Of a stretch of 64,000 bases of DNA, positions 1 through 64,000 are shown piece by piece; within the stretch, counting starts at the first letter, position 1, and each line of letters opens with the position of its first letter. A program made the position numbers and the translations under genes. The stretch comes from Apostichopus japonicus (Eukaryota > Echinodermata > Holothuroidea > Aspidochirotida > Stichopodidae): NCBI RefSeq assembly GCF_037975245.1, contig NC_092579.1:6633001-6697000 (forward strand), read 5' to 3'. The notes under the pieces are model-generated. The model saw nothing but the letters and a program-made list of their open reading frames with translations. It did no database searches and had not been told where the DNA came from.

Positions 1-3000
1 ATGGCCCAGTTAAAACTGTTAGATGTGAGAAACCGTTATTCAATTAAAACCGACATATGTTAGTAATACAGTAAGATGTGATGAACCATTAACAGTTACA
101 AATGTCCGTATGTTTCACTGGTAAGTACACCCCGTTAAGATGCTACAATTTGCAGATTTAAGCATTTTGCATTAAAGCGTGATCCGGATTCTGTTAAAAT
201 GTGCACGAAACCTTCAGTAGTGCGGTAAGTCCAGTCCATCGTTATGTATAGGTTTTACTATATACTTCCTTCTCAGTAGGAACTGGTCGAAAGTGTAACA
301 CTTGCTAAGAAATCATAACACACATCAGTTTCCCTTAATTAACGTTTACTACCCTTAACCAGTTTTAACTGATAAAGCAGCGAGGATCGGTTAGCATGGA
401 TTGAACTACAACATTAAACTATATAGCTATCAATCGAAAGGGAACTTTCAAGATGTTTCGTAGGCTACATAATATTACATTGAGTCCAATACAGGAAACG
501 ATATGTTTCTGCAACAACTGCTGGAAGCCTAGAATGGAATAAACAAATCAGGGATAGGTCAAAGGGTACATAATTGGCACCTGCTTTTATTTTTCCACTC
601 AGTTCTCCAAGTGTCTCCATTGTGAATCATTATGATTATATTTACTAAAAGAGTAAAATGGTTTACTATGTAAGTTTTGTATATTCTTCTATATCTCTTA
701 ATAAACTGAGTTGATTGACACGAAGTAGTTCTATTTACATAATGCAATCGCTTTCAATTTCACGCATACGTTAGATATTTTACTTTCGTTTTAACCAGTT
801 GTTCTTCCTGATTTATGCTAGGTTCAGCGCATATGTACATCCATAGTTCATATAGCTAGCTATACCGACAAATCTTATGTATACATTAACAAGTACAGAG
901 ACAGCTTAACGGCCAAGAACTCTCAAATTAGCAATGTGTAGTTATTGCTACAGGTTTTGTGTTAAACCTTATCACTTCATACTGCGAATGAGTATTTTAT
1001 GAACGGAATTGCAAATTTCTTCTAAAGGTGTTTTCATCTTTATGATAACAGTCGTCCGGCGGGCAAGAGTTACTCCTAACTGTCATATAAGATAACCAAC
1101 GGTAAGATGATATGAAATATTTTATGTTGCACTATTTTGTCTGCATTTGTATGTGCATCTGTGTGATTGTTTGTATGTATGTTGTTACATTTGATTGTAA
1201 AATTATTCCTTTTAGCTAAATTTATATACCTTAATAGTGCGCTTTAACCTGATAAGCAGAAAACAAGAACTCCAATTGAAAAGTATTTTAACTGTGATAC
1301 AGTACATATATCAAGCGCACTAGATTGACAGAGTTTATGTTTCACCATGGGGTATTAATATTACCAAAATGTTAATTTCAAAGGAAACTGTGTATATATT
1401 ATCCATAATGCGATTAATTCGGAGAATTGACTATAATCTATTGCTCATCAACAAAATAATCATCACTCTAGAACCTAGCAATGTATGTAATAAAATGTAA
1501 AGATTCGATCAATATGATCTGTGTGAGCACAGTAACATTTTCTATCGTTGGGTCAATAGAGGTACGTCATAACGCCCATTTCTTAATGACCCCATCCCCC
1601 CCCCTCACTCATAGAACATGGGTAAACCCGTTCACACACAGCTGCTTAAGATTAAAGAAGCAGCAAGACCAGTCTGATCTTTTCTTTGGTTGCTATCATG
1701 CTTTAATATTTTACTTCTAGCACTACACCTATAAAATAAAGGCTTGCAAAAAATATTCGATTCATTGAAGAGAGCTCTTGGTGTTTGAGCTTGTCATACA
1801 TTTTACCCTTACATTTTCTGCTACTCTTGGTGGCATTTGAAAATGATTTTAACAAAAGTAAGGTTTTGATATTTACACGAGTTATACTGCTCACTTTAAA
1901 GTATGAAGGGTAAATCATGCACAGACAAACCGGTAACAAAATAAATCTCACCTCCAATTATCATATAACAAAGCTTCAAAAGAAAACCCTTTTCAACCAG
2001 GACATCTAACAAACAGAGAAAATTGTTACTAGCTGTTTTTGTAATTTATCTACAATCTCGTGATCAAAATGGTAGATATGTTTGAATTTCTCCTTTAATT
2101 CTATATGGGTTAGTCCCGGACGAACAGTTTGAACAGTTAATGAGATCTGCGACGTTACTTGACATAACATTTAAACATGGTCATGTTGTTGTCCAACTCT
2201 TCACTTGTGGGACAAACTGTTTAATTTTTACTTCCATTATACACGTAAAGTTGTTCGGAGAACTAAACGAGGGTACCACGCTTACGACAGCTTCATAACC
2301 TGAACATTTTATGGCGACATAAAGTTTTAAAAGGAATGACTGGAAACGAAACGGACATTTTTTGTCTTTTCAATTCCATGTTTATACTTATTTGGTAATA
2401 GTAAAGGGACAACTTCTTTGTCTAACAAATTTAACGTTTCATGGCTTCATTCCAACCATGTAGATCCAATAATATGATGAAGTTTGTAGGCAAATTAGAG
2501 CAATTACAATTAAGCAATAAATTCAGCCAAACTATTATATATGTACAGTAAGCTAAGCTAAAACTGCATTGCTATGAAAGTGTGGTAGGTGTAACTTAAT
2601 GTGATAAGTACATTTTAATCATAAATAATACTTTGCTTTATTGTTCTAATGTGTTTTGAAGCAAAAATAACCATATAGCTGCTTCAAGTGGGTTTGGTGA
2701 TCATTTTGGCAGTCATTTCCCCTTAAACATTTATATAAAGCAACGTAAAGAAGACGCAACGAAGTCTCCGTGTATTCGTTATGCGTAGGGAGGTTATCAT
2801 TATCGTTGAACGAAATTAAAGAGAGACATAAACCAAAACATCATTATCAGACTAATTTATAGAACTAAAAAATGAGTTTGTAAGTCTCTCATTTGCAGAG
2901 TGAGAATTTAAACACATCTAAAAATGAAATAGGCATTAATTTAAGTTGATTTTGTTCTTCTTTACCCTCAGAGGTGTTTTTATATGTTGCATATGAAATA

Positions 3001-3799
3001 TTTCTAAAATGAAACTTCCACTTGACTGTGGTTTCACTAACAGCAACATGTATGCGTTTACCTTGAAAGAATTAATACAAAGGAAACGGCTTTCACTTCC
3101 TTGTATAGGTAGCAAAATGATATCCTACAGACATGTCTACTAAAGTTTAGCAGTGCGTATACTGTCTTTAAATATTATCTCGGTTAAGAATTGCTTTTGG
3201 CGATTATTACCAAACTGACCAAAAACAACTTATTGGCAACCACGCAATGAAGAAGTTTAAACTATACTATTATAATTTATCTTGGGCTAAACGGCTACAA
3301 TAGTGGCAATATAGTGTTGTTTTGAAAGTGATTTGTCATTTGTTGACTTTCCAGCATATTGAGCTGAATGGCTGATGAGCTTCCTATATCTTACACATGG
3401 AACGACTTAATTTCATGTCATTTAAATCCTTCCAAAGTTTGGATATTTGTTATATACGTTGTCCATTAGATGATGTGTATCAGTCTAAATACTCATTGGA
3501 CAGTTAAATGAATGTCAATTACAATGCTGTAACTAGATTGATCTCTTAATCAGACTGAGGAGTCTCCAGTGTTGAATACTAAATGGAATAAAACTTTCAA
3601 TGTGAACAGCACAATGAGCATCTCATGTATACATAAAGTGAGTGCATTTACTTTGATATGGTTAATGCATTAGTATATAGTTAATTTTGTTTCATTAGAA
3701 AGTATGCATTCAGTACAGTAGGTCTTATGCATTCGTTTGTCTCGTCGAGACAGTAACTGCTCAGTGAAATATGTAATTTTTCTTCCGATTTCTCTACAG
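1..3799. other. Upstream non-coding region, no gene seen
   Basis: No ORF here exceeds about 85 codons, and none resembles a known protein or has flanking splice sites that would extend it. The base composition is AT-rich and ordinary. The 5' untranslated exon(s) and promoter of the LRR receptor gene should lie here, because its coding exon begins directly after a polypyrimidine tract and a tctctacag acceptor ending at 3799. I could not place the matching donor with confidence. Confidence 0.6.
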
Positions 3800-3801
3800 C
3801 T

Positions 3802-6315
3802 ATGGGAATTGTCTTTAATGTGGTGATCCTAATTGCGCTCTTCTCCATTACCATCTTCGGTAGATGTCCGGATCACTCTACGGGGACGCTTTGTTCATCC
3901 TGTGAGAATAACACAGCAGATTGCAGTAACAGATGTATAGGAAACTCACCGTATTCTAATAATTACTTAACACATATTTGTGAAGGTATATATGACAACA
4001 TCGATCTTTCCTTTAATAAATTAATTCGTTGTGAATGCCCCGTTAGTGGTCCTAGCGTTATATCTTTAAACATATCACATAATAACATATCCTTCGACAA
4101 TTGCTCAAACTGGGAAGGTTACTGTGGATCCTTTTTTCGTCGCTTACGAACAATAGATCTAAGCTATAACAGAATACAACAAACTTGCAACGCCTCTGCA
4201 TTTGGTTTCATCAAGTTGGAAAGCGTGAATCTGAGTCACAACGAGATAAAATCTTTGGATAGTCTTCCTTTTGTGACCTCAGCCAAAAGACTGCAAACAC
4301 TTGATGTAAGTCACAATATGATAACATGTGTACCATCAACATTCTTCATAGAGAGAAATAATCTTATTAAAGTTGATCTTCGCTTCAATTTCATTCAAAA
4401 GATCGCATTACACTTTGATATCTCCGACCAACGGTTGTGTGATTCAGACAACAAATTATGTATAATCATTTCGGGAGAAATTTTGAGCAAATTAGACGTC
4501 TCGCTTATCATTGAAAAGAGCTACACATGTGCAGAGTTGAGAAACCAAACTCTTTGTGATGGTACTCTGGAATATCTTTACCCCAACTCGAATAACTTGA
4601 GTTGTAACTCAACGTCAAAAGTTTTAGAGAGCACCTTCATTCCTTCAAATATAGAAAATCAGTTAGCATGTCGTTGCCAAGGTAATATATGCGAACAAAA
4701 TGAAAGCAGCATACAGCAACCTTCATATATTGTATCTTGCGTAAATATCGATGTCACAAACGCACCACTTATGACTACAGTTCCTCTCACGACTCAACCA
4801 CAGGATACTAGTGAATCGACAACGCAAACAGTTTATACAACGTTGAGTATGAATGTGGTTATTTTTTGCTTTTTTTTCGTGGTCATTTTTATGGTCATCA
4901 ATATAGTATTTGTCTGTCTTTCAATCCAATTTGTCACCAAAAACGTATTAGAAACAGGGAAACATTGTCCACAAGATTCTCAAAACATTAATCCACAGTA
5001 CGGACCTAAACTAGGCATTACTGCTAACTTGGGATCGCCATCCACACTAAATACGCCGTTATTTGAAGAATATAATGAAATTCCTTCTGCTGCAGATGAC
5101 AACCTCCGTCGTGGTTCAGTTTCTGATGGAAAACACATGGATGAGTCCCTCGATCGTAGCGTAACCATAGAGCAACCGATAGATGTAGCAAATCTTGCCA
5201 GAGACGACGTTATGTGTTGTGAAGCATTGCCAATCGTACAAACATTACAGCGAAATCCATGTTACGGCCCAAGTGAAACTGAGATTGACCGATCACAAAT
5301 GAATATTGTTGATTTGTCTTTATCTACTGAAGATGCAGAAAACGGTATATTTCAAACTAAAGCTGATATAGAGCCTCGCGGCAATCTTTCATCACACTCC
5401 TCAAAACTGTCACGCGGGTTCGTAGTACCAGCTTCTTTAGTTATGAGCGACAACACTGAGGAGCTACCTGGTACTGTATCAAATCTTCTAAAAAGGAATC
5501 CATGTTACCAGGCAGATACATACTCCTGTAAAGCTACACTGACAAACAGTGAGAGTTCTCGTGTGACCAAAAGCATTTCAGAATTACATCTTAACGTTTC
5601 GGCAGCTGAAGAAGTAACAGAGTCAAGTATTTATTCCGAGCCTTCACCTCTTATTTGGTCTGAACATTCACAACATCCGTCTGATTTTGACCAAACGTTA
5701 TCATTCAAACAAGATCAAGATAACGATGTTGTTGACCATTTATCAGTAAAACAAACCCTTCAGAAAAATCCCTGTTACAGTTCGAATGTTCAAAACAGTG
5801 CCTCTTCGTTTACCGAACAACTGGATCCCGAAGAGAACGGTTTGGGACTCTCTGTTCACTCACCATATTCAACCATTGAGGAAGAAGATATTGACCATAG
5901 CAATGAACTACTTAATGAAGACCGATTTGCAAATGATTCTTTAAATCCAGAACAGTTACATAGAAATTCACAACATTCCTTTGATTTTGGTCAAACGTTA
6001 TCATTCAAAAATGATAAAGATAACGTTTTCGTAGACCACCTATCGGTAAAACAAACCCTTCAGAAAAATCCCTGTTACAGTTCGAATGTTCACAACAGTG
6101 CATCTTCGTTTACAGAACAACTAGATCCTGAAGTGAACGATTTAGGACTCTCTGTTCACTCACCATATTCAACCATTGAGGAAGATAGTAGTAGACACAG
6201 CGATGAAATACTTTATGAAGACCCAAATCCAAACCCAGAACAGTTAGATGAAGCTCTTAAAAATCCATCTGTTGATTGTTGTACGAGCAATGAGTCAGAA
6301 AAGGACCATTTGTAG
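3802..6315 (+). CDS. Leucine-rich-repeat single-pass receptor with NPxY-rich cytoplasmic tail
   Basis: One intronless ORF of 837 residues. A signal peptide (about residues 1-20) is followed by a Cys-rich N-cap and about six leucine-rich repeats of the LxLSxNxI type (about 66-210; examples IDLSFNKL, LNISHNNI, VNLSHNEI, LDVSHNMI). A Cys-containing, N-glycosylation-rich stem, a Thr-rich stretch (about 315-347) and one transmembrane helix (about 352-376) come next. The roughly 460-residue tail has no TIR or kinase domain. It carries NPQY at 397-400 and NPCY at 485-488, 566-569, 656-659 and 756-759, plus two SPYSTI motifs (Y689, Y789) that fit the ITIM consensus. NPxY is known to bind PTB domains and clathrin adaptors, so a role as an endocytic or signalling receptor is inferred. 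The start is supported by a signal peptide and by an acceptor site 2 nt upstream, which implies a spliced 5' UTR. Family identity beyond 'LRR transmembrane protein' is not recognised. Confidence 0.88.
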   Translation: MGIVFNVVILIALFSITIFGRCPDHSTGTLCSSCENNTADCSNRCIGNSPYSNNYLTHICEGIYDNIDLSFNKLIRCECPVSGPSVISLNISHNNISFDNCSNWEGYCGSFFRRLRTIDLSYNRIQQTCNASAFGFIKLESVNLSHNEIKSLDSLPFVTSAKRLQTLDVSHNMITCVPSTFFIERNNLIKVDLRFNFIQKIALHFDISDQRLCDSDNKLCIIISGEILSKLDVSLIIEKSYTCAELRNQTLCDGTLEYLYPNSNNLSCNSTSKVLESTFIPSNIENQLACRCQGNICEQNESSIQQPSYIVSCVNIDVTNAPLMTTVPLTTQPQDTSESTTQTVYTTLSMNVVIFCFFFVVIFMVINIVFVCLSIQFVTKNVLETGKHCPQDSQNINPQYGPKLGITANLGSPSTLNTPLFEEYNEIPSAADDNLRRGSVSDGKHMDESLDRSVTIEQPIDVANLARDDVMCCEALPIVQTLQRNPCYGPSETEIDRSQMNIVDLSLSTEDAENGIFQTKADIEPRGNLSSHSSKLSRGFVVPASLVMSDNTEELPGTVSNLLKRNPCYQADTYSCKATLTNSESSRVTKSISELHLNVSAAEEVTESSIYSEPSPLIWSEHSQHPSDFDQTLSFKQDQDNDVVDHLSVKQTLQKNPCYSSNVQNSASSFTEQLDPEENGLGLSVHSPYSTIEEEDIDHSNELLNEDRFANDSLNPEQLHRNSQHSFDFGQTLSFKNDKDNVFVDHLSVKQTLQKNPCYSSNVHNSASSFTEQLDPEVNDLGLSVHSPYSTIEEDSSRHSDEILYEDPNPNPEQLDEALKNPSVDCCTSNESEKDHL
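5668..6230 (+). repeat. 300-bp in-frame tandem duplication inside the LRR receptor tail
   Basis: Bases 5668-5930 and 5968-6230 align at an offset of exactly 300 bp (100 codons) with only scattered substitutions. Each unit encodes a DFxQTLSFK segment, VKQTLQKNPCY, SSFTEQLDPE and HSPYSTIEE. The duplication therefore copied one NPxY motif and one ITIM-like motif together. Earlier, more diverged NPCY sites at residues 485 and 566 suggest older rounds of the same process with 80-90 residue spacing. Confidence 0.93.
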
Positions 6316-6797
6316 CCTTCAAATTAATGTCTTTCCTTTATATTGTAGATAACATCTTTGCAGTAATTTATTACTTTACTCATTAATGGACGCAGATATA
6401 ACCACACATTCCATGATGAAGTGCATTTAGGTTTTAATCATAATAGATGAATAACAATCAGTAATATTAACTAATGACAACAAAGAGTATTTCGTTATAT
6501 TGGTTGGATGTTAACATTTAAATTACATATATATGTTATATATTCTTCCTTCTTTATTTTTGTTGGACAATTTGTACCAAAACCGTTAACTCAGCGAGTA
6601 GTGATGAAAGTTAATTTTAAAATTAATAATCCATTAATGATTAAAATGGATACATTTCGGAGTTTGAGTAAATCGATAGAAAATAAAACTTTTCTTCTGT
6701 GTATATCATCTTTGTTCTTGTGATTTGTTGCTATATTGGTTATTACTCTGTAATTATGGTATTGTTGGGATACTGCATTAGATGTGGGATGTTATGC

Positions 6798-6803
6798 AAT
6801 AAA
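6798..6803 (+). promoter_or_regulatory. Polyadenylation signal AATAAA for the LRR receptor gene
   Basis: Canonical AATAAA about 480 bp after the stop codon. It is the first clean hexamer on this strand beyond the stop, which gives a 3' UTR of about 0.5 kb. Cleavage site not seen directly. Confidence 0.55.
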
Positions 6804-7235
6804 GCTCATGCTTGAAACATGGTCGTTACAATTTACAGATCACGTTGTACCGTGAAGTTATTTGCCTGGCTATTTGCGAGATAGAACCAGCAACAAGATA
6901 GCAAAGTTCTTCTCTTTTGAAAAAAGTTGACTGAATCGACAGTTCAAAATATTCCATACTGAACAAATATTTACGAGTTATAGTCCCTTTGATAATACGA
7001 CGGTTTGACTGACTACTCTCTTGAAATATGTTACGTGGTATGCTAACGACATCTTCCTAATTAAGACATACGCAGTCGTCAGTATATTCGTGTCCCCGGA
7101 AATGCATTAATTCTTCTCATACAGGGCATATCTAGTGCAGTGTAATCCTGAAACTCATTCGTGCCATCTTAAGATAAAGGGACTTGTTCTCCTTGAAAGT
7201 GCACACACTGTGTTATATGACTATCAATATAAATG

Positions 7236-10040
7236 AAAATCAGTGGCGTAGCCGAAAGGGGAGAGGTGGGTGTAAGTGGGGGGCGGGTAGAATTATACAA
7301 CACAAATGTAGTTAAACTGATGGAAATGTTATCTTAATGTTGCATTAAAGCCCTCTTGCCGAAACAATCATTCTAAAGACATCAACAGTCGAAAATTCAG
7401 CAACAATGTTGCAATGGTGGAAAAACACAGCATCCTTTTGCATCTAAGCACCTACCTACCGTTTTCACCAAATCACTAATTAGCCAAAAGGGGAGGAGAC
7501 AGTTCTCCTGCACTAAGGGACGTAGCTAAGGCCTGATGATTGGGGGTGGGGGGTGGGGTGTAGTCGCTGAAATTCCAACTGGATGGGTTTTGAAGCCAGA
7601 AAATTCCGACTACTGCATTTTACCCCCCACCCCCCCTGCACTAATCGTCAACGAAACGGTAAGTGTCAGTCAGACACCCCATCTTTCGCGACTGCACTTT
7701 GTTCCGAACTTTTTTCGATACATTTGTACCCACTGGCCCTCACTTCACAAACTTATTAATCTCTCTGGTTAGGCAAGTATGCAACTGAGTATAAGTTATC
7801 TGCTTGAAGGCTACATACACTACTAACTATAAAAGCTATGTTAACGTAACAAAGAGGATTTTTTTCAACAAATTATATTTGACGACATAATGAATTACCA
7901 GAAAATACAGTGCATTTTCCTAGCTCGCTTAATATAAAAAAAAAATGGGGTGGGGCTTTTTATCACTCACATGAACAATCTGCCTATCATCTTCGTTTCA
8001 TCAAGGACCAATAGAGTTCTTATAAATAAGTATGAAAACATACTATAAAAACATCAAGTTTTTAGTGGTTGCGGTTCTCACGTAGGCCTATATAAATTCA
8101 ATATGGACAAATTCGGTTACAAATACTATTGACTAGCATTGAGTGTTTTAATTGTATACCACAACCAGGAATTGCACGGGGAGGGGGCACATTTTGCAAT
8201 TGATATGGGGGAGGGTCTTTGAGAAATTTTGGAACAATTGAAGGTCTTAGATGCGATCTGGTGCAATGTTTTGCCAGTTTCATCATTATCATATGATATC
8301 ATATTATCAACGATTTTGTTTCCGGTTTGAATTATTCTTTTACATATTACATCAGAAAGACAAACATATATTGCTCTTTTACATATTTTTCCAGTAGGAT
8401 GATTCTTGTTTATTGTCCAATGTCTGGACTTTAATACATTTGACGAACTTAGCAGATGGACAATGCTAATTTTCATATTTAGCAGTGTAATAATTATTTA
8501 AATATATATAGAAAGTGCATATCACGTACGATTGCTAGCTTAGCTTCATAACATGCTATCCGTGCAACAACTTATGACGAATCATAAAGGATGAGAACGA
8601 ACGTTGTCGTCATCGTTGTGCATACGGTTCGTGACTGCGGTTAGATAGGCTATATGTTTTTTCAAGGGCGTAGGAACCGGGGGCTGGGATGGCGCCAGCC
8701 CCCCCCCAGTGAAAAATGTGGAGGGGCGGTAGTATCATTCCGCCCCCCCCCCCCCCGGCTTCGCAAGTCAGAAAACTCCTTTTTCATTTCGAAATGAGAA
8801 AAAAAATCTCATTTGGAGCACCAAATTGCATCTAAGACCTGGTGAAAATACAAAATTAAGTTTACAAAATGGAGTGGGTGTTGAAGTGTGCTATATTGCA
8901 CCAAATTGCATCTGAGGCTACCTGGAAATGAAAAAAATTGGTGACTGAAATGTGGGAGGGGTCTAAGGGGAGGGGATGTCCCCCAATTTTTTAGTTTTGA
9001 AACATCCTTAGATGCATTCTGGTGCATATTTTAAGTCAAATTTGACTTGCCGACGGATCTGGAAGTGGTGACTGAAATGGGGGAGGGGTCTAATTTTTAG
9101 GTTAAATTTTTAGTTTTGAAACGTCCTTAGATGCCATCTGGTGTATATTTTAAGTCAAATTTGATTTGCCGACGGATCCGGAAGTGGTGACTGAAATGGG
9201 GGAGGGGTCTAAGGGGAGGGGGTGTCCCCCTCCCGTTTGGAAAATTTTTAGTTTTGAAACGTCCTTAGATGCAATCTGGTGCATATTTTAAGTCAAATTT
9301 GGCACGGAAGAAGCTCCCGTTCTCCTTTTCTCTATTCATCTTTCCTTCTCTCTTCCCCTTCCGCTCTCTTCACCTTTTCTCCTTTTGCCGACAGACCCAA
9401 AATTTGCCGACAGCGACCAAATTATTTGGGGGTGTGACACCCCCCCCCCCACACCCCCTCCCCCCGCTCGCTATGCCCCTGGTAGGCATGTATGTTACTA
9501 CGATTATAATCGAGTTCACGGAGCTGACGAGTATCAAGATCTAAAGAGCACTGACAAACTACCATGCAAAATAACCAACAGTTTTTAACATATTTCGACC
9601 CTGAAAGAGGAGGGCAGTTGCTTCCACTGCCCCCCCCCCCCAACCCCTGGCTACGTCCCTGCTATATACTGAACTTACTTGAAGCTAGCGAACATGGTCA
9701 ACCCATCCAATAGCAATATTAGTACATAAATAAACCGAATTGAAGCTGGCGAACGTTGTACGTACAGTAGTTCTATAAGGCATTTTCTCAAAGTGGCAAG
9801 GAAAACGTGGTAAATATGACTGATTAAAGGTCAATTTTGACTGAAATTTTTCAATTTTCAGGTCATTCACAATCACAGGAATATATTCATGAATAGGCCA
9901 ATGAAAATAAAAGTGATAAAGTCGGAAATTCCGACTGTCGCACTCCAATTTTCCAACTATCGTCAGTTTTACCAAGTTTGGGGGTGAGACCCCTCCCCCC
10001 CCCCCAGACTCTCTCAGCGACGTCCCTGCCTGCACCTCAA
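7236..10040. repeat. Cluster of nested G/C-tract transposable-element fragments
   Basis: Several segments carry the same hallmarks: long runs of G or C, the phrase 'ttagatgcaatctggtgcat' and its variants, and CAGTGGCGTAGC or CAGGGACGTAGC-like ends. Such ends occur at about 7242 and 8667, and in inverse orientation at about 9645-9660 (ggctacgtccctgc) and 10017-10029 (gcgacgtccctgc). Inverted ends of this type are typical of non-autonomous DNA transposons, but no transposase is present. ORFs predicted here are low-complexity readings of the poly-C and poly-G tracts and are not credible genes. Exact element boundaries are uncertain because the copies appear nested. Confidence 0.6.
8925..9300. 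repeat. Three-copy direct repeat within the G/C-tract element
   Basis: The sequence 'ccttagatgc...tctggtg...attttaagtcaaattt' recurs at about 9006, 9125 and 9264 (spacing 119 and 139 bp). The associated 'gtggtgactgaaatg' module recurs at about 8940, 9066 and 9185. A further diverged copy of the core lies at about 8225-8275. Either this is the internal sub-repeat of a transposon or it arose by replication slippage. Confidence 0.7.
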
Positions 10041-10639
10041 CCCCTCTCGTGAACGATAAAATCCTGTCCTCCTCACTACAAAGTAGGTGGTCACCTCTGC
10101 GTAGAGCCTTTTTTCGTGACATCAAAGTCATCAATATAGGCGTTAATTAAACCTTAATTATTCTGACTCTCACACTTGAACAGGGGAAAAATGGCTCTGA
10201 ATGGACACTTTTGTAGCTTCGCTAGTTCTTTCCGGAAGTTTGGTTTGCTCAAACTGCCTGATATTGCATCGTTTTATAAGGTGGTCTATGATGCAAGGCA
10301 AAACTCTGTTAAACATGGAGATTGTAAACTATTCTGCATGATAAGCTTAAGCTTGTCAAATTCAGTTAGTATAGCCTCTTTCGGAAAATGAAAGGAATAG
10401 CAGCCACTTCAGAAAGAAAAACAGTAGGCTGCATTTTACAATTTGTGCAGAAGAAAACGCAAGAAACCACAAGGGCTTTAGCTTCATTGGCTCAAATAAC
10501 GGCAACTTTAACTTATCATAGTTGGTTTACTCGTCTACATATCTTGTATCAACATGTAAGCGAAGCAACAGAAATTACATAATGTGGTAAAGGTTTGTTA
10601 ATTGCTTTTCGTTACTTTATAACAGGTTTTACATGTTAT

Positions 10640-10915
10640 CAAGCAAACTTGGAATATAAACTGTAAGCCCGGCTAATCTTTCGCATAAGCCCGTTCTTTT
10701 TAACACCACAAGTACCTCTACTCATGCTCTTCAACATGCAAGCCACAAAAACCAGATGCTTATTGAAAACATATAAAAAAAAGGTGCCCTCCTGCTGCTT
10801 TTTGGTACTTTTCCTGAACACTCGGGCGGATTCGTAATGCTCTAATTCGAGTGTGCCACCGTAAACAAACATTCGTGGAACCAGTACATGTATGCCATGT
10901 ACAGTCAACTTACAA
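10640..10915. repeat. Dispersed repeat, copy 1 (second copy at 46379-46710)
   Basis: About 150-200 bp around 'atgcaagccacaaaaaccag' aligns with the segment around 46571 ('atgcaagctacgaaaagcc'). Matching flanks are 'caccaca' upstream and 'tgctgctttttgg' and 'gtgccacc' downstream. Both copies keep an ORF by chance (89 and 113 codons, on opposite strands), which argues against a conserved protein. Not recognised as a named family. Confidence 0.5.
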
Positions 10916-13269
10916 ATGTTCCACAGTTGTTATTTCAATAAACGCAGTTTACAAAAATACTTGTTCAAATCTTTATAACTTTTTCTCCTTTGTTAATAGG
11001 GTAAGGTTGCGAAAGATTTCTGATTGAGAATGCTGGTATACTTTCTATAGACTACGTCATTTAAGTGTAAATACTTATCAAGAAAATGGATTTTCGTTAC
11101 GTAACGTTTACGCTACAGTATTTCTAACGTTAGGATAGCCTTAAAGCATAGCCAGGGCCTGTGTAAACCTAGCCTATTCATATTGTTTTTGCAAGTTCAC
11201 TTGTATACAGTCTATTAGTATTAAGGCCAGGTCTAATCTAAATTACTGTGTACCTGTGTACGGTTCTAGCTAACAATATTATAACTTAGAAGTGTTACTC
11301 TGACATTGTACTACACATGATTAGGCCTATTATGACAGGTTCTCAATATATTTTTACAAAAATGAACCCGAACAATGTTGTAAATTTGCAAAACCATATA
11401 AAACATCACTATCAAAGTGGGTGTTACTCCTTTTGTGTTACTGTTCGCTTACTTACATCTGGTACTGTGGTAGTGCAACCTGCTAGACTCTTATTTGAAA
11501 ATGTCAGTTTGCCAGTTCAAAGTCTAAAGTGCATAATAATTGGACCAACTGTGCTACCTGTTTCAGACCTTACAGCTCAGACTTCAGTGTGGTCCAGACC
11601 CATACCATATTATGTGTGTTACTGTTAGAATAAATTACACACTGCAAGATGGTGGGTTGGTTTTTAGGGACCCATTAAGTACTAAATAGTGATGAGAACA
11701 AGACTGAAAACAATACTGCTTGGTCTAAGCCTTGACTACCGGGCCCAGTACTTCATACAAATCACTATAATATTGTTCTCCATGATCAGAACTTTACATT
11801 TTTATTTGAAATAATGAAAGGGAGGAAAACATTCATGTGTATCCTTCCGTTGTTTTATCATTTGGTCATATTTTCCCTATCTTGATGTGTTTAAGTATAA
11901 AATGTGTTACTATTCTTACCCTAAGCAATGTCTCTGTATTGTGTATTGCAAAATTTTCAATGCAACAAAACTTGACCTTTATTCTCTTGGACAGCTCATA
12001 TGTTGACCACTCCCATGTCAAATTTAGTTAAACATTCCTCACAAAGTTGAACAGAACATTTGCATAATTGAAAGAGTCAAGCAATGTGATTGGTTGGTCC
12101 ATAATTACACATACAGATCACCATACACTAACAAAAAAGTTTGATTGATGTAGTTTCTACGAACTTCTCATCTAAGCTATAAATAACCAGGACCTCCTGG
12201 AGCTCTAACAAGTCCTAGTGCACAGCAAATGTAAGAAAAGGTTGGATAGGTCTAGGGCAAATATGGTATCGTGGTGCGGTGTACTGTAAATGCCGTAATT
12301 TTCTTGACAGAATGTTTAGGTTTGTTAATTATGGTGTTAATTGTCTCCCTTTGATTAATTATGCAATTTTAAGCAAATATACCCAATTAATTACGCAAGC
12401 CACATTGTCATGAGTATTTTATTCAATGGGGCATTGCACTCAGACTGTTAGGCTTGTAAGTTTGTAGTATTTTCAACTTTATTAAGGGTTGTACAAGGAG
12501 TTAGAAACAAGATTTAGGTTTAGGTTGTCCAATCATTGTAATAATGTAAGCCTAATATCAATTCTATATGTAACAGCCTTGCAGTTCCCTGAAAATAAGT
12601 CACAAGGGTAAGAAGATTCCATGTGCTTTTTTTTTCTTTTTACGGAAAACCTGTTATATGCAATTGGTTACACTAAATGTGTTGTTATGGTGATATGGAA
12701 CAATTTGTTCAAGTTTTAACATTTTAAATTCAGACAGGAAGAGAAAGAAATCCAAGTAGTTATGGCTGTTTAACAGTGAGCCTTTACTTAATTCATACTT
12801 TCAACTTAAACTTCTGCATTAACTGCTAATACCAATCTGTTTTCTGTTCCTTGGTCACATTTGCTGTTGTTGTTCAGTTCTTTGGTCTTTAAAAATTCAA
12901 GATATGCATTTTATGCATATATGCAAGTTAAAGTTAAACCCACATATCAAAGTGTGCACAATTGCAATCAAAATTTCCTTGGCCCCATAAATCGTTTACT
13001 GATCTCTAATAAAGAAGTCCAAGTTGTAAGTCATATTTATGTTACAGATCTTATCTACTGAGGAATTGTTGGGAGTACAGTAAGAAAGATGCAAATTGCT
13101 GCTTTTCATGTAACTAGAATTTGTCCAGGTCAAGAACAGTCAAACCTAGTTTGTTATCCCTGTATGTATGACCAATGAAGTATATACTATCGTGTTTCCC
13201 TTATTTAGTTATGATAATTTTCCTTTTTCTTTGTCGCTGTTGTTCATGTTACTTTATTTTCATTTTCAG
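10916..13269. other. Intergenic region upstream of LDAF1
   Basis: AT-rich sequence without a credible coding exon; the longest ORF is about 103 codons with no recognisable similarity. It should contain the LDAF1 promoter and at least one 5' non-coding exon, since the first LDAF1 coding exon starts at a splice acceptor. No promoter element could be assigned. Confidence 0.5.
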
Positions 13270-13278
13270 TAAACAGCA

Positions 13279-16219
13279 ATGGAATCACAAGGAGGAAATT
13301 TTGAACTTCACAGGCAAGGAGACAATCGGTCACTTAAACAGGAGATATTAGAGCTAGTGATGGGAGCAGGAGAATATATTACGGAAACATTCAACTTGCA
13401 AGAATACACAGATAACGCCAAGAACTTTATTCGGACGAATCCCTTCATTTCCAGTTTCCTCGCCATCTCTTTAGCCACCTGCCTTATTCCAGTTCTGACC
13501 TTCCTCATCTTTGCATTCTCTACTCTGTTTGTTTCTCTGGTCATTCTTTTATTGATTGCAGGTGAGTTTTTAAGATTTAAAGGTCTGTTTACACAGTGCG
13601 AGTATGAGTGCGTGGTCCAACACAGCGCTCTCATTTGATCTGTTTTGTAAATGTGGATCAGTTCCAGGGATTTGAACCCCGCCATAGCCTAGGACCAGCA
13701 AGGTATCCGACCCCATACTCAGAGTCGAATCCAGCTCTGGATCGACTTTGTTTGTGGCAGCTATTTGAGATTTGCATCTTTATCATATAGACAAGTGATG
13801 TTGGTTGGGTTTGCTTCTCCTTTGAGATAAAAAATGTCAAGTTTTTGCTTTAAATACTGATATTAACAGAGAATAATATAGAGGTGTCAGTTAAAATTCA
13901 TATAAACCTTCACAGTGTGGTAAAGTATGTAGTATTAGAACGGCTTGAACTCATTTTTAAAGCTCGATGAGTTATTCAGTAGTGATTACCAGTGCTGTGG
14001 CCGAGTGGATAAAGGCGGTGGCATTTGAAGCAACGAGGCTTAGCAATGGGGAGGTTCGGGTTCGATTCCCGGCCAGGTCATAGTAAGGTGGGTTTTTTCA
14101 TCCAAGAGCAATCTACGGTCTTCCCATCGGAAATGACTTTCTAACATTGAAAAGATTCCAAATTTGAGTTAAAATGTTGAATTGCGGGTTTCTTCCATGT
14201 TTGTGGTCGCTTAAGCATCCTAAAAATAGCTGCTGATTATTATAATAATTTTAAGTATTAAAGTTGGCCTGACGTTTCGATCCTAGCAGGATCTTCTTCA
14301 AAGGCTAAATGACTTGTAACTTACTTTTACACATTCTCTTACACAGGCTCTCTAGTGGATCAGCAGTTTGCCAACAGTTTCATTTTATTCTGATTATTAT
14401 TATAATTATAACTCAAAGAGTGAACAGTATTTAACAAAATCTTGTGTTAAAGTTGCAAGTTTGCCTCACTCCAAGTAAACTCATATTCTCCCATTATTCT
14501 TGGATACCCCTCAATCCAGGGAGCAACAATTCCCTTCTCACTCTAGGGCGAAGATCTGTGTGGATATAGTGGTAGTAAGTTGAGTTGAGTCTTGTCTATG
14601 TGACATGCTCAGTGATTAACCTCCGCCACGTATCACGATCTTGTGCAAGGTTCATTGCTTCCTCGAAATTGTTAATGTTAACGTCCTTAAATTGCGACTT
14701 TATCCCGGGCCTTGCTACTGGTTAGCAGTATGTCTCATTGCTTCTCTTAAAGCAACCTTTGCTGGAGCGTCCTCTTGGAGTCTTGCTACATGACCGAAAA
14801 ATCTCAATCTTCTATGTGCGACTATGGATGACCAAGGTGTTTGGTTGGTCTCATGTAGAGCTCATTGTTTGATAACCAATTGTTGTTGGATATTGTTATT
14901 GTGTGGATATGGCCATCCTAATTCAAGAGTTTGTAACGTAAAATTGATATTTAGACCCTCGCAGTGTGAAAAAGTATGTAGTTATGAAGAGTAATTGTAT
15001 TTTAATGCTCCACAGGTTATTAAGTAGTGATTTAATCTCCAAGAACGAACAGCATATTGAAGAAAAATATAGTGTTGAAGCTGCCATTTGTGATTATTTA
15101 CTGCTTTCTCTCACTGACAAGTTATGTTACATTCACACATACTTGGATATGTCAGATCAGTCTAACTTTGAAATCTGTGTGGTCATAGCCATCCTAATTA
15201 GAGAGAACTTGATAAATTTCAATTAAAATTCATATCTCCTTCACATTGTGATTGATTATAATGTATTAATGGTTTACAGATAATGGAAAAAAAAATTAGT
15301 GGAAATTGTAATTTGTTAAAGTTCCATGGTTCCTATAGTAGTGAAGTAAAGTAGTGATTTAAACTTCAGGAGTGAACAGCATCATCAGATTTTTGTGTCA
15401 AAGCCACAATTCTTGGTAGGTTGTCTGGTTATTCTGTCTCACTCTTAGCAGTGATGTAATATTCACACATTTTATATAGCCATCCCGAATGATGAATTGC
15501 AAGAAGAAAACAGCAGAAGTTTGGGCGCCAAACACCTTGTATAACAATTTAGGCTTTCACTCGAATTGGCTTATTATGATTCCTGTTTTTGTTTCTGCTG
15601 CCATTCAGGAGGACTATTGTTAAACAGTATAGTTAAGTATCACATTTCATTGTCACTTTGATTCCGTGACGCGGAAGAAGTCCATGAACTCACCGACGAT
15701 GATTTGGTCAATGTGCACACTAACAGTCCCCTTTAAATACAGTTGTACACACAATGCTTCATTGTATTGATACAGTATTACCCAACTGTTTTACAGTCAA
15801 AAAGGTCAGAAGTTGTTTGCACTGAGGCAGTCAAGGAGTTCACTTGCAGTTTCATATAATTTGAGAATGACTCCTCACAAATTCACTCTCTTTCTCTCTT
15901 CTATTTTTATCTAATTTCATTTTCAACATTTTAAGTAATTTCCTCTTTCTATTTTGTATGTTTCCCTTCGACAGGTTCAATCATATCCTTCGCTGGACTT
16001 GTGCTTCTCTTTGTGCTAGGGGGATGTCTGACATTTTCGTTCGGTACGTCGGTCGCCATGGCTTTGACCTTCAGAGTAGTCTCCGCTTTGTTGAATATGT
16101 TTCAGCGAGGTCAGTCTAGCAAATTATCTAGCCAACCAACCCCTGGGATTCTGGTCTCAAATTTGTCTTCAAAATCAGACAGTGGCAGACAGGAATCGGA
16201 TGAATCCAAAGAAAAGTGA
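13279..16219 (+). CDS. LDAF1: Promethin / lipid droplet assembly factor 1 (two coding exons)
   Basis: The coding exons are 13279-13561 (donor gtgagt) and 15975-16219 (acceptor cgacag), joined in phase 1 to give 175 residues; the vertebrate protein is about 160. The N-terminus is hydrophilic with an amphipathic segment (about 20-48). A very hydrophobic block (about 53-140) can form two re-entrant or hairpin membrane segments, and the tail is Ser-rich and charged (ends SDESKEK). This organisation and the TNPFISSF / CLIPVLTFLIF segment match promethin. The known role is an ER-membrane partner of seipin that marks sites of lipid droplet formation. The acceptor cattttcag at 13261-13269 lies 9 nt before ATG, so the 5' UTR is spliced. 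The single intron falls inside the hydrophobic block and carries SINE, foldback and LINE debris. An ATG-initiated readthrough of exon 1 into the intron (to 13638) is an artefact. Confidence 0.87.
13571..13750 (-). repeat. Possible short interspersed element with tRNA-like B box
   Basis: On the minus strand a B-box-like GGTTCAAATCC lies at about 13668-13678, inside the LDAF1 intron. The flank GGTCTGTTTACACAG (13580-13594) resembles the inverse of tgtaaacagggcc at about 56738-56750, which may be an element end. No convincing A box was found. Weak evidence only. Confidence 0.3.
13993..14165 (+). mobile_element. tRNA-derived SINE in the LDAF1 intron
   Basis: Pol III A box TGGCCGAGTGG (13998-14008) and B box GGTTCGATTCC (14059-14069) are spaced as in tRNA genes of the long variable-arm type (Ser/Leu class). 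They are followed by an unrelated tail with a T-run. The acceptor-stem halves do not pair well and a proper anticodon loop cannot be folded, so this is a SINE head rather than a functional tRNA gene. The 3' end is estimated. Confidence 0.72.
14262..14350. mobile_element. Foldback-family fragment (single arm) in the LDAF1 intron
   Basis: Contains the arm sequence 'ggcctgacgtttcgatccta' followed by gcaggatcttcttcaaaggc. It has the same arrangement as the elements at 16889-17110, 41050-41168 and (partly) 48103-48200. Only one arm is present. The internal GATCCT-AGC-AGGATC hairpin is intact. Confidence 0.7.
14596..14840 (-). pseudogene. Broken C-terminal fragment of a LINE reverse-transcriptase ORF
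   Basis: Read on the minus strand from about 14840, one frame gives VAHRRLRFFGHVARLQEDAP followed by AKVALREAMRHTANQ and then a stop. The adjoining sequence continues in another frame with EEAMNLAQDRDTWRRLITEH and ends at a stop at 14596-14598. The RRLRFFGHVAR and ...AQDRDTWRRL signatures are typical of the extreme C-terminus of non-LTR retrotransposon polyproteins. The stop plus frameshift show that it is dead. It lies antisense within the LDAF1 intron. The LINE clade cannot be assigned from this fragment. Confidence 0.75.
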
Positions 16220-16786
16220 AGATTATTATTATTTTATTTTTTTTGCAAGGTTTGCAGTGCTATCAGTGGCAGGGCTCGAAATCAACCAACTTCAGCGAGG
16301 TTAGATTGTCAGTTTTAGGTTCCCTTGAAAGAGCATTGCTAATCATATGGACATTCATAAAGTACAGTATCTGTAGGCTGTGGGCTTTCAAGTCACAGTC
16401 AAGTATCCCTTCACAGGAAGAATTTGCAACGTTGAGCGCAATATATAAGATTTATACTAAATCTGTCTTTACTTTCGGAGTGTTTCTCGATAGCTTTTAA
16501 AGTCTCTTCAGAACATGATTAAGTAAACTACATATGAAGAGCACTTTGCTCTTTTACAACCCCCTAATAGACGTTTCTATATGTAACATGATTAAAAGGC
16601 ATCGTCTAATGTGTTAGATACAGTGAAAGTTATACAGTACTCTGTCATTAATTAACTTTTATGAGGTGGAAAGACCTAGGTACACCTACTTGTTTAATTA
16701 ATTGATCATACAAAAGTCAAGTGTGCTATAGGGAAGTAATTATCTCACTTTTGCTGTGGTTATTCTACAGTAAACTTTGCTGTATA

Positions 16787-16792
16787 AATAAA
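16787..16792 (+). promoter_or_regulatory. Polyadenylation signal AATAAA for LDAF1
   Basis: First canonical AATAAA about 570 bp downstream of the LDAF1 stop codon, in AT-rich sequence that ends shortly before the foldback element at 16889. A second cluster (aaataaaaataaaac) lies about 45 bp further on. Confidence 0.5.
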
Positions 16793-16888
16793 CCGATTAT
16801 TGTTAAGTTTACGTTTAGTTGCTATCATAAGAAATAAAAATAAAACAAAACTGTTAGCAAAGTGCTTATCCAGAGCCTGTCTGAGAGA

Positions 16889-17110
16889 ATGTTAAAAGCC
16901 TGACGTTTTGATCCTAGCAGGAATTTCTTCAGAGGCTGAATAACAAGTAACAGTAACAGAAGGGACAAATACATGCACAGAATGCAGACAGGCCCTGCTC
17001 ATTAACCTGTCTGTATTCTGTGCGTGCATTAGTCCCTTCTGTTCCTGTTACTTGTCATTCAGCCTCTGAAAAGATCCTGCTTGGATCAAGGATCAAAATG
17101 TTAGGCCCTC
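16889..17110. mobile_element. Foldback (long inverted-repeat) element downstream of LDAF1
   Basis: The left arm (about 16897-16991: gcctgacgttttgatcctag ... cagaatgcagacagg) is repeated in inverse orientation at about 17008-17108 (cctgtctgtattctgtgcgt ... ggatcaaaatgttaggc), with only a short spacer. The arms are about 95 bp and imperfect. No ORF of transposase type is inside. It belongs to the same family as the copies at 14262, 41050 and 48103. Confidence 0.8.
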
Positions 17111-20100
17111 TTACTTTTACACATTTAGTTGCTATCATGTTAGAATTATGTGGATTGGTATGGAAGAAGGGCACCTTCATTATAAATAATCTAAGGGGAA
17201 AGCAGACAAGCAGTGAGTCTGTATTCAGATGTACGTACAGTATAGTAGCTTTTTTCTTTTTGTACAAAGGAACAATAGAAGTACAAAAGAACAATACAAA
17301 AGAACAATAGAGGAGGCAAAATTTCACAGCCTTCGAAACTCTTGTACAACATCTGAACACGAAAGTATTCTCTGCCTGCCAAAGTGGCCATAATTGATAG
17401 CACATAAGTTTAACCAAGTGTATCTATAATTTGTATGTCATCTAGTCATAGCAGCTGATATTTCCACTAACTGATGGAGGTAGTTTAGTTACTAGGACTG
17501 GGAAGGGTAGGCTAGAATAATTAATTTTCTTACTTCTTTTCCCTAAAAAAATATATATATATATATATTTGTTTGGGGGGGAGGAATGGGAAAAGTCTTC
17601 TGCTTTATTAATAATAATCAACTGGGATATGTTTTCAAACATAAGAGGGCAATTTTGCCACAAGTCAGAAACTTCTGTACAGTGGGAAATTCCTAATCCC
17701 TGTTCTTGAAAACTAAGTGGTAAAATAATTTATCATGATAACCCCCCCAAAAAAAGTATCATGATGCCCCCCCCCCAATAAAAAGTGGAAAAAAAAATTA
17801 ATGTGCTTCAGTCTCAGGAGATGTAATACAGTACTAAAATAACTCTTTGCTATAAAGCACATTATTTTCAATAACAGATTTTGTTTTTAACTGCCAGCCT
17901 GGAAACATCAGAATATTCAGCAGGAAAGAGCTGTTAGATGACTTGTGGGGAGTATTCTTCGTAAAGTTCTTTTTGGAAGTTAAAATATGCTTTTAATAGG
18001 TTTAGATTTTTTTTCCAGGGTTAAAGTAAACCATTGCATGTGCTAAGGACACAGTTTAATGTTGAAAGTAATCTACCATTTTGTGTGACACAGACCCACC
18101 CACCTTTAGTTCAAACTTGTTTTTTATCAGTTTTTATAAATTTTGGAAATTTTGTTATTGAATTTTTCCTGCTATTTTCACAATGTTTATTTTATTCAAC
18201 TGTTGTATTACATTTCATCCCATCAGTTTTAACAAACTCTAAACAAATACTTTAAAATAAGTCACTTTATAATTGTACATTTGTGTATTAAAAATGAAAA
18301 TGTAACATAATGTTGAGAAAGGTAGTGATATCTTCATTTTGTTTGAGTTATTCTTTATATTGTAAGTATAAATAAGAAGATATGTTTTATTGCCATACCA
18401 TTCAAATTGAAAGAAAAAATAAATGAAAATATAACAGCAATTTTTTGAACTTAGCAGGTCCAATCTCTTGCAATTTTAGTTTCTATGAAATTTTGAGATT
18501 CATTTTTTTGAAAGTTGACATAGCAATCTTTGTAATATCCTCTCTATGCCACTGTTATATATAGCATACTGTAGTTTGCTTGGTTTGGCTGGAGTTTCTC
18601 CTTCATGGCTGAATCAAGTATTTCCTGCAAAATAAAAATATGCATGGTTTCGCTTTTCCCCTATTAGCGTACTGTGTTACACATAACATGTATGTAGCTG
18701 CACTGATAGACATTGTACTTACTGTGTTCGTTAGTTTAATTGTAACGGCTTTTTCAAATAGCAATATCAACCTTAATGGAAACGGCTTAAATTGCTACAC
18801 TGAAACTAAGAATCATCAATTTTGTGGTATTGAGGCATTGTTGAATTATTTCACCCATTTAGGTGAATTATACAGTAAAATTATAAAGCAAAGGTTAGGG
18901 AAATGTTTCCTTGCTTCCAGCAGTTTGACTCCCGACTTTAAGAACTTATAATTCTGTCTGTTTATGGTGGAATTTGGTCAAGCCATCGATGAAACCACAT
19001 AACTGAAGGATAGAACTAAACCACTAAGCAAAATCAGCAAGATTGTTCTTACAGCTATCTTTTAAAGGAGCTTTAATGCCCTTACTATTGCAAATTCACC
19101 GTATATCATGACACATAGAACATATGGAAATCACGTGGTGAGTAGCAAGGGATTATGAAGCAGAACAAACAACTATGTAACACTGATAAATAAGACACAC
19201 AAAAAAATAACCCAAACATAAGTATTAGTTTGTTTTACTGTTTTTTAATATTGTAACTGTTTTTAACTTTCTTTCTCATCATATAATCAAAATGATTCAT
19301 CAGATATTCTTAGTAAAAAAGTAAAAACAAAAAACTTTAATTGGAAAAGGTTTGTATAAAGACACAGACCTTTGAACCAAAGAGATATTTCAAGGAAGAA
19401 AATATTTAGAGTTTAAAAAGAAAGAAAGAAAAAAGTAATAATTTATATTTGAAAGTAAAATAATTAGTTTATGATATTTGATTAATTAAGGGTGGATGTT
19501 CGAAAGTTGATATAAACTTACAAACAACTGAGTATATCACATTTAAAGGGGTGGTCTTTGTGACAAATAACAATTTGTGTAAACCCTACCTCCAAACCCA
19601 CTGAGTAGATTGCTTTGAGTCTTGTCTTTAAGATTTGAACCCTACATAGGTTTTCCCTCTTTGCAGATAAACCCTGCGTCAATACACAATTAAATACTCT
19701 AGAAGATCTGTGATGTCACAGTGGCAAATCTTCTGCAATAGTTAATTGCTTTTCTTACATATGTGATACATCTGGAAGGTTTATTAAACCATTCCATAAA
19801 TTCTCAAGCACAAAACCAGCAATCAGTTTGTGATTATCTCTAATACATAACTGTTTAATAATGGAATAATAATGTATAACTTACACCTGTCATTTTTCAC
19901 TCACTTAAATTGATGCCAGGTGCATAATATAGAGTGAATTTAACATTTTCTGCATTGGTTAAAATTTTAATAACTCCCTGAATTTGATGACACCAATTTG
20001 TAAACATATAGTCTTCCTGGCTATATAATCAAGTCCAGGTAACCAATCCTGTATAAATATTACATAAAATAATAGTCAGAACTGACGCAAGGTTACAACC

Positions 20101-23100
20101 CACTGCAAAATATATGTTTACCAATTTCACATCATATAAGATAATTCACCATATTTGCCTAATTTTCTGAAATATTACAAGGCTATGTTGTATAAGAGAC
20201 TACTTGTGCAAGAAAAAGAACTTAATATGTTGAAGCTTTGAAACCAAGGTCATCAGAATTACAAGTGCTACACCAACTGAGGGAATCCAATTGAAAGGGG
20301 CTACAGCAATGGTGACAGCCTAACACATTGTCCAGTACACACTTAGGACATGTAGGACAATGTAGATATAAACAAATAGTTAAGTGGGACAAATGTGGGA
20401 AGATACAATGACAAGGTAGGACAAAAGTAAGCCTGAAACAGACATAACAACATTATTCATGCTCTAACTGGATTTAAACAAATGTGTGAAATCCAAAATG
20501 TGAATATTAATGAGGATTCACAGATGTGCTAAAAACCTACGATTGGTAACAAGTAATAACTGGGGTGAGAGGCTACAATTAATCTCCACACATTGAAGCA
20601 AAATTTCACACAAATTGATTAACTGTGTGAAACTTATATACTGGGGATAAACAAACTGAAACCTTGACTAGCAAAGCTTAATAAACCAGCATCCAACCTA
20701 AACAAGGTACAGCATAACAGGAAGCAATGTTAAAGAATGAAAGTAGAATTGTTTGCTTTCCTCCTTGTAATAAACTAGTTAAGTCATCACCTGTGACCTC
20801 AAGGGAATATTCAGACAGAGGTTTGTGTTGTTATGCTTTCATTTTTAATTTCAAGAGTGTTATTCTCCATGTTTGATAATCATTAAACAACTTGCATTAA
20901 ACCACTCTCAGCGGCATTAAACCACTCATAGTTACTACAAAAATTGTCCTGTGCATTGGTCGTCTTTGAGATGAACAACGTTCATGGAACAAATTCCATT
21001 CAAAAGTACGAAAAACGTACAAAGAATTATATGAAAGTATAATATTGTAACATTCTCTATGGGATATTATAGAGTAACCATATTACAGGATAGGCAGTCT
21101 TCATTATAAAATTGAAATATATATACAAGGCATTTTCTCTCCATGGAGACCTAATGATACATTCTCTTCCATCGTTCCATACTTTGCTTTCAAAAACGTT
21201 GCAAAGTACACTGGAAGTTGCAATAAAAGTTTAACTTGACGTCCTCTCATGCTCAATATTCTCGTGTATAATAAGAGCAACTACACTGAAGAAATGTCAC
21301 TTACAAAGGGCTGTAAGAAAGACTTTGAGCAAATCTACAAAATTCCACCAAAAATTATGTTAATTTCGTATAGAAAATGGAATGTCTCATGATCTTTTGG
21401 AATGGTCAGAAAAGGTGACAATACAACAAACAATGGAAAAAAAAAAAAAAAATTCCAATTTCTCCAAAAATATTGAATCTTGTAATTGCCTTTGGCGATT
21501 GGTTTCAGATTCTGTTTTAGTGTATTGACAAATTATCGGTGGGAAATTGGTATACTGAGATGAACTGACCAAACTTGGGTTTTAAATGTTATGAAATATA
21601 TTTTGGTATACAATAAATGCTCCTAACAAGCTCAAAATATGTACTGATAAATTCAAAAACAATGGAACAAATTGACATTTTCAAAACTGTTGCTCTAACA
21701 CAAAAGTAAGAGCTAAACAGGTTACAAGTTACTACGGTAAAAAAAGACTTGTAGTTTAACAAATATTCCTGAGAGGGAGACTTGTGCAAATTCAATTATA
21801 ATAACACATTCTTCCTCCAATTGCTCATTAATCGAACAATAATTTCCTTCAAACATAATTAATGTTTAAATTAATTACCAGGGTGCCTTATTTGCATCAA
21901 ACAAACTATTAATTCATTTAATGGTAATATAAAAACAACATACCTTGAAATTTCAAACTATAATTTCCAAAAACAAACCATGTGATATATTTTTGACTAT
22001 CCAACTTTAAAGGCTTGAATTAGATTATTAGTTAGACTATATGGCAACCTTTTTCAACCATGGAGATTTCACATCACCAACAGATACATCTGTTTTTGAT
22101 AACTTTAGCAAGAGTGGATAAACAGAATGAAAAAGCTGGGTAAAAGGAAATATTAACCTGCAGCTATTCTTCTCAGAGGCATACTTCCAAATGCAAAGTT
22201 TAATTCATCATGTCTTGTACTGCAAAATGATATGCAGAGGGACCAAGATTTGTTCACAGTTTCAAATCTCTTTAGCAAGTCTTGCCAACAGAAAGTATGT
22301 GTAACCATACTATTAGAAACTTCCAAAGCATTACACTGTAATAACAAATTGTAAATACTAAACAATTCCCTACAATTATGATTCTCATTTAGATTGTGCA
22401 TATCTGACTGTACATCAGAGTATTGCCCCTCCCCTTCCCTAATACACCCCTCCCTCAATAGTAAGTGCAATTGGATATAATTTCCAAAATTACCGTAACT
22501 TGCATGCTTTAAAAAGTTTGAGCTTCGAAATAACATGCACAGATACACTTTCGTGTATGTCACAACTGCATACACAGACGACACATTGATCCTTTATTAC
22601 AGGTAACAGCTTTTCATCATGTAATCACCATGGTTACTGTTGTCATAATCACTTCACTTCTCATGAATATTCTATTAGATAGACAAAATACACTAAATAT
22701 GCATTAGAATGATTCTTTTTTGTTTTGCATAGTTTGTCTGAGACCCTTCAAAAAGATAAGAAAGAAAAAGGGGAAAAAAAAAGAAGATAGATTTGAACTA
22801 AAAATTTGGTAAGGCACTATTATATGGAAGAAGAATAGAGATAATTATCATAAAGATATAGTAAAATAAAAATGTGTGCATAAAAAGAAAGAAAATAGTA
22901 GTAACTATGTAAACTAACTATACAAAAATGGAACCTTGTCATAAACCAAGAGGTTGACTTTGTAGGTTAAGATGTGTGCTATCAACTATCTTACAGGAAA
23001 GGTACCACCTGTATAAAAGAAACATGGTAGTAGATATTCGAACATACAATTTTCTGATGAAAAATATCGCTGTAACAGCAGACATGGAAGACAGAGAAAA

Positions 23101-23339
23101 AAACATCAATTCTTGGGGGCAAGATGGTGGAAACAGGTCAAGCCACATAGACTGTGTTCTTCTGTCACTGAACAGTCTTCTGTCTCCATTGGTTGCTAGA
23201 TTTTCCAAATTTTGGTTTTTCTAGGATTCAGGTAAAACCAAATGTGAAAGGTGTCATCGACCAAGTTCGAATCAGGTAGCATTCACACTTGAAGATAAAG
23301 TCAATGCCAAGTGGGCTACAATATGATGTAATATATTTG
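17111..23339. other. Intergenic region between LDAF1 and CCNF, no gene recognised
   Basis: Roughly 6 kb of AT-rich sequence. It contains an (AT)n run near 17549-17570, C/A-rich runs near 17740-17800 and a poly-A run near 21436-21452. Small ORFs here (at most 143 codons, e.g. 22153-22584 on the minus strand and 18640-18951 on the plus strand) show no recognisable domain, no flanking splice logic and no sequence bias. I do not call them genes. Confidence 0.5.
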
Positions 23340-23345
23340 TTTATT
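23340..23345 (-). promoter_or_regulatory. Candidate polyadenylation signal for CCNF
   Basis: AATAAA on the minus strand (TTTATT on plus), about 410 bp beyond the CCNF stop codon. This would give a 3' UTR of roughly 0.4 kb. Other AT-rich hexamers nearby make the choice uncertain. Confidence 0.4.
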
Positions 23346-23752
23346 AAAGTAACAATGTAATATTTCCACCATTGCTGCTGATTGAAGGCAGTGACTGAGT
23401 TTTACCATTTTTATCCAAAATAATAAAAATGCTGTCAGCAAGAAGGAGACTGGGGCTAGGGTTACTAAATATATAGATCTATTAGGTTAACTTTCCTTGA
23501 TTAGCTAGAAACTGTTTAATCCTGAGCTGCTAATCAAAGAAATACATGGTAACATGTAACCTCACACACTTTTTTTTGTCCCCACTACTAACTGTTCTCA
23601 ACATCAGCATATTTCTGAAAATAAAAACTGAGGAAGAGATCACAGGCAAACCAAAAATACTGTCTCAAGAAAAAAATACTACTCTCTATTAATGCTGCAA
23701 CATATGAAAAAAGAAGAAAAAAAAGCACCATTGTAGCTATGAAGTACCGATG

Positions 23753-26700
23753 TTACGATTCCATCGTCTTTCGTTTTAAGCTCCTTGGCGAGGACCTCAG
23801 ACCGACCTCTACCACCCTGTTTTTGACATCTTGTAGTTTAATCCGACAGGTTCCTGATCGCAGTACCCTTAAGTCGATTTTCTTCCCAGAATTCTCTATC
23901 AGGATATAATCAGAAGGGTTGTTTTGTGACCTTCCACTCGACGATGGCCCCTGCCCTTCGACGTTGACCAGTTCGTGAGCTGTTGCCTCATCTTCTTGGT
24001 CTGAGAATTCTTGGGTGGGGGTGACCACTTCCTTGTCCCTGCTCTTACATTCTACGTCTTCATGGATTGAAACTCTGCTGATGGTGAGAAACAAGCCATA
24101 AGGCCAAGGGTTAAAACGAACCAATAACAAAATCTACACCAATGTTACAAACATTCATTAATCAGTGAGTCATAAAGTGATTACATTCGACTATATACAA
24201 GTTTTTTTGTCCAGCACATTTTTTCACTTTTTGTCCATTTGCAAGTCAAATTTTCATCTTCAAACTAAACTGAACATCAAACTTTAAGTTTTGAGCATTT
24301 ACCAAAATGTATGCAATTTAGAGCTTTCTCAGAGACTTAAGCTAGAACGGCATGACCATTCAATCTCAAACACCAGAATAATGAAGTGTACCTTGTTCTT
24401 CTTGACTTTCTCGATGGTGACATCAAGAGGAATAATTCCTCCTTCTTCCGACGCTGCGAAGGAGTGGTTGGTTCCGTCCTCCTGTTACGGCGACTTCTCT
24501 CCTCGCATGAGAAGATGGTATGCAACACTTCAAGGTCCTTGGGAGGCAAGCTACTAGCGTTGAAGGTATGGCTTTCAGCATACCGCTGCTTTACTGCTGT
24601 TAGTTCAACATCCCTATGGTCAACAACTGGAGGTTTCTCAAAGCTGCAGAAAAAAAAACAGTTCTATAACTTTGAAGAACATAAATTTAATAACTCCGAA
24701 ACAAATGCCAAGAAATGAATGACTGAAGAACATGCTTGAGCTTGGGGGGGAGCAGGTAACAGTCATCAGCATTTTAGCCAGAAATAGTAAGTGGGCTGTC
24801 CAAGTTTGTAGCCTTGTGAGATAAACAAGGACAAAAAATTCTGTAATTGTGAGTACTTATGTGCAGATTTGTAGCAGAGATTCTTAATAAGCTTCTGACA
24901 AATCTCCCATAGTTTTTGACCATCGGTATCTTGTGAATTCTAAATGTTCCTTGTCACTTTCACTCAAACATATCAGCTGTGTGTTGTACCTATTGCTTCT
25001 CAGGCTAAACTGTAGGTGTGAGGTCTTTTCTTATTTGTACAATTACAATTAAATTATTACATCACATTAAGTACTTAATTTATCAAATATGTTTAGGTAA
25101 TTCATTACTTAATGTATTTATTTACTGGTAAATTGCCCATTATAACATCCAATAGATGCCTGGACAGGTTTCTGGCAAAATCCATGACTGAAATTATTAC
25201 ATACAACATACACAAATAGTTTCATCTGGACTACGATATACTGAAATGATACCTTCAAAGAAGAATCATGGTTCCTAAATTGACACAAGTGTACTGAACA
25301 AGACGGAGGATAACACCTTCCAGTGAAACAACATTTTACCCACATTTTTGTTTCCATAATTTGAAGTCACAGACTTACCATCTTTTATGCAGAGCCAAAG
25401 AGCATGAAGATAGATCCATAAGGGAAAACCCAGAGAATTCAGTCATAACACTAGGCCAAGGAGAACCTGTTAGGATACAAATGTAATCATCAAATGCTAA
25501 ATTGCAAAATTGTTAGCTATGAAGCATTCTTTCCAAATTTGACTTATGTATTTTCTAGCAATGATCATTCATCAATCCAAAATCGGATTCATAACCCATT
25601 TGATTGATCGATCAATACCTAGACATCTTTATTAATTTCGGTCTGATGGTTAGAGTTGGGGGAAGGAGGTGTAATACAGTTTGGAGGGGAAAGGGAGAGA
25701 CAGTGTCTTACAAATAAATTTCAGGTCATTTGAAGGCCATTCCAAAAGCTTTGGATGGAAAGGCTGAGAAAGGTGAGAGTGTTCCAACTCAGAAAGCTAA
25801 GGGAAAACTCATAACTACGAAATAGGGATAAGTGTTAAATAGATATATGCCATCCAGTTAATGCTGTGGTTACATTTAAATTACTTCAGACCCTGGGGTA
25901 CTTAGTAAGAGGTCGTACGACTTACTCTGATTGGTCATGACCCTGGCTAATAGGAGACAGCTGGCAGCGATGTTTGAGAGCTGGAATGTACCAAAGTATG
26001 AGTGTAGCAGGGAGAGCTCGGCGATGTATCTCGCAACAAACTCACATTCCTTGCTCACAGGTTGGACTTGAAACAAGAGCTTCAAATAGTCTAGTACTGT
26101 AAGTTGCTGTGTAAGTAAGCACAAGAAAAATGGAAAATGAATGTAACAAGTCTAAACGACTCTTATTTAAAATAAGTCTTCCCGTTTTATCGCAGAGAAA
26201 GTTGTCGATAGTTGATACATCACTGCTCTTGATGCATAACACCACCAACTACAAAGCAGATCATGGCACATGATATGACTAAAACTTTACAGAAAGTGAT
26301 CAATTAATTATACTAAATTCTGAAGATCTGCTAAAATAAGCTACTATTTTCGAATACTTTGACACAAACTTGCACAGCATGTGAAAAACATTCCTCAGAT
26401 TAATTCAAACTTCAAACAGATCTTTTAAGACTAGATTTAGATAACCATTCATACTTTTAAGTTTCCACGTAGAGTTGCCACAGCGTCCCCCATCATTCTG
26501 ACCACTTCGTCGTACTTGTAGGTCCCGTCGGTCAACCAGGCAGCTTCTCGTATGGTTATGATGTTATCCTCTTCCAACCTGAAAATGAACATTAATTATA
26601 AAAGTTATGTATAATTACCATGAATTGTTTTACAGAAACTAAATACAGACACAAAAGCTTGTCCTTCTCCACGTCTAATTCATTATTCAAAGAGACAGTT

Positions 26701-29700
26701 GACCGAGTAATATGCACGAGCGTTCAAATCCACTTCAAATTGAGATAAAAATATATGTATTTGTAATCATTTTGTTGTTACTGGTTAGTGAGGTGAGCTA
26801 TTAACCATCCAATACAGAAAATTGTTGTGTCCTTTAAAATTTAATGTAATGTTTTACAGTTTCACTTGCAAACCTCACAATTTGTTGCTTGGAATTTAAG
26901 GTTTCTAGTGCAAATTTAGTGACAGTTGACAATTTCAGTAAGGTAACCTTTTCTTAGGTAGAGTAAGTTAGCTTGGTCATATTGTGGCAAATTTTAGGGT
27001 GACTATTATTTATCTCAAGACAGTAATGAAAAATTGCCATGACCTAGGAAGAGGTCTAAGTTGAGGTATTTCCTATCGCCCTTTATGGGAGAAAAATTAT
27101 TTGAACTATGGTAATTACATGAAAATGGTAACAGCTTAAAAGTACCAAAGCTCAACCCCAATGTGAGATGAGAACTGCTGTGAACCTAATTTATTGAATA
27201 TCTGCCTTTCCATGCTGAAATTAGACAATCACAGTCGAGAAACATTTGGCATAATTATATTTAATTCAACTTTGGTGGAACTGCTTTAAAAACATCTGGA
27301 CATTTTCAAAAATTCCTCTAATCCACCCAAGTGATATTGTAAGATAGAGAAAAAGAGGACAAGCTAGCAAAAATTAGGACATATTGGAAAAAACCCATGC
27401 AAATTCAACACATATTCACTGTAGCTAAACACCATTAATGAAATAAATATCTTTTTTCCCGTTTTGTGGATAACTTAACAGTAAATCTACAGAATTCTGT
27501 TGCGTGCATATTTTTTTTACTTACCTGGCACAGATAAGCATACATGTGATTCCGACGAGCTGCAACTGACAGCGAGTGATATTACAGATAGAGAGGTAAC
27601 GGTCAACGCAGCTGACCGCCAGGTGAATTGTCTGGCTGGAAAACTCCTTTAAGGTAGCTACCTCGACCAGCCAGTCCAGTAAGATGTACCGCATTGAGTT
27701 TGTGAAGCTGTGATGTCCGTTGAAGAGCGTCGGGTAGTTGATGCCGTATTTAGAAGACTGAAAAAACTTCCTGATGTTTGCCGTGACGATCTCGCGTGAA
27801 AGGTCACCAAAGTTTCCTTTGGCATATTCAGAGTACAGGCGAAGCTACAGCGGAAGTTATGAAAAAAAAGAAAAACCAATCAACTTAGAGTTATTCAGAA
27901 AGCACTGAGCAGTAGTTTAGTTTGGACTTAAGGATTTGTTGAACACTGTGGTCTCATCATAATGTAGTTGATGGTCCATTTAAAGGGCAGAGGGGCCACC
28001 CCAACAATTACTGATGGATGTTTCACCATTTAGCTGTTAATCTTAGTTGGGATGAATGGGGGAATAAATTCTTCAATCATAAATCTCAAATATGTCAAAG
28101 AGTTTCCCTACAAGCTTGGTTAGTTAGTTTATTTACCTGAGACTCCAGGCATCCAAGTGATGCTATGTCCCTGAGTTGACGAATGGATTCGAGCAAGTGA
28201 GCTGCATCTTTAGACTGATGGGAGAAAAATTAACAACATCACAAAAGTGAACACAATACACAACTGGAAACATATTCTTCAACTTGAAGAAAATTTATTT
28301 GTAGTGACACTTACATATTGCCAAACTTATATCATGTTAAACAAGCCAGCAGGCTCTTACATCAAAAATGCTACAAAAATATATTAAAAATTTATTTTAA
28401 GAGATTATGCAACATTTGATTATCATCTTAATTTGTTTTCCGAAACAGAGGCCTCACTGAACACACAGGACGTCCTCACAGACAATGAGGGCCCATTGGG
28501 TAGAGGGTTGGACACCTGTGGCTTCAACATATTCCCAGGTCTGCCAAAGGAGCTAATTATCAGTAAGAAATTCTTCTCTCATTGTTCTTAAATATTTGCC
28601 CCCGAACCCTCAATAACAGATCACAAACTAACACCTATCCCACAGTTGGTATTTAGCCAGAGCTAGTCCTTGCTAATGCCCCCCGCCCCCTCCCCAAAAC
28701 ATCAAGCATTAATACTGCACAAAACCTATCTGAGATGACCACCTGTCTTCCCACAGCTGGTATTTACCCAGAGATAGTCCTTGGCCTCCCCCCTCCCCCC
28801 ATCCCACTCCCTACCTGCACAGAAACCTACCTGAGATGACCACCTGTCTTCCCACAGCTGGTATTTAGCCAGAGCTAGTCCTTGGTCAGCTGCTTGCTGG
28901 TACCATTGACGAATGGTATCATCCTTGTCATCACCATCCTGAAAGGAAACAATCATTGTACCAGTTAGAGTACCATGTTAGAGTAAACTGCAAAGGAAGA
29001 GGAAGCCCTGGACAAATATACTCTAGGCATCTTATGATCTTTCAGTTGAGTTGTGCACCAATTGATGGTAGCGAAGGTGTTACTCACCATCAATGTAGTA
29101 ATGTATGTGAATAGAGTTCAAGCATACCTCACATGAGTAATAAAATCTCATTATAGGTACACTTCATGTGTTGCACTTTTGCAAGTGCTGAATATTATCA
29201 AAACACACTGAAGTATAACCAATACTAGCGCTATAAACCTTGTTGATATTTACCTCGAGGTAACTTTGAATCTTAGCCATACTGAATAGTACTGATGGGT
29301 TGAGAGCCTGCAAAGGGAAACAAAATCAAATAAAGTGAGGTAAGTTTCCATTATGATTAATCAGTATGAAAAACAAATGGTAAAAAATAACTGCAAACAT
29401 ATCCTTTTCATATACATTTTAGACAATGGCTTATTCTCCCTCAAGAAGGCCCAATATCTATATCAGATCTTCTATCAATGCCCAGCTTTACAATTAATAT
29501 AGTAAATGGGGGACTTTGAAACAACAGCTGCAAGTCAAAACGACAATGCATTAATTCAGAAAGGAAAAACTACAAAAAATTCATGGTTACCTATTTTATC
29601 ATAGAAAAGTATGTTAGTATAAAAAAATTGCAGGGAATTTTCCAGACCTATATAGTCCATACAGTATACATTAAATTTTCAAAGTTTTGACAGGAGTATA

Positions 29701-32700
29701 TGTTCAGTAAATTATATATATATTAAAGTCATTTCTACTTATTGCCATGGTGACCACTGTTAAAGGACATTGACAATTCACTCACCTCTTTGTGTCTGTT
29801 TTGCTTCTTCCATCTGAAGAATGTTTTAGCTTTGCGGCACATACCATTTGTGCTCCAGGGTGGACGAATAAACAGCCACGTGAAAGGTACTGAGGTAGTA
29901 TTACAAGCTTCTGCCTCCGAGAAGTAACGGCCGATTAGCATTTCATAATTCTGGCAGCTTTTATCCTCTGAAACTACAAAAGAAAAAAAAATGGTTACCA
30001 ATTATCAGCAGAACTATAAAATCATATGTGAACTCACTATGAGAACATGTTAAAATGTGCAAGACTGTGAATGGTTTCAAATCGGTTCTTAAGACGTATA
30101 TTTTTACTAAAACGTATATATGTTGTAACAATTGTTAAGCGCAATGAGAATTATTTCATAGTTTGTTTGGCGCTATATAAAAATTATGTATTATTATTAT
30201 CATGTACAGTATGTCATCAAATCGTGCATTTGAGGAATTGTTACACATTTGTTGACAAAATCTCCCCTTTGTTCATTTACACACTTGATCCATCTTCAAT
30301 GAATGAAATTCATAAAAGCAAACTACTGTAGGCTGGTCAGTTATCTTGTCTACAGACTGCAATGCAATGCAAGTGTGGGTTTTTATTCTAAGTGTTGATG
30401 CTCGCTTTGAAACTGACACACATTTCCCAAGGTCTTAAGCATTTTCTGTGATCTACAGGCTTTGTAAGTCCAGACATATTTGGGCAATTTTTATTTATGC
30501 TGCCAATGAAACAGCGGCTGCAAGATAATGTGTAAGCCTATAAGGTATTCTCTGACAAGTAACCCTATTCCAGATATGTGGTGACACTAAATATGACAAA
30601 GTTTCCTGTAAAATGTTTGGTCAATTATTTGTGCATTGTTTTCTCTTCATATTCTTATCTAGGGGATAGCCTTCTTTGTTAAATCCACAATCTTTTCAAA
30701 AAAATTCTTCTGAAGAACTAGTTAATGTAGCTATGTTGCCTGCTATGTTGCTATTACAAATCTGTACATATTTTTGTTAAATTATAAACAATTTTTTTTT
30801 TAAATATATGAAATGGAACAATTTGCTTCCCAAATACTTGTTCGAGGGCTCCACTTTACAATCAGTATTTTCTAGTTTTAGAAAACACACATAAAAGAAG
30901 TAAAATGTACAACGATACCTTGATTTGGCCAATAAAACTTACCTCCTTCTTTGTACAAATATGCTTGGGCAAGTTTAATCATAGCCTCCACGTTTCCAGC
31001 AATAGCAACTCTGTTACAAAATACAACAAAAGTATTCGTGAACCAATATTGTTAGAACTTAAATATTAAGAAAAACACCATATTACTTAAGATTTTACAG
31101 AAAAGCTGCATAAACTTACAAAACAAAATGGTTTATATTACATCTTGCATTCTTTAGAATGCTTAATTAAGAAGATTACCAAAGTCAAGTTAAAGGCTTC
31201 ATGAATTGATCTGGTTTTTTCCTTGTTTGCATGATCAGCAAATTTTGGGTAACATGAAGAGAGCAAAATTTATTAAAACTCAAATTTGAAAGTGGTCATT
31301 GGTGCTGTCATATTACTAAATCGTATTTTGCAAAATTACTGACGAAATGCAAAAAGCTGATTTAAATTCCACTGTTTTTGCGGGTTTCTTAGAGTTTATC
31401 TGGCATGAATGTTATTCCAGTGTACTTTAACCATAATTAATACATACCTCTCAAATAAAGCCATATTTTCAGTTGACGGCCACCTCCCTACTAAGGAAAC
31501 ATCCGACCATAGTTTTTTAGTACCTTCAATTAATTCTTTAAATCTTGCATTAAGCTGTAAAAAAAGAAGAAGAAAATTCACACATGAGAATTTAAAATTT
31601 AAAGATTATTACTCTACTTGTGAGGACACATATATGTGCTAGAATGGATGACACCAATAAATGTTTTTATGTTTGCTGCATATGACTAATTGAATATACA
31701 CCACAATTCAGCCACATCCCCTATCCCCCCAAAAAGAATCCCCAATCCCCCCCCCAAAAAAAGAAGAAGATGTATTAAAAAAATTCAATGTGGCCTTGTG
31801 TGAACTGGCTACATAGATGTTACCAAATTTGTATAAATGTAAACATTGTGCAACATTTGCTTGTTATAATTTACAATAAATGGGACTAATTAGTGAATCA
31901 ACAATAAGCATCAAACATTTGTAATAAACAAAGTGTATACTGCCCCCTTTGGTGGATGTCATTATGCATTTCTTCAAATTTGTAAACGCAAAACATTATT
32001 GTACAAACTTATGAACGTGAATGATATTCAAAACCAGCAAAAGGTGTTTTTACATGTGTAATTGTTACTTGTTGAAAGTTGAAACTATTTAGCACATAGA
32101 TCTAAAAATAACTAGGAATTTCTGTACTGCATATAAGATAAAAGGGTCCCTGGACATATACCTGGACAGCATTCAATAGATCTTGTAAATGAAGAAATTT
32201 CAAAATGTGAAGAAGCATTTCATCTGGAAGGTCTTCAATCTCTAGTACTGAATGATGAGCTGTCATTGATCGTAAGATTGGATGCGTCAAGGAACATCTT
32301 GTTCCATCCGCTTTCCTTGCAGGCACTGCAAAAGAAATTATAGGTGTTACCATAATTACCATCTAAAATTAATGCAAAATTTTATGACAATGCAGCTAAC
32401 CATTGAATCTGATGAGTTAATTGGTAAATCTAGGCTTTCCACAAAATTGAGATTTTAGCCTTGGTAACCCAATTTAAGTTTAAGTCAATGAAGAGTGCAA
32501 AAAGCTATGCAACACAATTCAGTTTTTGTTATAAGTGTGCATTTATTACATCACACCTGTGACAATTAAAACATATCAAAATCTCAAAAATGGTACCTTC
32601 AAACTGAACGATTTCACTGGAATGTGTAGAATATTGTTTACATGTTTTAATAAGTCAAACATAACTTTACAACACTGAAAACAGTGCAAAGTCGGTGCTC

Positions 32701-33273
32701 CCAAGGTAATTATGCAGGGAGCTGCGAGTAGCAGCTCCCTGGTTATAGGCTAGGTTTTGTATGCATTCATGGCCGGGAGATATGTCAATAAAATGGTGGA
32801 ACAATCTCAGGGTATCTATAAGTACTACTACTACCAATAATTCTTGGCCAGATGTGCTAAGCATCAAATTCAAATGCAGTGCCGCCAGTAATAATAATGC
32901 TAGGTAGGACTGAGTAGGAGCAATACCCGCTGCAACTGTGAAATTAATAATCATAGAAATGCTTCGAAGAAGCTTGGCTCTGTATTGTATTTGATAACAG
33001 GTATATAATTTTAACTTACGCTACCGGAGCAAACCTAGCTTAGGCCTGTCTTACTCCTAGGACAAATGAGTGGGACCGAGGCAAAGCGTACTATGATCTT
33101 GTATTAGTTGTACACTAGCACTGTTTCTAGTATTACGTAGGCCAAGGCCTAACAGTTGAGTTAGTCGCCGGAAAAGTAGTCTGGCGGGCCTGTGTCACTG
33201 CAAAGTTGATTTGAAAATTACTTTAATCTAGCAATTATAGAAAAGACAGTTGCTTACCTTTTTGTATCCTCAT
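23753..33273 (-). CDS. CCNF: Cyclin F (F-box, SCF substrate receptor), 14 coding exons
   Basis: Coding exons in transcription order: 33273-33258, 32325-32162, 31554-31448, 31010-30943, 29973-29786, 29307-29254, 28938-28831, 28214-28137, 27844-27525, 26578-26455, 26106-25926, 25466-25379, 24643-24392, 24077-23753. All are GT-AG and phases close, giving 690 residues (human about 786). The F-box is at about 33-75 (IEDLPDEMLLHILKFL), then a Sel1-like helical region (about 85-260, including FTWLFIRPPWS). The cyclin N fold is at about 270-400 with MRYIL at 312-316, the hydrophobic patch that recruits RxL/Cy substrates. A cyclin C fold follows at about 405-510. The Ser/Asp/Glu-rich tail holds basic clusters (RSRRNRR, SLKRK) that may be nuclear signals. 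Known role: substrate receptor of SCF(cyclin F), which degrades S/G2/M regulators. The N-terminus before the F-box is short and lacks the Cys-rich lead of vertebrate cyclin F. Introns contain a LINE 3' end, a hairpin and partial duplicates of exon 7. Confidence 0.93.
24075..24080 (-). promoter_or_regulatory. CCNF: Tandem NAGNAG splice acceptor at the last CCNF exon
   Basis: On the minus strand the acceptor reads ccatCAGCAG|A. Use of the first AG gives exon start 24077 (AG|C, ...RRT-S-R-VSIHE). Use of the second gives 24074 (AG|A, ...RRT-R-VSIHE). Both keep the frame and differ by one serine, which is the classical NAGNAG situation. Confidence 0.7.
28623..28890 (-). repeat. Partial tandem duplications of CCNF exon 7
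   Basis: The 3' part of exon 7 (28831-28938; encodes LALAKYQLWEDRWSSQ) recurs downstream in the intron. A copy at about 28730-28787 is nearly identical over 55 bp (offset 101 bp), and a shorter copy lies at about 28640-28675. In the first copy the donor gtaggt has become ataggt. The other copy keeps only the middle of the exon. C-rich tracts separate the units. Confidence 0.85.
30058..30201 (+). mobile_element. 3' end of a LINE in CCNF intron 4
   Basis: The plus-strand frame reads VNGFKSVLKTYIFTKTY and then reaches a stop, matching the FKxxLKTxLF ending common to LINE ORF2 proteins of the CR1/Jockey type. It is followed by 'gcgcaatgagaattatttca' and 'ggcgctatataaaaattatg', and then by an (ATT)n tail ending near 30201. 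That order (ORF end, GCGCTATATAA block, ATT microsatellite) is typical of 5'-truncated LINE copies. It lies antisense to CCNF. Confidence 0.68.
32715..32741. repeat. Perfect 11-bp hairpin in CCNF intron 1
   Basis: CAGGGAGCTGC (32715-32725) and GCAGCTCCCTG (32731-32741) are perfect inverse complements around a five-base loop GAGTA. The surrounding 32690-32960 sequence is richer in GC than its neighbours and may be a mobile-element end, but no family was recognised. Confidence 0.7.
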
Positions 33274-33646
33274 TTTTGCAGTCTATATCGCCTTTCTACG
33301 GAAATTGAAGCCAAAATACGTACTTTTTCCTAACGAAGCTCTTTCCGAGACCTCTACTGTGCGCTCTGTGAACAGCGTCTCAACGACTACGTACTTTGAA
33401 ACCGACAGTTCAATTCACATGTGCATCCTCTGTTTTGGTATTTATGCAAGTTAATTGGCTAGTCAAAATGAATATTCATAGTTAACCGACTTCAAATTTT
33501 TATGAACTTTAACCTTTCTGCATATGACGTCGTATTTGTTGACGAGGATTACATATATCAAACAGGTGAATTTCACACAGAATCCTGAACAGATTGTAAA
33601 ATATTTCTCAGGCTTTTCTGTGTTTGGGGTATGGTGTTTAAATAAA
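33274..33646. promoter_or_regulatory. Shared bidirectional promoter of CCNF (-) and HID1 (+)
   Basis: Only 373 bp separate the two divergent start codons, so 5' UTRs and promoters must overlap or abut. Visible elements are an inverted CCAAT box (ATTGG 33454-33458, which reads AGCCAAT towards CCNF), a near-consensus CRE TGACGTCG (33525-33532), and TTTGAA (33395-33400). The last reads TTCAAA towards CCNF, so it is only a weak match to the CHR element of G2/M genes. CpG dinucleotides are enriched near 33290-33410 relative to the flanks. No TATA box is placed convincingly for either gene. Element function is inferred from consensus only. Confidence 0.7.
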
Positions 33647-36600
33647 ATGGGTGGGACAGATTCGAAGCTTAATTTCAGGAAGGCTGTGGTTCAACTTACG
33701 ACAAAAACACAGGTAAATGAGCAAAAATGTAGGTTGCGCGAAACTAATTTGTCAAGAGACATCACACGACAACCAATACTCAATAGTATCACTGGCCTAA
33801 CCAATACTAGCCAAGCGTAGACCTAGTGTACTCTTATCAGTGATACTGCACTACAGACCACAGTTACTGTAATGTTGTTTAGCCTAGGTTACAATAAGAC
33901 CATGAGGCATGAGGCCTAGTATAAGTATAACCAACCCACAGAAAGGCATAGGCCAAATGATATTGAGCCCAGTGAAGCACTACTTCTAATCAGGTACGTA
34001 TTACTGAAGGAACTATATACTTAATCGACTGAAAATCCTACATTTACTGTAGTTTTAGTTTTAATGATGGTGGGAGCTATTCAATCAATTGTTGATTCAA
34101 TAAAAGATGGTGTTCATGCTTTACCTTATTGATATCAGTTCAATAGGTGTTGCTCTTGTGCTTATTTATCGAATCGTCAGTTTCAAAAACTTTGCAATAA
34201 GTGATATATTGGTACTTACTTCACCCATGAGATCCCTCTCCCAGGGTGTAGATCACACTACCGCACAATCTGCCCGGCACTCAAATATTCCCGAGTATAT
34301 CCCTGTAGATGTTTTGACTTTTGAGTATATGTAATATGTTTATTGTTTTGCAGCCTGTTGAAGCGGGAGATGATGCATTTTGGGATCAATTTTGGGCAGA
34401 CACTGTGACAAATGTCAGTGATGTATTTGCCCTGATCCCAGCAGCAGAGATCAGGGCTTTGAGAGAAGAATCTCCTTCCAACCTTGCTACACTCTGCTAT
34501 AAGGTATTTTCAATTCACTTATTACTTATTGCACTACTCTCTAACCTGTCTCACTCAACAATTGCATTTTCTAAAACAATGGTTAACAAATTGGTCAGAT
34601 GTGTAGCACTGTGCTCCTTATGGCCCAGTCCAATTTTCCTTTTTCATGAAAAACTGGTTCTCTATTGTTGGTATTTCTATAGACCAGTGTACGATGATAC
34701 ACGTTTGATTGATCAGTGCTGCTATTGTTACCAAAGTTGCCTTTCTTAATTGCAAATCATTATAAATGTGTGCACAGCAATGTATTTAATTAAATTGTGA
34801 TTGGACATAACAATGCGTGGAAGGGGAATTTGGGATATGATTTTTCATGTAAGTCTATCACTGAAATTTTAAACTAATTTGGGGCATAATTTGAAGGATT
34901 TTTAATCACTACTGTAGGCTGCATTAATCAGGAACATATTCTTCAGTGCATTGTCCCTGTTGGTTTTATCTCTTCAGGAACTCTTTTGGAATAAGTTATA
35001 CCACCAATGACTTTTTCCTCAGGTTATTTCAACATGTATGCAAACATCTAAAGCAGTATAGTACATGTCACTATGAGCACAGCAATATTAAATACATGTT
35101 TAGAACCAACCTCACATTTCTTTTCACATGTAAAGCAGCTTTTTGCTTCCTTTTCTGTGGTTTTCTCAGCCTCATAGACCCCACGATGCTATAACGACAT
35201 ACATAACTAGCTTATCTATTTAATTTTAACTTCAAATGGTGGAATAAAATGTTAAAAATTTACAACTTTGAACGTTGTGTTTTTCAATGGATCGCAATAT
35301 GAAAATTTAAATTCTATGAATGTCATTGAATAATGAGGTAAATAATTTTCACTTTGCCAGCGTCGTAAGCAACCCAGTACACCAATATGTACTACAACAC
35401 CATGCTTTATTTCTACACATTCTGTATGGCTGTGATACCGACGCAACTTGTTTGGATTGCTGTGAATGAATCTATTTTAAGCAACTGCTGATAAATAAAC
35501 ATGTCAGCTATTTACTGATTAGTTGAATTCAAACTAGTGTAATGGAGCACTGTATGCGATTAATTTTAAGTGAGGAATTTGTCGGAAGACACTCTACACA
35601 TTATCTGCCGAAGTCCTTAGTTACTCGCCAATTAATGCCCTTGGCAGGGTAAAAAACTTGGCTAATACCTTAGTTTGCTGTTTTTGATGAATACATGTAA
35701 AAAAACTTTATGGACATGTCAAAAGGGTGGGAAAACTGCGACAAAACGCAAAAAAGCAGCTTTAAGAACCTCCTCTTTGGAACCTAACCTTCCTTTCATA
35801 TTTCAGCAATGTTTCATCATTGTTATTCACCACTTGAGCCTTGAGAATTGCTGACATATAGAGTCTGTAGGAGTGAGTAGTGATATTGGGATTTTTGGAA
35901 TTCATGAATCCAAACAGACATTTGCTTGAAGTCTGTTATGCATCAAGTTTGAGTTCCAAGGTAAAAGACTAGAACAATATTAAGTTCAGCTCAGTTGCTC
36001 ATTATGTGTGGTTGAACAGACCTGCCTGATCTGGAATTAGTCATGAAATGCTTTATAGAGTTCTGTGTAGTCTTTACATGAATTTTAACACCATCCGATA
36101 TGAAGTATGCATAATGCAATATATATATTCAGTATATTTTCGTAACTTTCCTCACAGGCTGTGGAAAAGTTGGTATCTGCTGCAGAAACAGGATGTACTG
36201 CTCCGAAGGAACAGCAAATAGTGCTCAACTCGGTTCGTCTCTTGACCCGGGTCCTTCCGTACATATTTGAAGACGCTGACTGGAGAGGATTCTTCTGGTC
36301 GACCCTTCCGGGACAAACGGTAAGATAATCTTTGTACAGCTGGTATTTTGCATTTATATTGTGCGGCTATTTGTCGTTAACGTATATTTCTCCATTCATG
36401 GCAAGATTAAGCAATTTAAAATTGCGAAGGATAATTAAATCAAGTCGTTCCAAAGTTGGAACTGTTCCATGGAGAAGAGTGTAAACCTCAGAGTTTCTCA
36501 AATGACAATATAAAATTATATGAGTTTTGATGAGACAAAACATTGAAAAACTCACAGTGTTATTGTTTTTGAATTACCAATTAGTTTTAGGCTCAGCACC

Positions 36601-39600
36601 ATTCTATTGTGTGCATATTAGATAGCTTGGACAGGACAACACAAAGTTACAGCCCAGCACAAACTATAGCAAGAATTTTTTGTTGTCGGTGCTGTTATGA
36701 TGAAATTTTAACATTCTGAACGTCTGAAAACATAAAAGTTAGCTACTCTGCAGTTACTGTAGTTGAAAAAAAACTTACACTATGATAGCTACTGTATATT
36801 GTGTGTAAACTTAAATAATAAATGAATAGTAAATACAAATAACTCTCTTCTCTCCAGGAGATGAAGTATTAAAACTTGGATGAAAGAAAAACAATTTTGT
36901 GTATTTCTCTCCATGTGAGGTTCATTTCTTCTTGCATGCTAATCAAAGAAAACCTTCCGTTCATTCTCTACAAATTTATGCGATCAACTTAACTCTGCAA
37001 GAAGTTCACCCTCTGAAGATCACCATGAAACTGATTTTGAATAATCCATCCAAAAATTTGCATTTTCATCCAAACTTTTTAGTCTCTTCTTTCTGTGTAC
37101 ATCATCATGTCTTTTTTTCTGTCTCTCTATTTTCCAAACCTATTTCATCCTTTACCTCACAAACAGGCCAATTTGGAATCTCTCGATGAATTTGTAAGTT
37201 TAATAACTCCGTACTTAAATGTACATATTCAAATATTGTCGCTATTCCTGCTGATGCTCCTCTTTGCCGTGCTTTAACCTTTGACCAGCTTTGTTTCAAG
37301 TCCTCTTCATTTTGTTGCAGAAGTGGTAAATTTTATAGAATTACTGTACATTGTAAGGTAACATCTCCCTTACTCGTTTTGCAGGTGAAATTTCGCTTAA
37401 TTTGATTTTCATTTGCATCCGATGTTTTTGCTACTGTATGTACATGCTCAAACTCAGTCATTCTGCTGAGTCGTTAAGTGCCAACACTGTTTTTTTTAAG
37501 CTTTAATTTCCTGATGGGCTTTTTAAATCTGGCCAGAGAAAAAAAAAGAAATATTAAAACCCAAGGTATTTCTAAAATATACCGTGATCACTTTTCTGCA
37601 CCTTTGATACTTTGCAGAGCAACTTCGTTTGTTTGCCAATCGTTAGTTAAAGTCTCAATACGTGTTTGCTGATGAATTTCGGAAAACAAACTTCCGAAGT
37701 AGATTCAATGTTTCTTATTCTAAATGCATTCTGACCAGGTGAGTTTAATGGAGAAAAGCTGTCCCAATCGAAAGAAAGAAATTTATTTTCTGTTGCGCTT
37801 ATGGCGCGAAAGATTTACCATAAAATCATTGCAGCTGCCCATATCAGCATGTTCCTTACACAAATGTTAACAAAATAGTCTAGACATGCGTCCCGACCAA
37901 GATTTTAACGCAGTCCTATACTTGTATACTGTACTCCACTTTTTACAATTCCACTAGGGAAACATCTGAAAACACATGTTTATTTGTTGCAATGGAAGAA
38001 AGTGACACAATTTTGCAAGCTACATTGGTAAGAACGAGAGAAAGATACAAGAGCAGGGACCAAAGACATGCAAGCCACGAAAGTAAAAGTAAGCCTAGGC
38101 CTAACTGTCGTAAACAAAAATGAAACATTTGAATAGCGCATCATCTGTTGGGATGGACTTGCAAATTTTGATTGAAGTTTGTCGAGTCTAATGACTTGTC
38201 AATAAATCTGGCGAAATTTATGCAGCCTAACATTTTTAACAACAAATTATTCAATAAAAATAATGAATATTGATATGAAAATTGCATAAAATGGTGACAT
38301 TTTCATTGAACTTTTAGTGCAGTAAGCTGGAAAAGGTCAAAGTTTAAATTTGGCAAACACATACTGAGACTTTAAGCAATAAGTTGGTTAGTTTGATTGC
38401 ATGTATTTTGATTTGCAGCTAAAGATTGCACCTATCTTGATTCATTTACGTCGTTGGAACTGTCTATCACAACTTTGCACAGTTTTCATAAACTAGGAAC
38501 AATGAAAGAAGGAAAATTTCATCAGAAACTGCTGTCTTAAATTATCCCATTTGTAATTTAAGTTAACCTGACAAGATTAGATGCACTTACAGCACTGTTA
38601 ATATCTCCACATATGAAGGGATGGATTTTCTATCATATAATATACAGTGTGCCTAAATTCACTTTCATCGAAGCACCCTCACCCCCTCCCCCTCCCCCAC
38701 ACTTCCTACATTTCTTTTTACCTTCAGCCCTCTTGGAAGTAATCTCACAATTTACTGATGGCACTTGGATGGCGATATTATTCTCACAGTCTGTAGGCTC
38801 ACTTGATATAGTCGTTTCAAAACTGGTGTTTATTTGCAATTTGTTTTAACCTTCCCTCCACCTACCCCTTCTCCTCTTTTCCCCTTCACCGCATTTAATC
38901 CAGTCAATGTTCATCTTTATCCGAATTATTTCAAAACAGCTATACCAACTTGAAAATTTTTCGTGAAGTTGCTATCATCATTCATATGAATTCATAAAGT
39001 AATACTATAAGACAACATGTGAAGTCTCATGTACAGGTTAGGTTCAGCCTACAAGTACTGTTAGTTTATTTTCTCCAGCAATTGTTGTTTGAAACACTCG
39101 TCCTGTTTACCGTTGATTCATTACTACACTATAATCAGTCCATACTAGAAGTGTTTGTAAGTGTACGTCCTACACAGTGACATTATCGTTGCATACTGAG
39201 AATTGTTTACTCACAGCACTACAAATTTACTTAATTAGGGTGAGGTATGCAGTTCAGCATATGTACAGAACTTTAGTAGTGTTGCATCTCAATTTTGTAC
39301 CGTGCTCCCTCCCACTCACCATTAATACAGTGTGTGTGTTTATATGGCCTTGTGCTGTTTGCTCCTTGCTGCAGTTCTCATTATTTGGTTTTCGTTGCTC
39401 ATCCTTCATGTCTGCTTCAGATTATGAATTTTCAAGTTGTACTTTTTTATATTTAAATTACAATTTCCATTTAAGTTGAATTGACCAATTGATTTATCAT
39501 CTTTCATGGACTTTTTTTTTCCTTCTAATTTGTTATAAAATGTTTTCAAGTATAGGGTTCTGCTTGATCCAATGTAAGCTCCTTTTTACTGTTAGGAAGT

Positions 39601-42600
39601 GGGAAGATAGTGAAGCTGGTATTTAGGTCTTTGTTTGCTGTGAATCAAACTTTGAATACTTCATATGTCACCCAACATGACCATTTGGATGTACGTAGTA
39701 TACAGTTAACATACTGTGCTATCATTTCTTACATTGTGTAGGACTGCAGTGTACAGTAGCTTACAACAAATATTCAGTTCATGTATACATCATGAAGAGC
39801 TCTGAAAAGAAAAATGAGAAAATTTGAGCGATGGTGTACTTACGTATTTACACATATCATATGTATTTAATTGTATATATGGTATGCATATATTGTATAT
39901 GTTGCCTTCATATTCTGAAAAGGTAATCCAAAAGTAAAGAGTTTGGTTGAATTTTGTGTTTATTGTAGTCAGTAATGAGCATCAAAATGTTGCAGATCGC
40001 TTGAAATCACAGATCACTTGAAATGAGGTTTAAAAAAAAAAATTGAAAATGATGGATCTTATTTTAAACTTAATGATCTAATATAATTGTAAGGAAATGA
40101 AGGAATCTCTTGAGTGACCGTTTACATTGTCATTGAAAGTTCTACCACTTGCATATATCACTGGTCTCTTTTGTTGTTGCAAATGTAACATACAAAACAA
40201 TTTAGCACTTTGACTTTTATATGGTCATTTTCTTTTACAGTTTTTAGTCAAGAGTTTCCTGTTTGTGTATTCTGTTGCAGACCAGATCAATGTAATGCTG
40301 CGTACATTTATACTGTATAAACTGAAATTTGAACATTTATCCTTTTGTTGTGTTATGTTCAGTACTCGTTGGCATTTTACTGTTTACGCCTGCTCTATGT
40401 ATGTACTGCATGGTTTGTAATTCTGTTATTTTTTTCTCCTTTTTCAATACTGCAAGATATCAGTGTGGTTGCCACACATTCAACCGTATCCAGAGGTAGT
40501 GAAACAATTTGAATAAATATGACAATATTGTTAATTTAATTGATAACAATTTTGCACATCTGTGAACTGCAGTGTTTTATCACATGCTTTTTAATTTTTT
40601 TTTTTAACGAAGGTTCCATTCTAGTTTTGAATATTAAATTTGTGTGATGGTCAAGTATTTATTTGCTGTGTAAACTGTAACAAGGAATTGACCTTTAACA
40701 AGATGGGTAGCATTTGTATGTTTGTACTACCTGTACAGTATTGTACAGTAGTTGTACTTATGAAGCACACATGAGATTAAGGAATACAAGTTGAATATAT
40801 GTACACAAACTTGATAACGGTTAGCAAACCTTGCAGTGGTTTGTAGAATGTTGGACTCAAAAAAGCAACAGATTTGAAAATGTAATGTTTTAGGGGGGGG
40901 GGCGAGAACATAGAGCATAGCTGATGTTACCATAGTGACAGGACTTGGTACAACAGCAAGTATACACAATAATAGTTTAAAAACAAAATAAACTAAAATT
41001 GTTAGCAAACTGCTTATCCACTAAAGAGCCTGTGTAAGAGAATGTGTAGAAGTAAGTTGGCCTGACGTTCGATCCTAGAAGGATCTTCTTCAGAGGCTAA
41101 ATGACACTTGTCACTTAGCCTCTGAAGCAGATCCTGCTAGGATCGAACGTCAGGCCAACTTATTTTTACACAATTATAGTTTGTAAGACTTTGAACATAA
41201 GATTCCTTTATGAAATAAATAGAATGGTATGGATTAGAATTATGAAATAATGCCATTTATACTAGTCAGTCACATAAATTTATGTTACAACTTAAATACG
41301 AAACTATGCTCTCAGTGCTTTATGAGAACTTTGTTACATTTATTCAGAAACTTGTAAAGAATTTGAAGTTAAGAAACCTCAGAAAATATTACACAGATGG
41401 TCTTTGCAAACTTCATAGACTAGCTATCAGATGAAGATTAGACCAGGGATGTGTCATTTCTAATAATTTTGTTTTATAATTTAAAACTATTATTCCTAGA
41501 CAGATTTTTAGTCAAAATCATATTTTCATTTTCATACTAACTAATGCACTAGCTTTGCTCTATTATTAAACTGAATACTTTATTTTTTAATTTTGCACTT
41601 TATTTATTTATTTGCACTTTATTATTTTTGTGCAGTGTGCACTCTTAAATTTCATAACAATTCATACCACAGACCAGTTAGTAAGTTAATAGAATGATTT
41701 GAAGTGCACTATTAGCTTTTTAAACTAGCTTCATGCTACACCATATACTGCACTGTATAAACCACTTCTCCATAGTAATGTGATATTTAGTAAGCTTGGT
41801 GGGAGTTGTTTACAAATTTTAAGTCAGCAGGGGACACTTTTAAACTGAAGCATGATTTGAACATTTTCTACGGCAGCTTAAAAAGTTTCATCAAGATAAA
41901 GAATATCTTTATGCTCGGTTAATCAAGTGATATTTTTCAGAAAACTGTTAAGATAAAAAAGATAAAAACAACAGACTTAATTTTGCTTTGTTTTAGTTGT
42001 ATTAACGCAACAATTCACAATTGTCTGAAAAATGATTTAATGACAGCTTATCATATCAAGTCATTTCAGGAAAATTTCTGCAAAATGTTACCTACTTTAA
42101 ATTGTTCACTTCTTTCCAAAGTGTAAATTTTGACAGTTTTCTGAAAGATGTTGAAAGAACCACATCTCATCATTTCAACAAATTTCTGCAAAGTGTTAAA
42201 ATGTTCACTACTTTCCAAGTTTGCAATTTCAGACTTTTCTGACAAACAACCTCCATCAAAATGACAACTTATTACATCTTAATTGTCATAGAAACACAAT
42301 TTTCCAGGAAATGTCAACTTCTTATGGTTAGAATAGATATTCTTCCCCTGATGGCACTTTTAAGTTTTAAGCTGCCTTAATGTTCAGTTTGTTAGAATTA
42401 TCACAGTTGAGGTGTGTATCTAACTCTCATATTGGTAAGCAGAAATTGATTTATGGCCATCTTCTCATCATCTAGAACTCCTTGATTTCCCAAAATTTTG
42501 AACTTCTTATTTTGTTGAGTCAGTATCATCCTCGCAACATTGACATACAGTGCTACTCTGTCCACCTACTGTAAATCTGGACAAATCTTTAAGCAGTAGA

Positions 42601-45600
42601 CTGACCAAGTCTAATCTACTGCCCTCTGTAATCTACTACCCATTGAGGGGGGGGGGGAGATGAGGAGTGGGAGTAGTCAGTAAAGATTGTTACTTTACTA
42701 ATTATTCACACAAAGTATATTCAAGATGATTTAATAGTAAATTTTCATTACTCACAAATATCACGTTTGAAATTCAGTCTTGCACTACAACACAGAATCG
42801 GAAATTCCACATGTTCGTAGACAAATCAATAATAGTAAATTTCACACCAGCTGTTTTGTTGTGTGTTGAGGAACACCTGGTTAACTAAGTTCCACCCGTA
42901 CTAAATAATTGCTGACTTAAAGCTACTCAATGGAAAAATGACCAAAAGTTTGGTCTTGTTTTAGCATAAAGATAGGGGCATTAAATTTTTGAGGGGCTTG
43001 AAATTCAGAGAGAAAATATTGTTAGCAGGTACTGTACCCAACAGTGCAATGATCAGGACTCAGGTGTGTGTAATGCCTTCAGGGTACAGGAATGTGTAGT
43101 AGAGTATTACAGACTTTGCAATGTATGAAACATGAAGAAAAATTAACGCGGTGGTTTACTGTGTCCAACAGATGGTACAAGCTTGGACCAATGAGACTGT
43201 AATAGGTGAAACAAATGTGCATAGTTGCTTTAATTTTTAAGCTGGCCTCATGTTAATGCATGAACGTTGCTGTCTTTGTTTGTATTGTAATTCTATTGAA
43301 TGAGGTGTATTGTCATTGGTATTATAAGCTGTGTGGTACAGTGTGTGTGTTTAGCTTGTTCTAACTGACCATCTGCCGATTGTGTAGCATAAAATGTCAC
43401 CCTGAGTACTTGAATACTTTTTTTCTGCCGCTCTGAATGTGTATACTATATACATATCAAGTAAGAGAAATTCAAATATTGAAAATAAATTAGTTCTAAT
43501 TAAACTCCCCCAAAAATAATAATAATCACAATAATAGTAATAATAAATAATTTTTTTTAAAAAGAGCAGTTACTACCTTGACAAATTTGAGACTTGACTG
43601 AGTCAGAAGTTTGTTGAGTTTCAAAAACATTGAACTGATCAGGAACTCCATCTGACTGCCTTTGTTATGTAATGGTAGCATTCAGAACAAGCTCACTGGA
43701 TATATGTCTTGTTATATAATGATAGCATTCAGAACAAGCTCACTGGATAAATGTCTCGTTGTGTAATGATAGCATTCAGAACAAGCTCACTGGATAAATG
43801 TCTTGTTGTATAATGATAGCATTCAGAACAAGCTCACTGGATATGTCTTGTTATATAATGATAGCATTCAGAACAAGCTCACTGGATAAATGTCTTGTTA
43901 TATAATGATAGCATTCAGAACAAGCTCACTGGATATATGTCTTGTTTATGTAATGCAGAACACACACACTGGATATGTGCCTTTTTGTCAACAAAATGAC
44001 TAAATGTGTGGACAAATTGTGATATCAAGCTTGCATGCATACATATGTATGTTTCATCAAGACTGAGGTCATCACATGACAGTAAATCATTTCAATGACA
44101 GGTGTGTAAATATGTACAGTACTGTAAACAGCTCATTCATTGAACGATAACAGTCCTGCTTAGTGATAACCTACTCAGTTTAGTGATTTTAGAATGTTCA
44201 ATCATGTCATGATTTATGTTGTTGGTTACTTTACAGATTCAGACAATGTAGACAGTTCAGTTATTAAAAGATTACAGTCCTGCTTAGTGATTACAGACTC
44301 AGTTTAGTGATTATAATAGAATGTTCATTTTAATGATTACATTGTTGGTGATTACAGATTCAGTTTAGACAATATACGTAGACAGCTTAGTAACAGTCCT
44401 TATTAGTGATTACAGACTCAGTTTAGTGTTGACAGCCTACTGATTAAACTCGGAGTAGTGATTGCAGTCTGAGGTCATCAGATACAGTAGTTGAATTAGC
44501 GACTACTGTATTCAGTATCGTCATTTCCATACAGGCGATGTATACAATCTATACGATTGCAAAATTGCAAAAAAGGTGAAGTACAAACACAGCAGTCTTT
44601 AACTTTCATAATATTTCAATGTTAATAAAGTGTTCATATCATTGTTCTGTCTGCTACTCTTGCATTGTTATTATTATCAAATCTCCCTTTTCACCCATTT
44701 TCTTTATCAATTTAATTGTGCAAATAGCTTAAAATCTCAGAGAATATCTGTTCTTAGATGACTGCAAGTCTTTTTTCCTTCATCTGTTTTTCTCGCAGCC
44801 TGAAGAAGAGTCTTTGCCGTTGGCTCAATCACTTCTGAATGCCCTGGCCGACTTGCTCTTTTGTCCGGACTTTTCAGTGGTTGCGTCTAAGAAACAACAC
44901 GCAGCGGTCAGTATTTTTTTAACATAAATCTTTAAACTGAGCCGCATTGGGCAACATTTTCCCTCAAATTTGTAGCCCCAGGGAATATGTTGATTGGTTA
45001 TATTTTCCAAAATCAAGTTTGAGGTTTATTGAACTTTTATGTATTGTATGAAGCTGAGAACAAAAATGATATTCAGAGATTGTGTCCCAAAAATGTCTGT
45101 GTATCTTTTGTTTGTGTATAGTAGTTTGGCCTAGTTTGTGTATCATTTTGTTAGGGGATACCAGGAACAATTACCAGCGAAAACGTGACTTGTAGCCAGT
45201 TTTCGTTGTTAGATTCATAGCATTCCAAGGACACTGCCGTTTTTAGTAATTTTTATCTAATGAAACCATCAAAATTGTCAGCGTTTTGTTTTACGACACA
45301 GTTTTCACCCTAGAGGAAAGTATGGAATTAAAATTAACTCACATTTAACAGCCCTACAAAATTTCACATATATACTGGTACCATGCAATTTGACATATCA
45401 CTTTCCAAAATTCCTGTTAGACCGGAATATAAAATATATTCCTATTCCGCCTTTGTTGTGTATGCTTCTTAGCGTATATAGTAAGTGTTAGGCTGAATCG
45501 AAGCAAGATTCCTAGTTTCAGTTATCAACAATAACTCATATTGGAAATGACAGACCGTTTAAGGCCTACAGTATAAACCATATGGTACAGTAACAGAAGT

Positions 45601-48600
45601 CAGTAGGTTCCAACTGATGTTGTTTGTGATAACAAACATATTTTTGTGATAAATTAAAAAAGGTTGCTGATGATCTTTAATTTGAACAGAATTAAAATTA
45701 AAAAAATTAATGGAGCAAGCTTCCATTTGCTCTCATAATTTTTTGGTTTTTATTGAAGCTTCATGAGATAAAATTTGTTTTACAGTTTCGATATAAATAT
45801 AGCAAAATATCTGTTTTCATTTGAACTTTAGGAGAAGCCTGACGACCCCCAGAGTATTGACAGCTGCGAGTATATTTGGGAAGCAGGTGTTGGATTTGCA
45901 ATATCGCCCCCTCACAATGCCCAACTTGACCAAAACAGGACCGAGTTGCTCAAATTGCTTCTCACATGCTTCTCAGAGACCATGTACCTTCCACCAGTCA
46001 GTAAGTTACAGCATGTTGTGATAGCAGATAAATCATATGATAGGGGACAGTTCGTGTATTAGGTATGATGCTGACTTGTGTAGATTGTGGAAGAGTAGCA
46101 TCCTTACAAATTTAGTCATCTGAAATATATACAAGCAGTAATCTTGATATCATTTTCTGGAAGATTACTTCATTGCAAAAGTCACCAATTATGTTGTTAG
46201 AAACATTAGGAATTGTATAAACGGTCACACATGATCAAATTTTACCAAGCATTTTAAGGTAGCATACTCTATATAACTGCCTCATTGACTAACACATTAA
46301 ATCCTCAGAGTAATGTGCTCTCTAAGTACTTGTAGATATTCTAGCTAGCTAAGCCCAAACCATCACTGGATAGCTGAAATGTTGGCCATTCATGGCGCCA
46401 TGAATTTTTCGTATCATGACCATGAAGGTTTTCCCATGTTTCCTAAACTAATCTCTTTACGCAGTTGCAAAAAATTGTACACTGCTCTTGAAAGACCTAA
46501 AGAGGGTCTAAAATTGCCTCAATTGACCCATTTTTTTGCACCACATGTATTTCCATTTGTGTACTCTGAAATGCAAGCTACGAAAAGCCAGATCCTGTTT
46601 GATAACGTATCGAAAAGGAAGTTCTGTTGCTTTTTTGGCGTTCGGGTAGATAGACTCAATATGGAGTATGCCACCTTTAAGCCAACCTTAAACCCCTTTG
46701 ATCCAATGAGGAGTTTGTAACCTTATCATTTAATTTTGTTTTTGTTTCTTAGGTGATGCTCATTCCATTCCTAATCAGTGGATTACCTATCTATGTTCCT
46801 CTGATAACAGGTAAAACCTCAAGAAAAATCCTCCCTTTCTTGGGGTCTGTCATGACTTATACATTTATGAACACATATGTTAATATGTCATTTTGGTTTC
46901 ATATTATGCAATGATTTTGTACTAATGGTTTACCACAGTAATGAGAGTCACTGCTTGTAGTTGTATTCACTCAATCGATCGTCCATTGAAGTGCCTTTTT
47001 AGTTATTGAGAGGTGGCTGAGCATTTCTCACGCTGTACAAGTTTTTTCTACTAACATAAAGACAGGTTTATTGTACATTTGCTGATAATTCCCATTAAAG
47101 TATAGAAAGTAAAAGCTGTTTTGTTCTATCTTAGTTCGTGTCAGTATATTCATGGATTTATTTTATTTTCACACAGTGACAGTTTGAAATGTCACAACAG
47201 TTCAACACATATTCTATACTAATTTGTGCAGTAGAATGATCTTCCTTTAGGTCAAGAATTTAACACTGTGTCCATATTTGAAATCAAGCAAGGCAAAAAT
47301 GATGTCGTTTTGTTAGGGGATGTTATGAAACGTTGCATATTTATTAACATTTTACACAATTTCTGAGTATGTTACACTGTCTTCAAAATGTGTTCACATT
47401 CGTAATCTTTACAAACAAATCTTGTTATTTACCAGGTGGTAAATAATTAAATGTTTTTTATATCGATTGACTTGAAGTGACGTACATATTAATTAACTAA
47501 TTACAGTCTTGTATTAGATTAATTAACTATATGCCTCTATTGGTTACAGGCACGCCCTGCCGCTTTTCACATCTCTTCTCAACATTGCCTGTGCGTACGA
47601 CCCGGTTGGGTACGGTATGCCCTACAACCATCTGTTGTTCAACGACACAAGAGAACCATTAGTGGAGGTTGCAGCACAGATACTGGTAGTCACCCTAGAC
47701 CACACACAGTCCAGTCCTAATGCATCTACCTCTATAGATGGAATTGAAGATTCTGGAGAAGTAAGTGAATTACCGCTCTGCTTTTACCATCCTCAGTACG
47801 TGGGAAGTAACATAGGATTTGCTTCAAACTTTCTCACTTTCTCATGAGCAATTTGTCTGACTTCGCATCATCAAGGAAATAAATAAACGACTTTCAAAAA
47901 TATATATTCTCAAAATTCATGAATGTTATTCAAGATTTTAGAGAAGGGTAGGTTATTCCCTAGCCTCTTCCCTTAATCCTCTCTTTGTCCCTCTACAGTT
48001 AATCTCCTTCCTCTCCTCTCTCCCCTGTTGGTTTCTTTCTTCTCTCCTACCCTTGTCTACTAATCTCCTTACATCTATCTCTTTGTGTCCACCATGCTCA
48101 TTTACCTGTCAGTATTCTGTGCGTGTTATTGTCCCTCCTGTTACTGTTACTTGCCATTCAGCCTCTGAAGAAGATACTTTTACACAAGATTTTTAATAGA
48201 TAGGCAGATTTACTGAACCTCATATGAATGTGGGTAGCATTTTAACAAGTTGCTTCTTTAAGGGTTGAGGCAGGTTAGTTTTCTTGACTTGAGTCTTATG
48301 CAAGTTACTATTTTGACAAACTGGTATAAGTCATTTCATTTATTGTGACTTGATTCATAACTTGTTACAGCACTCACTCCCTGACTGAACATAGAGTCTT
48401 TGACTTGACTTTAAACTTTATTATCTATTGGCAAATGAGGTGACTTAAAAAAGCACTGAATGAATGTCTGCAAGTACCCTTATGAGTTTCACATACTGTT
48501 TCACTAAATTGCTCATTAGTTCCAAAACTGTTTTGTTAATTTTGTGGATATTCTGAATTTTCTCTTCAGCATGGCTTGACTGATAATTTATTCGTCAATT

Positions 48601-51600
48601 ATCTCTCCCGTATTCATCGTGAAGAAGACTTCCGTTTCATTCTCAAAGGAATCACTAGACTTCTGAATAATCCACTCATTCAGGTGAGCAAGAAAGTATT
48701 CAAAAATATGTTTGATTTAATGCCTAGTTCTTCCCTCGTTCCGGTAAAGATATAGGTAATGTGAGAAGATATTGATTTACGACATTCCATTTCATTCATG
48801 TTAAAGATAGATGCATTGGGAGAATATGTCGATCAACAGCATTGGCTGTTACTTTCGATTTACTGCATTGGTACTTAGTCTTCACTTAGGTAAGACAGAT
48901 TGCATGGAAGAATATCTTGATTTACAACATGCCACTCATATTTGGTAAGGTATAAACGTTGGGAGAATATTTTGAGTTACAGCGTTGGTGGTTACTCTTT
49001 CATTTACAAGATCTAGTAAAGTTCGTTGAAGTTCATCCTGGTAAGACAATGGTACCAGAATAATCTGCCACTAATTCAGGATGAAGATTGAAACTACTGG
49101 GTGAATATGTTGATTTATTAAAGCTAGCAGTTATATATAACTGACTGCTTATTCAATGAAACAGTTCAGTAAATGATCACTGTAAATAAAGTGTAAATAA
49201 TCAACGACTTTGGTTGTTTCTTTCGTCAGACCTACCTGCCAGGTTCAACTAAGAAGATAGCGTTCCATCAAGAGTTGTTAGTGCTCTTCTGGAAGATGTG
49301 CGATCACAACAAGAAATTTCTCTTCTACGTGCTCAAGAGTAGCGACGTGCTCGACGTATTAGTGCCAATCTTATACCATCTGAACGACGCCAGGGCTGAT
49401 CAGTGTAAGTCTCCCGGCTACCCTTGCTCGATAGGAAAGAGCTGCTTGTGGCACTTGATTTTCTTGCCCTTTCATGATAAATGGTGTGTTGAAGTCATTG
49501 AGAGCTATAACATGCCAAGAGCATGAAATATACCATCTGCTTTTGATTATCTTGTACATGGAGATTGACTTGATTGATTTAAAGCGTTGTGGACTGCTTT
49601 CTTCTAACATAGCAGTAGCATAAATTCACCACCATGGTCAATGGATGAAGATTGGTGTGGAGGGGACAGTGGGAGGGAGGGCCAAAACTTTTCTTCTTTT
49701 TAGGTTTGCCAGATCAAGTACAGCTTTGGTTCTGATTGGACTATCATTTACTGCTTTACTGTTGAAAATGTAATTTTTGCAAGTTGTAGGTAATTGGTAA
49801 TTATCCCTTTTTCCCTCCCCCACCCACCTCCCCCACCCCCTCCATCCCCTCTGCCTTCTTTTCTTGGTTATGCTAATTGTTTGCATAGTGTAGATGATTT
49901 ATTTACAGAGGTCTGGTTGTAATTTAACTGTTCTGCCCCGACTTGACCGATCAATCAATTGGTCAGTTATCAGTTATCGTTTTCTATTCTCGTTACAGCA
50001 CGTGTTGGTCTCATGCACATCGGTGTCTTCATCCTTCTGTTGCTGAGCGGCGAAAGGAACTTTGGAGTCCGTCTGAATAAACCTTACAGTGTCCGTGTCC
50101 CCATGGATATACCAGTCTTTACTGGGACCCATGCTGACTTTTTGGTTATAGTAAGTGATTGTGCCTTTGGTTGAAACAAACAAGTTTCATCAGTAAAAGG
50201 AAATTTTCTATTTCGGGCAAGACGAAACTTAGTTAAAACAAATTTATCCGGTGGGGGGGGGGGCAGGGAGTTGAGGGAATTGCTTGATGATTACTTTACG
50301 ATTCAATGAATACAGTAGTTTGTTATGAACAGCTCAAATAAATATGTAACAGATGAACCATTAGCATCAGTATTCTAAAGTGAGGAATGTGTTAATCTAA
50401 GGTACTGTACTTTTTGATGGCAATAGGTCCTTAAAGTTACAGTTTTAAGCAGAAATCTCAAGTAGTTCTAATTATTTACTTTTCAGGTTTTCCATAAGAT
50501 TATTACCTCTGGTCATCAGAGACTGCAGCCCCTGTATGACTGTTTGCTGACTATTATTGTAAATGGTAAGTGAATGAATTGAGGTTAATTTGACCCTTTC
50601 TTCTGGATGGTAACATTTTCTGTTTATTTTATTGTTGAGTCAGTTACAATCTGGTGGCACCATATTTTATCAATTACAGGGGGAAAAAATCTGTAACTTT
50701 TAATATTTTTTTCCATGTCTTTTCACAGTTTCTCCTTACCTGAAGAGCCTGTCCATGGTTTCAGCAAATAAGTTGCTCCATTTATTAGAGGCTTTCTCCA
50801 CCCCATGGTTCCTATTCTCTAACCCCTCTAACCACCATTTGGTGTTCTTTATCCTGGAAGTGTTCAACAACATTATTCAGTACCAGTTTGATGGTAAGTT
50901 CAGAATTGTCCAAAGGCAACAATGATGCATCTCTGTTATGTTAATCTATGTGAATGCTTACCGACTAACTTTCAAATTTGAAGTTCCATATATTTTATCT
51001 TATCTGTTTATGTTGTTATCCAACGTGATATATCTTTACAATAGAGAAGGAAATGGTGTTGAGTAGTTATGAGAAAGTCTTATGCAAGTATTTTGCTGCA
51101 TGTACTTTGTATTATATTACATTTTCATTTTATTTTGTTTATAAAAATATTATAATTGAAGGGAAAGCAAGAATTAACAAGGAATAGACATCTTGAAGGA
51201 AAACAAGAATTTATGAGGAGTTGTCATCTTTAAAACAAGATTTAACAAGGAATAGACATCTTGAAAACAAGAATTAACAAGGAATAGATATCTTGAAAAC
51301 AAGAATTAGTATATTATAATTGAAGGGAAAACATGAATTAAAGAGGAGTGGACATCTGTAAAACAAAATTTAACAAGAAATAGACATATTGAAGGAAAAC
51401 AATAATTAACGAGGAGTGGACATCTTGAAAACAAGAATTAGTAGATTTGTTTTAAGCAAAATGCAAATAGAAGAATACAAACATTCTGGTGCATTGCTCA
51501 TAGTTTATTAATTAAAAGATAAAGGTAAAACCAAAGACTCACTGTTTTGAGGGTTTGTGTATTAGTACTTGAAATCAATTTATCTGCTTTCTTTGATTGA

Positions 51601-54600
51601 CACCTAAATTTCCCTTTTTTCCACAATCCAGGAAATTCCAATTTGGTTTACACCATCATTCGAAAGAGGAATGTTTTTCATCAGCTAGCGAATCTGCCAA
51701 CGGACCAGAGCTCAATTTCTCAAGCATTGACCCGCCGGGGAAAGAAATCGGCCCCAACACCTACGGGGGAACAGACAGAACAGCCCATGATGGAAGGAGC
51801 CTTACCCCCTGTGGACGCAGAGCCAGGAACCTTTAAAGCTTCACTGGCAGCTACACCAGGTTAGTCTTGTTATCTTATTTGGGGAACTCTCCCCCATCTA
51901 ACTTTCTCTCATATCTCCCCTGACCAACTCCCTAAACCCCCTCCCTGATCATTTCCCCATTCTCCCCCCCCCACCCCAAAGGTAAACTAGTACTAGAATA
52001 TAGATGTATCCTATGTCCAGGAAAACCAAACCTGAAGGAAAAGTGTGCTTTAATTTGCACCGTCCAGCGGAACAATAACGTCCAATGCAAAACAGCAGCG
52101 ACCAGCTCACACAGCTAGAAAAGTTATATTCCCATCTCCCAAAACCTGTTGACCACTATTAAATAGAAAAGCTAGCTTCACTTCTTTATGATTGTACACT
52201 TTAATTTAAGTTTTGATAACAGAGAATGAATTTCTGGAAAAATTGAAATTGATTGATAGTTTTTCTTTCATCTGCATTTGAATATTCATAAGAAGCTGTC
52301 AGGTGGTTTATTAGTCTAAATAAAATATATTTTGGGAGTCTTCAGAGATGATTATGCCCAATTCGCAAAGAAGTTACTGGTCTAGTTAATGCCATGTAGC
52401 AGAACTGCTACCAATGCAAACATTAGAAAGTCAGTGAAACTTTCATACAGTAAATACTGTGGAGTTGTATGGAAAGCAAACTTGCATAAAACTGATACAA
52501 AAATGATTATAGCTTTCAAAAGCATTTTGGTTTCAGAGTATTCCATCATTTGATTATTCTACCTCAACGTTATCTTCATAGGAGAAAACAATATCATCTA
52601 TTTTAATTAGTTTACGAGAGAGAAAGGGGAACAATGTTTTAAATTTTAACTGGAATTAAACCTCACGCCATTATCCATTTATAGTGTATATATGTGTGTG
52701 TTTGTTACTATATGTAAAAACATCATTTTTTTTCTGTACTCTATTCTTTACTTTCAGCACTTCTTCTAGATTCAATCAAGCCTGGTAACCTTTCCTTCCT
52801 TTATGTCAAAGGGTTTTCATTGTTCTTTCTCTGTTTTGTTCAGACATTAACAGCAACTTTAAATAATAATCAACAGCACTGGTCACTGAAAAGCTGCCAT
52901 ATTGTAAATCTCAAAGTGTCTTGTTAATATGCACCTGAAAATTATCCTGAGCTCAGCTATGGCAAACCTTGACATTTTTTTTGAAACAGCAGTGTCACCT
53001 TTTAAGCTTTTATACGAATCCCCTTAATAATAAAGATCATACAGGCATTTAATACACATTAATACCAGTTGGAAATCAGGAGGCTTCAAACAAAGGAATC
53101 ATGATTTCATGCCCTACACAGTGTTTGTATGTTAACAACATATCTGTTGCAAAAGCTTAAAAAAGTATGTCCACACAGGCCAATCACAATTCTAGATTTA
53201 AAGGGACAGAGCAAAAGAAAATTGTATGGCTGGAGCGGGTTTCGAACCAGTGACGTTGGCTGGGCAGTTCTCTGTTTTTCGTTTAACTTTATAATTCTAA
53301 TTTTTTAAAACAAAGCTTCAGAAACAAGTTATTAAGGCACCAGCTTTTTTTTTCTGCAATTGTAAAAATCTGGTTTTGGAGAAAAGCTTCAGATCTGGAT
53401 TGATGATTTTCGGTGACTTTTGTTATTTTTTCATAAGGCTATTCAGACAGTGATGCTACGGACTCGTCACATTTGTCTGACACTGATCCGTTCAAGTTTG
53501 GTAAGGAGATTCTGTAATCGGTGGGACTTGAGGCATAATTATAACTATACTTAACATGGTAGGATGACGGTAAAGGTTTGGATCGATTAGGACCAAATAT
53601 AACCGGGATGGTGACATCATAATAGTTGTATTCTAATTCACTCATTATATCTGCAAAACCTGATCATGTAAATGATTTAAGTTTTGAACCAACTACTAAA
53701 CCTGTAACTGACACGGTGTTTTACCATATACTGACATTTTTCATGTTATTGTTAATCTTGTAGTCCGATTGTCACAACTAAACTGGGCAGTAGATTGTGT
53801 TCACTTTGGACTGCAATCACTGTTGATATTTGGTGCTATTGTTAATCCTAGCATCTGGCACAAATAAACCTATGGGTAGAAAGGGCTTCACTTTGGGCTG
53901 TAATCGCTACTGAAGTTTCAAGCTATTGTTTATCCTGGGATCTCACTGTCACATCTAAGCCGGGCTATAAGAATGGTTTCACTTTGGGCTGTAATCGCTA
54001 CTGAAGTTTCACGCTAATGTTTATCCTGGAATCTCACTTCAAATCTAAGGCGGGCTATAAGAATGGTTTCACATTGGGCTGTAATCACTACTGAAGTTTC
54101 AAGCTAATGTTTATCCTGGGTTCTCACTGTCACATCTAAGCCGGGCTATAAGAATGGTTTCACTTTGGGATGTAATCGCTACTGAAGTTTCACGCTAATA
54201 TTTATCCTGGGATCTCACTGTCACATCTAAGCCGGGCTATAAGAATGGTTTCACTTTGGGATGTAATCGCTACTGAAGTTTCAAGCTAATGTTTATCCTG
54301 GGTTCTCACTGTCACATCTAAGGCGGGCTATAAGAATGGTTTTCACTTTGGGATGTAATCGCTACTGAAGTTTCATGCTAATGTTTATCCTGGGATCTCA
54401 CTGTCACATCTAAGGCGGGCTATAAGAATGGTTTTCACTTTGGGATGTAATCGGTACTGAAGTTTCAAGCTAATGTTTATCCTGGGATCTCACTGTCACA
54501 TCTAAGGCGGGCTATAAGAATGGTTTTCACTTTGGGATGTAATCGCTACTGAAGTTTCAAGCTAATGTTTATCCTGGGATCTCACTGTCACATCTAAGGC

Positions 54601-57600
54601 GGGCTATAAGAATGGTTTTCACTTTGGGATGTAATCGCTACTGAAGTTTCAAGCTAATGTTTATCCTGGGATCTCACTGTCACATCTAAGGCGGGCTTTA
54701 AGAATGGTTTCACTTTGGGATGTAATCGCTACTGAAGTTTCAAGCTAATGTTTATCCTGGGATCTCACTGTCACATCTAAGGCGGGCTATAAGAATGGTT
54801 TTCACTTTGGGATGTAATCGCTACTGAAGTTTCAAGCTAATGTTTATCCTGGGATCTCACTGTCACATCTAAGGCGGGCTATAAGAATGGTTTTCACTTT
54901 GGGATGTAATCGCTACTGAAGTTTCAAGCTAATGTTTTTCCTGGGATCTCACCGACACATCTAAGGCGGGCTATAAGAATGGTTTCACTTTGGGATGTAA
55001 TCATACTGCACCCATACATGTTTATGCTGCATCACTTGGGGGGTAATTATCCCAACTAATCTTAATTCTGCAAATTGGATATTGGTATTATAAAAATGGC
55101 TGCTCTAAATTCACATTTACATAATGATCACTTCGATGTTGTTATCCCACCTAAATCCTGATTATGTTAATTAATCCCTTGGGATGAACAGCTGACTACT
55201 CCACATTTACATAATATTATGGATTACGTGGGTGCCATTGTTCCACCTAAATCCCACTAGCTAAGCATGACTGTTAATTGATCCCTGGTGATGATTATGA
55301 TAAGTCAACTAATCCATATATTGCATAATATGATGAGATCACTTTGGCCGGATCATCCCAACTAAATCAAGTGATATATAATGGTTTTCTCTTGGAGTCA
55401 ATTATCACATACTAATTTGTCTCCTAATACTGCAATTATCTCAAATATGGGTAATAATCACTCATTTAAGAATGGTTTCACTCTGAGGTTTATTAGCACA
55501 GATAAGTCAACTAACAACTATATCCCACTGCTGCTACTAACACTTCTCCCACTGCACTGGGTTTCATTCTCATTTACTTATGGTGTCATCAGTTTAATAA
55601 TAAAGATTCATTGACAATACATACTGTAACCTTCAGACAGTTTGCCAGGGCTTACCATCGTTTATAAATCAGTCGATTGTTGGAAAGTGGTTGAATGTTA
55701 CCCTACAATTTGCAATAAAAGATATTGTAAATGGAATGTAGTGTATCAAGTTTAGCAACACACTGAGTGGAGTGCTTCTGCGCTAAATTCATTGAGTATG
55801 AGATCTTTGTGCTTAAGTGCAGCAGTCCACAATTTTTTTGGCAGGCAAACCATTAAGTCTGCTTAGCCAATCGCACACACCTAGGGAAAAGTATTTGATG
55901 GTTGGGTTTGAAATGCTTTTTTTTTCATTAGGTAGGGTTGGGTGAATTTGTATCTTTCACGAATAACCAGTACAGACGAGACAGGGAATTAATGGTCAGA
56001 TAATTATACATAATTAATAATAATCAAATATAAAATCAATATATAACTGTAGCTGCAATATGTGGCTTTTTAAAAGGATCTTTGCAGTAGCAACTAGCAG
56101 CTTTAAAATTTTGAAATGAAGTTTTAAAATTTTATTTTTAATGTTTAGGAGTCACATGTATGAAACATGTTGACAGTCTGCTTAAAATTTGAACACTACA
56201 AAAGAGTTAATTCTGCATTCCTCATTTCAGAAATTTAAAGGGAAATTTCATCCAAACTTTCCTTGCAGAACAGTAACCATCTCGTCCTTCACCTTCATTG
56301 GTCAAACCACGTTTAAGCAATATCAACAATATCTGATAGAAAATCCTTGAACGTAAACCCAAGAATAGTTTTAGTCAGCGTTTATGTTACGGTTCAAATC
56401 CTGTGCTCTCATTTGCTGAACAGGAAATTGAGTCTCTTAACTAGAAGAAAAGGCACAAAACCATATTAAGCCATGTGATGTGCAGCATTGCTGCTGATGC
56501 CTGTTACTATAGCGTCAAATTATGCACATAACAAACAACAACGGATGATAAAGGTCTCAACTGATACGGTATTAATACTGAGCGGACTTTCCGTTTCAAA
56601 TGTAACACAGGGTATGGTCTGATCCCACCAACGATACTAGTCTATCGCAGGGCTCAAATTGCAGGGTCTGATCCGCGTTTTACTTTACAAATTTAACACC
56701 GGGTGCAAAGGTTCAACACTGTGCTCACGGTCTAATGTAAACAGGGCCATAACCGGCTGTGAAGCGGTTGATTAACAGTCGCATGAATTACGCAGACCGC
56801 ATCCATCGGCAAAATCAAGCTCAAATATAGCTTATGTTCATCATACTGACAAACATCTAACACATGCCTACTAAACTCAAATGCAAGTTTAACATCCATT
56901 GAAGTAACTTTATTAAATTTGTTTTTCTTCTGGGAGTTGCTGATATGCTAATAATACCTATCTATATATATATACATGCTATTTCAATCAGTTACATATT
57001 TTTGCTACTTATATAATAGATTTTGTTATATTAATGTTTTGGATTAGAGGAAAGAAAATTTAGGCTTGAATGGGAAACCAACCAGTAAATTTAGGTTTTT
57101 AGCTCTGCCCACTACCAACTGAGCCATCCAATCTTTAGTTTGTAATAAACAGGAATAATTTATCGGTATGGCATCAAAAATTGGCCAAATTGCTATATGA
57201 CTCCAAACATGCATAGCAGGTTTTGTTTATTAGTTGTTGTAACCAAAAACATTTGTCGTCAGATTTTAAATATTCCTGTAAATTCAGGCAGGACAATTAA
57301 TAATACCTGATTGAGTTTACACCATGTTATTCATTCACACTGGGATTAATTGTATACCCAAATAAATATACTTGTTGGTTGTTAGCAATTTTATGCCACT
57401 TGTAAAACATTAACTTGTCAATGCATAACAGGGAGCCCTTAATACAGTATATCAAATGCTAAAGAAATATAGAGCTAATATTGTTGTTTTAAACCCTTCG
57501 ACGGAGTACTTTCATTTGAATTTCCAATTTATTTAAGTGCTTGTGTAAACAAAACTATTGGCTTGCTACTGCAGATATTTGTATTGTGTTGGAAATTGAA

Positions 57601-60600
57601 GTTGAGTTTATATATATTCATCACAATATTAAAAAACAATTCAATTGCTTTAAAATTAGTGTCCTTGCATCATCATTGTTCATATTTTATAATAGGTTTT
57701 CAAACTGGGATTTTTTCTACAAATTAAATGAGGTTGGTAGGAATGAGATGAAAATATTTGTTGATTTTGTATATTAAGGAAACTGGGAATCTTATATTTG
57801 GGGATGAGATGTGATTGAAACAGTATATATGTGTTGGTTTTGATGTATTTGAAGATGAGCTATTTGGCCTTTCTGCTTTTATTTCCAAAAGATTCTTACT
57901 TTTTCTACATTGTTATGTAAACATTTGAATAAGAAAAATTGAAGAATTGCAATGAAAAACAATTTTGTATTTCCTTTTTCACTATCAGGTGTTGCATCAA
58001 TGACAGAAACATCAAAGGTGATGCCTGGAGAAGGTGTAGAGGGTGTGGAGGGTGCTGAGGGAGGGGAAGAGCCCAAAGACTCACCAACCAAGGAGGAGAA
58101 CAGTGACCAGGCCGGGGTAAATTACCAGGTTCACTCTGTTCCCCTAGGTGTCCCATTCTGTATAAATAATATGAATATTTTTCTCTCTATGTTGTTCACT
58201 GATCTGGTAATTAGCCGCAAGAGTTATTTTGTGACTTAAGACAGTAGTATAGGATTGATGTGTCATGCAACAAAAGTGAAAGGTTTTCTCTTGTTGCTTT
58301 TTGATAGATATTGATAGCTTTGAAGATATTCACCATTAAAATATGCTAAAATGTCTGGAATTCTGCTTTAAGGCTATATTGATGAAGAGAAAGCTCCTTA
58401 GTGCAGTGCAGGCCTGTATGATTAGTTTTAAATCAATTGTTATATAAATACTAATAATTCAGTAATTGTTCCTTTAACTTCATACAAACTGCAGAACAAC
58501 CTGTATAGCTATTCATGAACAATACTGAAACAGCTCAGCATTGATTGGTTATCTTTGTTCTGTACATCCTTCCATAGCAACATAGCAACCTGCTTTCTTC
58601 ATACTTCAATTGACCATGTGTGTACATTAATCGCAGTCATTAGTTACCCGTACGACTAATGCACAGTGATGTCCCTTTCCCAACTTTGATTGGTCATCTT
58701 TGTTCTGTACATCCTCCCATAGCAACATAACACCATGCCTTCTTCCAAGCTGAATTCACAAACACTTTTCAAATTGATTTGTTCACACAGGCTCATCAGC
58801 CTCCTCCACCAGGAGCCAGTGATACTGAGAGTTCAGCAGCAGAATCACAGCAGTCTGCTGCTGTTGCTGTTGCCAAGGCGGAAGCTGCTCCAAGCTCTCC
58901 ACCGGAGGAATCCTCCTCTTTGGAGGAGAGGCAGATTCAGAGCATGCAGAGGACTGCCTCCGTCTCAAGCTCTGGCACTACCACGACAGTGTCCACTGAA
59001 TGGCGAGCAACTCCAGACTGGGTAAATTTACATCTCTCTAATAACATGGCGACAACTTGAGAACCAATTGAGAGAAACCATATTTTAAGTGTGGAAACAA
59101 AAAGCAACTTGGAATTCTAAGAAAAAAAAATTGCAAATGTCATGTGAGAGTTGTGAATAAGAAGAGGTACTAGTGCTGTGGTATGACACCTTTGACAAAA
59201 TCAACATATCAAAAGCCAAGATATCAGTGTACATGAAATAGACTTAAGATGAGTCAAATGAAGCATCACTTGATTGCAATACCAAAGTCAATGAAGACTC
59301 TGGCTATGAAAATTTTTCAAAGCTAAGATTGCCATGAAAGTGCAAACACTTTATGCAAATTGATATTCCAAAAACTAACTATGGAAGACTAAAAGTTTTG
59401 CATTTAGGTTGTGGCCATGTATGCATATCAAGTAATTCTATACATATATATATATATATAATATATATAAACTATATAGACTATACTTACATATATATAT
59501 ATAGCCTATATGCATATATAGATAGATAGATATATTTCCACTATCCCATCAATCGACCTCTTCCAGAAGTTTAACATTTCAGAAGCTTAATCATATTCAT
59601 ATTTCAGTGAGTATGAAGTATGTAGCAAGTGTGTAATACTGCCCCCATAAACTCTTTAGTGCATAAACATTATATGCGTGAGCCGGATTTATCAATTGAC
59701 ATCTTTATATATTATTTATTTATAACTTAACTGAATTCAACAAATAGAATAATAAAGCTAGTGATTTCAAAATGAAATTTCTTTTTTAATGATATTGTAA
59801 GGGTGTAAGCAATTATCTATCTGCATCACCAAAGTGAAGTAAACCCCTTTTCACCTTTAATTATGTCTGTTTTTTGTTTTTTTTCTAGGTGCAATTATGG
59901 AAACAGAAACTTCCTCTACAGACTATTATGCGGTTATTACAAGTCCTCGTGCCACAAGTCGAGAAGATCTGCATTGACAAGTAAGTGAAAAATGGTGATA
60001 CTTTTCTGTTTTTTGTTGTTGTTTACTTATTTCAGTTGAATGGATTCAACATTCAACCTTTCCCATAGAAGGGGGAATGGGCAGTTATTTATTTAAACTG
60101 ATATTGAATGTTGTAGGTGTTGAATGGGTGGTAGTTTTGGACAAAGGTTGTGTTTTAATCTTGAACATGCACTAGAATTAATTCGGTTGATTAAGATAGA
60201 CAACTGACCAGAAAATTAAAAAACAGAAATATTTCAGTCATGAGAAAGTTCAAATTAGTCATTAATTTCCTTTCCCAACCTTTCAATTTGTTCTTCGTTT
60301 TTGTTACAGCTTGTTAGACTGTAGGCCATAATGTATTGATGCAGGAGTATGTATCCTTCAGTGGATAAGTTGTACACTTGCATTCTGCAAATAGCCTTTA
60401 TTGTAGTTTTAACCAATGAAACAATTCAAATTTTGCCAAACAATAACTATTTTCTCTCTTTTTTATATCCCTTTGAATTGTTGCACATGACATCCACATT
60501 AATATCACTCATCCTTGAAACCACTGCATACTAACTTTACAATTTAACTTACAAGAGAAAAGAAAAAGTAAGTTACTGTACTGGTGTTTATTAAACATTT

Positions 60601-63600
60601 CCTGTTTTTTTTACATCTTTACTCTCACCCATTTTAGGGGTCTAACAGATGAAAGTGAGATCTTGAAATTCCTCCAGCATGGTACCCTGGTGGGTCTTTT
60701 ACCTGTACCCCACCCTATCCTTATAAGGAAGTACCAGGCAAACAGTGGGACCACTCTGTGGTTCCGCACGTACATGTGGGGAGTCATCTACTTGCGGTAA
60801 GTTTAACTTTAAATTGGTAAACTATTGTCAAAGATGCAAACTTAATCTGATCTAATATCTCGTCTATCCAATGTCTCCTTGATCCAATGTCTCCTCGATT
60901 CAGTATCCCTTCAGACCAAATTCCTCTTTGTTAAGGTATCTCTTTTTCTAGAGCATTTGAAGAAATTATTAAGTGTCATGGCATCCATACTGGTTTGAAG
61001 TTGCAAGGATTTAAATCAAAATGAAACCAATAGGTGATTAATCTTCCTCCTATCATATATGCAAATTTATATTGAAATGTTCACAACCTTCTGAATATTC
61101 ATTAGGCTGTACTTTTTAAATTCCCACTGGCATTTTCCTTGGATTAATACAAAAGTAACATATTTCAATAATGGTAGAAAACTGCCAGTCTCTTGTTATT
61201 TCTTCTGGCAACAGGGGAAATCCACTGGCAATTATTTGAGTAAATAGCTTGAATTTCTAGGCTTCTATTTTAGTCAAAATAACACTGATCGAACTAAGTC
61301 CACCGTCCTAGATGTTGTCGCTAAATCCAGAATAATTTGCAAGTTAATTCAAAAGATCCATTTGGTTCATTAAATTCCCTTTCAAAGGCACCTTGTCGTC
61401 CATGTATTAATCACATGGAAAAAGTATCCTTGTAAAATTTCAAAATGTCCTAATTATGACACCACTAGAAATGCAACTGGACTTGTTAAGCTAAATGAAC
61501 CAATGTCTTATGAGATGGTAGTACCATACCAAGCAACATTGACAACAAATATATATATATGGAAATCAAACGAAAGAGCTGCTTTAAGCAGTTACTACTT
61601 TTTTAAATTACATACTGGTGTTTGTTAATCTTAAACAGCTCTATAATGCATGTGTAATGTGTATTATAATATGTGCATGATGTGGGTGTGTTCTTGCATG
61701 TACACAGTAGAATTGCATGTGTATTTATTCTGTGGGGGGACATGGTTGAATTGATATGGCTTCATATGGTTTAAGAGGACATCTGAAATGAAATGAATCT
61801 TTGTGAGACACAAACACTTTAATACACCTGGTGACCATTCAGTATCGATATTAATATCGAGCAGGTAGTGCGCAGATAGGAAAAATGAATGAAAAAAATG
61901 TTAGAATGCCCATTGCAAAGTAGGGGCAAAAAAATTAAAAGAAAATCATCAAACGAGTTAAATATTATGGTAATTATAAATTTAAGTTTTGTGAGTCATT
62001 TTTGAGACCAAATCTGTTCAAACTGACAATTTAGATTATTTTATAATTGAGAGATGAAACTTTAATTAGTCCGTTCAAAAAGTTAGACTTATTATTATTA
62101 TCATTATTATTATAAACATACACCGTTAGAGCGTTGCAGTCTAGTAGTGAGTCATTACACCAGTGAAAATTTTAAAATCACACGAACAAGTGTATTATGG
62201 ATCATATCTCGTAGAGATAATACAGTGACTCCACTCATTAAATCAACTCATTGCGTTCGGAAAATGACTGGTGATGACTCGACTAAAGTGACTCGGCACA
62301 ACTCTGGACTGTGGAGAGTTACAAAAAGTCTGGCTTATGCCACTGCTTGATTCGATTTATAACTAACGCAGCTAACAGATTAATACTAACAGCCAAAGTA
62401 GTTACATCCATAGCTTAATGGCTTATGCCACTGCTTGATTTGATTTATAACTAACGCTGTTAACAGATTAATAATAAGAGCCAAAGCAGTTACATCCATA
62501 GCTTCACGATTATACGACTGCTTGATACGATTTATAACTAACACGGCTAACAGATTAATAATAACAGCCAAAGCAGTTACATCCATAGCTTCATGGCTTA
62601 TACGACTGCTTGATACGATTTATAACTAACGCAGCTAACAGATTAATACTAACAGCCAAAGTAGTTACATCCATAGCTTCATTCACAGAAGACTACTGTT
62701 AAACATTCACTAATTTATCAATCCTGCCAATGTTCCTTCCCAATGCTCTGCTTTCGTATCAGTAGCTTGCACACCCTCACACAAACTCACCCACACACAT
62801 ATGAAGTCATCTATAAGGTTGATGGAGTAGTAATATCAATCCATCAGTCTTGCTAAGTGTTGTAAAAAAAAAAAACAGTTTTAAAATCTATGCAGGATTG
62901 AATACTCAGGCAGATGGGTTCTATTTCTCATTTATAGCAGAAAAACATCAACCTAGGTCATGAGAATTACACAATGCTGTCACGAATCTAGTATCTTAAC
63001 CACAAACTTCCATGCAACAATAACCACTGCAATAATCTGCACATTAACCCTTCTCTATTTCATAATTTTACCATCCTCAGTTAACTGTTTTTGTTACTTT
63101 GCTTGTCTGTTTTGTTTTATTTGTTATGTATTTATTTGTTTATTGTTTCTTTCCTTGTCGTTTATGTTTTCATTTGTCTCTGTGGCTTTTACGCCAAAGC
63201 AACAATATCCACCCCCTTCCCCCATAGATGTATTGAATTTAATTAAAGTGCATCACGTAGCTGTTCCCGTTGTCTCTCAGCTGAAGATGTAAGCCAAATC
63301 ATAACATCAACTAGAAATTACACATTTCTTGCAAAAGTTCCAGACCCTCCTTGGGTCCCAAAATCCTTTGGATGTCCAAGGTGCACAAACAACAGAGTGG
63401 ATTTTTCATCATGGGTTTTATTGTGGGCAAAGCACTAATTCTATATTTCTTTATCCACCCTTCTTCATTTACAGCTCACACATTTCACCATCTTCATTAA
63501 TCTTTTGAAAGCATGACAGTTTTACTCATCAAGGTGTTTTCCTTTTGCTTACCTCATTCCACTTTCATTTAGCTACTGCAGCCTACTAACATCTGGCCAA

Positions 63601-63790
63601 TCGAGCATGTTGGGGACTCTCCACACAGGACACTTTTTTTTATATGTTTTTTCTGTTTTGATGTTTTAATGTATTTTTGAACTTTCAACCATGGCCTTTT
63701 GCTTTATCTTCCTCCAGGAATGTCGAACCACCGATTTGGTACGACACGGCTGTTAAACTCTTCGAAGTGCAGCGTATCAAGGATAGTTAA
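33647..63790 (+). CDS. HID1: HID1 domain-containing protein, at least 19 coding exons
   Basis: Coding exons: 33647-33712, 34354-34503, 36158-36319, 44799-44906, 45832-46000, 46753-46810, 47550-47760, 48570-48683, 49230-49404, 49999-50150, 50487-50565, 50729-50893, 51632-51859, 53438-53500, 57989-58116, 58791-59021, 59889-59980, 60638-60796, 63718-63790. All are GT-AG with closing phases, giving about 860 residues (human 788). The protein matches HID1 along its length: start MGGTDSKLNFRKAVVQLTTK, then AFWDQFWADT, YIFEDADWRGFFWST, SCEYIWEAGVGF, AYDPVGYGMPYNHLLF, NYLSRIHREEDFRFILKG, GERNFGVRLNKPYS, NLPTDQ, and the ending LLPVPHPILIRKYQANSG and RTYMWGVIYLRNVEPPIWYD. MGGTDS fits the N-myristoylation consensus, as known for HID1. 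Its role is in trans-Golgi and dense-core vesicle cargo sorting. The linker encoded by 51632-59021 is low in conservation and acidic (VEGVEGAEGGEE). Introns total more than 27 kb and carry many repeats. Confidence 0.94.
37167..37193 (+). other. HID1: Candidate 27-nt micro-exon of HID1 (ANLESLDEF)
   Basis: The sequence lies between a good polypyrimidine tract ending cacaaacag and a strong donor gtaagttt. It is 27 nt long and phase 0 at both ends, and it fits the phase-0 junction between exons 36158-36319 and 44799-44906. Inclusion would insert ANLESLDEF between ...STLPGQT and PEEESLPLAQS. No transcript evidence is available. Confidence 0.45.
40457..40495 (+). other. HID1: Weak candidate 39-nt cassette exon of HID1
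   Basis: A long T-rich tract ends in tactgcaag, then 39 nt (ISVWLPHIQPYPE) precede gtagtg. It is phase 0 at both ends, compatible with the same large HID1 intron. The donor is weak and the peptide does not resemble HID1, so a chance match is likely. Confidence 0.2.
41050..41168. mobile_element. Near-perfect foldback element in HID1 intron 3
   Basis: The arms 41050-41108 and 41109-41168 are almost perfect inverse complements of about 58 bp with essentially no spacer ('aagtaagttggcctgacgtt' ... 'acgtcaggccaactta'). Each arm contains its own GATCC(T)-hairpin. High arm identity suggests a recent insertion or ongoing gene conversion. Same family as 14262, 16889 and 48103. Confidence 0.85.
42051..42250. 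repeat. Degenerate two-copy direct repeat, HID1 intron 3
   Basis: Two diverged copies, about 115 bp apart, share 'aaatttctgcaaa(a/g)tgtta', 'tgttcact' and 'ctttcca(a)agt' in the same order, each ending in a 'ttttctga' block. No relation to the other repeats of the window. Confidence 0.45.
43660..43985. repeat. 47-bp minisatellite, about seven copies, HID1 intron 3
   Basis: Tandem units carry the core 'agcattcagaacaagctcac' followed by tggatAAATGTCTTGTTATATAATGAT variants. Six good copies run from about 43661 to 43940, and a decayed seventh ends near 43981. Copy differences are single substitutions and a 2-4 base deletion in one unit. Confidence 0.9.
44140..44450. repeat. Three-copy diverged tandem repeat of about 122 bp, HID1 intron 3
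   Basis: 'acagtcctgcttagtgat' recurs at about 44150 and 44274 and, altered, at 44394. Each is followed by 'actcagtttagtg' and, in the first two, by 'agaatgttca'. The array starts only about 150 bp after the 47-bp minisatellite and stops about 350 bp before exon 44799-44906. Confidence 0.7.
46379..46710. repeat. Dispersed repeat, copy 2 (first copy at 10640-10915)
   Basis: Lies in the HID1 intron between exons 45832-46000 and 46753-46810. It carries a 113-codon plus-strand ORF with no recognisable domain. Similarity to 10640-10915 over roughly 150-200 bp, with conserved order of short blocks but incompatible reading frames, marks it as a repeat rather than a nested gene. Confidence 0.5.
48103..48200. 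mobile_element. Foldback-family fragment, HID1 intron
   Basis: 'tcagtattctgtgcgtgtta' followed by ttgtccctcctgttactgttacttgccattcagcctctgaagaaga matches the right arm of the 16889-17110 element. It stops after CTGAAGAAGA and lacks the GATCCT hairpin, so this is a truncated single arm. Confidence 0.7.
51147..51450. repeat. Diverged tandem repeat of about 36 bp, HID1 intron
   Basis: A-rich units with the core 'aacaaggaatagacatcttg' alternate with a variant 'gaggagtggacatcttgaaa'; about eight units in irregular alternation. Two higher-order blocks begin with 'tataattgaagggaaa' (about 51151 and 51314), so a ~165-bp block was duplicated as a whole. It ends about 180 bp before exon 51632-51859. 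Confidence 0.7.
52758..52784 (+). other. HID1: Candidate 27-nt micro-exon of HID1 (ALLLDSIKP)
   Basis: The acceptor ttactttcag is followed by 27 nt and the donor gtaacc. It is phase 1 at both ends, exactly matching the phase-1 junction between 51632-51859 and 53438-53500. Inclusion inserts ALLLDSIKP before GYSDSDATD in the poorly conserved linker. The neighbouring 63-nt exon 53438-53500 has the same phases and could also be optional. Confidence 0.4.
53190..53260 (-). mobile_element. 5'-truncated tRNA-derived SINE (minus), HID1 intron
   Basis: Minus-strand B box GGTTCGAAACC (53248-53238) is followed by CGCTCCAGCC and an 'attttcttttgctctgtccc' tail. The tail matches that of the 57040-57135 element, so both belong to one family. 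No A box is visible, so the head is missing or mutated. Confidence 0.55.
53783..55010. repeat. 92-bp satellite/minisatellite array, about 13 copies, HID1 intron
   Basis: The unit 'cactttgggatgtaatcgct' + actgaagtttcaagctaatg + tttatcctgggatctcactg + tcacatctaaggcgggctat + aagaatggtttt repeats from about 53800 to 55003 with period 89-92 bp. Early units (53800-54070) are diverged and shorter, while units from about 54250 to 54950 are nearly identical. The array is non-coding and lies between HID1 exons 53438-53500 and 57989-58116. Confidence 0.95.
56575..56770. repeat. Possible non-autonomous element with TGTTTACA-type end
   Basis: GC-richer island with 'ctaatgtaaacagggcc' near 56733-56750, whose inverse complement resembles GGTCTGTTTACAC at about 13580. 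Several short internal repeats of 'gggt(a/c)tg(g)tctgatcc' (about 56611 and 56665). The opposite end was not found. Tentative. Confidence 0.3.
57040..57135 (-). mobile_element. tRNA-derived SINE (minus), HID1 intron
   Basis: On the minus strand, GGATGGCTCAGTTGGTAGTG (A-box region, about 57128-57109) is followed about 45 nt later by GGTTGGTTTCCCATTCAAGCC, a decayed B box plus stem. The tail is attttctttcctctaatcc. The head resembles a tRNA with a D-loop 'CAGTTGGTAG'. The tail matches the one at 53190-53260. Confidence 0.62.
58535..58770. repeat. Imperfect 145-bp-spaced duplication just upstream of an HID1 exon
   Basis: 'ttgattggttatctttgttc' + tgtacatccttccatagcaacata (about 58540-58583) recurs at about 58685-58728 with a few changes. 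Both are followed by a related 'ccttcttc' segment. The second copy ends about 20 bp before the polypyrimidine tract of the acceptor for exon 58791-59021. Confidence 0.75.
59440..59535. repeat. (AT)n / (GATA)n microsatellite, HID1 intron
   Basis: Alternating AT dinucleotides, interrupted by 'actatatagactatactt', and ending in 'gatagatagatat'. Simple sequence without further content. Confidence 0.85.
62333..62685. repeat. 88-bp tandem repeat, four copies, HID1 last intron
   Basis: 'ctgcttgattcgatttataa' starts successive units at about 62343, 62431, 62519 and 62607 (period exactly 88). Each continues with ctaacgcagctaacagattaat, aacagccaaagt/cagttacatc and catagctt. A small minus-strand ORF here (62386-62586) is a by-product of the repeat, with its own period visible in the peptide. 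Confidence 0.92.
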
Positions 63791-64000
63791 TGTTGTCAAT
63801 GTTTCGTGCAATCGTGTATGGTACCTACACCTTTTTTGATATCTTTCACTGTAGTGTTTGCGTCTCTCTGTGGCATGTTTGTGTCAACATTCTCAGATAT
63901 TTTCTATGTTTTAAGCCTGATTCTGCGACACTTTTGTATTCATATGACTTCGAAGAGGAAGAAGAAACAGAAATAAGAGATTTTTCTTTTTCCACCATTT
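63791..64000 (+). other. HID1: HID1 3' untranslated region (runs off the window)
   Basis: Sequence after the HID1 TAA (63788-63790). No AATAAA is seen before the window ends, so the polyadenylation site lies beyond 64000. Confidence 0.6.

Follow-up and report, generated by a model that had tools for sequence, protein, structure and literature searches.

A cluster of nine tandem LRR receptor genes in the sea cucumber Apostichopus japonicus comprises three tail classes and two upstream classes, contains an exactly shared ectodomain tract and is of mosaic ancestry. The cluster is suggested to combine a common ectodomain with alternative tails and upstream regions and would work in the manner of paired receptors, with LRRs in place of Ig or lectin domains, a reading to which we assign a probability of roughly 55%. 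The window, i.e. the whole stretch of 64,000 nucleotides that was analysed (C19:6633001-6697000), holds the last (3'-terminal) gene of the cluster, G9, while the nine genes together span about 92 kb (C19:6546919-6639312), all on the + strand. At least eight close paralogues of G9 were identified, all of them upstream and on the + strand, in a genome-wide search of 671,581,487 bases on 35 contigs, whereby 54 of 215 first-look candidates were scored and the counts are lower bounds. Further genome matches (E up to 0.01) were weak, showed 24-36% identity, were confined to LRR stretches and look like generic LRR proteins.

G9 possesses an intact open reading frame, a signal peptide, an LRR region, one transmembrane helix and a long tail (Table 1), and by these features it is an LRR transmembrane receptor in the broad sense, in line with the LRR receptor of the original prediction. 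The accompanying claim that the protein lacks TIR and kinase domains was borne out, as LRR_8 and LRR_4 were the sole Pfam families above cut-off in the whole protein. The nearest solved LRR sequences were those of LRIG1 (E 7e-13) and of a TLR4 chimaera (E 4.6e-11), both aligning to residues about 59-204, hence LRR sequence similarity is shared with LRIG1 and the Toll-like receptors, from which G9 differs in that no TIR or Ig domain was found and in that its LRR stretch is short and capped C-terminally by a Cys-rich part. Membership of G9 in the Toll-like receptors was rejected, as Pfam identified no TIR domain in it, nor any in G3, G4 and G8. Likewise, a VLR-like somatic assembly was rejected, as the germline exon of G9 is already complete. 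The single-sequence AlphaFold2 model of the ectodomain (residues 21-347) gave no usable fold (mean pLDDT 33.4). When searched alone, the G9 tail gave no match up to E 1 in the PDB and nothing above cut-off in Pfam; the one sub-threshold Pfam match, to transcription factor DP, was rejected for being below the cut-off.

Table 1. Features of the G9 gene and its surroundings, in positions of the window
Feature	Position	Strand	Remarks
CDS of LRR-TM receptor G9 (class C)	3802..6315	+	837 aa, one coding exon, internal stops 0
Splice-acceptor-like TTTCTCTACAG, 2 bases 5' of ATG	3790..3800	+	in 9/9 paralogues; predicted, sequence only
Ectodomain cassette, DNA-level match to A-type genes	3730..4780	+	blastn G3A vs G9, one HSP, -72 to +978
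Signal peptide, residues about 1-20	3802..3861	+	N terminus hydrophobic; cleavage site inferred
Tract identical to G8, residues 3-343	3808..4831	+	1,024 bp exact, spans ectodomain
LRR region, residues about 66-200	3997..4401	+	Pfam LRR_8/LRR_4; resembles LRR structures such as LRIG1 and TLR4
Transmembrane helix, residues about 349-371	4846..4914	+	hydropathy
NPQY, residues 397-400	4990..5001	+	context QNINPQY; G7 has NPQY, G8 NHQY
NPCY unit 1, residues 485-488	5254..5265	+	context LQRNPCY; CY lost in G8 via 12-nt deletion
NPCY unit 2, residues 566-569	5497..5508	+	context LKRNPCY
Internal repeat copy 1 (unit 3)	5666..5933	+	268-nt direct repeat, spacing 300
NPCY unit 3, residues 656-659	5767..5778	+	context LQKNPCY
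SPYSTI copy 1, ITIM/YxxPhi-like	5860..5877	+	pattern match only
Internal repeat copy 2 (unit 4)	5966..6233	+	86% identical to copy 1
NPCY unit 4, residues 756-759	6067..6078	+	context LQKNPCY
SPYSTI copy 2, ITIM/YxxPhi-like	6160..6177	+	pattern match only
AATAAA polyadenylation-like signals	6682..6687, second at 6798	+	sequence

The nine genes are arranged in the order A-B-A-B-A-B-C/B-C/B-C. Class A tails (G1, G3 and G5) are proline-rich with PERPPK, PKLPKK, RPLPSVP and PIVPPK, class B tails (G2, G4 and G6, the frame of the latter being broken before PPSY) carry HIYESS, PPSY and the repeated YEYTI..KTSSSDTE, and class C is the NPCY type of G9. G7 and G8 were identified as hybrids: their transmembrane and juxtamembrane part is C-type, and beyond a joint, which lies near +1259 in G7 and near +1494 in G8, they are B-type. 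None of the nine genes possesses a short tail. Three of the nine are interrupted (G1 and G6 by frameshifts, G7 by an in-frame TAG near the transmembrane part), and part of the cluster may for this reason be decaying. A genome search with the A tail hit three places, all in the array, and the B tail, within the array, matched the B genes and the hybrids and, weakly, the juxtamembrane part of A genes. The C tail likewise hit three places in the genome, all in the array, namely G9 itself and proximal-tail fragments in G7 and G8, and from +1506 to at least +9499 (C-tail part 5309..6315) G9 had no match elsewhere in the array. Upstream of the genes (-600..-300), identities within classes amounted to 0.80-0.90 for A-A pairs and to 0.83-0.98 for pairs among B/C genes, as opposed to 0.36-0.43 for A versus B/C pairs, which defines the two upstream classes. 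Pairwise blastn comparison over -3000..+4500 of both ATGs yielded matches from -67 to +1108 for G3A/G4B, with a further 35 bp matching at +1199 as well as a downstream 459-bp element (85%), from -72 to +1078 for G5A/G6B, plus 59 bp in the transmembrane-coding part, and solely from -72 to +978 for G3A/G9C. From these extents, the unit shared between A and B/C genes in the pairs compared corresponds approximately to the ectodomain-coding part together with the splice acceptor.

In two cases, G8/G9 and G3A/G4B, adjacent genes were found to combine near-identical ectodomains with different tails. The tract that is identical between G8 and G9 starts 6 bp past the ATG and stops just short of the transmembrane part, with the tails parting at about residue 502, whereas in the flanks (-800..+6 and +1030..+1515) 131/1,239 aligned sites differ, i.e. 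about 10.6%, a rate that excludes the aligned block -1000..-800 (138/185 identical). If sites are taken as independent, the chance of such an exact tract is about 2e-50; the flanks were tested here, as a Sawyer-type test cannot score two ectodomains without differences. The most plausible reading of the 1,024-bp tract is that gene conversion affected the binding part, the tails remaining different, and in the upstream tree G8 is placed with G7 rather than G9 (support 0.995). Errors of assembly or haplotype might produce the same exact identity, which is unusual beside flanks of that divergence, yet such errors are considered very improbable: no N runs were found in C19:6525001-6653000, the mosaic pattern recurs in G3A/G4B, and long accurate reads would span the tract if the sequence belongs to the A. 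japonicus HiFi assembly (PMC10344927, in extract). G3A and G4B share 260 bp exactly, with a run of 74 polymorphic sites (0/5,000 permutations), and are 99% identical at offset 60-330 with unrelated tails. Further pairs with a global p below 0.05 were G1A/G8, G1A/G9, G3A/G6B, G4B/G8, G4B/G9 and G1A/G2B, whereby the runs of G1A/G8, G1A/G9, G4B/G8 and G4B/G9 (offsets 328-428, in the conserved LRR core) may reflect constraint. Conversion limited to the ectodomain is thus supported for G8/G9 and G3A/G4B, and the G5A/G6B run did not reach significance upon permutation (global p 0.38). Mosaic ancestry is also documented by trees: the first 350 bp of the CDS unite the pairs G3A/G4B (support 0.924) and G5A/G6B (0.982), with G1A not near its neighbour G2B, and +700..+1000 yields a group of B genes (0.999) and one of C genes (0.998).

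As a serious rival, ordinary turnover of a tandem array has to be considered, in which unequal crossing-over and conversion act as in any array, disordered tails diverge fast and ectodomain likeness arises without any paired-receptor function. Such turnover is held to be less probable than not, and clearly so, even though the three interrupted genes agree with it and the hybrids G7 and G8, with their differing joints, resemble crossover products. The similarity of A and B tails at the transmembrane and juxtamembrane part (36-39% identity over 62-63 aa; in hhalign profile comparison a weak likeness of the first 41 tail residues only, P 0.027) also speaks for turnover, and because of it both tails may descend from one ancestor. 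The C tail, in contrast, showed no similarity to A and B tails in hhalign (P 0.75 and 0.53), and the bounds of the exact G8/G9 tract likewise count against turnover. Moreover, tails of the same class are more alike than the corresponding ectodomains, with nucleotide identities of 96.2% versus 91.3% for G3A/G5A (the G3A ectodomain being nearer to that of G4B, 93.2%) and of 98.1% versus 95.5% for G2/G4; considering this and the within-class tail dN/dS of 0.42 (G3/G5) and 0.56 (G2/G4), the tails are not simply fast-evolving. For the ectodomains, dN/dS of G9 versus six others amounted to 0.42-0.64 (G1 left out; G8 without differences), and the mean pairwise difference was lowest in residues 121-180 (0.06-0.10) and highest in residues 241-280 (0.35-0.40). 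Tandem arrays are also converted without selection, which counts against the paired-receptor-like reading.

Within the G9 tail, the five NPxY sites that had been predicted, NPQY at residue 397 and NPCY at 485, 566, 656 and 756, were all found. When the 462-aa tail was shuffled 100,000 times, a mean of 0.054 NPxY and a maximum of three were obtained (none in 94,698 shuffles, one in 5,171, two in 129, three in 2 and four or more in 0). The sites do not represent five independent events, as those at 656 and 756 reside in the 86% identical direct repeat. Overall, units 3 and 4 differ with dN 0.127 and dS 0.322, whereby the changed codons amount to N4/S9 in the repeat core (5728-5883) and to N16/S2 outside (Fisher p=0.0017), with the core limits set post hoc, after the changes had been seen. 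With LxxNPCY masked, units 1 and 2 scored 22-24 against units 3/4, which is no better than the shuffle means of 26-28. The repeat core, together with the fact that units 1 and 2 resemble units 3/4 in LxxNPCY alone, suggests that the motif is under selection in G9. Alternatively, the distal tail could be a young, gene-specific extension under low constraint with the repeated NPCY as by-product of internal duplication, which would account for a distal tail for which no relative was found in genome or array, for the recent 300-bp duplication and for the dN/dS of 2.38 in the G8/G9 juxtamembrane part (56 codons, few changes). This alternative is regarded as improbable, as the frame is open over 460 residues, the N/S contrast separates the repeat core (within its post hoc limits) from the rest, and units 1 and 2 keep the motif though their surroundings no longer resemble units 3/4.

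In classical PTB and endocytic sites a general phi-x-N-P-x-Y rule holds, with a hydrophobic residue at -5 from Tyr, and IRS/Dok-type readers are phosphotyrosine-dependent with Leu at -6. In G9, Leu occupies -6 in 4/4 NPCY sites, and -5 is occupied by N in NPQY and by Q, K, Q and Q in the successive NPCY sites. Since -5 is not hydrophobic, a phosphotyrosine-dependent reader of the IRS/Dok type with Leu -6 is favoured over LDLR-type sorting, and an IRS/Dok-like PTB reading of NPCY would fit better than a Dab/ARH/LDLR-type one, the LDLR-type site being FDNPVY with a hydrophobic -5 (PMC2843621, in extract). Conservation among relatives, as demanded for LDLR-type sites, was not found across the paralogues of the array: NPCY occurs in none of the other members and in G9 alone among the nine tails (G6 read up to its frameshift), NPQY was retained in two of three genes with C-type juxtamembrane part (G9 and the interrupted G7), and G8, the closest paralogue of G9, lost both comparable NPxY by its NHQY and the 12-nt deletion.

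These findings support the earlier proposal of a multivalent PTB or clathrin-adaptor platform in part: serial NPCY, an LxxNPCY core kept after duplication and a tail without known domains agree with it, while NPCY is not conserved in the array and -5 is not hydrophobic. That G9 is a dedicated platform of this kind, i.e. the LRR counterpart of LRP-type endocytic receptors, is therefore unlikely, notwithstanding that 0/100,000 shuffles reach four of its five NPxY, that the motif core was retained in duplicate and that YSTI as well as YNEI, a further tail motif, fit the YxxPhi pattern; the missing hydrophobic -5 and the losses in G8 stand against it. With LRP1 and the LDL receptor family G9 has in common NPxY in the tail, all C-terminal to the transmembrane part, which dock adaptors in that family (PMC11325810, in extract). 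Differences lie in the LDL-receptor ectodomain (no LDL-receptor class A or propeller ectodomain was identified in G9 by Pfam), in the two NPxY of LRP1 and in the hydrophobic -5 of LDLR. According to the same extract, LRP1 internalisation is driven by YXXL and not by NPXY motifs (PMC11325810), so that NPxY need not mean endocytosis. The original statement that no LRR receptor of this design had been described was too strong, as TvBspA (PMC2843621, in extract) and SliTrk5 (PMC9303146, in extract) carry NPxY-type sites. TvBspA of Trichomonas vaginalis likewise forms a large LRR-TM family whose tail groups differ, one with an NPXY-like and one with a dileucine motif (PMC2843621), but it is a protist family of the TpLRR type with a single NPXY-like site of FDNPx[YF] type, the likeness being one of description. 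SliTrk5 is an animal LRR receptor with a juxtamembrane NPxY (PMC9303146), which differs in being neuronal, in the single NPxY noted and in another ectodomain build, and was compared by description, not sequence.

Regarding receptor clusters, the Botryllus fester/FcoR system also represents clustered invertebrate receptors, whose motifs are of the ITIM, hemITAM or core tyrosine kind and in which FF and FcoR genes adjoin (PMC12065747, in extract); it differs by Ig/sushi ectodomains, by its place in a histocompatibility locus and by pairing genes for different proteins, not one ectodomain with swapped tails. A parallel is provided by CD300A and CD300C, vertebrate paired receptors and neighbouring paralogues, whose ectodomains are kept alike by gene conversion while their tails diverge (PMC12447643, in extract), as suggested above for the LRR genes. 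The vertebrate receptors differ in having an Ig fold in place of LRR, the two upstream classes are a feature of the sea cucumber cluster, and ITIM versus ITAM-coupled outputs there are opposed to proline-rich, PPxY/YEYTI and NPCY tails here, known so far from their sequences. A pattern scan of the nine tails (G6 read to the frameshift, G1 and G7 in second frames, ITAM not scanned as such) gave ITIM-like hits (SPYSTI) in G9 only, and no pairing of ITIM with ITAM or charged-TM partners was identified; membership in the paired receptors is for this reason not claimed. In the open PMC literature searched, no description of an LRR paired-receptor cluster or of this sea-cucumber family was found, and the H. 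glaberrima genome preprint (PMC13228809) contains 'leucine-rich' and 'LRR' 0 times. Since NPxY on LRR receptors is already known (PMC2843621, PMC9303146, both in extract), what is new lies in an LRR cluster with swapped tails and in a tail with serial NPCY.

The suggested mechanism assumes that the nine tandem LRR receptors couple a common ectodomain to alternative intracellular tails, with the two gene classes carrying alternative upstream, putative promoter, regions. Neighbouring genes would bind the same or overlapping ligands, and gene conversion would keep their binding parts matched while the tails stay distinct. The tails in turn would give different outputs, whereby A tails may act via SH3-type proline motifs and B tails via PPxY and repeated tyrosine motifs, and the repeated NPCY of the C tail would, upon phosphorylation of its tyrosines, recruit several adaptors that read phosphotyrosine.

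Paired receptors, which translate one ligand into different signals, are mainly known from vertebrate Ig and lectin families, and Botryllus and Hydractinia possess clustered counterparts. More tentatively than the paired-receptor-like reading as such, we suggest that the echinoderm LRR cluster arose separately from the Ig and lectin families and uses a conversion-matched cassette, three unrelated tail codes (SH3-type, PPxY/YEYTI and phospho-NPCY) and two upstream regions to turn one ligand into several cell-type-specific outputs. If true, the echinoderm LRR version would render the paired-receptor design convergent, and the cluster would constitute a compact natural experiment in which nearly the same binding part is placed on three tails. 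Here, G8 and G9, which carry different tails on an identical stretch of 341 residues (3-343), would allow tail function to be read without ligand differences.

Beyond the receptor array, the window holds further coding exons with domain matches, among which three with Hid1/Dymeclin matches are arranged in the same order as in the Hid1 profile, and for this reason they probably belong to a single HID1 gene.

Features located in the window
Feature	Window position	Strand	Remarks
Hid1/Dymeclin exon	34318-34749	+	
Hid1/Dymeclin exon	47527-47847	+	
Hid1/Dymeclin exon	49197-49526	+	
Promethin (LDAF1-like) exon	13273-13635	+	Pfam E 1.8e-11
Cyclin N-terminal domain exon	27521-27844	-	Pfam E 1.2e-20
Short direct repeats	~8936-9103 (approximate)		3' of G9; G9 +5134..+5499; ~NC_092579.1:6641936-6642301

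Repeats were observed downstream of several array genes (offsets in bp from the respective ATG, all on NC_092579.1). The short direct repeats following G9, the window's receptor gene, are 84-94% identical at shifts of ~119 bp. 3' of G2 and G4, one stretch (+3472 to ~+4173) gives many shifted matches, mostly at multiples of ~15 bp, which marks it as a minisatellite close to the 3' side of these B-tail genes. A 459-bp element, 85% identical, is common to G3 (A tail; +3245..3689) and G4 (+2561..3018), lies 3' of both genes and is perhaps a dispersed repeat.

Comparison of the nine paralogues revealed a nearly invariant LRR core (residues 121-180; mean pairwise amino acid difference 0.06-0.10) and identified the C-terminal cap (residues 221-340; 0.28-0.40) as the most variable part of the ectodomain, which could represent its ligand-facing part.
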